33,937 nucleotides of DNA, taken from contig FCNA01000140.1 of assembly GCA_900018345.1 (NCBI GenBank), forward strand, positions 1 to 33,937. Direction: 5' to 3'. This DNA comes from Clostridiales bacterium CHKCI006 (GTDB taxonomy: Bacteria > Bacillota_I > Bacilli_A > Erysipelotrichales > Coprobacillaceae). Under the pieces are notes generated by a model. The model worked only from the letters and a program-made list of their open reading frames with translations. It was not told the DNA's origin and searched no databases. Made by a program: the position numbers and the translations under genes. Within the stretch, counting starts at the first letter, position 1. Every line of letters starts with the position of its first letter. Below, piece after piece: positions 1-33,937 of the stretch.

Positions 1-1
1 A

Positions 2-100
2 ACCTCAGTTGCATCACTAATTGATATTAAAGAAGATTCCAATGCAGTATGGCAAGGCGATGAAAAACTAATCGAGCTTTTAGAAAGACTATCACAATAA
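2..100 (+). CDS. 3' end of an unidentified gene, cut by the window edge
   Basis: An open frame enters from the left edge and stops at TAA 98-100, giving 32 visible residues that end in DEKLIELLERLSQ. The tail is acidic and looks like a C-terminal amphipathic helix. I recognise no family. It lies just outside the first transposon copy, immediately before a cluster of TTATGTGGA motifs. It may therefore be the chromosomal or element gene that borders the island. Product unknown. Confidence 0.4.
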   Translation, partial: TSVASLIDIKEDSNAVWQGDEKLIELLERLSQ

Positions 101-209
101 ATTATGTGGAGTTTTATCACAAAAAAGCTCCTGATAAAGCATACTTTATCAAAATACTCCACATAATCATAAACTCCACATAATATCTTTTATGTGGAAT
201 GCCACATAA
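101..209. repeat. Cluster of five TTATGTGGA half-sites at the left border of the island
   Basis: ATTATGTGGAGT lies at 101-112. Its inverse, ACTCCACATAAT, occurs at 156-167 and again at 173-184. A further inverted pair, TTTTATGTGG and CCACATAAAA, sits at 188-211 around an AATG centre. Between the outer arms is a near-palindrome, GATAAAGCATACTTTATC (133-150). The same motif recurs as the core of a palindrome at the second transposon copy (22730-22763). This looks like a binding-site array for a transposase or recombinase, or a small hairpin element. The function is inferred. Confidence 0.55.
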
Positions 210-691
210 AAAGTAAGGGGAAAATTGAGCGTTGGTATAACTCAATGCAGATGCATTGGATGGCAGGACTCAATATGGACGATTTTAAAAATATTGATCA
301 ACTGCAGGAATCTCTTTCGCTTTACGTTCAGAAATACAATCAAAGCCCACATTCTTCTCTTAATGGTCGAACACCTCAGGATCGCTTCTTTGAGGAATCC
401 TATTTGATCAAATATATGACCCCTCAACAGATTGAGGAAACTTTCCTAATTGAAGTGGAAAGAAAAGTTTCTGCAGACAATGTCATTCGGATTGAAAATC
501 ATGATTATGAGGTCCATTATCGTTATGCCAAGCAGAAACTATTGATCCGTTATGCACCGGACCTATCTCGTGTTTATGTCGTTGATCGCCAAACCAATGA
601 GCTGACTGAATTAAAACTTCTCGATAAGGTAGCCAATTCCACAGTCAAGCGAACATTTGTCCGTTTATCCAATCAGGAGGTGGATTCATGA
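194..691 (+). pseudogene. DDE transposase, C-terminal third only (left copy)
   Basis: The 165-residue frame starts at a GTG inside the TTATGTGGA palindrome. The first residues contain KSKGKIERWYNSM, which matches the end of the DDE catalytic core, where KGKxER carries the catalytic glutamate. The remainder (about residues 80-140) resembles the beta-rich Mu-type C-terminal domain of TniA/IS481-like transposases. The two catalytic aspartates and the N-terminal DNA-binding domain should lie upstream but are missing, so the fragment is catalytically dead. The stop overlaps the ATPase start (ATGA-type overlap at 688-691), the normal tnpA-tnpB arrangement. Family assignment is by motif. The truncation is seen directly because unrelated sequence lies upstream. 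Confidence 0.75.
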
Positions 692-1491
692 ATTATACGG
701 GAAGATATGGGATGGAATTCAATCCCTTCATCAAAAACTCCAAAGAGATCCTGGTAGAAACCTCTGATTATAAAGAAGTGACATTTAGATTAAATTATCT
801 GCTTAATATCAGAGGTTTTGGTGTATTGACCGGGCAGCCTGGACTTGGAAAAACGACGCTACTTAGAAACTGGTCTCATGCACTCAATCAGTCTGCCTAT
901 AAGATCATCTATATTTCCATGTCAACACTGACCGTTCTAGAATTTTACAGGCAGCTTGCTTCTCAGATGGGGATCGATCCCTATTTTAGAAAAATAGATA
1001 ACTTCAAGGCGATCCAGGATGTCGTCATCAGATATGAGAAAGAAAAGAAGATCATTCCAGTCATCATCCTGGATGAAGCACAGTATTTAAAACATGCCAC
1101 ACTCAATGATCTGAAGATCATCTTCAATTTTGAAATGGATTCACAGGATAAGGCCGTTATCCTATTAGCCGGTCTACCTCAGTTAAACAACATTCTCAGC
1201 TTGAATTCTCATGAACCTCTAAGACAGAGGATCACCATGAATTATGAGCTACAGCCACTTGACAAAGAAGAAGCCAGTCGCTATATCGAAGAAAAGATGA
1301 AAGCGGCGGGGTGTTTACAGAAGGTATTTGATTCCAACGCTATGGAAGCTATTCTTAATGCAGCAGGTGGGATCCCACGTATGATCAATAAGATATGTAA
1401 TGCCTGTCTCATGACAGGGAATAGCCGAAATGAAAATATCATCAGTGCAGACACTGTGATGGATACTGTCAATGATCTACAGCTGATATAG
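688..1491 (+). CDS. ExeA/TniB-like AAA ATPase of the transposon (left copy)
   Basis: The 267-residue protein has a Walker A motif GQPGLGKTTL near residue 50, a Walker B motif VIILDEAQYL near residue 122, and an arginine-rich sensor region (EPLRQRITMNYELQPL) around residue 180. The C-terminal lid (GGIPRMINKICN) is typical of ExeA-type ATPases that accompany DDE transposases. Such partners (TnsC, TniB, IstB) normally choose target DNA and activate the transposase. It is coupled to the transposase fragment by a 4-base overlap. The gene is full length and identical in sequence to the right copy. Without a complete transposase its present function is doubtful. Confidence 0.85.
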   Translation: MNYTGRYGMEFNPFIKNSKEILVETSDYKEVTFRLNYLLNIRGFGVLTGQPGLGKTTLLRNWSHALNQSAYKIIYISMSTLTVLEFYRQLASQMGIDPYFRKIDNFKAIQDVVIRYEKEKKIIPVIILDEAQYLKHATLNDLKIIFNFEMDSQDKAVILLAGLPQLNNILSLNSHEPLRQRITMNYELQPLDKEEASRYIEEKMKAAGCLQKVFDSNAMEAILNAAGGIPRMINKICNACLMTGNSRNENIISADTVMDTVNDLQLI

Positions 1492-1505
1492 AGGGAGAAT
1501 GGAAA

Positions 1506-1793
1506 ATGACTCACATACTAAAGTTACATAGTGTACGATCAGGAAATATGATCGAGTTCCTTGTATCAAGAAATGAAAATCAATTAGAAGGCGCGTTGAC
1601 AAGAGGGATTCATTATAACTGGTTGGCACTGCCACAGTTGGAAGTGTCCTGTCAATTAGCTAATTTAGATGATGACTTTTGGAATCGTGAACAGCTCAGT
1701 GGAATATTAGAGAATCCTTATGATGTCGAGACATTGATCATGACCATCCACGAACTATCTAAACAGTTTAACTATTCTAAAGCAAAAAAGTAA
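1506..1793 (+). CDS. Small conserved protein of the transposon, unknown function (left copy)
   Basis: The 95-residue protein begins 14 bases after the ATPase stop and is preceded by GAGGGAGAATGGAAA, a good ribosome site. It has no signal peptide or membrane segment. Residues 40-60 (LPQLEVSCQLANLDDDFW) and an acidic, helical C-terminus are the most distinctive parts. It occupies the place where Tn7/Tn5053-like elements carry a TnsD/TniQ target selector, but I see neither the cysteine-rich zinc motif nor the length of TniQ. It could be an accessory or regulatory factor. I do not recognise the family. Confidence 0.6.
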   Translation: MTHILKLHSVRSGNMIEFLVSRNENQLEGALTRGIHYNWLALPQLEVSCQLANLDDDFWNREQLSGILENPYDVETLIMTIHELSKQFNYSKAKK

Positions 1794-1843
1794 AACCTAA
1801 TTCTGCATTTAAAGAACGCGGAAATAATGACATCAGGATATTT

Positions 1844-1885
1844 AAGATACGGATGATTGCGCATAGGTAACATCCGTATCTTTTT
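1844..1885 (+). terminator. Intrinsic terminator of the transposon operon (left copy)
   Basis: AAGATACGGATG (1844-1855) pairs perfectly with CATCCGTATCTT (1871-1882) and is followed by a T run. It lies about 50 bases after the small transposon gene. Confidence 0.8.
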
Positions 1886-1914
1886 CATCCTTTTTTCACA
1901 AGGAAGATCGTCAC

Positions 1915-2025
1915 AAAATAAAGTGCGGAATATGATTCGCTTAAAAGGAATACATACCTTATTTGATTCACTTCTAGTACAAAATAAAATGACTTCTATC
2001 GGCTAAAATAAAGCGCACATCAACA
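1915..2025 (+). repeat. Transposon right end with three AAAATAAA repeats (left copy)
   Basis: AAAATAAAGTGCG (1915), AAAATAAAATGAC (1981) and AAAATAAAGCGCAC (2005) form a spaced direct-repeat array. It ends at ..CATCAACA (2025), exactly where identity with the second copy stops. Spaced transposase-binding sites and a terminal CA are usual for Tn7/Mu-like ends. Confidence 0.65.
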
Positions 2026-2030
2026 ATTAT

Positions 2031-3227
2031 ATGACTCAGGCAAGTGACTATAAAGCGGGAGGAAAGCACAGATCTACGAACAAATTTATGGAACACTTCA
2101 AAAAAGAGGTCATGGCTATGTGTGAACGGGAAGGGTTACATCAGATCGATCTGCTCTCGCCCGCTCCCGAAAAAGTAACGGAGGCTGAGTTCCGTGCGAA
2201 GTCACGCGGTCAGGAAAAGATGGAAAAGATCAATAAAAAGATTACTGCTGAGGGGCTCAAGCCATCTGCAACGACATTCCAGACGCAAAAAGATTTCCTG
2301 CGGAAGGCAATAAAAGATTGCTCCCGGGAAGCAAAAAATTTTGAAGAATTCCAATCCCTTCTTTTGGAGAATTACAATATCTCGGTGATCTCACAGAGAG
2401 GCAGGTACCGCTATCTTCATCCGGACCGCAGCCAGCGTATCACTGAAAAAGCTCTGGGTACGGACTATGGACGGGATCATCTGGAAGAACTTTTCTCCCG
2501 GAATGTAAAAGGGATACGTGCAGAGAAAAAAGCAACAGCATATCATTCTCCGGAAACTGATTATCGGAGAGATCCGCTTGCAATCTTCTATTATCGCACA
2601 CAGCTTCGTCTGGTAGTTGATCTGCAGACAAATGTAAAAGCTATGCAAAGCGAAGCATATGCGCAGAGAGTAAAGATCACCAATCTCCAGCAAATGGCAA
2701 ACACCCTGATCTACATACAGGAGCATGGCTACAATACCAGAAAAGATCTGAGTGCAGTCACTTCGAAGGCGCAGGAAAGGCTGACAGAGGCTTACGACAA
2801 AAAGCGGGAGCTCACTGAAAAAATGAAAGTGCTCAACTCGCAGATCCACTACACCGGACAATACTTCGCTTCCAAAAGCATCTATGCAGAATTTTTAAAA
2901 TCCGGAAACAAGAAGAATTTCAGAAACGAGCATGTATCTGAGATCACGGCTTATGAAGAAGCCCGGGACTGGCTGAAAGATTTCTATCCTGACGGGAAAA
3001 TGCTTTCACTGAAATCACTAAAAAAGAGGAAGCAGAAACTGCAGGAAACCATCGACAGCCAGAAAACAGTTATTCATAACTATAAGAACCATTGTAAAGA
3101 ATTAGAAACCGTTTCTGCCAACGTGGACGCTATCCTCAGGCGCCAGGCTATGGAAACAGAAATAATTCATCCAAGAACAACAGAACATCAAAAATCACAG
3201 AAAGAAAGGAAAGAAGAAGCATTATGA
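2031..3227 (+). pseudogene. Relaxase (MobA/VirD2 type) lacking its catalytic N-terminus
   Basis: The frame encodes 398 residues resembling the middle and C-terminal part of the large relaxases of clostridial integrative elements. Characteristic stretches are HQIDLLSPAPEKVTEAEF (about 37-54), TTFQTQKDFLRKAI and QRGRYRYLHPDRSQRITEK. A long coiled-coil tail follows from about residue 210. The nicking domain, with its tyrosine and histidine metal-binding motif, should lie upstream but is replaced by the transposon right end at 2025. The ATG at 2031 is therefore fortuitous. The stop overlaps the next start (ATGA at 3224-3227), so the downstream genes were once co-transcribed with the relaxase. Not functional as a nickase. 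Confidence 0.75.
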
Positions 3228-3550
3228 CACAATCAGAATTTAAGCTGATCTTTGCCAATCAGGTAATGAAATGTGAGACCACTTTAAATAACAAAAGAAA
3301 AGAGTATACCGGCGATAACCTGGACAGGCTCTCCGCATTTAAAATTGCCGCCTCCTTACAGGGCTGCACGCCCCAGCGCGCTCTGGTGGGAATGATGGCA
3401 AAACATATCGTATCTCTGTATGATATGTGTTATGCCAAAAACGAATCATTTAAAAAAGAAATGTGGGAAGAAAAGATTACCGACAGCCTGAATTATCTTT
3501 TCTTATTAGCAGCAATTATCAGAGAGGAGGCACCCTATGAACAAAATTGA
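3224..3550 (+). CDS. Nmad1/DUF1599-like small alpha-helical protein
   Basis: This 108-residue, all-helical protein contains KRKEYTGDNLDRLSAFKIAA, ALVGMMAKHIVSLYDM and EKITDSLNYLFLLAAII. The pattern is that of phage and mobile-element proteins grouped as nucleotide-modification-associated or MazG-like small proteins. It starts inside the relaxase stop codon and overlaps the thyX start by 14 bases, so it is translationally coupled on both sides. Its place before a thymidylate synthase and a dUTPase suggests a role with pyrimidine nucleotides, perhaps as a binding or hydrolase subunit. The family call is tentative and the activity is inferred from context only. Confidence 0.55.
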   Translation: MTQSEFKLIFANQVMKCETTLNNKRKEYTGDNLDRLSAFKIAASLQGCTPQRALVGMMAKHIVSLYDMCYAKNESFKKEMWEEKITDSLNYLFLLAAIIREEAPYEQN

Positions 3551-4304
3551 AACTAAAATCCTGAACTGCTCCGCTGTCAGGGAAGCGGAAAAAAACATGG
3601 TCTTTGCAGCAAGGCTTACACAGCGGGGACATATGATCCATTCGATGGATGATTTAGTGAAGCTGTACGAAAAATCCTTTTTGGACGAAACTGTTAAAAC
3701 TCTCGGTCAGCTTCCTCATCCTGCAATCCAGAAATTTACTGTCATTACTGTCGCTGTGGTCGGCGCCAGCCGGAGATTTCTCTCACAGATCACCCGGCAT
3801 CAGAATGCAGTAAAATTTATGAGTGCCTCCCTGCAGTACAGCAATTATTCCGGCGAAGCAGAATTTGCAGTTCCTTATGAAATACTGACAGCTTCCCCAG
3901 AGATACAGATGCTTTATGAAGACAGCTGCCGGTCAGACCTCGACTGCTATGGCCGGCTGTGCAGAGCAGGGATCGGGCACGACGCCGCAGGCTATGCCAC
4001 GCCTCAGGGATTAAGAAATATCCTGATCATCAGCGCCACACCTTATCAGTGGAAGCACATGATCGGTCAGCGCTCATGCAGAAGAAACACAGACGAAACG
4101 CGGATTGTCATGCTCCGTGTCTGGAAGGAGCTTTATGAATACAGCAATCCTCTGTTTGCCCCGGCTCTGACAGGTCCATACTGTCAGCGGGATAAATGCC
4201 TGGAAGGAAAAATGTCCTGCGGTCATCCGATCAGCAGACTTCTCCTTCCTCATGAGATCCTTCATCAGGATTATCCATATCTGACCGGAGGTGAAACAGA
4301 ATGA
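3537..4304 (+). CDS. thyX: Divergent FAD-dependent thymidylate synthase (ThyX-like)
   Basis: ThyX makes dTMP from dUMP using FAD, NAD(P)H and methylene-tetrahydrofolate. The 255-residue length fits. The core SQITRHQNAVKFMSASLQYS (about residues 80-100) corresponds to the ThyX signature, which normally reads RHR followed by a serine and SxR. Here the second arginine of RHR is Q and the SQR-like triplet reads SLQ. A downstream segment (TPYQWKHMIGQRSCRRNTDE) matches the substrate-binding helix region. The C-terminus has a cysteine-rich patch (CQRDKCLEGKMSCGH). The start is supported by GAGAGGAGG seven bases upstream. It overlaps both neighbours. Either it is a divergent active subfamily or it has lost activity. 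Confidence 0.7.
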   Translation: MNKIETKILNCSAVREAEKNMVFAARLTQRGHMIHSMDDLVKLYEKSFLDETVKTLGQLPHPAIQKFTVITVAVVGASRRFLSQITRHQNAVKFMSASLQYSNYSGEAEFAVPYEILTASPEIQMLYEDSCRSDLDCYGRLCRAGIGHDAAGYATPQGLRNILIISATPYQWKHMIGQRSCRRNTDETRIVMLRVWKELYEYSNPLFAPALTGPYCQRDKCLEGKMSCGHPISRLLLPHEILHQDYPYLTGGETE

Positions 4305-4714
4305 AAATAAAGCTGATTGACTTCGGATTGGTTCCGGAACATTCTCCCCTCAGGCTGCACGCAAATGATGCAGGTGCAGATGTATATATTCCCTTTGACT
4401 GTACTTTAAAACCCGGGGAGATTATAAAAGTGCCTCTTGGATTTGGTTTGGAACTTCCTGACGGATATGCCGGCTTTGTATTTCCGAGAAGCAGCATGGC
4501 AGTAAAAGGACTGGTCTGTGAGCTGCCTCCTATAGACTCCGGATATCGCGGAGAGATCCATGCGATCATCAGCAATATCAGTAATTTCAGACAGTCAATC
4601 TCAAAGGACATGCGGATCGGGCAGCTTGTCATCACACCCGTGATCATTGCAGACTTTGTATTTAATCTCGGTAACAAGCGGGGAACCCATGCTTTTGGAA
4701 GTACAGGAGAATAG
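4301..4714 (+). CDS. dut: dUTP diphosphatase
   Basis: Trimeric dUTPase hydrolyses dUTP to dUMP and pyrophosphate, keeping uracil out of DNA and supplying dUMP for thymidylate synthesis. All five family motifs are visible in 137 residues: NDAGADVY, PRSSMAVKGL, PIDSGYRGEIH, RIGQLVI and the C-terminal RGTHAFGSTG. GGAGGTGA lies just before the ATG, which overlaps the thyX stop by four bases (ATGA). With thyX the pair forms a dUTP-to-dUMP-to-dTMP route. The protein looks intact and functional. Confidence 0.93.
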   Translation: MKIKLIDFGLVPEHSPLRLHANDAGADVYIPFDCTLKPGEIIKVPLGFGLELPDGYAGFVFPRSSMAVKGLVCELPPIDSGYRGEIHAIISNISNFRQSISKDMRIGQLVITPVIIADFVFNLGNKRGTHAFGSTGE

Positions 4715-4730
4715 AAAAAGATTTATAACA

Positions 4731-4753
4731 GGTGCCGGCTTATTACCGGCACC
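4731..4753 (+). terminator. GC-rich hairpin after dut, possible terminator
   Basis: GGTGCCGG pairs with CCGGCACC around a 7-base loop, 16 bases after the dut stop. There is no T run, so it may act in a factor-dependent way or only protect the 3' end. Confidence 0.45.
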
Positions 4754-4792
4754 CAGATCATTAAAATCAGTAGACAAAGGGAAAACATCACT

Positions 4793-4910
4793 ATGATTAC
4801 ATTCGGAGAAAAACTAAAGCATTTAGAAAGAAAAATCATCTTACACAGAAACAACTTGGTATATTAATAGGCTTTTCTGAAAGCTGTGCTGATATTCGTA
4901 TTACTTTCTG
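4793..4910 (+). pseudogene. Frameshifted fragment of an XRE-family regulator
   Basis: The ATG at 4793 begins MITFGEKLKHLERK. After about 14 codons the reading must move to another frame to continue KNHLTQKQLGILIGFSESC, the second half of a Cro/C1-type helix-turn-helix. That segment is followed by ADIRI, as in clostridial SinR-like regulators. Homology then ends. The native frame stops early at 4867. The remnant is 30-40 residues of an originally longer protein. The rest of 4911-5230 shows no convincing gene except a doubtful small ORF. Confidence 0.6.
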
Positions 4911-5027
4911 CAAAAAAAGATTCTACAAATTCGTCTTTCAATTCATTCCTCCTCCAGCTAAAGATTTGAGTCTCCGTCTGTCCATTCTATAAAAGCGCTT
5001 GTCAATATTTCACATACACTTAAGAAT

Positions 5028-5126
5028 ATGAAAAAAATACATGCAGTAATGAAAAAAATACACATGATTAGAATTTTAGTAGCAATTTTCAGTTTTTCGA
5101 TAATGATTTTCATTCGTTTCCCCTAA
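5028..5126 (+). CDS. Possible 32-residue hydrophobic peptide
   Basis: A short frame, MKKIHAVMKKIHMIRILVAI then a hydrophobic stretch and RFP, has a basic N-terminus and one membrane-length segment. No strong ribosome site is visible. It resembles small membrane peptides but could be chance in AT-rich debris. Confidence 0.2.
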   Translation: MKKIHAVMKKIHMIRILVAIFSFSIMIFIRFP

Positions 5127-5232
5127 ACTGGCTATTCACCATAATAATACGAACTCCCGCAGACACTTTCTCATTTTTTCTCTATGCATGATGGGGTTTT
5201 CTTTTACTGTCGCTTGGCAGATGATAGAAATA

Positions 5233-5586
5233 TCATGTTTCAATATTTACTAATTCCCGCACCTTCGACAAGAAGTCATAATCGGTTTTACAACAAAATC
5301 CCCCGCTATACTGCTTAGCCTCTTTTTCGAGCCTCTTATCATCACCACCAGACATAAGCAGGAATGGTGTTGTCAAATCCTTTTGACGTATTTCTCTAAG
5401 CAAGTCTAAGCCGGTGCCATCCTTCGCTATAATCGGAGCAAATTTCATCAATTTCGATATTTCCCAACACCTGTAAGGCTTCTTTAACACCAGATGCTAC
5501 ATAAATTTCAAATTCTTTTCCCAAAACAGTAACTAAAAACGCTAAGTAATCTAAGTCATCATCTACAACAAGTATTTTTTCATTCT
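5233..5586 (-). pseudogene. Response-regulator receiver domain with two frameshifts
   Basis: Read on the minus strand after AAGGAGG, the expected product starts KILVVDDDLDYLAFLVTVLG, which carries the acidic pocket of a CheY-like receiver. One A seems to be missing from the A run after the ATG, because the annotated frame ends at once. A second shift of one base lies near 5420: EICSDY in one frame continues as KDGTGLDLLREIRQKD in another. The protein ends in FLSKVRELVNIET. Only a single receiver domain of about 115 residues is present. It lies 13 bases after the GT51 fragment on the same strand, as if from one operon. Confidence 0.65.
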
Positions 5587-5599
5587 TATTTCATCCTCC

Positions 5600-6115
5600 T
5601 TACTGCGACAGTTCTTTTCCCTCGTCCTCGCTTATGTAACCATATCTCACCATCTGTTGAATAACATATTGTTGGCGTTGTTTTGCCAAGTCAGGATTTG
5701 CTGTCAATGAGTAAACGGATGGTGCGTTAGGGATACCTGCCAATAGGGTGCTCTCATATCCAGTCATATCAATAGGCTCTTTTCCAAAGTATCCTCGACT
5801 GGCATCCCGAACACAATAGTAGCCATCACCGAAATATATAGAATTAACATAGAGTTCTAAAATTTTATCTTTTGTATAGGTGTTTTCCAAACGGAACGCC
5901 ATGAACATCTCTGCAATTTTTCGGATGAAGCTCTTTTCCTGCGTGAAATACATATTTTTGGCAAGCTGCTGGGTGATTGTACTTCCACCCTCTCTCAAGC
6001 TCCATGAAATCAGATTATTCCATGCAGCTCGTCCTATTGCAATCAGGTCAATCCCCCAATGCTGTTCAAAGCGATGATCCTCCACAGCTACAACAGCATC
6101 CAAATATAAGGGATA
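5600..6115 (-). pseudogene. GT51 peptidoglycan glycosyltransferase, N-terminus lost
   Basis: The C-terminal 170 residues of a transglycosylase (the glycan-polymerising domain of class A PBPs or a monofunctional enzyme) are clear. They contain AVVAVEDHRFEQHWGID with the catalytic glutamate, REGGSTITQQLAKNMYF, RKIAEMFMAFRLE and KDKILELYVNSIYFGDG. The stop follows soon after the domain, so the parent was a GT51-only enzyme without a transpeptidase domain. Homology ends near 6115, where the plus-strand recombinase block begins, so the membrane anchor is missing. Minus-strand codons upstream of 6115 are antisense to the recombinase and are not part of this gene. The response-regulator fragment follows directly. 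Confidence 0.75.
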
Positions 6116-6116
6116 T

Positions 6117-6749
6117 ATGAAAGAAAAAGACAGGGATGTCCGTGCGGCAGACGAGGTTGAAATCGTTGATATCCTCCAAGCCTGCACCAACATCCGTGAC
6201 CAGCTTCTACTCCTGCTGATAGCAGAAACCGGCTTCCGCATCGGAGAAATCCTCGGCTTGGATTATACCAAAGATATTGATTATAAACAGCATAACCTCA
6301 AGGTGTACTTTCGGGATGATAACGATAACGATGCCCGCGCCAAGAATGCGGAATACCGTTCAGCGAAGATAAGCAACGACACCTTCGAGTTCCTTATGCA
6401 TTATCTGTCGGAATACCGGATTCTGCTCCAGCATCAGAATCTGCTGTTCATCAATATAAAAGGAAAGACCGCTGGCAGACCGATGAGGGTGGAAAGCGTT
6501 TACGATATGCTGGAACGGATGGAAAAGAAAACAGGAATCAAGCTGACTCCTCATATGCTCCGCAGATACTACGCCGTATCAAGACGGAATTCAGGCTGGG
6601 TGCTGGAACTGATACAGTTAGCCCTCGGTCACAAGCATCTTGATACAACGGTTAAATATCTCGGCATACTGGACGATCAGCTCATGGAAGCAAGCCGGGA
6701 ATTTTATGAGAAGCACTCGGATCTGTACGGCATCAAGAATTTGCTATAA
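6117..6749 (+). pseudogene. Tyrosine recombinase 1 of a three-recombinase block, N-terminus lost
   Basis: This fragment of 210 residues is the catalytic domain of a phage-integrase-type recombinase. It has ETGFRIGEILGL (first Arg), HMLRRYYAV (His-x-x-Arg), LALGHKHLDTTVKYLGI (His and the nucleophilic Tyr). TnpA-like proteins of this group are about 350 residues, so roughly 140 N-terminal residues (the core-binding domain) are missing. Sequence upstream of 6115 is the antisense of a GT51 gene. The next recombinase begins within 16 bases of the stop. The catalytic residues look intact, but without the arm- and core-binding region function is unlikely. Confidence 0.75.
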
Positions 6750-6764
6750 AGGATGTGGAATGAA

Positions 6765-8495
6765 ATGGCGGTGCTTGCATTAAAACAGGTTGAAACACAA
6801 CAGGACGCTTCGATTCTGCAAGCACGGCTGCAGAAAGAAACCTCCGAAGTCAAAAATCCGTATAAAGGCAAAGTGATTGAATTCATGGTGAGCGAAGACA
6901 TGGAAACCATAGCTGACCTTGACTATCCGGCAAGGGTAAGGTTTGAAAAATGGCTGCCAGATCATACAGACTCGGCAGAATATCGTCACTATCTGGTCTC
7001 GTTTGATAGGATAAAGCAGTATTCGGTAAGTAAAGAAATCCACATTGCAGCGGATGGAAAACCTGTCCGTCCGAATTATGAGAACACAATCCTGTTCCTG
7101 CTGTATCATCCCAACCCGGACATCCGGGCGATGTTCCGAAAAGCCACGAAGAAACACGAATTGGCATGGGATTTTACACGGGCTGTACCGGAGAAGCTAA
7201 AAAGGCAGATTTTCGATATCCTGCACTATGCGTTAGAAAATGACACAGCCTTTGAAACAAGGCGCAAGCATCTGTTAGGACTGAGAGAACTGTACGATTT
7301 CTGCGCAGACGAAAAAATCGATGACATCGAGCAGATGGAGCTGGCGCAGGAACAGCAATTCAAAGGCCTTGACAGTGAACGGCTCAAACCCTGCAACCGA
7401 GTCGGAATCATAAGTTTTTGCCGAAAAGCACTGTTCATGCAGACCGAAAAGATTAACTGGAATGCCCATGTCTGGTACATGGAACGTTTTCAGATACAGC
7501 CAGAAAGGCTGGATGCGGCAAGTCCGGTATCCTCAATCTCCTTCACAGAGGTTACGCATAAGAAAAACCGGGAATTACTGAAAAAATACATCCGATACGG
7601 ACTTGGCATCACCAACCTGTCGGTGAGTGTGATTCGCGGAGAACATTCTGCTATCCGAAATTTTCTGAACGATATATGCCAAGATGAAAATGAGGATGTA
7701 TGCTCGGTGACTCCGGCACAGATGGATGACTACTTCAAAAAACAGCGACAGCGATCGGTACAAGCTGAAACCTACAATAAGAATGTCATGTGCATACAGC
7801 ACTTCTTCAATTTTCTCAAGGTTCGGCAGTACATTGAACGGATACCCTTCGATGCAGAATGCTGTCTGAAGAAAATAATCCCACGGCATCTTGACCGGAG
7901 TGTAGCTCAAGAGGCCGCGGATGAAATTCTCGAAAAGCTCTGCTGTTTCCCCGAAACGATAAGGATCATGTACCTGCACCTTTGGGGAGTCGGCCTGCGC
8001 ATCAGCGAGGTATGCACCTTAAAGGGCAACGCCTACTACATACAGGGCAAGGACGCTTGGATTCAGGTGTATCAGATAAAGATGAGAACTTATAAGCGAA
8101 TCCCGATTCCGGACGCCTTGTATAAGCTAACGAAGGTTTATCTGAAAAAGCATGGCATCAAAGCGGATGATTATGTATTCCAAAATGCAAAAGGCGGCGC
8201 ATACTGCAAGTCAACCTTCCGCTACAATATGTTGAAATACTGCGAACTCAACAACATTCAGAACGGCGGCTATGTGTTCAAATCCCATGATTACCGCCAT
8301 ACGATAGCGACCTATTTTTACGACACGGGCGTATCGCTGCAGAGTATCCGTGATTACCTCGGTCATGACTACGAAGAAATGACCGAGCAGTATATCGACT
8401 ATATGCCAAAGAAAATTGAAAAAGCAAGCGAGGAATACTTCAGCCGGCACAGTCTGGCGGCTTGCATGAAAAGAGGTGAAAAGACAGATGGATAA
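6765..8495 (+). CDS. Tyrosine recombinase 2 of the block (TnpB-like)
   Basis: This large tyrosine recombinase of about 576 residues resembles TnpB of Tn554-like elements (about 630 residues). A long N-terminal part of about 390 residues, including a SAM-like core-binding region, precedes the catalytic domain. The domain has WGVGLRISEVCTL (Arg), KMRTYKRIPIP (Lys), KSHDYRHTIATYF (His-x-x-Arg), DYLGHDYEEMTEQYIDYM (His, Tyr). The start at 6765 is chosen because AAAGGATG lies at a proper distance; an in-frame ATG at 6753 is too close. It overlaps recombinase 3 by 8 bases. The gene is complete and looks functional. Confidence 0.85.
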   Translation: MAVLALKQVETQQDASILQARLQKETSEVKNPYKGKVIEFMVSEDMETIADLDYPARVRFEKWLPDHTDSAEYRHYLVSFDRIKQYSVSKEIHIAADGKPVRPNYENTILFLLYHPNPDIRAMFRKATKKHELAWDFTRAVPEKLKRQIFDILHYALENDTAFETRRKHLLGLRELYDFCADEKIDDIEQMELAQEQQFKGLDSERLKPCNRVGIISFCRKALFMQTEKINWNAHVWYMERFQIQPERLDAASPVSSISFTEVTHKKNRELLKKYIRYGLGITNLSVSVIRGEHSAIRNFLNDICQDENEDVCSVTPAQMDDYFKKQRQRSVQAETYNKNVMCIQHFFNFLKVRQYIERIPFDAECCLKKIIPRHLDRSVAQEAADEILEKLCCFPETIRIMYLHLWGVGLRISEVCTLKGNAYYIQGKDAWIQVYQIKMRTYKRIPIPDALYKLTKVYLKKHGIKADDYVFQNAKGGAYCKSTFRYNMLKYCELNNIQNGGYVFKSHDYRHTIATYFYDTGVSLQSIRDYLGHDYEEMTEQYIDYMPKKIEKASEEYFSRHSLAACMKRGEKTDG

Positions 8496-9999
8496 CCGGA
8501 TTTATTTATGGGATTTATATGACGAGGCAGAGAAAGCGAAATTCTTGAAAAAGCAGATCAACAAAAATCCATATTACGACTTAGAACCGATACCGGCATC
8601 AAAGCTGCGTGAGGAAATAACGGATTTTATAAAGTGGCGAAGCACGCAGGTCTGTTTAACGAGGCTGTATAACGACCTGCAGCAGTTCAAAAAGGTGTGC
8701 CGGTTTTTACAGGATACTGCCAAACCCGGTTCGAGCCTGCATGACATAAGTGCAGAGGCATGGATAAAGCGGTTTAAAATATGGATGTTCAAGGAACAGA
8801 TGCCTTTATATAAAAGACAGACCGCCATCAACGGAAACACCTTAATGGTAAAGGCTCGGGAAATATCCTACCTTGAACGCATGTTGAAATTCCTCTCAAC
8901 GGATAACCGCCAGGAAGAAGAAAAGGATATCTGGGAGCTTGATAAGCTCGGCATCGAGTTCAGAGCCAATCCGATCAAGAGAGTCCGAACCTTAAACTTC
9001 ACAAAGATATCGCAGGACGGTATCCAGCAGGAAGTGAAAAAAGGCATCTACCTCAACCTGCAAAGCGAAGCCATCGCCTGCGTGATAAAAGAACTGACAG
9101 CAGTGCGGAGGTTGTCACGGTATCTTGAAGAACGGCAGCCAGACATCCAGTCCTGCAAGGACATCAGCCGCAAGGTGGTTGAAGAATATCTTGCCTACCT
9201 CAAAACAGAGGCAACGGAAACCAAACATTTCCATGCAGACCTAAACCGCCTGCGCTGCCTGCTGGAAAGCATCGGTCAGATGTGTGATTATCCGAATTTA
9301 ATCGGGCTGTTTCTTACAAGAGATATTCCGCAGACGCCGAAAGCAGCCTTCAAAACTTATTCGGACGAAGAACTCAAGCGCCTCAACCGGGAGATTGTCA
9401 AGCTGGATGAGCAGACTGCAAGGCTGATGATTATCCATCAAATGCTCGGCACACGAATCTCTGATACACTGACGCTCGCTCCCGACTGCCTGTCGGAAAA
9501 AAACGGTGAAATCATTATCCGAATCCGGCAAATGAAAACAAAGCCTTATGAAAAACCAATCAGTGCAGAGCTTGCAGCTTTAATCCAAATGGCAATTGAT
9601 TATACCAAAGAAAAATACGGGGATACCCCTTACATCTTCGTGGATGATAAAGATACAGCACACGCTATGCCATATACCAAAGTGCAATATCGAGTCACGG
9701 CGATGATTTACGACAAGGACTTAAGGGATGACAACGGTGAGCTCTTCGGATTCAGCACACATATCTACCGGCATTATTACGGCGTAAAGCTGACAGAAAT
9801 GCATCTGGATGATTGGACTATCGCCAAGTTGCTGGGACACAGCAGTGTCCGGAATGTAAAATACTATCGCAAGATGAGCAATCAACTACTTGCCGATGAA
9901 ACCCGAAAGGCACGGCAGAAGCTCTCGGCGATAATATTAAACAACTTAGACGGATGGGAGGATGAATATGAGCAAATACGAAAAGATGGTCGCCTGTAA
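8488..9999 (+). CDS. Tyrosine recombinase 3 of the block
   Basis: The 503-residue recombinase carries a full catalytic set: MLGTRISDTLTL (Arg), MKTKPYEKPIS (Lys), THIYRHYYGVKL (His-x-x-Arg), LLGHSSVRNVKYYRKM (His, Tyr). The N-terminal 300 residues form the DNA-binding part and are basic and helical. The start at 8488 follows AGAGGTG; the GTG at 8476 is a less likely start. Overlap with recombinase 2 and with the following small gene (about 30 bases) implies one mRNA. Three adjacent tyrosine recombinases in one direction define RIT-type or Tn554-like elements, whose members act together at one target site. Confidence 0.85.
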   Translation: MDNRIYLWDLYDEAEKAKFLKKQINKNPYYDLEPIPASKLREEITDFIKWRSTQVCLTRLYNDLQQFKKVCRFLQDTAKPGSSLHDISAEAWIKRFKIWMFKEQMPLYKRQTAINGNTLMVKAREISYLERMLKFLSTDNRQEEEKDIWELDKLGIEFRANPIKRVRTLNFTKISQDGIQQEVKKGIYLNLQSEAIACVIKELTAVRRLSRYLEERQPDIQSCKDISRKVVEEYLAYLKTEATETKHFHADLNRLRCLLESIGQMCDYPNLIGLFLTRDIPQTPKAAFKTYSDEELKRLNREIVKLDEQTARLMIIHQMLGTRISDTLTLAPDCLSEKNGEIIIRIRQMKTKPYEKPISAELAALIQMAIDYTKEKYGDTPYIFVDDKDTAHAMPYTKVQYRVTAMIYDKDLRDDNGELFGFSTHIYRHYYGVKLTEMHLDDWTIAKLLGHSSVRNVKYYRKMSNQLLADETRKARQKLSAIILNNLDGWEDEYEQIRKDGRL

Positions 10000-10261
10000 C
10001 CGAAAGAGCAGTGCGGACAAGATTGAACTTGCTAAAAAGACAATCTTTAAAATGCTGGATGAGGGAGAGAAAATAACGATTCCGAAGCTGATTGCTAAGA
10101 CAGGATTGTCGAGAGGATTTTTTTACAAGAACCCCATTGTACGAAGCACACTGGACAAGGCACTTGAACAGCAGGTCGGAATGACTGATCCCCGAAAGAA
10201 CATTCTCGATATGGCGATGGACAACGAAATCGTTGTATCATTCTTCATATTATGTCCGTAA
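9968..10261 (+). pseudogene. DUF6262/TnpC-like DNA-binding protein, C-terminus lost
   Basis: The frame begins MSKYEKMVACNRKSS, with GGGAGG six bases upstream, and contains IPKLIAKTGLSRGFFYKNP and QQVGMTDPRKNILDMAMDN. That is the helix-turn-helix-like core of the small TnpC/DUF6262 proteins that close Tn554-type recombinase operons and bind the element ends. After about residue 87 homology stops and the frame runs through the antisense of a sortase gene to a chance stop at 10261. The usual C-terminal coiled coil of 30-40 residues is therefore missing. It marks the broken right end of the recombinase block. Confidence 0.7.
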
Positions 10262-10668
10262 ATCACAGTATGCCGGTCTGAAAAATCTGCGCTGTTGCGG
10301 TAGTCCATAAAAATGGTCCCTGCCGTGTTCCAAGAGCCGTCCAGCAGGCGACGAAGGTAGTAGCTGTTATCCTCGGTCTGCGCCACCGGATAGTTTATCT
10401 TGGTATCGGGGCAGTGCAGCCATGCGATGATGTCCTTGTTTTCTGTCTGTAAAACCTCAAAATCTACTATGATCGGCGCAGTTTCCTGTACAGATTCTTG
10501 TTCCGACTGGTTGCTTTCAGCGTCCTGTGGAAGTTTCATTACTGCTTCCTTCGTAAGTGAATCGTTCAAATTTTGGCTTTCCAGCATTTCCAGCAAATAC
10601 CCTGAAATTTTATAAATAGATAAAGCCGCAATTATCAGGCATACCGCCACAATTATAATTTTTTTCAT
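10221..10668 (-). pseudogene. srtB: Class B sortase, 3' half lost
   Basis: The protein begins MKKIIIVAVCLIIAALSIYK, an N-terminal membrane anchor. A charged linker and a sortase core follow: DIIAWLHCPDTKINYPVAQ, TIFMDYRNSADFSDRHTVIYGHN. The histidine of YGHN is the catalytic His of sortases. The catalytic cysteine (TLxTC) and arginine should lie about 80-100 residues later but are missing, because the recombinase block joins near 10225. It lies last in the minus-strand surface operon, downstream of two SPQTG-bearing proteins, which are plausible substrates. Start at 10668 rather than 10683, because the hydrophobic anchor then begins directly. Inactive as it stands. Confidence 0.8.
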
Positions 10669-10700
10669 TGTTAATAGTTCCATCGCTTAAATTAGCACAA

Positions 10701-10734
10701 AAAAGACGGTGGCGGTTTTTAAGCCGTCACCGCC
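10701..10734 (-). terminator. Terminator-like hairpin between surface protein A and the sortase
   Basis: On the minus strand GGCGGTGACGG pairs with CCGCCACCGTC (two mismatched positions) around an A-rich loop and is followed by TCTTTTTT. It would end or attenuate transcription after surface protein A, just before the sortase start. Confidence 0.65.
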
Positions 10735-10775
10735 TGTAACTGATGTTGTCAATGAGATGAAATCTCAATCATCTG

Positions 10776-12647
10776 TTATTTAGCATGCAGTTTTTTTCTT
10801 TTGCTGTAAACCGCCATACCTATAACACCGCCGCAGGAGGCCAACATTAGACCAATCCACAGCATCATATTGCTGCTGTCTCCGGTCTGGGGGCTTTCTG
10901 TTTGCTCAGAAGGCTTGCCAGGCTGTTCGGGCTTGGCTGGGTCAGTCGGGTCTGTAGGGTCTGTAGGAGTGGTAGGGTCGGTGGGCTGTTCGCTGGTTTC
11001 AAACGGTGTGTTGGAACCAAGGATAGCATACTGGCTCAGATGGGTAGTCTCAAATACCAGGAAGTCTCCTTCCACCACTGCATCAAAGCGTTCCAGCGGG
11101 TCACCCAGATATACCGCCTGGTAGTATTTGTAGCCCTTCAGGTGGTCGTTCATCGGGATTTTGACCGTCATGGGGTTGTCCTTGATTTCCAGAGCTTTAC
11201 CGTCTTTTCTAACGCTGATGTCGTAAATGGACAGCAGGCCCGGCAGTTCCTCTTTCAGTTCCGGACGGCTTCCCAGCACGCTTTCCTGCGCGATGGTGTC
11301 AGCAGAAAGCTCTGCTCCCTCTGGCACGCCGTCGGTCAGGGAGATGGAAACGCCGGTTTCGGAAGCAGTCAGATCTTTGACGCCAGTATCCTCACCAGGT
11401 TTTGTTCCAGGATCAGTGCCCGGATCGGTAGAAGTCCCGGACGGGGATACTTTGATCACATCATTGGTGCAGTAGTAGCTATACATGCCGGTCTTTACCA
11501 CGTTGGTGGTATAGCCTGCCGGAATATCTTCTTCGGTCGCACCGCTGACGCCTTCTCCAGCCACAGGCACTACAATTTTTGTCAGGGTTGTCTGACCCCA
11601 ATCCTCCGCAGTTACGTCATCAACGGCGGTCTGATAGACCAACCACTGGGAATGATTCGGGTCTACTCCCCAATAAAACCTCTGCCCGTCCTTGATCAGC
11701 ACTGTCATAGAGCTGATATCGCCTATTTTGGCGCTGATGGTTTCCCCTGAGTCGGTATATCCCTCAGGCAGAGCGTCCTTTTCAAGTCCGTCAACGGTAG
11801 CAATTTGAACGGCAAGATATTCTTTTTGGCTAGGAAGTCCTTCCACCTTCACCAGCTCGTGGATATAGCCCACAGGCTTGCCGTTTGTTAAATCGCTGCC
11901 GGTGTAGATTGTTCCGTAATTAACGCCGTATTTCTTTCCGTCCTCGCCCTTGGTGAGAACCTTCCAGTCTTGAGCAACATAGTTACTTTCATATATGACA
12001 TTTTCCCATTCGGTGGTCTCCCCCTCGATGCCGGAATTGGCGGTCAGGGCAAGCTCTGTTTCCAGATTACCTGTGAAGGGAAGGGTTGAGGATGTTGTCG
12101 ATACAAAGGCCGCAGAATAAGTGTTTTCACCTGCGCTCTTATACGCTGTCACAGAAGCGTTTGAGCCGACCTTGAGCAGACCCTGTGTTCCCTCGGCCAT
12201 AAAGCGGATCGCCGCAGTCTGAGACGTTTTGTTTTCATTGATGGTCAGGGAGCCGTCTCCGGTAATTTCCAGATTGCCGCCCCAGCCGAAGCCCCATACA
12301 ACCAGTTCGGCGATATGATTGTCACCCACCAGATGAAGCTTCAAATCGTCGCCCATCTCGTTGGTGGCAAGGGTCATTTCCGGGTGGTTGTAGTTTGTCA
12401 GGGTGATGGTGTTGGTAGCCTTGTCATAGACAGCGCCCTCCACCGTGTCAGCCTCGCCGCCGTTGCTATAAAGTACATAACCAAAATAGCTGCCATCGGG
12501 TTCTTCTACACTGCTATCATACAGCTGCACCCATGCGGCGCTCATGTCCCCGGACGAGGGGCCGTTCGCCGCAAACGCCGGCACAGCCATTCCAACAGCC
12601 ATACAAAGCGTCAGCAGTCCTGCAAGAAGTTTGCGCTTTAGTTTCAT
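10776..12647 (-). CDS. SPQTG-anchored surface protein A
   Basis: A signal peptide (MKLKRKLLAGLLTLCMAVGM, cleavage likely after AFA) precedes a secreted region of about 400 residues of unknown type. That region has glycine/threonine-rich beta-structure, for example GGNLEITGDGSLTINENKT. Residues about 430-555 are a module almost identical to one in surface protein B. A TDPT/TPTDP spacer and a sorting signal follow: SPQTGD, a hydrophobic stretch and KRKK. SPxTG is accepted by class B sortases of clostridia. Start at 12647, with AAAGGAG eight bases before the ATG; the upstream TTG would put charged residues before the signal. It lies in the minus-strand operon before the sortase fragment. The ligand or role is unknown; probably a cell-wall adhesin or coat protein. 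Confidence 0.8.
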   Translation of the reverse strand: MKLKRKLLAGLLTLCMAVGMAVPAFAANGPSSGDMSAAWVQLYDSSVEEPDGSYFGYVLYSNGGEADTVEGAVYDKATNTITLTNYNHPEMTLATNEMGDDLKLHLVGDNHIAELVVWGFGWGGNLEITGDGSLTINENKTSQTAAIRFMAEGTQGLLKVGSNASVTAYKSAGENTYSAAFVSTTSSTLPFTGNLETELALTANSGIEGETTEWENVIYESNYVAQDWKVLTKGEDGKKYGVNYGTIYTGSDLTNGKPVGYIHELVKVEGLPSQKEYLAVQIATVDGLEKDALPEGYTDSGETISAKIGDISSMTVLIKDGQRFYWGVDPNHSQWLVYQTAVDDVTAEDWGQTTLTKIVVPVAGEGVSGATEEDIPAGYTTNVVKTGMYSYYCTNDVIKVSPSGTSTDPGTDPGTKPGEDTGVKDLTASETGVSISLTDGVPEGAELSADTIAQESVLGSRPELKEELPGLLSIYDISVRKDGKALEIKDNPMTVKIPMNDHLKGYKYYQAVYLGDPLERFDAVVEGDFLVFETTHLSQYAILGSNTPFETSEQPTDPTTPTDPTDPTDPAKPEQPGKPSEQTESPQTGDSSNMMLWIGLMLASCGGVIGMAVYSKRKKLHAK

Positions 12648-12718
12648 GATTGATTTTTCTCCTTTCAAGATAACATTTATGTGAATACACGGGTTTGATC
12701 ATTCTTTTTGGTGTGTCA

Positions 12719-12734
12719 CCCCCCCCTTTTTTTT
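12719..12734. repeat. Adjacent homopolymers C8 and T8 upstream of surface protein A
   Basis: Eight C (12719-12726) are followed by eight T (12727-12734). On the coding (minus) strand this reads A8G8, about 70 bases before the ATG. Such runs are prone to slippage and may alter promoter or leader spacing. No promoter was identified with confidence. Confidence 0.5.
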
Positions 12735-12819
12735 CTCGGTGTTCTATGCCATCCGTTCCCCGGTGCGCCGGTTCAGGCAGCCAGGGCGGAACGAATAACC
12801 TTCTTTGCCGCAGTTAAAG

Positions 12820-12869
12820 TTCTTTATGCTTTGGTGAATACCAAAGCATAAAGAAGGGATATCCCTTCT
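12820..12869. repeat. Double-hairpin repeat, copy A
   Basis: Arms 12820-12835 and 12840-12855 pair over 16 bases around a GAAT loop (core ATGCTTTGGT/ACCAAAGCAT). They are overlapped by a perfect 18-base palindrome, AGAAGGGATATCCCTTCT (12852-12869). It lies between the InlB fragment and surface protein A. Copies B and C lie at 13048-13090 and 15174-15215. Confidence 0.8.
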
Positions 12870-12875
12870 GCGTTT

Positions 12876-13046
12876 TCAGCTTTCCTGCGTCTCCCATTTG
12901 GCGTAGAGATCCATCGGCGCATAGGGCGCTTCCCTGACAGGGCGCTCTTTCAGCTCTTCAAGGATTTTAAGCCCTGTTACCGGGCCGGCGGTGCAGGCTT
13001 TATCCCTGTACCAGCCGGTGAATACCTTCTTGTCAAACAGAGTCAC
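12876..13046 (-). pseudogene. Fragment of an InlB-type (Flg_new) repeat protein
   Basis: A short minus-strand frame of 56 residues reads VFTGWYRDKACTAG near its start and PMDLYAKWETQES at its end. This is the second half of an InlB B-repeat (Listeria-Bacteroides repeat), where FxGWYxD and LYAKW are the signature blocks. It has no signal peptide and no anchor, and a TAA stands directly before its GTG. It is bounded by double-hairpin copies A and B. I read it as the remains of a third surface-protein cassette of the same operon. Confidence 0.65.
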
Positions 13047-13047
13047 T

Positions 13048-13090
13048 TATCCTTTGGTGCATACCAAAGGATAGAAGGGATATCCCTTCT
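13048..13090. repeat. Double-hairpin repeat, copy B
   Basis: TATCCTTTGGT (13048-13058) pairs with ACCAAAGGATA (13063-13073) around GCAT. The perfect palindrome AGAAGGGATATCCCTTCT (13073-13090) follows. Compared with copy A, both arms of the first hairpin carry a compensating change (ATGC/GCAT against ATCC/GGAT). It separates surface protein B from the InlB fragment. Confidence 0.8.
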
Positions 13091-13146
13091 TGAAAAAGAT
13101 ACCGGCTGCGCCGGGGCGGGCTGTGGTTTTTGCACGAAGCCCGCCC

Positions 13147-13181
13147 GCAGGCGCTTTTGCCGGTTTTGTTTTATCTCTCAG
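13147..13181. repeat. 35-bp block after the stop of surface protein B
   Basis: The 35 bases directly after the surface protein B stop (minus-strand sense) are identical to 15268-15302, which occupy the same position after the zinc-ribbon/membrane peptide gene. They mark the end of a duplicated cassette. Confidence 0.75.
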
Positions 13182-13183
13182 TC

Positions 13184-15142
13184 TTATTTCCCGGCCGCTG
13201 TTTTTTTCCGTTTGTAGAACAGCATCCCCAGCAATCCGCCGCAGGAAACCATCATCAGGCTGATCCACAGCGCCATATTGCTGCTGTCCCCGGTCTGGGG
13301 GCTTTCTATTTGCTCAGAAGGCTTGCCCTGCTGTTCGGGTTTGGCTGGGTCGGTTGGGTCAGCCGGGTCAGCGGGGTCTGTCGGGGTGGTCGGGTCAGTC
13401 GGCCCAGCCGGATCGGTGGGATCTGTTGGAGTAGTGGGGTCAGTTGGGTCGGTGGGGTCGGTCGGCTTTTCGCTGGTTTCAAACGGCGTGTTAGAACCAA
13501 GGATTGCGTACTGGCTCAAATGGTCGGTTTCAAACACGAGGAAGTCTCCTTCCACCACCGCGTCAAAGCGTTCCAATGGGTCGCCCAGATACACCGCCTG
13601 ATAGTATTTGTAGCCTTTCAGGTGGTCGTTCAGCGGGATTTTCACCGTCATGGGATTGTCCTTGATTTCAAGGGTTTCCCCATTCTGGCGGACGCTGATG
13701 TCGTAAATGGACAGCAGGCCCGGCAGCTCCTCTTTCAGCTCCGGACGGCTTTCCAGTACGCTTTCCTGCGCGATAGTATCAGCGGAAAGGGTCGCGTCCT
13801 CCGGCACACCGTCGGTCAGGGAGATGGAAACGTTGGTGTCGGAGTTGGTCAGTTCGGTAACATTTTTCTCCCATTTTGCGTAAACCTGCATATCATACGC
13901 ATTGATCCACTCGTCGCTTGCGGTATTTGCAATCCGGCTTTCATCTGTGCAGTCGGGCGATGTATACCAGCCTGCAAAGGTGTAACCCTCACGCACGGGG
14001 ATAACCCCTCCGATGTCGAAAAACTGTCCGTTTTCCACGCTCTTGAGGTCAATTTCACGGATAGCTTTTTCCCCGTCCTTCAATGCTCCGCCGTTGGGAT
14101 TGAAAGTAACCGTACAGCCTCTTGTAAAGATTGGCGCCAAGTTTTTGTCCCCTGCCCCATATCTTAAACCGTTTTCAAAATCAAAGGTTATAAAGGTTTT
14201 ACCGTCTTTTACCGTTTTTGTTTCACCCGAACCAATAATTGTATCATACCCTGATTCTCTCCAGTTTTTAAAATGATAGCCGGGCCGAACAGGATTTGGC
14301 AGAACAATCTGCTGCTCTTCCCGCTGGATATAATAGCGGTCAGGCAAATCCGCCAATTCTTCCTCGGTAAAATAGTTTTCCACGCCTTCATAGTTTATAT
14401 TGTAATAAGGCTCATAAAAGGTAACATAGAACTGAGAGAAACCTCCGCCATACATCGATTGTACAGGCCCATGACCGACGTGTCCGCAGCCTTCTGTGCC
14501 CACTTCCTCGCCTTCGGCTCCCTTGCCGCCGGCATAACAAGCTGTTAAAAGCATGGGTAAACCAGTATTGTTAACATATCCTGCATTGAAAGTATGCCCC
14601 GGAAGTTCGCGTGCCGCTTCCAAAGCGGACTGTAAATTACTATATTCTTCTTCCCCATAGGCTGATGGGTCGATCTCTAATAACTTGTTTTCATAGGCAA
14701 TCTTTATCGCATTGTCATAATATTTTGTTATGGGTTCCAGCTTTGACAAATCCGGCGTGCTGGTTGTTAAATAGCCATCACTTACATACCTCGGTTCATG
14801 AGCACTGTAATTAGGACTATCAACATATCCCAAATACAGGTCTGCATTCATGAATTGAACCGTAGTTATATACTTCCAATACTGACCGTCCGCCGTGATA
14901 CACATGCAATTGCCCTTGTGAATGTCCGTGTTGGGCTGTGCGGTGAAACTCTCGCCGGGCATAACCAGTATATCCATGTTGGTTCTATGCGTATCCTCAT
15001 TCAAAACGTGGTCTACGTGTGTGTATTTCGGGCCGTCAGCGCCCTGCTCCTGTTCAGCAGGCGTAGTGGCTGCGGCTGCCGGTACGGCCATTCCCGCCGC
15101 CATGCAAAGCGTCAGCAAACCTGCAAGTATTTTTCGCTTCAT
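13184..15142 (-). CDS. SPQTG-anchored surface protein B with InlB-type repeats
   Basis: The 652-residue protein starts with a signal peptide (MKRKILAGLLTLCMAAGMAV, cleavage after AAA), 9 bases after AAGGAGGAA. An N-terminal region of about 300 residues of unknown type is followed by InlB/Flg_new repeats: one at VRPGYHFKNWRE, and a clear one from TVTFNPNGGALKDGEK to GYTFAGWYTSPD and MQVYAKWEK. Residues about 435-560 (SISLTDGVPEDATLSADTIA to HLSQYAILGSNTPFETSE) match the module of protein A. A long TDPTDPT/ADPADPT wall-spanning spacer and the sorting signal SPQTGD, hydrophobic stretch and KRKK follow. Likely a wall-linked adhesin or binding protein. The substrate is unknown. Confidence 0.83.
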   Translation of the reverse strand: MKRKILAGLLTLCMAAGMAVPAAAATTPAEQEQGADGPKYTHVDHVLNEDTHRTNMDILVMPGESFTAQPNTDIHKGNCMCITADGQYWKYITTVQFMNADLYLGYVDSPNYSAHEPRYVSDGYLTTSTPDLSKLEPITKYYDNAIKIAYENKLLEIDPSAYGEEEYSNLQSALEAARELPGHTFNAGYVNNTGLPMLLTACYAGGKGAEGEEVGTEGCGHVGHGPVQSMYGGGFSQFYVTFYEPYYNINYEGVENYFTEEELADLPDRYYIQREEQQIVLPNPVRPGYHFKNWRESGYDTIIGSGETKTVKDGKTFITFDFENGLRYGAGDKNLAPIFTRGCTVTFNPNGGALKDGEKAIREIDLKSVENGQFFDIGGVIPVREGYTFAGWYTSPDCTDESRIANTASDEWINAYDMQVYAKWEKNVTELTNSDTNVSISLTDGVPEDATLSADTIAQESVLESRPELKEELPGLLSIYDISVRQNGETLEIKDNPMTVKIPLNDHLKGYKYYQAVYLGDPLERFDAVVEGDFLVFETDHLSQYAILGSNTPFETSEKPTDPTDPTDPTTPTDPTDPAGPTDPTTPTDPADPADPTDPAKPEQQGKPSEQIESPQTGDSSNMALWISLMMVSCGGLLGMLFYKRKKTAAGK

Positions 15143-15173
15143 GATTGTTTCCTCCTTGTCAAATAAGATTGTT

Positions 15174-15215
15174 TATCCTTTGGTGTAAGCAAAGGATAGA
15201 AGGGGCGCCCCTTCT
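15174..15215. repeat. Double-hairpin repeat, copy C
   Basis: TATCCTTTG (15174-15182) pairs with CAAAGGATA (15190-15198). The palindrome AGAAGGGGCGCCCCTTCT (15198-15215) is perfect although its centre differs from copies A and B (GGCGCC against GATATC), so both sides changed together. It lies about 32 bases before the surface protein B start, in the leader region. Confidence 0.8.
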
Positions 15216-15267
15216 AAAAATTTTTCCTGCCGGCTGCCTGGGACAGGTTTTGCATGAAGCCCCGCCT

Positions 15268-15302
15268 GCAGGCGCTTTTGCCGGTTTTGTTTTATCTCTC
15301 AG
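15268..15302. repeat. 35-bp block after the stop of the zinc-ribbon/membrane peptide
   Basis: Identical to 13147-13181. It lies directly 3' (minus-strand sense) of the 61-residue gene, as its twin does for surface protein B. Confidence 0.75.
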
Positions 15303-15304
15303 CC

Positions 15305-15490
15305 TTATTCCTCGACCACCACCTTTTTCCGCCTGCAGTCCAGTATTCCCAGTACGCCGCAGGAGACCAGCAGAACGATATAGACGGCGTTTTGCCCTTT
15401 ATCGCACTGGAGCGCTCTGCGGGAGAGCGGCGCCCTGCATTTCGGACAGAATTTCACGCTTGGGGCCGGCCGCTGTTCCTTACACAGCAT
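15305..15490 (-). CDS. 61-residue zinc-ribbon/membrane peptide
   Basis: The peptide has CPKCRAPLSRRALQC in its first half, a compact rubredoxin-like or zinc-ribbon knuckle. A membrane segment, VYIVLLVSCGVLGILD, and a basic tail with CRRKK follow. The membrane/tail part resembles the anchor ends of the two surface proteins (for example MVSCGGLLGML..YKRKK), and the DNA just after the stop is identical to that after surface protein B. It may be a zinc-ribbon gene fused to a surface-protein 3' end. Its ATG overlaps the previous gene by 11 bases, which implies coupled translation. Function unknown. Confidence 0.5.
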   Translation of the reverse strand: MLCKEQRPAPSVKFCPKCRAPLSRRALQCDKGQNAVYIVLLVSCGVLGILDCRRKKVVVEE

Positions 15491-15824
15491 AATGCCGATC
15501 CTGCACGAAACAGCGGCGGTTGATCATCAGCTCGTTCTCAAGGTACTGGGCGACCATATCGGCTACGGCGGTCACCGCCCGTTCCTCTCCCTTGGCCGAC
15601 AGGCCGGGACAGGGATCACTTACGGAAACCGTCAGTCCGGTTCCCGTGTCGCATATCTCCGCCGAAAGGCTGAAGGTGCTGACGTTCCCGTAAACCGAAA
15701 GCCGGGCGACCACCGCGCCGCTTTCATTCTTCCAGTATTCCGCACCCTCCGCGTCCAGCACATCGTAAACAGCCATCTGCACATACCGCCGGACATAGGG
15801 AAGGAGCCTTTTCACTTGACGCAT
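15480..15824 (-). CDS. Small protein of unknown function, paralogue of its upstream neighbour
   Basis: The 114-residue cytoplasmic protein starts MRQVKRLLPYVRRYVQMAVY, an amphipathic helix. About four beta strands follow (SGAVVARLSVYGNVSTFSLS), then SDPCPGLSAKG and a C-terminal helix (VADMVAQYLENELM). Length, helix-strand-helix plan and the PCxG(L/M)S motif match the next gene upstream (15933-16268), so the two are paralogues. No signal peptide, membrane segment or known catalytic motif is seen. It lies between the operon start and the surface genes and overlaps the zinc-ribbon peptide. I do not recognise the family. Confidence 0.6.
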   Translation of the reverse strand: MRQVKRLLPYVRRYVQMAVYDVLDAEGAEYWKNESGAVVARLSVYGNVSTFSLSAEICDTGTGLTVSVSDPCPGLSAKGEERAVTAVADMVAQYLENELMINRRCFVQDRHYAV

Positions 15825-15932
15825 TCCGTTTCTCTCCTTTCGTTTTAATCGCCATACAGAGCGGAGAACTTCTCCTGCACATCACCGCAGTGCCGACCCA
15901 TCAGTCACACGGCAAGATTCCGAAAAGCAGTA

Positions 15933-16268
15933 TCATTTTGCTTTGGCATCATCCGTTCCCTCTGTCATCAGGATATGTTCCAAATGCCGGACAATCTGAT
16001 CCAGCATCTCCTGCATACTTCGAGCCACCTTCTGCTTTGACATTCCATCGCAGGGGCGGCGCAGTGAAATCGTCAGTTCAGTTCCAAACGCTTTTTCCTC
16101 CGCCGTTATGGAAAGGGAGACGTCTGTTCCGTCCTCTCTCCATTCGGCAATAACCCTTCCCGGCTCTTCCTCCCCAAAAGTAATCCCTTCCTGCCGCAGC
16201 ACGCCGTACACCGAGCGCAGGACAAAGGAGCGCGCATAGGGAAGTTCTCTTTGAACGTATTCCATCAT
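15933..16268 (-). CDS. First gene of the surface operon, small protein of unknown function
   Basis: The 111-residue protein starts MMEYVQRELPYARSFVLRSV and contains beta strands (DVSLSITAEEKAFGTELTIS), RRPCDGMSKQKVARSM and a C-terminal helix, DQIVRHLEHILM. It is a paralogue of the following 114-residue protein. The start is supported by AGGAGGAGAAGAA before the ATG. It is the first gene downstream (minus strand) of two tandem palindromes and is likely the lead gene of the transcript through the surface proteins to the sortase. No secretion signal. A chaperone or regulatory role for the surface proteins is only a guess. Confidence 0.6.
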   Translation of the reverse strand: MMEYVQRELPYARSFVLRSVYGVLRQEGITFGEEEPGRVIAEWREDGTDVSLSITAEEKAFGTELTISLRRPCDGMSKQKVARSMQEMLDQIVRHLEHILMTEGTDDAKAK

Positions 16269-16393
16269 TTCTTCTCCTCCTGAATTTTTGGGGAACCGCG
16301 GCAGACGCCGGGAAGTGGATTCTTACGCCCTCATTTTAGGTGAAAAGAGGCCGGATTGTCTATGCGTAAATCCCGCCAATCGTATAAAACAGG

Positions 16394-16442
16394 TGGCGGT
16401 GAACCGCCATTTTTCAAAAAACCGATGGCGGTCAACCGCCAT
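16394..16442. promoter_or_regulatory. Two tandem palindromic operators upstream of the surface operon
   Basis: TGGCGGT-GA-ACCGCCA (16394-16409) and ATGGCGGT-CA-ACCGCCAT (16425-16442) have centres 32 bp apart, about three helical turns. They lie about 125-175 bases before the first gene of the minus-strand surface operon, and the LuxR-type regulator gene is the next gene upstream. Dyads of this size suit a dimeric LuxR or XRE protein. The rest of this 420-base gene-free stretch holds an inverted repeat (16445-16494) and the luxR terminator. A -10 sequence could not be fixed. Confidence 0.6.
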
Positions 16443-16444
16443 TT

Positions 16445-16494
16445 GTGCATATTATATAAATCAAAGCAACTATTTTGAGGCTTTATATATGCAC
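16445..16494. repeat. AT-rich inverted repeat beside the operators
   Basis: GTGCATATTATATAAA at 16445 and TTTATATATGCAC ending at 16494 are imperfect inverses, with AAGC/GCTT extending the arms. This could be part of a promoter or a cruciform. Function unknown. Confidence 0.35.
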
Positions 16495-16633
16495 AACTTC
16501 TAATCGTTCCAAATAGGGGTTGAGGTGTACTTTTCGTTCCTGATTTTTCCTTTCCCGGATGCCGAATGGCGTAAATTTCATTTTTCAAGTGGGGAAAACG
16601 ATGTTTTTTATCAGGACAATTCGTTACCGCACA

Positions 16634-16673
16634 TAAAAAACACCCTGCCTCTCCTGAGAGAAAGCAGGGTGTT
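16634..16673 (-). terminator. Terminator of the LuxR-type regulator gene
   Basis: Read on the minus strand, AACACCCTGC (16673-16664) pairs with GCAGGGTGTT (16648-16639), with an inner TCTC/GAGA stem, and is followed by a T run. It lies 15 bases after the stop of the regulator. Confidence 0.88.
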
Positions 16674-16688
16674 CTTTTATCCTGTATG

Positions 16689-18104
16689 TTAATCGTTACG
16701 GTAAAGCAGGTACATGGTGATGCGGGATTTTGCGCCCGTCTTTTCGTACAGGGCGGAGATATGCCGTTCCACCGTCCGCTTGGACAGGAACAGGCAGTCG
16801 GCGATCTCCTGGGCGCTGCTGTCCGAAGAAATCATCTGGGAAAATACATCCCATTCCCGTTCGGTCAGCCCGTATTTTGCGATGAACGCCTCCCTGCGCT
16901 CTTCGTCCGACTTTTGGGAAGCAGGCGGCTCCTTGGGCTCCATGACGGCGTTCATGCGGGCGGTATACACAGCCATAGCAACGCTGACCGCCACGAACAG
17001 CACCAGGGCGATGACAATGGCGGCCAGGCTGTTGCCAGTGGCCAGCAGCGCCACCGATCCGTTGGTGATCAGGGCGGCGCTCACGTTATTCATGGCGCGG
17101 CCCATGCCCGCCCACAGCGACGGTAGGCGCATATGCCGGGAAAGCTCCATAAAGCCCGCTGTGAAGAAGACAACGAAAAAGCCCGAGGACAGGTAAAAGA
17201 CCACCAGTCCGATCAGGAACGGAGCGCCCAGGTTCAGTACCACAATGGACAGAACCGACATCATCATCACGCAGTACATAATAAGCCCCATATACTTCCG
17301 CTTGCGGATATCGAAGACAAAGCCTGCGGCGAGGCCGCTGAATGCCAGCAGCAGGCGGGGCCACTGCCCGATATCCGTCCCGCTCGCATGACGGAGAGTC
17401 ACGGCATTGTCCAGTGTGCTGAACACGCAGGCCATCAGCACTACCAGCAGCGCCAGCATAATGCCCGCCGTCCGTTTTTTCCGGGTGAGGGAAATGTCTT
17501 CCGCAGGTTCCGAAGAGGCGCCCGCAGTCTCCGTCATTTCGATGCGGCTTTGGGCGGCCTGTCTCGTTCGGATGACCAGCAGGCTCAAAGCCGCCAGGAA
17601 TACCGAAAGAAACGCCGCCTCCGCAACCTCCAGGTTGACAAGGTTGTTGTTTGCATACTGGAGCAGAATTCCCAGGGCGTAGGCGATCCCCGCCAGCCGT
17701 GCCAATGCATTGTCGCCGTCTATGGTGACGGCAGCCAGATAGTGGACGGCGCTGCCGAAAACGCCCAGCAGCAGGAAGAGCACCATCCCTGCTGTCATAG
17801 TCGCCGCATAGGAGATATGCTGCTGGACAATGAAGGTACAGATAATCGCACCCAGCGCCAGGATAAAGGTCAGCGCGCTTTTATAGCGCCTTCCAACCCA
17901 GCGTTCCATGGCCGGATACAGGAAAAAGCCGACGGCGCTGGCGCCCAGCGCATAGTTCTGGGCAATGACGGTTTTCCCTTCCGTCACCGACAGGGAGATC
18001 ATATTGACAAACAGATATTCCGCACCTAAAAAGACAAAAGTGAAAATGCCGACCAAAAGGATAAAGTGAATCGCCGGCTTGTTAAAAACAAAATGATGTT
18101 TCAT
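16689..18104 (-). CDS. Membrane-bound LuxR-family one-component regulator (12-TM domain plus HTH)
   Basis: The 471-residue protein has about twelve hydrophobic segments laid out like an MFS transporter (residues about 10-395), with a central cytoplasmic loop of charged residues near 190-210. A linker and a LuxR DNA-binding domain follow from about residue 410: GLTEREWDVFSQMISSDSSA, LFLSKRTVERHISALY, KTGAKSR. This membrane-sensor/LuxR fusion is common in gut Eggerthellaceae and Lachnospiraceae. The start follows GGGGGTG at nine bases. It has its own terminator, and the neighbouring minus-strand surface operon carries tandem palindromes, so it is the likely controller. It is markedly GC-richer than the flanking chromosome, which suggests transfer. 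The signal sensed is unknown. Confidence 0.88.
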   Translation of the reverse strand: MKHHFVFNKPAIHFILLVGIFTFVFLGAEYLFVNMISLSVTEGKTVIAQNYALGASAVGFFLYPAMERWVGRRYKSALTFILALGAIICTFIVQQHISYAATMTAGMVLFLLLGVFGSAVHYLAAVTIDGDNALARLAGIAYALGILLQYANNNLVNLEVAEAAFLSVFLAALSLLVIRTRQAAQSRIEMTETAGASSEPAEDISLTRKKRTAGIMLALLVVLMACVFSTLDNAVTLRHASGTDIGQWPRLLLAFSGLAAGFVFDIRKRKYMGLIMYCVMMMSVLSIVVLNLGAPFLIGLVVFYLSSGFFVVFFTAGFMELSRHMRLPSLWAGMGRAMNNVSAALITNGSVALLATGNSLAAIVIALVLFVAVSVAMAVYTARMNAVMEPKEPPASQKSDEERREAFIAKYGLTEREWDVFSQMISSDSSAQEIADCLFLSKRTVERHISALYEKTGAKSRITMYLLYRND

Positions 18105-18121
18105 ATGTTTTCACCCCCGTC

Positions 18122-18328
18122 CTAGGGTTCTTTTACGATCTCAACCACATCGCCGATGTCGCAATCCAGAGTCAGGCAGATCCGTTCCAGTACGGAAAGA
18201 GCCACATATTCATCCCTGTCCAGCTTCGCCATAATAGAGGGGGCAATTCCTGTCATTTTCGACAAAGCAGAAGGCTTTATCTTTTTATCTATCATCAGCT
18301 TCCAAAGCTTATTGTACTGAACCGCCAT
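18122..18328 (-). CDS. XRE-family small regulator
   Basis: The 68-residue Cro/C1-type helix-turn-helix protein begins MAVQYNKLWKLMIDKKIKPS and contains ALSKMTGIAPSIMAKLDRDE and LERICLTLDCDIGDVVEIV. It is the small solitary XRE type with the DNA-binding helices only. ATG at 18328 is chosen because GAGGTG lies six bases upstream; the GTG three codons earlier lacks spacing. It ends 17 bases before the LuxR-type gene, so the two are probably co-transcribed. Its start codon lies inside a 14-base match to the operators upstream of the surface operon. Confidence 0.85.
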   Translation of the reverse strand: MAVQYNKLWKLMIDKKIKPSALSKMTGIAPSIMAKLDRDEYVALSVLERICLTLDCDIGDVVEIVKEP

Positions 18329-18357
18329 TTTGTTCACCTCATAAACAGAATATATTT

Positions 18358-18386
18358 ATTATAGCAGAAACAATTTGATAAGTCGA
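18358..18386 (-). promoter_or_regulatory. Probable promoter of the XRE-LuxR pair
   Basis: On the minus strand TCGACT (18386-18381), a 17-base spacer and a consensus TATAAT (18363-18358) lie about 30 bases before the XRE start codon. Confidence 0.55.
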
Positions 18387-18393
18387 GCTTTAA

Positions 18394-18407
18394 TTTGACT
18401 TGTCAAA
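18394..18407. promoter_or_regulatory. Short palindrome upstream of the XRE promoter
   Basis: TTTGAC-TT-GTCAAA, arms of six bases, lies eight bases upstream of the proposed -35. It could be an autoregulatory operator of the XRE protein. No experimental support. Confidence 0.35.
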
Positions 18408-18426
18408 ATATTTTATGAGAAAAACA

Positions 18427-18543
18427 TTAACAGAGGAGTAACAGCAAATAGTCTGTGTTTTCTCTTTCTGCTGTATTCTCTCTTAAAGTGGGTACTTCAA
18501 GGCGGGTCAAAATGAACCGCCCCTCAGTCCACTGTTTAGGCAT
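18427..18543 (-). CDS. 38-residue ICE-associated peptide
   Basis: The frame starts MPKQWTEGRFILTRLEVPTL after AAGGGAGAA and ends in a hydrophobic LLLLLC. A W-x-x-G-(E/R)-F-(I/M)-L-T-x-x-E-(V/L)-x-TLR pattern is familiar to me from peptides found just after the HTH gene in clostridial conjugative modules. It lies about 40 bases after that HTH gene on the same strand. The match is from memory and the function is unknown. Confidence 0.35.
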   Translation of the reverse strand: MPKQWTEGRFILTRLEVPTLRENTAERENTDYLLLLLC

Positions 18544-18580
18544 AGTTCTCCCTTGGCGGACGAGATTTGTTTTTTTCGGC

Positions 18581-18835
18581 TCACAGCAGATAGTATCGAT
18601 TGGAGGTCGCACTGCCGTTTTCACGGCAGTGCGGCTCCTTTCGTATCAGTCCGGCTTTCTCTAAATCCTTGACGGCTCGTTTAACAGTGGAACGGGAGAG
18701 TGAGAGGTGGGAGGCGATAGTGTTTAGCCCCGGCCACGCCTTTCGCTCCTTATCCATGCGGTCATGGAGATAGATATACACGAGCTTTGCCCGATGCGGC
18801 ACATCGGTTTTGTATAGCTTATCAAGTCTGCCCAT
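18581..18835 (-). CDS. Winged-helix/HTH protein of the conjugative module
   Basis: The 84-residue protein starts MGRLDKLYKTDVPHRAKLVY and contains AWPGLNTIASHLSLSRSTVK and DLEKAGLIRKEP, a classic winged helix-turn-helix of the GntR/MarR-like or replication-initiator type. It ends SATSNRYYLL. The ATG at 18835 follows GGAGG at nine bases and overlaps the coupling-protein 3' end by 14 bases. Coupling protein, then HTH protein, then short peptide is the usual order in Tn1549-like clostridial elements. Probably a regulator of transfer genes; complete. Confidence 0.75.
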   Translation of the reverse strand: MGRLDKLYKTDVPHRAKLVYIYLHDRMDKERKAWPGLNTIASHLSLSRSTVKRAVKDLEKAGLIRKEPHCRENGSATSNRYYLL

Positions 18836-19520
18836 TGGCACTCACCTCCGGCTTTGGTTCTTGAGGCGGAGTCCTGCGAGCTCTTGGGGAAGTCTGCAGA
18901 TTTGATCCGCCTGTTTTCTTCTTATCCCTTGTCTGCTGTTTTTTCGTCTGTGGTTGGCTGCTTTCGTCCTTCGCCTGATCCTGACCGCCGGATGCATTGC
19001 CTTCGTCTGCAGGTTCGGGCGGCGCTAACAGGTCAAGACGGTATTTCTTCACGATGCCGTCCATAATGTCCTTCTTCGAGGCATACTCCACCTTGCGGTT
19101 TCCCTGATCGGCAACGGCGTAGGGATTCTTCTCATCAAACTGAATGCCCCATTTGAAGAACAGTTTCAGCTTTACCTTCATCGGGTAGAAGCCTGTTTTC
19201 ATCACCACAAACTGCCCTTTGGGCATACTCTTTAATTCATCCGGCGTCATCAGCGGCCGTTCTATCATCTGCAGCGATTCGGACGGATCGTTCTTGCTTC
19301 TTGATACCGAACCGGACATGACAGTTCGGCTGCCCAAGGCTTTGGACAGGGTTTCCGCAGAAGTGCTTTGAGGAGCAAAGCCGCCGAAGATGGTGAGCTG
19401 GGTATTGTCTATGATAATTTCCGCACCTTCCTTGCCGTAGTTCTTTTCAAGCTGAGAAAAGGACTGGATGATCGGCACGATCTGCAATCGCCTTGAACGG
19501 GAGGCGGAGAACATCATTTC
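18822..19520 (-). pseudogene. VirD4/TraG-type coupling protein, C-terminal third only
   Basis: The fragment starts AEMMFSASRSRRLQIVPIIQ and continues with SFSQLEKNYG, IIIDNTQLTIFGGFAP, ALGSRTVMSGSVSRSKND and GQFVVMKTGFYPMKVKLKLF. This is the distal part of the type IV coupling-protein ATPase that links the relaxase complex to the secretion channel. A low-complexity, Gln/Lys-rich tail follows. Walker A and B lie upstream in intact proteins and are missing here. At about 19517 the sequence changes to a SpaA-type surface-protein gene. The ATG at 19517 is merely internal methionine codons. Non-functional. Confidence 0.8.
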
Positions 19521-20484
19521 TGCTGGGCATCCACCTTTGTGGTCTGTACGCTGCCCACAATAAAGCGGTTTTCAATCTCAATCTCTACGATTTCTTCGTT
19601 TTCAGAGATGGTCACCGGGTAGGTCGTTTCGTTCAATACAAATGCCGGGGCAGCTTTTAGTTCACGGATTATCCAATTTCCAAACGGTACATTTTCAAAT
19701 CCGAACACGCCGATTTCATTGGACTCGGCGGTAAGAATAGCGGTATCCTCAGTAAATTCCGTTTCGTCTGCCTTAAACAATCCGAAGATGGCGCCGCAGA
19801 TGGCAAAGCCGTCCTCGTCAATCTTCTTCCCGATGACTGAGCCTCTGATAAGCTTGTTCTCCATCGGCTGACCGTCATTTACGGAGATATTCACGACTGC
19901 CGTTTCCTGTCCTGCATAGGCAAATTCCACAGGATAGATTTCATCGCTGATGAGGTAATGCTCGTCTGTGCTGTATTCCTTCACATAGAGCTTTGCACCC
20001 ACCGGGAGATCTGTTGCAAAAACAGCTTTTCCGTTTTCATCGCAGGAAGCAATTTCAATGAGACCGTCCTTCGGGATAGCCATGCCCTCTGCCGCTGTGA
20101 TATCCTCGGCTGCATACAAGCCGAACTGTACCGAGAGGATTTCGCCGTTCTGTCCGATACCGAACTTCTCGTCCTGTTCCAATACTTTGGAAAGGTCAAT
20201 CTGCACACGCTGGCGCTCGTTATAGAATGCGGAGGAGACGGATGTGATTTCCACTTCCTGTCCGGCGTAGACAAGTTCCACGGTCTGCGGTTCGGGATTG
20301 AGCGCCATGCCGTGCGGCGCTTTGGTTTCTTTGATTTCAAATTTGCCGAGGTACAACGGTTCGCCTGTAGCAGTGCCGTCTGTACCTGTGGTGATTGTCG
20401 CTACCACCTCTCCTGCAGAGTAGCGGAGCGTTCCGTCCAAAGTATAAACATCTTCGATTGCAGTGATTTCATAAACTGCACGCC
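19514..20484 (-). pseudogene. Internal fragment of a SpaA/Cna-B-type surface protein
   Basis: Reading from about 20484 (AVYEITAIEDVYTLDGTLRY) the frame shows repeated prealbumin-like folds. They carry LGKFEIKETKAPHG, FGLYAAEDI and VGAKLYVKEYSTDEHYLISD in one repeat, then AIFGLFKADETEF and FGNWIIRELKAAP in the next. Such domains form isopeptide-stabilised stalks of large adhesins or pilin-like proteins in clostridial conjugative elements. It has neither signal peptide nor sorting signal: the 5' end joins half an ABC ATPase and the 3' end (TTKVDAQQK, stop) joins the coupling protein. About 320 residues of a much longer protein remain. Confidence 0.75.
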
Positions 20485-20796
20485 GGACATAATTCCGACA
20501 TATTCCAAAGACTCACGGACTGTAAGGTTCGGGTACAGACCAAACTCTTGCGGTAAATATCCAATTTGTTTTTTGATGGTTTCAAAGTTTTTCGGTTCAA
20601 CAGTAAGTCCGTTTATTTCTGCTGTTCCAGAAGTGGGAGTAAGCAGTGTTACTAAAATTTTCATCAATGTAGTTTTTCCGGCCCCATTTTCTCCTAAAAG
20701 ACCATATATCCCGTGATCAATATTCAAATTTACATGATCCAGGCTTTTTACACCTTTCTTATATTCCATTACTAAATTACTTACCTTTATTCCCAT
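20480..20796 (-). pseudogene. ABC transporter ATPase, 3' half lost
   Basis: The frame starts MGIKVSNLVMEYKKGVKSLD. It has Walker A GLLGENGAGKTTLMK (about residues 33-47) and the Q-loop region GYLPQEFGLYPNLTVRESLE, then stops resembling an ATPase after YVGIMSG. The ABC signature (LSGGQ), Walker B and H-loop are absent, so it cannot hydrolyse ATP. The remaining codons to 20401 read through the SpaA fragment out of frame. Its start overlaps the permease 3' end by 20 bases, so permease then ATPase was an operon. The GENGAGKT type with a short permease fits peptide or antibiotic export/immunity systems, but the substrate is unknown. Confidence 0.75.
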
Positions 20797-21769
20797 GTTT
20801 ACACCATCCTTTCTTGTTGTAATCTGGCTGCTTATTTACCAGATATAAGTTCAGAAACAAAAGTCCAATAGCAACCACAGCATACAATATTCTGCTAGGC
20901 CAATAAGGAGTTAAAAAACCATCTTGAACAACTTCTCCTGATAATTTGAACAGCTGTAATAATTGCGGCAGTATGCGAGTGATTGATGATGTTAAAAACA
21001 ACCATAAAAGAAACACGCAGCCAATACCGATTCCTATATTTCGCAGTAAATTTGTAGCTGTAAAACAAAGTATCCCCATAAAAAACATACTGGCCGCACA
21101 AGCACAGACGCACTGAATATATAGAACGGCTATTGATACACCAGAATAATTTGTCGGATGATACATTAATACAAACCCCCAGTAAAATACAGCTATCAAG
21201 GCGATTAAATATACTTGACTGATAACTATTCGTTTGAGCAATGAAGTACATTTTTTCTTGAATGGGAAAAGATAGTAGGTGGAAATTCTATCGTTCATAT
21301 ACTCCATATAGTAATTATCAGCCATAAATACACCCGCAAGTAATGCAACGCTTGATTCAAAAACGGAAATCTCACTATAAGAACTGATTGGTCGTACTAA
21401 AATAATAATCACCATAAACAGCATAGAGTACTCCCTTACTTTTTCCATGGCAGCTTCTGCAAAATCTTCCATCTTTTTCTCATAGGCAGCATCATTGCCT
21501 CTATACGAAGCATATCCCACTTTATTTACACGATAGCCGATATTAAACGCCAGTGTTTCGTTTAAGCGTTCACTGGTTTCCCATAAGAAACTTATTCCGA
21601 CATTCAGATATGAACCCCTGTCATATGAACTGGGCTGAAATTCTACCTGTATTACAAAATACCCGTTATCATCAATCCATGTTCTGGAAGATCCCACTCT
21701 AAAAAGTCCTTCGGGGGCGAGTATTTTCTTAGCTGCTGCATTTATTATTTTATTATGTTGTTCTAACAT
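20777..21769 (-). CDS. Chimeric frame: DUF4304-like N-terminus joined to an ABC-2 permease
   Basis: Residues 1 to about 113 (MLEQHNKIINAAAKKILAPE, WIDDNGYFVIQVEFQPSSYD, LNVGISFLWETSERLNETLA) form a soluble alpha/beta domain resembling DUF4304-like proteins. From about residue 115 (MLFMVIIILVRPISS) the protein becomes a permease with six membrane segments, including VYLIALIAVFYWGFVLMY and AVVAIGLLFLNLYLVNKQ. It ends 20 bases inside the ATPase start, as ABC-2 permeases do. I know no natural protein with this order, so I read it as an in-frame fusion at about 21430. The start at 21769 follows CGGGAGAG. Probably not functional in its original roles. Confidence 0.6.
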   Translation of the reverse strand: MLEQHNKIINAAAKKILAPEGLFRVGSSRTWIDDNGYFVIQVEFQPSSYDRGSYLNVGISFLWETSERLNETLAFNIGYRVNKVGYASYRGNDAAYEKKMEDFAEAAMEKVREYSMLFMVIIILVRPISSYSEISVFESSVALLAGVFMADNYYMEYMNDRISTYYLFPFKKKCTSLLKRIVISQVYLIALIAVFYWGFVLMYHPTNYSGVSIAVLYIQCVCACAASMFFMGILCFTATNLLRNIGIGIGCVFLLWLFLTSSITRILPQLLQLFKLSGEVVQDGFLTPYWPSRILYAVVAIGLLFLNLYLVNKQPDYNKKGWCKHGNKGK

Positions 21770-21977
21770 CTTTCTCTCCCGTAATAATTCCCTCAAAAAT
21801 TCCAAGTTATCGCTTTTCTTAAGTATAACAAATTCAATCTATTAACACCATGCCATCCTCATTAAAATACCTACACTCTCGTATGGTGTACTAGCCCTAA
21901 TATCTCCGGTGATGTAGGTGAGCCCGAGCAGCCTGGTCCTGCTTCAAACTAATACTTCTTTTAGTAACAGTAAATAC

Positions 21978-22283
21978 TCATTCTCTTTTTTCAGAACCGG
22001 ATGTTTTTCGATATCTCCTGTTTTTCCGCATACTTTCGGCCGCCTTATTTCTACTTGCTTCACTGCGCGGTGCCATCAGTCGGATAGACAATGCCGACTT
22101 TTTTAAAAGATACGTATGCCCGCCGGCTTGATTCATATCTTTCAGCCAACAGATCTGCGGGTGTTTTTTACTAAAATTCCCCAGCCGCTCTATTAACTCT
22201 GTATTATGTGTAAAAACGCTTACATACTTTTCTTTCTCATTAAACAGAATAATCGTCTCTCTTTCATATCTGGTCAGCTTCAT
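21978..22283 (-). CDS. Small mobile-element protein, unknown function
   Basis: The 101-residue protein starts MKLTRYERETIILFNEKEKY after AAAGGAGGG. It continues VFTHNTELIERLGNFSKKHP and QAGGHTYLLKKSALSIRLMA, with a basic tail. The pattern RYE(R/K)ETII.FNE...V.T(H/Y)N is familiar from small proteins of clostridial conjugative elements and prophages, but I know of no function. No signal peptide or membrane segment. The CTGGTTTAAA half-site directly before its ribosome site also occurs in the palindrome at 22370-22383. The stretch 21770-21977 holds no recognisable gene. Confidence 0.55.
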   Translation of the reverse strand: MKLTRYERETIILFNEKEKYVSVFTHNTELIERLGNFSKKHPQICWLKDMNQAGGHTYLLKKSALSIRLMAPRSEASRNKAAESMRKNRRYRKTSGSEKRE

Positions 22284-22369
22284 ATGATCCCTCCTTTAAA
22301 CCAGCAAAATGAATTCAGAATCTACTATCCGGGGAAACTATCGCCTGCAAGATTTAAAAAATAAAATGT

Positions 22370-22383
22370 CTGGTTTAAACCAG
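22370..22383. promoter_or_regulatory. Palindrome CTGGTTTAAACCAG with a repeat half-site at a ribosome site
   Basis: The perfect 14-base palindrome is followed on the plus strand by GCTTTTT, so it could end plus-strand transcription or serve as an operator. Its half CTGGTTTAAA recurs on the minus strand directly before GGAGGG of the 101-residue gene (around 22290-22305). TTTAAACCAG in the leader could therefore pair with the ribosome-site region. Confidence 0.4.
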
Positions 22384-22442
22384 GCTTTTTACAGATAAAT
22401 CGTACCGAAACAATACCTTTCTCCCCTCTGCCGCTGTTTTGT

Positions 22443-22721
22443 TCATTGCGCTTTTTCCCTCACCATCTGCTGCTCCAGATATCTTGGTATCGGCTTCTCG
22501 GATTTCTTAGCAATCTCTATCTGCTTCTTACGCAGTCTCCGGATTACAGACCGTCTCTTTTTCGGCTTTTCGGGTATTTCCTTCAATGATTTTCCCGGAT
22601 CCAGTTTTTGATGATTCACACAGCTTTCTATTCCGTCATAGTTTACTTCAATCCCTGATTCCCAGCTTCTCTCATAGGTTCCGTTTTCAAAAAAACGCCG
22701 CCAGAATTCAAGCCGTCTCAA
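22443..22721 (-). CDS. Basic 92-residue protein, 5' end disturbed by the transposon
   Basis: The frame starts at TTG (RRLEFWRRFFENGTYERSW), with AAAGGA five bases upstream. It continues into a strongly basic helical C-terminus (KPKKRRSVIRRLRKKQIEIA). The reading frame is open a few codons further (VKEQ) to a stop at the palindrome bordering the right transposon copy. The original start may therefore have been lost. It could be a DNA-binding or mobilisation accessory protein. I do not recognise the family with confidence. Confidence 0.45.
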   Translation of the reverse strand: MRRLEFWRRFFENGTYERSWESGIEVNYDGIESCVNHQKLDPGKSLKEIPEKPKKRRSVIRRLRKKQIEIAKKSEKPIPRYLEQQMVREKAQ

Positions 22722-22729
22722 CTGTTCCT

Positions 22730-22763
22730 TTACTTTTTATGTGGAATTCCACATAAAAAGTAA
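22730..22763. repeat. Perfect 34-bp palindrome at the left edge of the right transposon copy
   Basis: The centre is between 22746 and 22747 (core TATGTGGAATTCCACATA) and both arms of 17 bases match without a mismatch. The right arm is coding sequence of the transposase fragment (FHIKSK). The left arm is its exact inverse and borders a different gene. In the left copy the same place is imperfect (10-base arms). Confidence 0.85.
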
Positions 22764-23238
22764 GGGGAAAATTGAGCGTTGGTATAACTCAATGCAGATG
22801 CATTGGATGGCAGGACTCAATATGGACGATTTTAAAAATATTGATCAACTGCAGGAATCTCTTTCGCTTTACGTTCAGAAATACAATCAAAGCCCACATT
22901 CTTCTCTTAATGGTCGAACACCTCAGGATCGCTTCTTTGAGGAATCCTATTTGATCAAATATATGACCCCTCAACAGATTGAGGAAACTTTCCTAATTGA
23001 AGTGGAAAGAAAAGTTTCTGCAGACAATGTCATTCGGATTGAAAATCATGATTATGAGGTCCATTATCGTTATGCCAAGCAGAAACTATTGATCCGTTAT
23101 GCACCGGACCTATCTCGTGTTTATGTCGTTGATCGCCAAACCAATGAGCTGACTGAATTAAAACTTCTCGATAAGGTAGCCAATTCCACAGTCAAGCGAA
23201 CATTTGTCCGTTTATCCAATCAGGAGGTGGATTCATGA
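22741..23238 (+). pseudogene. DDE transposase, C-terminal third only (right copy)
   Basis: Same 165-residue fragment as at 194-691, except that residue 3 is F (EFHIKSKGKIER) instead of C. F fits the expected hydrophobic residue before the KGKxER motif better, so this is probably the original base. The catalytic aspartates and N-terminus are missing. Confidence 0.75.
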
Positions 23239-24038
23239 ATTATACGGGAAGATATGGGATGGAATTCAATCCCTTCATCAAAAACTCCAAAGAGATCCTG
23301 GTAGAAACCTCTGATTATAAAGAAGTGACATTTAGATTAAATTATCTGCTTAATATCAGAGGTTTTGGTGTATTGACCGGGCAGCCTGGACTTGGAAAAA
23401 CGACGCTACTTAGAAACTGGTCTCATGCACTCAATCAGTCTGCCTATAAGATCATCTATATTTCCATGTCAACACTGACCGTTCTAGAATTTTACAGGCA
23501 GCTTGCTTCTCAGATGGGGATCGATCCCTATTTTAGAAAAATAGATAACTTCAAGGCGATCCAGGATGTCGTCATCAGATATGAGAAAGAAAAGAAGATC
23601 ATTCCAGTCATCATCCTGGATGAAGCACAGTATTTAAAACATGCCACACTCAATGATCTGAAGATCATCTTCAATTTTGAAATGGATTCACAGGATAAGG
23701 CCGTTATCCTATTAGCCGGTCTACCTCAGTTAAACAACATTCTCAGCTTGAATTCTCATGAACCTCTAAGACAGAGGATCACCATGAATTATGAGCTACA
23801 GCCACTTGACAAAGAAGAAGCCAGTCGCTATATCGAAGAAAAGATGAAAGCGGCGGGGTGTTTACAGAAGGTATTTGATTCCAACGCTATGGAAGCTATT
23901 CTTAATGCAGCAGGTGGGATCCCACGTATGATCAATAAGATATGTAATGCCTGTCTCATGACAGGGAATAGCCGAAATGAAAATATCATCAGTGCAGACA
24001 CTGTGATGGATACTGTCAATGATCTACAGCTGATATAG
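23235..24038 (+). CDS. ExeA/TniB-like AAA ATPase of the transposon (right copy)
   Basis: Identical to the product at 688-1491, with Walker A GQPGLGKTTL and Walker B VIILDEAQYL. It overlaps the transposase fragment by four bases. Confidence 0.85.
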   Translation: MNYTGRYGMEFNPFIKNSKEILVETSDYKEVTFRLNYLLNIRGFGVLTGQPGLGKTTLLRNWSHALNQSAYKIIYISMSTLTVLEFYRQLASQMGIDPYFRKIDNFKAIQDVVIRYEKEKKIIPVIILDEAQYLKHATLNDLKIIFNFEMDSQDKAVILLAGLPQLNNILSLNSHEPLRQRITMNYELQPLDKEEASRYIEEKMKAAGCLQKVFDSNAMEAILNAAGGIPRMINKICNACLMTGNSRNENIISADTVMDTVNDLQLI

Positions 24039-24052
24039 AGGGAGAATGGAAA

Positions 24053-24340
24053 ATGACTCACATACTAAAGTTACATAGTGTACGATCAGGAAATATGATC
24101 GAGTTCCTTGTATCAAGAAATGAAAATCAATTAGAAGGCGCGTTGACAAGAGGGATTCATTATAACTGGTTGGCACTGCCACAGTTGGAAGTGTCCTGTC
24201 AATTAGCTAATTTAGATGATGACTTTTGGAATCGTGAACAGCTCAGTGGAATATTAGAGAATCCTTATGATGTCGAGACATTGATCATGACCATCCACGA
24301 ACTATCTAAACAGTTTAACTATTCTAAAGCAAAAAAGTAA
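24053..24340 (+). CDS. Small conserved protein of the transposon (right copy)
   Basis: Identical 95-residue product to 1506-1793, in the same setting after the ATPase. Unknown function. Confidence 0.6.
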   Translation: MTHILKLHSVRSGNMIEFLVSRNENQLEGALTRGIHYNWLALPQLEVSCQLANLDDDFWNREQLSGILENPYDVETLIMTIHELSKQFNYSKAKK

Positions 24341-24390
24341 AACCTAATTCTGCATTTAAAGAACGCGGAAATAATGACATCAGGATATTT

Positions 24391-24432
24391 AAGATACGGA
24401 TGATTGCGCATAGGTAACATCCGTATCTTTTT
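24391..24432 (+). terminator. Intrinsic terminator of the transposon operon (right copy)
   Basis: Same 12-base stem and T run as at 1844-1885. Confidence 0.8.
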
Positions 24433-24461
24433 CATCCTTTTTTCACAAGGAAGATCGTCAC

Positions 24462-24572
24462 AAAATAAAGTGCGGAATATGATTCGCTTAAAAGGAATAC
24501 ATACCTTATTTGATTCACTTCTAGTACAAAATAAAATGACTTCTATCGGCTAAAATAAAGCGCACATCAACA
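24462..24572 (+). repeat. Transposon right end with three AAAATAAA repeats (right copy)
   Basis: Same array as 1915-2025. Identity with the left copy ends at ..CAACA. The next bases are CTTAT here and ATTAT at the left copy, so no shared target duplication is evident. Chromosomal sequence follows. Confidence 0.65.
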
Positions 24573-24653
24573 CTTATTGTACTAAATTGCCTTTGCTTTC
24601 TTCAAGTCTTTCTTATCTTTCTGTCTGTTTCCCTTTACTCATCTGATTGAAAG

Positions 24654-24679
24654 CAAAAAAAGCAGCGAACAAGCTGCTT
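24654..24679 (-). terminator. Terminator of rlmH
   Basis: On the minus strand AAGCAGC and GCTGCTT form a stem with a six-base loop, followed by a T run (plus-strand A run 24655-24661). It lies about 27 bases after the rlmH stop. Confidence 0.85.
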
Positions 24680-24705
24680 GTATCTTCAATTCAAAAGATC
24701 TTTTC

Positions 24706-25185
24706 TTACTTATGATAAGGTTCGTGACGCATGATCTTGAAGCCGCGATAGATCTGTTCTAACAGGATGACACGCATCATCTGATGGGGAAAAGTCATTT
24801 TGGAAAAACATAACATCTCATTGGCACGCGCCTTGACTTGTTCACTGACCCCTAACGAACCGCCGATCACATAGTCGATCGTCTCTTGCCCTTTCAGCAT
24901 ATATCCTTCGATTCGGGCGGATAAATCCTCTGAACTGAGCATTTTGCCTTTTAAGTCCAGTAAAACAACATGATCATTGGGCTTGATCTTCGCCAACAGA
25001 CGCTCCCCTTCCCTATTTTTGATCTGTTCACATTCTTTTAAGGAAGCACGATCGGGTGTCTTCTCATCATTGACTTCACATATTTCCAAATTGACATATG
25101 CCCCTAATCGCTTTTGATACTCCTTCAGGGCATCCTGCCAGTATTTTTCTTTCAAACGACCGACACATACAATTCTAATCTTCAT
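24706..25185 (-). CDS. rlmH: 23S rRNA (pseudouridine-1915-N3)-methyltransferase
   Basis: RlmH is a SPOUT-class enzyme that methylates pseudouridine 1915 in helix 69 of 23S rRNA, using S-adenosylmethionine. The 159-residue length is that of the family. It starts MKIRIVCVGRLKEKYWQDAL and has VVLLDLKGKMLSSEDLSARI, the knot motif YVIGGSLGVSEQVKARANEM and the conserved end MRVILLEQIYRGFKIMRHEPYHK-like tail (residues about 136-159). The start follows GGAGGAAATG, where either of two adjacent ATGs is possible. It overlaps walJ by 11 bases, as in many Bacillota. Intact core gene immediately beside the island. Confidence 0.96.
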   Translation of the reverse strand: MKIRIVCVGRLKEKYWQDALKEYQKRLGAYVNLEICEVNDEKTPDRASLKECEQIKNREGERLLAKIKPNDHVVLLDLKGKMLSSEDLSARIEGYMLKGQETIDYVIGGSLGVSEQVKARANEMLCFSKMTFPHQMMRVILLEQIYRGFKIMRHEPYHK

Positions 25186-25930
25186 CATTTCCTCCTTCCA
25201 GCACGTCTGTCTGACTGGCTGCTCGCAGCCTGAAATTGAGTCCATCCAAATGATGGCTGGCCAAGATATCTTGATACGTGCTGAGGGCCAGTTCCGGTGT
25301 ATTGGCCTCACGGCTCAGATGGGCCAGGACGATCTCTTTGGTATTGCTGCCAACCAGACGACACATCAGATTTGCACTGTCATCATTGGATAAATGACCG
25401 TAATCGGAGAGGATCCGGTTTTTGAGATACATTGGTCGATTCGTCCCCATCAGCATGCCCACATCATGGTTGCTTTCAATAATATAATAATCCGCATTGA
25501 CCATGTAGGAAGCATTCTTACTAGAAACATAGCCGGTATCTGTTACATAGACCAGCTTTTGCTTTCCACACATAAACACAAAGCCGAAAGGAGACGTTGC
25601 ATCATGACTGGTAGGCAGGGGAATGACTGTGAAATTGGGAAAAGTCAGGATATCATAAGGCTTTAGGATATGCTCCGGCAATGCGCCGGGCAAACATCCC
25701 TCACCTGTATAGACCATCGCAGGATCGAAGAGATGAATATTTTTATTATGGTCGGTATGATCATGGGTCAAAAAGACATATTGAATCTCATTGAAATCAT
25801 GACCGTGATCGTTGAGTTTTGCAGTCAGCTGACGTTTGGAGATCCCGCAATCGATCAGCACGCCACAGCCTCCAAAATCCAGATATGTACTATTACCGGC
25901 TGAACCGCTCGCTAAGACAAAAAAGCGCAT
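25175..25930 (-). CDS. walJ: MBL-fold hydrolase WalJ (YycJ)
   Basis: This metallo-beta-lactamase-fold protein of 251 residues starts MRFFVLASGSAGNSTYLDFG. It has the metal motif LTHDHTDHNKNI (HxHxDH, about residues 55-66), a later YVTDTGYVS with a ligand aspartate, YIIESNHD and VLAHLSREANTP. WalJ/YycJ is linked to the WalRK cell-wall pathway and to coordination of division with replication, and is thought to be an exonuclease-like enzyme. The gene precedes and overlaps rlmH. No walRK genes are visible inside the window. Complete. Confidence 0.92.
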   Translation of the reverse strand: MRFFVLASGSAGNSTYLDFGGCGVLIDCGISKRQLTAKLNDHGHDFNEIQYVFLTHDHTDHNKNIHLFDPAMVYTGEGCLPGALPEHILKPYDILTFPNFTVIPLPTSHDATSPFGFVFMCGKQKLVYVTDTGYVSSKNASYMVNADYYIIESNHDVGMLMGTNRPMYLKNRILSDYGHLSNDDSANLMCRLVGSNTKEIVLAHLSREANTPELALSTYQDILASHHLDGLNFRLRAASQTDVLEGGNDED

Positions 25931-26001
25931 TTTTCGTTCCCCCTTTGTGTCTCATTATAAAGAAATGACGCGCAAAATACCACTCTTTTACATCAATCAA
26001 A

Positions 26002-26028
26002 GAAAAAAGGTATCCCTCAGGATACCTC
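26002..26028 (-). terminator. Terminator of rpmE
   Basis: Minus strand GAGGTATCC-TGAG-GGATACC followed by TTTTTT, directly after the rpmE stop. Confidence 0.88.
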
Positions 26029-26033
26029 GCCGA

Positions 26034-26237
26034 CTATTTAAGACCGTATTTTTTATTGAATCGTTCAATACGTCCATCTGCCGCAGCAAAACGTTGTTTA
26101 CCTGTGTAGAATGGATGGCAGTTTGAGCAAGTATCCACACGGATCTCGTCTAAGACTGAACCACTTTCAAACACACTACCACATGATGTACAAACAACTT
26201 TTACTTTTTTGTAATTTGGATGAATTCCCTTTTTCAT
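26034..26237 (-). CDS. rpmE: 50S ribosomal protein bL31 (zinc-binding C+ form)
   Basis: The 67-residue protein starts [20 protein letters not shown]. The two CxxC pairs (CTSCG and [10 protein letters not shown]) bind zinc, so this is the C+ form normally made when zinc is sufficient. The start at 26237 is fixed by AAGGAG nine bases upstream; the longer upstream frame is not conserved. A terminator follows, so it forms a short unit, possibly with murA upstream (about 120 bases apart). Confidence 0.95.
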
Positions 26238-26356
26238 GTTTCTTAACTCCTTCCGCCTTGAAATATTTGCTACTTCAAAGAAAGTATGCGTTCTAGCGCT
26301 CATATATATTACCATTATTCAATGCAAGATGCAAGCTTTTTTCGACTGAATTTCAG

Positions 26357-27631
26357 CTATTCTTCATCCTCATAAGTCTCACGCCAGATCCTTGCGCCCA
26401 AGGCTATCAGTTTGCGCTCGATTCCATCATAACCACGATCGATATGATAAACATTATGAATGGTGGTTACACCTTTGGCCACCAGACCGGCAACGATCAT
26501 GGCTGCGCCGCAGCGAAGATCCGTAGCGGACACGTCCGTTCCCGTCAAAGGGGTTGGACCTTCAATATAAGCCATCGGTGGATCATAACTCGTTTTGGCC
26601 CCCATCAGATTCAACTGATCACACTGTTTAAAACGGGTCTGATAGATTGTTTCGTGGATGGTCGAGCGACCATTCGCCTGCGTCAGTAAAGCACACATCG
26701 GCTGCTGCAGATCGGTAGCCAGTCCCGGATAAACCTGTGTCTTAATATCCACCGCACTCAATCCACGGTCATTCCCATACACGATGATACTATCCCCGAC
26801 TTGCTCCATATCCACACCCATTTCTTCCAGCTTGGAGATCAGCGCATCTAAATGTTGAGGAATGACATTATCAATGACCATGCGTTTTGAACAAGCCGCA
26901 GCAATGATCAGGAAAGTCCCGGCTTCAATGCGATCTGGAATGATTTCATGATAGCAACCGCTTAAATGATCGACCCCATCGATCGTGATGGTATTCGTTC
27001 CAGCTCCGCGAATGCGCGCCCCCATCTTGGTCAGCAGGTTGGCAACATCGATGATTTCCGGCTCCTTTGCCGCGTTCTCGATGATCGTCCGCCCTTCAGC
27101 GCGGACAGCTGCCAACATGATATTGATCGTCGCTCCCACCGAAGCAAAGTCCAGATAGATTCGTTTGCCCACTAAACGTTTCGCTTTGATATGGCATAAA
27201 CCTTCTTCATCAAAGCTGATCTTGGCACCTAAAGATTCAAACCCTTTTAAATGCAGATCAATAGGTCGCGGTCCAAAATCACAGCCACCAGGCAATTTGA
27301 TCGTGACTTCCTTATAACGCCCAAGCAAAGCGCCCATAAAATAATAGGAAGCTCTGAGCTTACCTACCGCAGGACTCACCAAAGGGGTATTTTTTATATT
27401 TTTAGTATCAACAATGATATGATCTTCAAAAACAGAAACATCCGTATTCAATTCACGCAGCAAAGTTGCCAGCGCATCGACATCGGAAATGGTCGGTATC
27501 CCGAAAATGGTCACAACACCATCTGCTAAGACTGCCGCAGGAATCAATGCAACGGTTGCATTCTTCGCACCACTGACACGAACAGTACCACTCAGTTTAT
27601 GACCACCTTCAATTTTTATGACTTCTGACAT
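26357..27631 (-). CDS. murA: UDP-N-acetylglucosamine 1-carboxyvinyltransferase
   Basis: MurA transfers enolpyruvate from PEP to UDP-GlcNAc, the first committed step of peptidoglycan synthesis, in the cytoplasm. The length of 424 residues is typical. Key features are [20 protein letters not shown] at the N-terminus, [20 protein letters not shown] with the PEP-reacting cysteine (fosfomycin target), and [48 protein letters not shown] and [13 protein letters not shown] follow. Cysteine rather than aspartate implies normal fosfomycin sensitivity of this enzyme. Many Bacillota have two murA genes, and which one this is cannot be told. The ATG follows GAAGGGAG. Confidence 0.95.
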
Positions 27632-27844
27632 CGTCTCTTACTCCCTTCCTAATAGGATTTCTTATCCATTATAACATATTTTATGTCATATCTCAAAAGA
27701 TAAACCAAGAGAAGAAAGAGTTTATGTATTTTTTTAGCGCTTCCATTCTGATTCAAAAAAATAAACGTGATTTTATTTGAAAAGCATGGATTTATTTTAA
27801 AAAAATGGTAAAATATGAATAGAATAGAAAAGGAGTGAATATTC

Positions 27845-28711
27845 ATGGGATTAGTCTCAGCAAAAGAAATGCTTGAAAAAGCAAAAGCCGGTAAATATGC
27901 CGTAGGTCAGTTCAATATCAACAACCTCGAATGGACAAAATCAATCTTAGCGACAGCTCAGGAATTAAACGCACCTGTTATCTTAGGTGTATCTGAAGGT
28001 GCCGCTAAATACATGACAGGATTCAAAACTGTTTCTGCAATGGTTAGCGCTATGGTTGAATCAATGAACATCACTGTTCCTGTTGCTTTACACCTTGACC
28101 ATGGTACATACGAAGGCGCAAAAGCCGCTTTAGAAGCTGGTTTCTCAAGCATCATGTTCGATGGTTCTCATTACGGAATCGAAGAAAACATTGAAAAAAC
28201 AAAAGAAATCGTTGCTTTATGCCACGCTAAAGGTGTCTCTGTAGAAGCCGAAGTAGGTTCTATCGGTGGTGAAGAAGATGGTGTTATTGGTGCTGGTGAA
28301 GTAGCTGATCCTAAAGAATGTAAGATGATTGCAGACTTAGGTATCGACTTCTTAGCTGCTGGTATCGGTAATATCCATGGTAAATACCCTGCAAACTGGC
28401 AAGGTTTAAACTTTGAAGCTTTAGATGCTATCCAGAAAGAAACAGGCAGCTTACCATTAGTATTACATGGTGGTACGGGTATTCCTGCTGACATGATCAA
28501 AAAAGCCATCGAATTAGGCGTTTCTAAGATCAATGTTAACACGGAATGTCAGTTATACTTCCAGGAAGCCACTCGTAAATACATCGAAGAAGGTAAAGAC
28601 CTCGAAGGTAAAGGTTTCGACCCTCGTAAATTATTAGCTCCTGGTGCAGAAGCCATCAAAACTTGTGTTAAAGAAAAGATGGAATTATTCGGCTGCATCG
28701 GCAAAGCTTAA
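27845..28711 (+). CDS. fba: Class II fructose-1,6-bisphosphate aldolase
   Basis: This zinc-dependent aldolase interconverts fructose 1,6-bisphosphate and the two triose phosphates in glycolysis. The 288-residue protein starts MGLVSAKEMLEKAKAGKYAV. The zinc ligands lie in ALHLDHGTYE, EAEVGSIGGEEDG, GIGNIHGKYPANW and LVLHGGTGIPADM, and INVNTECQLYF is the phosphate-binding end. The start is preceded by AAAGGAGTGAATATTC. Codon use is strongly biased (GGT, GAA, AAA, TTA), as in a highly expressed host gene. A strong terminator follows. Confidence 0.96.
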   Translation: MGLVSAKEMLEKAKAGKYAVGQFNINNLEWTKSILATAQELNAPVILGVSEGAAKYMTGFKTVSAMVSAMVESMNITVPVALHLDHGTYEGAKAALEAGFSSIMFDGSHYGIEENIEKTKEIVALCHAKGVSVEAEVGSIGGEEDGVIGAGEVADPKECKMIADLGIDFLAAGIGNIHGKYPANWQGLNFEALDAIQKETGSLPLVLHGGTGIPADMIKKAIELGVSKINVNTECQLYFQEATRKYIEEGKDLEGKGFDPRKLLAPGAEAIKTCVKEKMELFGCIGKA

Positions 28712-28718
28712 TCATGCC

Positions 28719-28747
28719 AAAAAGCTGGTCCTCAGGACCAGCTTTTT
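28719..28747. terminator. Bidirectional terminator between fba and the DUF5662 gene
   Basis: AAAAAGCTGGTCC (28719-28731), TCA loop and GGACCAGCTTTTT (28735-28747) form a 13-base stem with A and T tracts on both sides. It can serve both convergent genes. Confidence 0.92.
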
Positions 28748-29274
28748 TATGCACGTAATTCTGTTTTGATCAGTTTCACTGTCTTATCTAGCCCGTTCTC
28801 ACTCAAAAACACCAGCCAGCTTTCCAGTGTCGCTTCTGTCTGCGGATGCATGATGCAGTGCGAACGACCGTTTTCAAAATAATCAAGTGCCGAATGATCG
28901 GTATAGTTCTCTTTCATATACGTCATGCTCGCGGCAACCCGGTCACAGAACATTTCGGCAATATATTTTTTGGGCATCGGCATCCCTTTGATTCCGCCTT
29001 CTTTTGTCACATCCAGCCAGTATTCCCAGTGATGTGGATTATGCCCTTTGTGATGCAGCCAGCCCATCGAATACCCTTTCACTTCTTTTTCCTTATCGAT
29101 GGGACTGCGATTTCCCTGAAAGTAGCGTACACCGGGAACAAATTCAATGGGATGGTATTTGGATAGATCATGGAGCAAGCCCTGCTTATAAAGACCGACC
29201 CGGAAACAAAGCTTCATGACCCGCCATTTATGAAGCGTGATCGTTTGCAGATGCCCCCAAAAACGCTTAAGCAT
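28747..29274 (-). CDS. DUF5662 family protein (HD-like)
   Basis: The 175-residue protein starts MLKRFWGHLQTITLHKWRVM and contains LLHDLSKYHPIEFVPGVRYF and YSMGWLHHKGHNPHHWEYWL. These are clustered histidines and an HD pair, as in DUF5662/HD-type putative phosphohydrolases. PKKYIAEMFCDRVAASMTYM follows. Function is not established. The start overlaps the end of the upstream HAD gene by eight bases (ATGCTTAA), which fixes the ATG at 29274 and shows coupling. Complete. Confidence 0.8.
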   Translation of the reverse strand: MLKRFWGHLQTITLHKWRVMKLCFRVGLYKQGLLHDLSKYHPIEFVPGVRYFQGNRSPIDKEKEVKGYSMGWLHHKGHNPHHWEYWLDVTKEGGIKGMPMPKKYIAEMFCDRVAASMTYMKENYTDHSALDYFENGRSHCIMHPQTEATLESWLVFLSENGLDKTVKLIKTELRA

Positions 29275-29890
29275 CTGCGAACAGCTCCAGTACATCCGCT
29301 GGGGATGCAAACGTATACGCTGGTTCAGGTATATCCTTGATGACAAGTCCTGCCCAGGTCGCCAGGCCAAACGCAATGCCAGAAGCCTGACTGGCTAATG
29401 CATCCACTCGGGCATCCCCAATATAAAGGACTTCATGACTCGATAAGCCCAGCTTTTCTAAACAGAGAAACAATGGTTCCGGATCCGGTTTATGCTTTTG
29501 CGTATCCTCAAACAGCACGGTTTGATCGATATAGGGCATGAGATCAGTCATATCAATTTCATACTGCGCCCTTGTCTTGGCACTGACCACCGCCTGCACG
29601 ATCCCTTTTTCATGCAAGGCCTTCATCAATGGCTCTACGCCTTCAAACGGCGCAGCTTTTTTCTCATAGGCATTCACATAACGAACCCATTTAGGATAAA
29701 CCGTCTCATAATCTAAACCTAAGGCTTCCATGGTCTGCTTTCCTGTCATCGAAAAGAATGGCTTCACTTCTTCATAAGTCCATTTTTCCTGCTTTTCTTC
29801 TTCAATGACCTGCATCAGCGGATACATATTCATCGCAATCGTATCTAATAAGGTCCCGTCAATATCATAAATCACCGCTTTGTATTTCAC
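29267..29890 (-). CDS. HAD superfamily hydrolase (subfamily IA, phosphoglycolate-phosphatase type)
   Basis: The 207-residue protein has motif I VIYDIDGTLLDT (nucleophile and acid aspartates), motif II QAVVSAKTR, motif III KHKPDPEPLF and motif IV VLYIGDARVDALAS. It also has an alpha-helical cap between about residues 20 and 85. It dephosphorylates a small phosphorylated metabolite, which cannot be named. A GTG start at 29890 is preferred, since GGGGGGAAG lies at the right distance and residues before it are charged and not family-like. It overlaps the DUF5662 gene. Confidence 0.85.
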   Translation of the reverse strand: MKYKAVIYDIDGTLLDTIAMNMYPLMQVIEEEKQEKWTYEEVKPFFSMTGKQTMEALGLDYETVYPKWVRYVNAYEKKAAPFEGVEPLMKALHEKGIVQAVVSAKTRAQYEIDMTDLMPYIDQTVLFEDTQKHKPDPEPLFLCLEKLGLSSHEVLYIGDARVDALASQASGIAFGLATWAGLVIKDIPEPAYTFASPADVLELFADA

Positions 29891-30041
29891 TCTGGTCTTC
29901 CCCCCCTTTGACTCTTTCTTTAAGTATACCATAGACCTATCGGGTTGGAAATTTTTTTATTTTTTGAAAACATCTTTTCTTTTAAATCACAGATAGGTAT
30001 AATATAAGTATGGATACGCTTACAGTAAAGGAGGTCGTTTT

Positions 30042-30647
30042 ATGAGTAAAAGTACTGTGATCGCAATTAGTCGACAATATGGCAGTGGAGGTCGTGAAAT
30101 TGGTAAACGTTTAGCAGAAAAACTGCATATCCCATTTTACGATAAGGAACTCATTTTACTAGCAGCTAAGGAAAGCGGCTATGACGAAAGTCTGTTTGAA
30201 AAGCTGGATGAAGAAAACAAACGGCCACTCTCCTATCTGCTCTCCATGTACTCTAATTCCATGAGTCATTATGATCTCTCATTAAATGATCAGCTATTTT
30301 TGATTCAAAGTAAAGTCATCAGTGACCTGGCCAAAGAAAGCTGTGTCATCATTGGCCGTTGCGCAGATTATGTGCTACGCAATCAGGTCAATGTCCTCAG
30401 CGTCTTTATCCATGCACCTATCGCGGATCGTTTAGCTCGTTCCATCGATGATTACCACGATGACCCTGAGACCGTTTCAGAAAAGATCCGCCGTGTGGAC
30501 AAAAACCGAGCTACTTATTACAATTACTATGCGAATGAAAAATGGGGACAGCTGACCAATTATGATCTGACCATGAATAGTTCAATTTTGGGCATCGATG
30601 GTTGTGTTGATGTTCTGTACGAGGCTTGTAAGCACCAGATCCGTTGA
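30042..30647 (+). CDS. Cytidylate-kinase-like family protein
   Basis: The 201-residue P-loop protein starts MSKSTVIAISRQYGSGGREI. The loop GSGGREIGK replaces the usual GxxGxGK, as in the cytidylate-kinase-like family of anaerobic Bacillota. IPFYDKELILLAAKESGYDE, SCVIIGRCADYVL and an arginine lid (RLARSIDDYH, IRRVDKNRATYYNYY) follow. A nucleoside-monophosphate kinase role is probable but the substrate is unproven. AAAGGAGG precedes the ATG and TATAAT lies at 29998-30003. A terminator overlaps the stop. Confidence 0.88.
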   Translation: MSKSTVIAISRQYGSGGREIGKRLAEKLHIPFYDKELILLAAKESGYDESLFEKLDEENKRPLSYLLSMYSNSMSHYDLSLNDQLFLIQSKVISDLAKESCVIIGRCADYVLRNQVNVLSVFIHAPIADRLARSIDDYHDDPETVSEKIRRVDKNRATYYNYYANEKWGQLTNYDLTMNSSILGIDGCVDVLYEACKHQIR

Positions 30648-30672
30648 TCCAGTCGAAAGACTGGATTTTTTT
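30647..30672 (+). terminator. Terminator of the cytidylate-kinase-like gene
   Basis: ATCCAGTC-GAAA-GACTGGAT followed by six T; perfect 8-base stem with a GNRA loop. Confidence 0.92.
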
Positions 30673-30673
30673 C

Positions 30674-30702
30674 TTGCATATTGTGAACGAATTCACTATA
30701 AT
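30674..30702 (+). promoter_or_regulatory. Promoter of the ROK kinase gene
   Basis: TTGCAT (30674-30679), 17-base spacer and TATAAT (30697-30702), 40 bases before the ATG. The -35 starts right after the preceding terminator. Confidence 0.7.
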
Positions 30703-30742
30703 TAGATTCATGAAAACGCTTTAATCGCTGAGGAGGAAGACA

Positions 30743-31645
30743 ATGAAGACATATTTAGCAATCGATTTAGGGGGTACCTTCCTAAAATATGCTTTAGTTG
30801 AAGAAAACGGCAGCTATCATCATCAAGGCAAGGTCCCTACCCCGAACTGTATCGAAGACTTGTGGACTGCCCTGGCTGATCTTAGCCAAAAAGCAAAGGC
30901 CATCTGCCCAATCGAAGGAATGGCTATCAGTGCACCAGGAGCTGTCGACAGCAAGACCGGGATCATTGGGGGTGCCAGTGCCCTGCCCTATATTCACGGA
31001 CCTAACTTCAAAGAAGAGATCATGAAACATTGTCACTTAAATGCTGAAATCGAAAATGATGCAAATTGTGCCGCTTTAGCGGAAGTCTGGCAGGGAAATG
31101 CCAAAGACTGCCAGGATGCGATGTTCATTGTCATCGGCACAGGGATCGGCGGTGCCATCATCAAAGACCGTCAAATCCATAAAGGTGTCCATCTTCATGG
31201 TGGAGAATTCGGCTACACGGTGCAGGAATTTGACTATGATGCCAAGACCTTCAAAACATGGAGTGATGTAGGCAGCACCATTTCCATCGTTAACCGGGTT
31301 GCTCAGGCAAAACAGGTCGACCCATCCACCCTTAGCGGTGAAGATATCTTCGCTCATGTCAACGATGACCCGATCTGCCAGAAGGAAGTCGATTTCTTCT
31401 ATTATCATCTTGCCATCGGTATCTATAATCTGCAGTATGTCTATGACCCTGAGGTCATCATCATCGGCGGTGGAGTCTCCAATCAGCCGGATCTGGAAAA
31501 TCAGATCAACAGACGTCTGGATGAGATTTTAAAGAAAGTATCGATTGCCCATATTCATCCGGAAGTCAAGACCTGTTACTTTAAAAATGACGCGAATCTG
31601 ATTGGCGCAGTCTATCATTATATCCAAGATCAATCTCTCATTTAG
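30743..31645 (+). CDS. ROK family sugar kinase
   Basis: The 300-residue protein starts MKTYLAIDLGGTFLKYALVE (phosphate-1 motif DLGGT). It has AISAPGAVDSKTGIIGGASA, EIENDANCAALAEVWQG (catalytic aspartate), FIVIGTGIGGAIIKD (phosphate-2), HGGEFGYTVQEFD and VIIIGGGVSNQPDL (adenosine motif). The CxCGxxGC zinc motif of glucokinases and NagC is absent, as in the zinc-less ROK kinases of Erysipelotrichia and lactic bacteria. The sugar is not certain: glucose, fructose or N-acetylmannosamine are possible. GAGGAGGAAG precedes the ATG, and the stop lies in the loop of its terminator. Confidence 0.9.
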   Translation: MKTYLAIDLGGTFLKYALVEENGSYHHQGKVPTPNCIEDLWTALADLSQKAKAICPIEGMAISAPGAVDSKTGIIGGASALPYIHGPNFKEEIMKHCHLNAEIENDANCAALAEVWQGNAKDCQDAMFIVIGTGIGGAIIKDRQIHKGVHLHGGEFGYTVQEFDYDAKTFKTWSDVGSTISIVNRVAQAKQVDPSTLSGEDIFAHVNDDPICQKEVDFFYYHLAIGIYNLQYVYDPEVIIIGGGVSNQPDLENQINRRLDEILKKVSIAHIHPEVKTCYFKNDANLIGAVYHYIQDQSLI

Positions 31646-31656
31646 AGAGATTTTTT
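31632..31656 (+). terminator. Terminator overlapping the ROK stop codon
   Basis: AATCTCTC-ATTTA-GAGAGATT followed by TTTT; the stop codon TAG falls at the end of the loop. Confidence 0.8.
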
Positions 31657-31668
31657 GGTGCATCATCA

Positions 31669-31697
31669 TGTACTTTTATGACAAAATAGCCTATAAT
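31669..31697 (+). promoter_or_regulatory. Probable promoter of the flavodiiron protein gene
   Basis: TGTACT, 17-base spacer and consensus TATAAT (31692-31697), 25 bases before the ATG. The -35 is weak. Confidence 0.5.
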
Positions 31698-31721
31698 ACT
31701 CTCGAAAGAGAGGTAAACAAT

Positions 31722-32912
31722 ATGCAGTTAAATACGAATTTATATTATGTCGGTATTCAGGATTTTGATTTACGCGTCTTCGATATCATTATGGAAACGA
31801 AGTTTGGGACTTCGTATAATTCCTACTTATTAAAAACAGAAGCTGGCGATGTGCTTTTTGAGACCGCCAAAGCCAAATTCTTTGATGAATATCTTGAAAA
31901 TATCAAAGCCTACACGACTTTAGACCAGATCAAATATGTCGTTTGTTCGCATACAGAACCTGATCATGTCGGCTCCCTGGAAAGATTGCTGGAACTTTGT
32001 CCTGAGATCACAGTTATTTCCAGCCCGGTGGCAGCTAACTATTTAAAAGAGATCGTCAACCACCCTTTCCGATCCAAAACGGTGAAAGATAATGAGATCA
32101 TGGAGATCGGTCAGTATCACTTCCAATTCTTATCCGTCCCTAATCTCCATTGGCCAGACACCATGTATACCTATATTCAGGAACTGAAGACCTTAGTAAC
32201 CTGTGACTCTTTTGGAGCTCACTATGCGACCCATCATCTCTTATTATCAAAAGTTGAAAATCAGGATGACTATCAGGAAGCATTCCTCTACTACACAAAG
32301 ATGATCCTGAGTCCATTTAAACCATTCTTATTAAAGGCCATGCATAAACTGGATGGCATGGAGATCGAGATGATCCTGCCAGGTCATGGACCAGTGATCG
32401 ATACCAATATCCAGGGTATGATCGAAGCGTATAAAAAGTATTGCGAGCCTGTCGGAAATGAAACAAAATCCGTCGTGATCCCTTACGTCTCCTGCTACGG
32501 CTACACTGAGACAATGGCCAAAGTCTTAAAAGAAGTCATGGAAGCAAATCAGCTTCAATGCGAGATGTACGATCTTGTGAGTGCAGATATGAACCAGGTC
32601 ATCACAGCCTGTCAGTCTGCCGATGGTATCCTTTATGGCTGCCCAACCCTGCTCAACGATGCATTGCCTCCAATTTATCATGTAATGAATGAGATTTTGA
32701 TGCCTTATTATGGTGCAAAGATCGTTTCTGCTTTTGGCAGCTACGGTTGGACAGGAGAAGCCGTGGGCAATATGTTAGTGAGATTAAAACAGATGAAACA
32801 CAAAGTCGTAGATGAAGGTTACCGTTGTAAATTCAAGCCAAGTGATACACAGCTTGCCGAATTAAGAGCTTACGGTGAAAACTTTGCGAAACATGTGATC
32901 GAAGGAAAATAG
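31722..32912 (+). CDS. fprA: Flavodiiron protein (FprA type)
   Basis: FprA reduces O2 (or NO) to water (or N2O) in anaerobes using a di-iron site and FMN. The 396-residue protein starts MQLNTNLYYVGIQDFDLRVF. The di-iron domain has the ligand set CSHTEPDHVGSLERLL (H-x-E-x-D-H), VPNLHWPDTMYTY, VTCDSFGAHYATH and ILPGHGPVI. A flavodoxin domain begins near residue 250 (VIPYVSCYGYTETMAKVLKE, SAFGSYGWTGEAVG). The start at 31722 is set by GAGAGG upstream; longer frames run into the previous terminator. Fits an oxygen-sensitive gut anaerobe. Confidence 0.93.
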   Translation: MQLNTNLYYVGIQDFDLRVFDIIMETKFGTSYNSYLLKTEAGDVLFETAKAKFFDEYLENIKAYTTLDQIKYVVCSHTEPDHVGSLERLLELCPEITVISSPVAANYLKEIVNHPFRSKTVKDNEIMEIGQYHFQFLSVPNLHWPDTMYTYIQELKTLVTCDSFGAHYATHHLLLSKVENQDDYQEAFLYYTKMILSPFKPFLLKAMHKLDGMEIEMILPGHGPVIDTNIQGMIEAYKKYCEPVGNETKSVVIPYVSCYGYTETMAKVLKEVMEANQLQCEMYDLVSADMNQVITACQSADGILYGCPTLLNDALPPIYHVMNEILMPYYGAKIVSAFGSYGWTGEAVGNMLVRLKQMKHKVVDEGYRCKFKPSDTQLAELRAYGENFAKHVIEGK

Positions 32913-32933
32913 ATACGCGCGGCGTATCTTTTT
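32911..32933 (+). terminator. Terminator of fprA
   Basis: AGATACGC-GCG-GCGTATCT followed by T run, starting inside the stop codon. Confidence 0.9.
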
Positions 32934-33044
32934 CCTTTTATTCAGTCTTTTTCCTAAATCAGACAAATTATGGCGAGGATTGTCCAAAGCGCTCAATTCA
33001 AAACATGTTATAATAAAAGTGTCAAGAAAAGGAGAAGTGATTCG

Positions 33045-33653
33045 ATGATCAAACATTGTATTTTTGATTTAGGAAACGTCATGGTCACTTACCATGCCAA
33101 AGCGTATTTACAATCTAAATTTGCGGACCCTAAACTCTGCAATTTTCTCTATGAACATATCTTCGGAAGTCCGGAATGGCTCTTATTAGACGAAGGATTG
33201 CTCAAAGAACCCCAATTTTGTGATCAGCTGGTTCGTCAATATCCAGAGCAGAAAGAAGCCATCATTCAGGCCCTGGATCATTGGGATGATTCGCTTATTT
33301 TAAAAGAAGACTCGCTGGACTTAGCGAAGGCCCTCCAAGATCAGGGAATCGATCTTTATATTCTATCTAATATTCAAAGCGAAGTCTATCAGCGACTGAT
33401 CAACAGATACCCTGAACTGAAAAGCCTCTTCAAAGATGCCCTGATCTCTGCCGAAGTTAAACTGATCAAACCCGATCCTGCTATCTTCCAGTTATGCTTG
33501 CAACAATTCAATCTGGAAGCCTCGGAATGTCTCTTTTTCGATGATACTTATGAAAATATTGAGACTGCCAAGAAGCTGGGGATCCACGCTATCTGGTTTC
33601 AGGATATCAACGAAGTCAAAAAAGCCCTCTCTGCCTTCCAGCTTTGCTTGTAG
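33045..33653 (+). CDS. HAD superfamily hydrolase (subfamily IA)
   Basis: The 202-residue protein starts MIKHCIFDLGNVMVTYHAKA. Motif I FDLGNV lacks the usual second aspartate (DxDGT becomes DLGNV), as is normal in the YihX/epoxide-hydrolase-like HAD branch. IDLYILSNIQSEVY (motif II), ALISAEVKLIKPDPAIF (motif III) and CLFFDDTYENIETAKKLGIH (motif IV) follow. A sugar- or nucleotide-phosphatase role is likely; the substrate is unknown. The start follows AAAAGGAGAAG, and TATAAT lies at 33009-33014. Confidence 0.88.
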   Translation: MIKHCIFDLGNVMVTYHAKAYLQSKFADPKLCNFLYEHIFGSPEWLLLDEGLLKEPQFCDQLVRQYPEQKEAIIQALDHWDDSLILKEDSLDLAKALQDQGIDLYILSNIQSEVYQRLINRYPELKSLFKDALISAEVKLIKPDPAIFQLCLQQFNLEASECLFFDDTYENIETAKKLGIHAIWFQDINEVKKALSAFQLCL

Positions 33654-33666
33654 TGCAACCATTCAC

Positions 33667-33690
33667 ACCACCCGAAAGGGTGGTTTTTTT
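33667..33690 (+). terminator. Terminator of the last HAD gene
   Basis: ACCACCC-GAAA-GGGTGGT followed by seven T. Confidence 0.92.
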
Positions 33691-33937
33691 GTTAAGAGAA
33701 TGTAAAATCGTGCAAATAAAAGTCGTGATTGTACAAAGCTATTCGGGTATAAATCTGATAGAATAATCGTGGTAAAAGATAGCGCTTTCTTCATATACCT
33801 AAATACTTTCAAGGAGCTAACTATATAAAAGTCAAGAGATTTCGATGAAAAAGTATGAAAATGGAAATCAAGCAATAAGTTAGCTAAAAAAGAATCAAGA
33901 ACATTGACATTGTGAGTATTTGTATAAAATTAAGGTG
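33691..33937. other. AT-rich stretch without a recognisable gene
   Basis: This end of the window contains only short frames with stops and no convincing ribosome site, hairpin or repeat. It probably is a promoter region for a gene beyond the edge. Confidence 0.4.

Follow-up and report, generated by a model that had tools for sequence, protein, structure and literature searches.

At the ogt promoter of Escherichia coli, the 7-2-7 sites of NarL lie at -44.5 and -77.5, and one of them abuts the -35 element (PMC7419079). A second related system is known from the Coriobacteriia, where DadR, HcdR and CadR of Eggerthella lenta are 10-12-TM LuxR activators of catechol dehydroxylase genes (PMC9734109). 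This first paper on membrane LuxR proteins calls their working mode unclear, and its main text is silent on operators (PMC9734109). In open-licence papers, we found no operator described for the membrane-LuxR class.

The window analyzed here is a stretch of 33,937 nucleotides from Clostridiales bacterium CHKCI006. It encodes a membrane LuxR regulator, with two perfect palindromes between its gene and a surface operon. We propose, with a probability of roughly 0.85, that the palindromes are upstream operators of this adjacent regulator and act on the surface-operon promoter, by a three-site activation resembling that of NarL at ogt. As at ogt (PMC7419079), 7-bp inverted half-sites with a 2-bp spacer lie in tandem about 33 bp apart and go together with a GerE-type DNA-binding domain. 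The last two predicted centres in the window (-44.5 and -75.5) nearly coincide with those of NarL (-44.5 and -77.5). In contrast, the half-site is TGGCGGT and not a NarL heptamer such as TACCCCT, the array has three sites where ogt has two, and the window regulator is membrane-anchored and lacks a receiver domain. With DadR, HcdR and CadR (PMC9734109), the regulator shares an N-terminal multi-helix membrane domain, a C-terminal LuxR HTH and a gene beside the target operon, whereas the operons here, in Bacillota, encode surface proteins and lipoproteins. The solved structures nearest to the 72-aa C-terminus of LuxR are GerE (1fse), VpsT (3kln) and VraR (5hev), with a best E value of 7.8e-8. These proteins are not membrane-domain fusions, and their recognition-helix residues differ from those of the window LuxR. 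The features of the locus are as follows.

18122–18328, minus strand: gene for a small XRE-like HTH protein of about 68 aa, upstream of luxR, assigned by sequence and motif
16689–18104, minus strand: membrane LuxR regulator, 471 aa; GerE domain at residues 413–465, with E446 preceding the invariant R447 in the recognition helix
16635–16677, minus strand: luxR intrinsic terminator, an inverted repeat whose stem folds at -26.1 kcal/mol
16426–16441, minus strand: candidate distal operator 1, TGGCGGTTGACCGCCA, perfect 7-2-7 (TGGCGGT-TG-ACCGCCA); predicted centre about -107.5; kept in cassette copies
16394–16409, minus strand: candidate distal operator 2, TGGCGGTTCACCGCCA, perfect 7-2-7 with 7-bp arms and a 2-bp spacer (TGGCGGT-TC-ACCGCCA); predicted centre about -75.5
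16363–16378, minus strand: candidate proximal degenerate operator, TGGCGGGATTTACGCA, poorly symmetric and abutting the -35; predicted centre about -44.5
16333–16362, minus strand: predicted sigma-70-type promoter of the surface operon; -35 TAGACA (16362–16357), 18 bp, -10 TAAAAT (16338–16333)
15933–16268, minus strand: operon gene 1, a 111-aa protein of no known family, related to the gene 2 product and to proteins of the L110 and L038 loci
15480–15824, minus strand: operon gene 2, a 114-aa protein, paralog of gene 1 (37% identity)
13184–15142, minus strand: surface protein with signal peptide, List_Bact repeat and LPXTG-like C-terminus
10776–12668, minus strand: second surface protein with LPXTG-like anchor

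The LuxR-type HTH at the C-terminus of the regulator matches PF00196 (E = 1.9e-11, residues 413–465). About 390 residues lie ahead of it, in which a crude hydropathy scan gives eight merged segments, some of which could hold two helices. In the operon, the small proteins come first, and the sortase-anchored proteins are encoded by the third and fourth genes.

The original prediction had described two dyads with GGCGGT/ACCGCC arms at 16394–16442, on one DNA face, between the luxR terminator and the first gene of the surface operon. Both are exact 7-2-7 palindromes at that place, and their start-to-start distance of 32 bp, about 3.05 turns, agrees with a common face. The location between the terminator (about 16635–16677) and the first operon gene (15933–16268, minus strand) also holds. 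The symmetry of operator 1 reaches 16425–16442 (8-bp arms, 2-bp spacer), and the 27-nt copies of the two operators are 89% identical. Among 1000 dinucleotide shuffles of 15900–16900, at least one exact 7-2-7 palindrome appeared in 70 and two appeared in 1, while none contained two with an identical arm. Exact matches of TGGCGGTNNACCGCCA across the 3.33-Mb genome are limited to operators 1 and 2. No wider regulon is evident from matches with up to two mismatches to TGGCGGTNNACCGCCA, which number 11 in the genome against 8 for a reversed control pattern; since near matches are about as common as those of the control, the target of the regulator looks local. An Rfam search gave no match at the palindrome site, a plasmid search gave no match, and neither the tandem operator motif nor a membrane LuxR was found in viral contigs. 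Immediately upstream of operator 1, we notice an AT-rich inverted repeat (TTGTGCATAT...ATATGCACAA) at 16443–16496. It is kept in nearly all cassette copies, with a few single-base changes, and was not seen in the diverged membrane-LuxR homologs.

The third site (16363–16378) and the promoter abutting it were absent from the original prediction. The TAGACA-18-TAAAAT promoter has 10 of 12 consensus matches, and transcription would start near 16326. Counted from this predicted promoter, the centres of the array fall at about -107.5, -75.5 and -44.5. The proximal site is in the same register as the palindromes, 31 bp from operator 2 in the window (a 1-bp difference), and it has counterparts in L110, L004 and other loci. 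Read from the sequence, the palindrome pair is the distal part of a three-site array. The degenerate proximal site may be the working site at the promoter, and the perfect palindromes, probably the strongest sites, lie distal to it.

A near-identical luxR cassette is present in 11 genomes, with LuxR proteins 95–98% identical. The hosts are Ruminococcus, Mediterraneibacter, Mordavella, Lachnoclostridium, Claveliimonas, Merdimmobilis, three Pseudoflavonifractor, Traorella and a Clostridium CAG scaffold. The palindrome/promoter segment is kept in all 11. The third element, TGGCGGG(A/G)TTTACGCA or a close variant, stands exactly 32 bp past palindrome 2 in all other copies and abuts the -35. L031 and L033 lack exactly one 32-bp unit with the register retained, and operator 2 is the sole palindrome remaining in them. 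The cargo of the operon is the set of small and sortase-anchored proteins in some copies, and lipoproteins with a glycosyl-hydrolase-family-3 protein in others. Because the cargo behind the promoter varies, the regulator-operator-promoter module is the constant part. The copies (L027–L037) lie in distant Bacillota families, with two operon cargoes and differing upstream flanks, pointing to a recent horizontal transfer of the luxR-operator cassette.

Searching about 1,770 genomes, with either LuxR itself or an alignment of 12 diverse family members as the query, revealed about 60 further homologs, mostly 20–60% identical. Many of them have a related 16-bp element just past the luxR terminator, ahead of the next gene. 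Diverged homologs with 23–59% identity show such 7-2-7 sites, often in tandem. A motif search upstream of operons beside homologous regulators had been suggested along with the original prediction. We ran it on 55 regions that lie past homologous luxR genes, leaving out the window, and the de novo motif was TGGCgCa-ct-TGTGAcc, with a log-likelihood of 107.5 against 62.7–70.8 in eight shuffled sets. Tandems of the site at 31–33 bp occur in L038, L043, L045, L062 and L090, and by reading also in L106, L107 and L110. The L110 regulator, 46% identical to the window LuxR, is accompanied by the perfect dyad TGGCGGA-AG-TCCGCCA, in which the inner pair is altered on both sides relative to the window with the symmetry preserved. 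From this dyad it is 33 bp to the degenerate TGGCGGACTTCCCTTA and 23 bp further to TATAAT, followed by the gene of a 116-aa protein that is 48% identical to the second operon protein of the window.

A generic matrix trained without the window ranked the window's sites only 231st or lower, a miss explained by the regulator-specific inner half-site. Across the homologs, conservation covers the architecture and the GGCG half-site but does not extend to the full sequence. Outside the class with glutamate in the recognition helix (E type), homologous proximal sites are often only half symmetric. No recognisable site was seen, for example, beside L041 (E type), beside L005, L042, L063 and L092 (Q type) and beside L066, L067 and L112 (Y type). 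In 18 of 24 loci, the first protein encoded past the site has a signal peptide or lipobox, as judged by eye from the N-termini, which makes ‘surface operon’, the term used in the original prediction, a fair one for the class. In L050 (1438–3789, Traorella), the frame of a 58% identical LuxR continues without a stop to 783 aa, which may reflect a fusion, a frameshift or a sequence error.

The distance from the site to the promoter was compared in 26 regions anchored on the proximal site alone, some of these sites being picked by eye. A T stands directly 3' of the proximal site in 24 of the 26, and a weak -35-like hexamer would begin with it. Of 25 loci, 15 have the -10-like TANNNT at offset 39 and 6 have it at offset 40, measured from the start of the site. 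Counts at other offsets are mostly 0–2, with maxima of 6 (offset 16) and 5 (offset 45). When sites were picked automatically by a matrix, the -10 was at offset 39 in 9 of 13 loci, against a mean of 0.36 elsewhere. The commonest layout is thus a 16-bp site, a -35-like hexamer, 17 bp and a -10 that lies 23 bp past the site. It places the centre of the proximal site at about -43.5 (-44.5 in the window), with the next site about 32 bp upstream.

We notice that the half-site varies together with the residue preceding the invariant arginine of the recognition helix. E-R helices (the window, L004, L052 and L110) are paired with GGCGG. Where the helix has Q-R, the half-site is GGCGC or GTCAC, and where it has Y (L050, L068, L070 and L111), the half-site is GAGACA. 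Fisher tests of helix residue against half-site give 4e-4 (E), 2e-9 (Q) and 4e-4 (Y), for patterns chosen after looking and homologs that are related. Two observations lessen the concern over post-hoc patterns and kinship. First, the helix rule was noted before the last five homologs were fetched, and L110, L106, L107 and L111 obey it while L112 does not (4 of 5). Second, in a tree of the membrane domain only, the E, Q and Y types are scattered over separate clades. The window regulator groups with Q and Y types (L038, L063, L050 and L111), yet its site resembles those of more distant E types. Among the homologs compared, the half-site tracks the recognition-helix residue, not phylogeny. At about even odds, this may extend to a class-wide code, in which E, Q or Y before the arginine would set the half-site (GGCGG, GGCGC/GTCAC or GAGACA, respectively) on fixed 7-2-7 tandems at about -44, -76 and, in some cases, -108.

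We see directly that the sites exist, stand in register, are conserved, keep a fixed distance from the -10 and covary with the recognition helix. The idea that the palindromes are candidate sites of the membrane LuxR gains support from the homolog motif, the match of E-R with GGCGG, the -10 spacing and the helix covariation. Because related regulators in many gut bacteria have matching sites at an equal promoter distance, and the site covaries with the DNA-reading helix, it is very probable that the membrane-bound regulator from the neighbouring gene docks at the palindromes. From these data we infer that the regulator binds, that it does so as a dimer with cooperative loading, that it activates and does not repress, and that it responds to a signal. 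In the proposed mechanism, dimers of the cytoplasmic GerE domain would occupy three 7-2-7 sites along one face of the DNA. The two distal palindromes (centred near -107.5 and -75.5) would be strong sites, and the degenerate one at the -35 (near -44.5) would be weak. The strong upstream dimers would help to load the weak proximal site, where the dimer would touch RNA polymerase and turn on the operon of small proteins and sortase-anchored surface proteins. The trigger would be a signal sensed by the membrane domain of LuxR.

Alternatively, the same LuxR could bind as a repressor, with occupancy at -44.5 beside the -35 blocking polymerase until a signal releases it. The location permits this too, the window promoter with its 10 of 12 consensus matches might fire unaided, and NarL is known to repress some promoters (PMC4549865). 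We consider repression unlikely, and favor activation because the proximal site lies near -44, the homologs have weak -35 elements and the characterised 12-TM LuxRs are activators (PMC9734109); the distal sites fit activation as well.

It is improbable that the palindromes are hairpins that terminate or attenuate transcription between luxR and the operon. Each does fold on the gene strand, into a stem of 6-7 bp closed by a tetraloop (-10.7 and -10.1 kcal/mol), a T run follows after 3–4 nt, and a pattern scan flags both. However, a far stronger terminator (-26.1 kcal/mol) precedes them, and they sit upstream of the operon promoter. Moreover, two homologous Q-type sites give no hairpin when folded, whereas the class still keeps the -10 spacing. 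The intrinsic-terminator reading was therefore set aside.

XRE-like proteins often bind palindromes. The small XRE-like protein encoded upstream of luxR might thus be the regulator to which the sites belong, its gene being adjacent in the window (18122–18328) and beside luxR in some homologs. In a simple motif search, however, this gene was not found near luxR in most site-bearing homologs, including L110 and L004, which makes the protein a poor candidate binder, and the site sequence tracks the recognition helix of LuxR. For these two reasons, operators of the XRE-like protein, or of some other regulator, seem similarly improbable and were set aside. That the pair is a functionless chance or mobile repeat is least credible of all: the cassette is horizontally mobile and short palindromes are common, but the pair is unique in the genome, its identical arms were never recovered by shuffling, and the conservation of sites in a fixed register to the promoter across homologs contradicts it.

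Small proteins of about 110–130 aa recur in operons beside membrane LuxRs, namely at 15480–15824 and 15933–16268 (minus strand) in the window, at 2128–2478 in L123 and at 92–484 in L038. They are 27–48% identical with no Pfam match above cut-off, and are possibly functional partners of the membrane LuxR. Double hairpins (AGAAGGGATATCCCTTCT beside CTTTGGTnnnnACCAAAG) are repeated before the surface-protein genes, at 12852–12869, 13073–13090 and 15197–15216, with 12820–12855 and 13048–13073. Further downstream, the block at 2031–10683 contains two tyrosine recombinases (6753–8495 and 8476–9999) and a small DNA-binding-like ORF. It ends within a class B sortase gene (10123–10683), which matches positions 5–137 only of a 235-position model, and looks like a Tn554-type insertion truncating the sortase of the operon. 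Upstream of luxR, 18822–20796 (minus strand) is a patchwork of truncated genes, with serial fragments of a conjugation coupling protein, a SpaA-like surface protein and an ABC transporter. Apparently one insertion-sequence-like set of three ORFs (165, 267 and 95 aa) is present in two copies, at 194–1793 and 22741–24340.

Our analysis provides concrete candidate operators for a membrane LuxR, adds a predicted promoter geometry and a specificity rule that can be tested, and finds them conserved in several orders of gut Bacillota. If the code is true, many uncharacterised membrane LuxRs could have their operators and targets read from sequence. The findings also connect the membrane-LuxR class with the regulation of surface-protein and lipoprotein genes, and with a cassette that appears to have moved recently between distant families with differing cargo.
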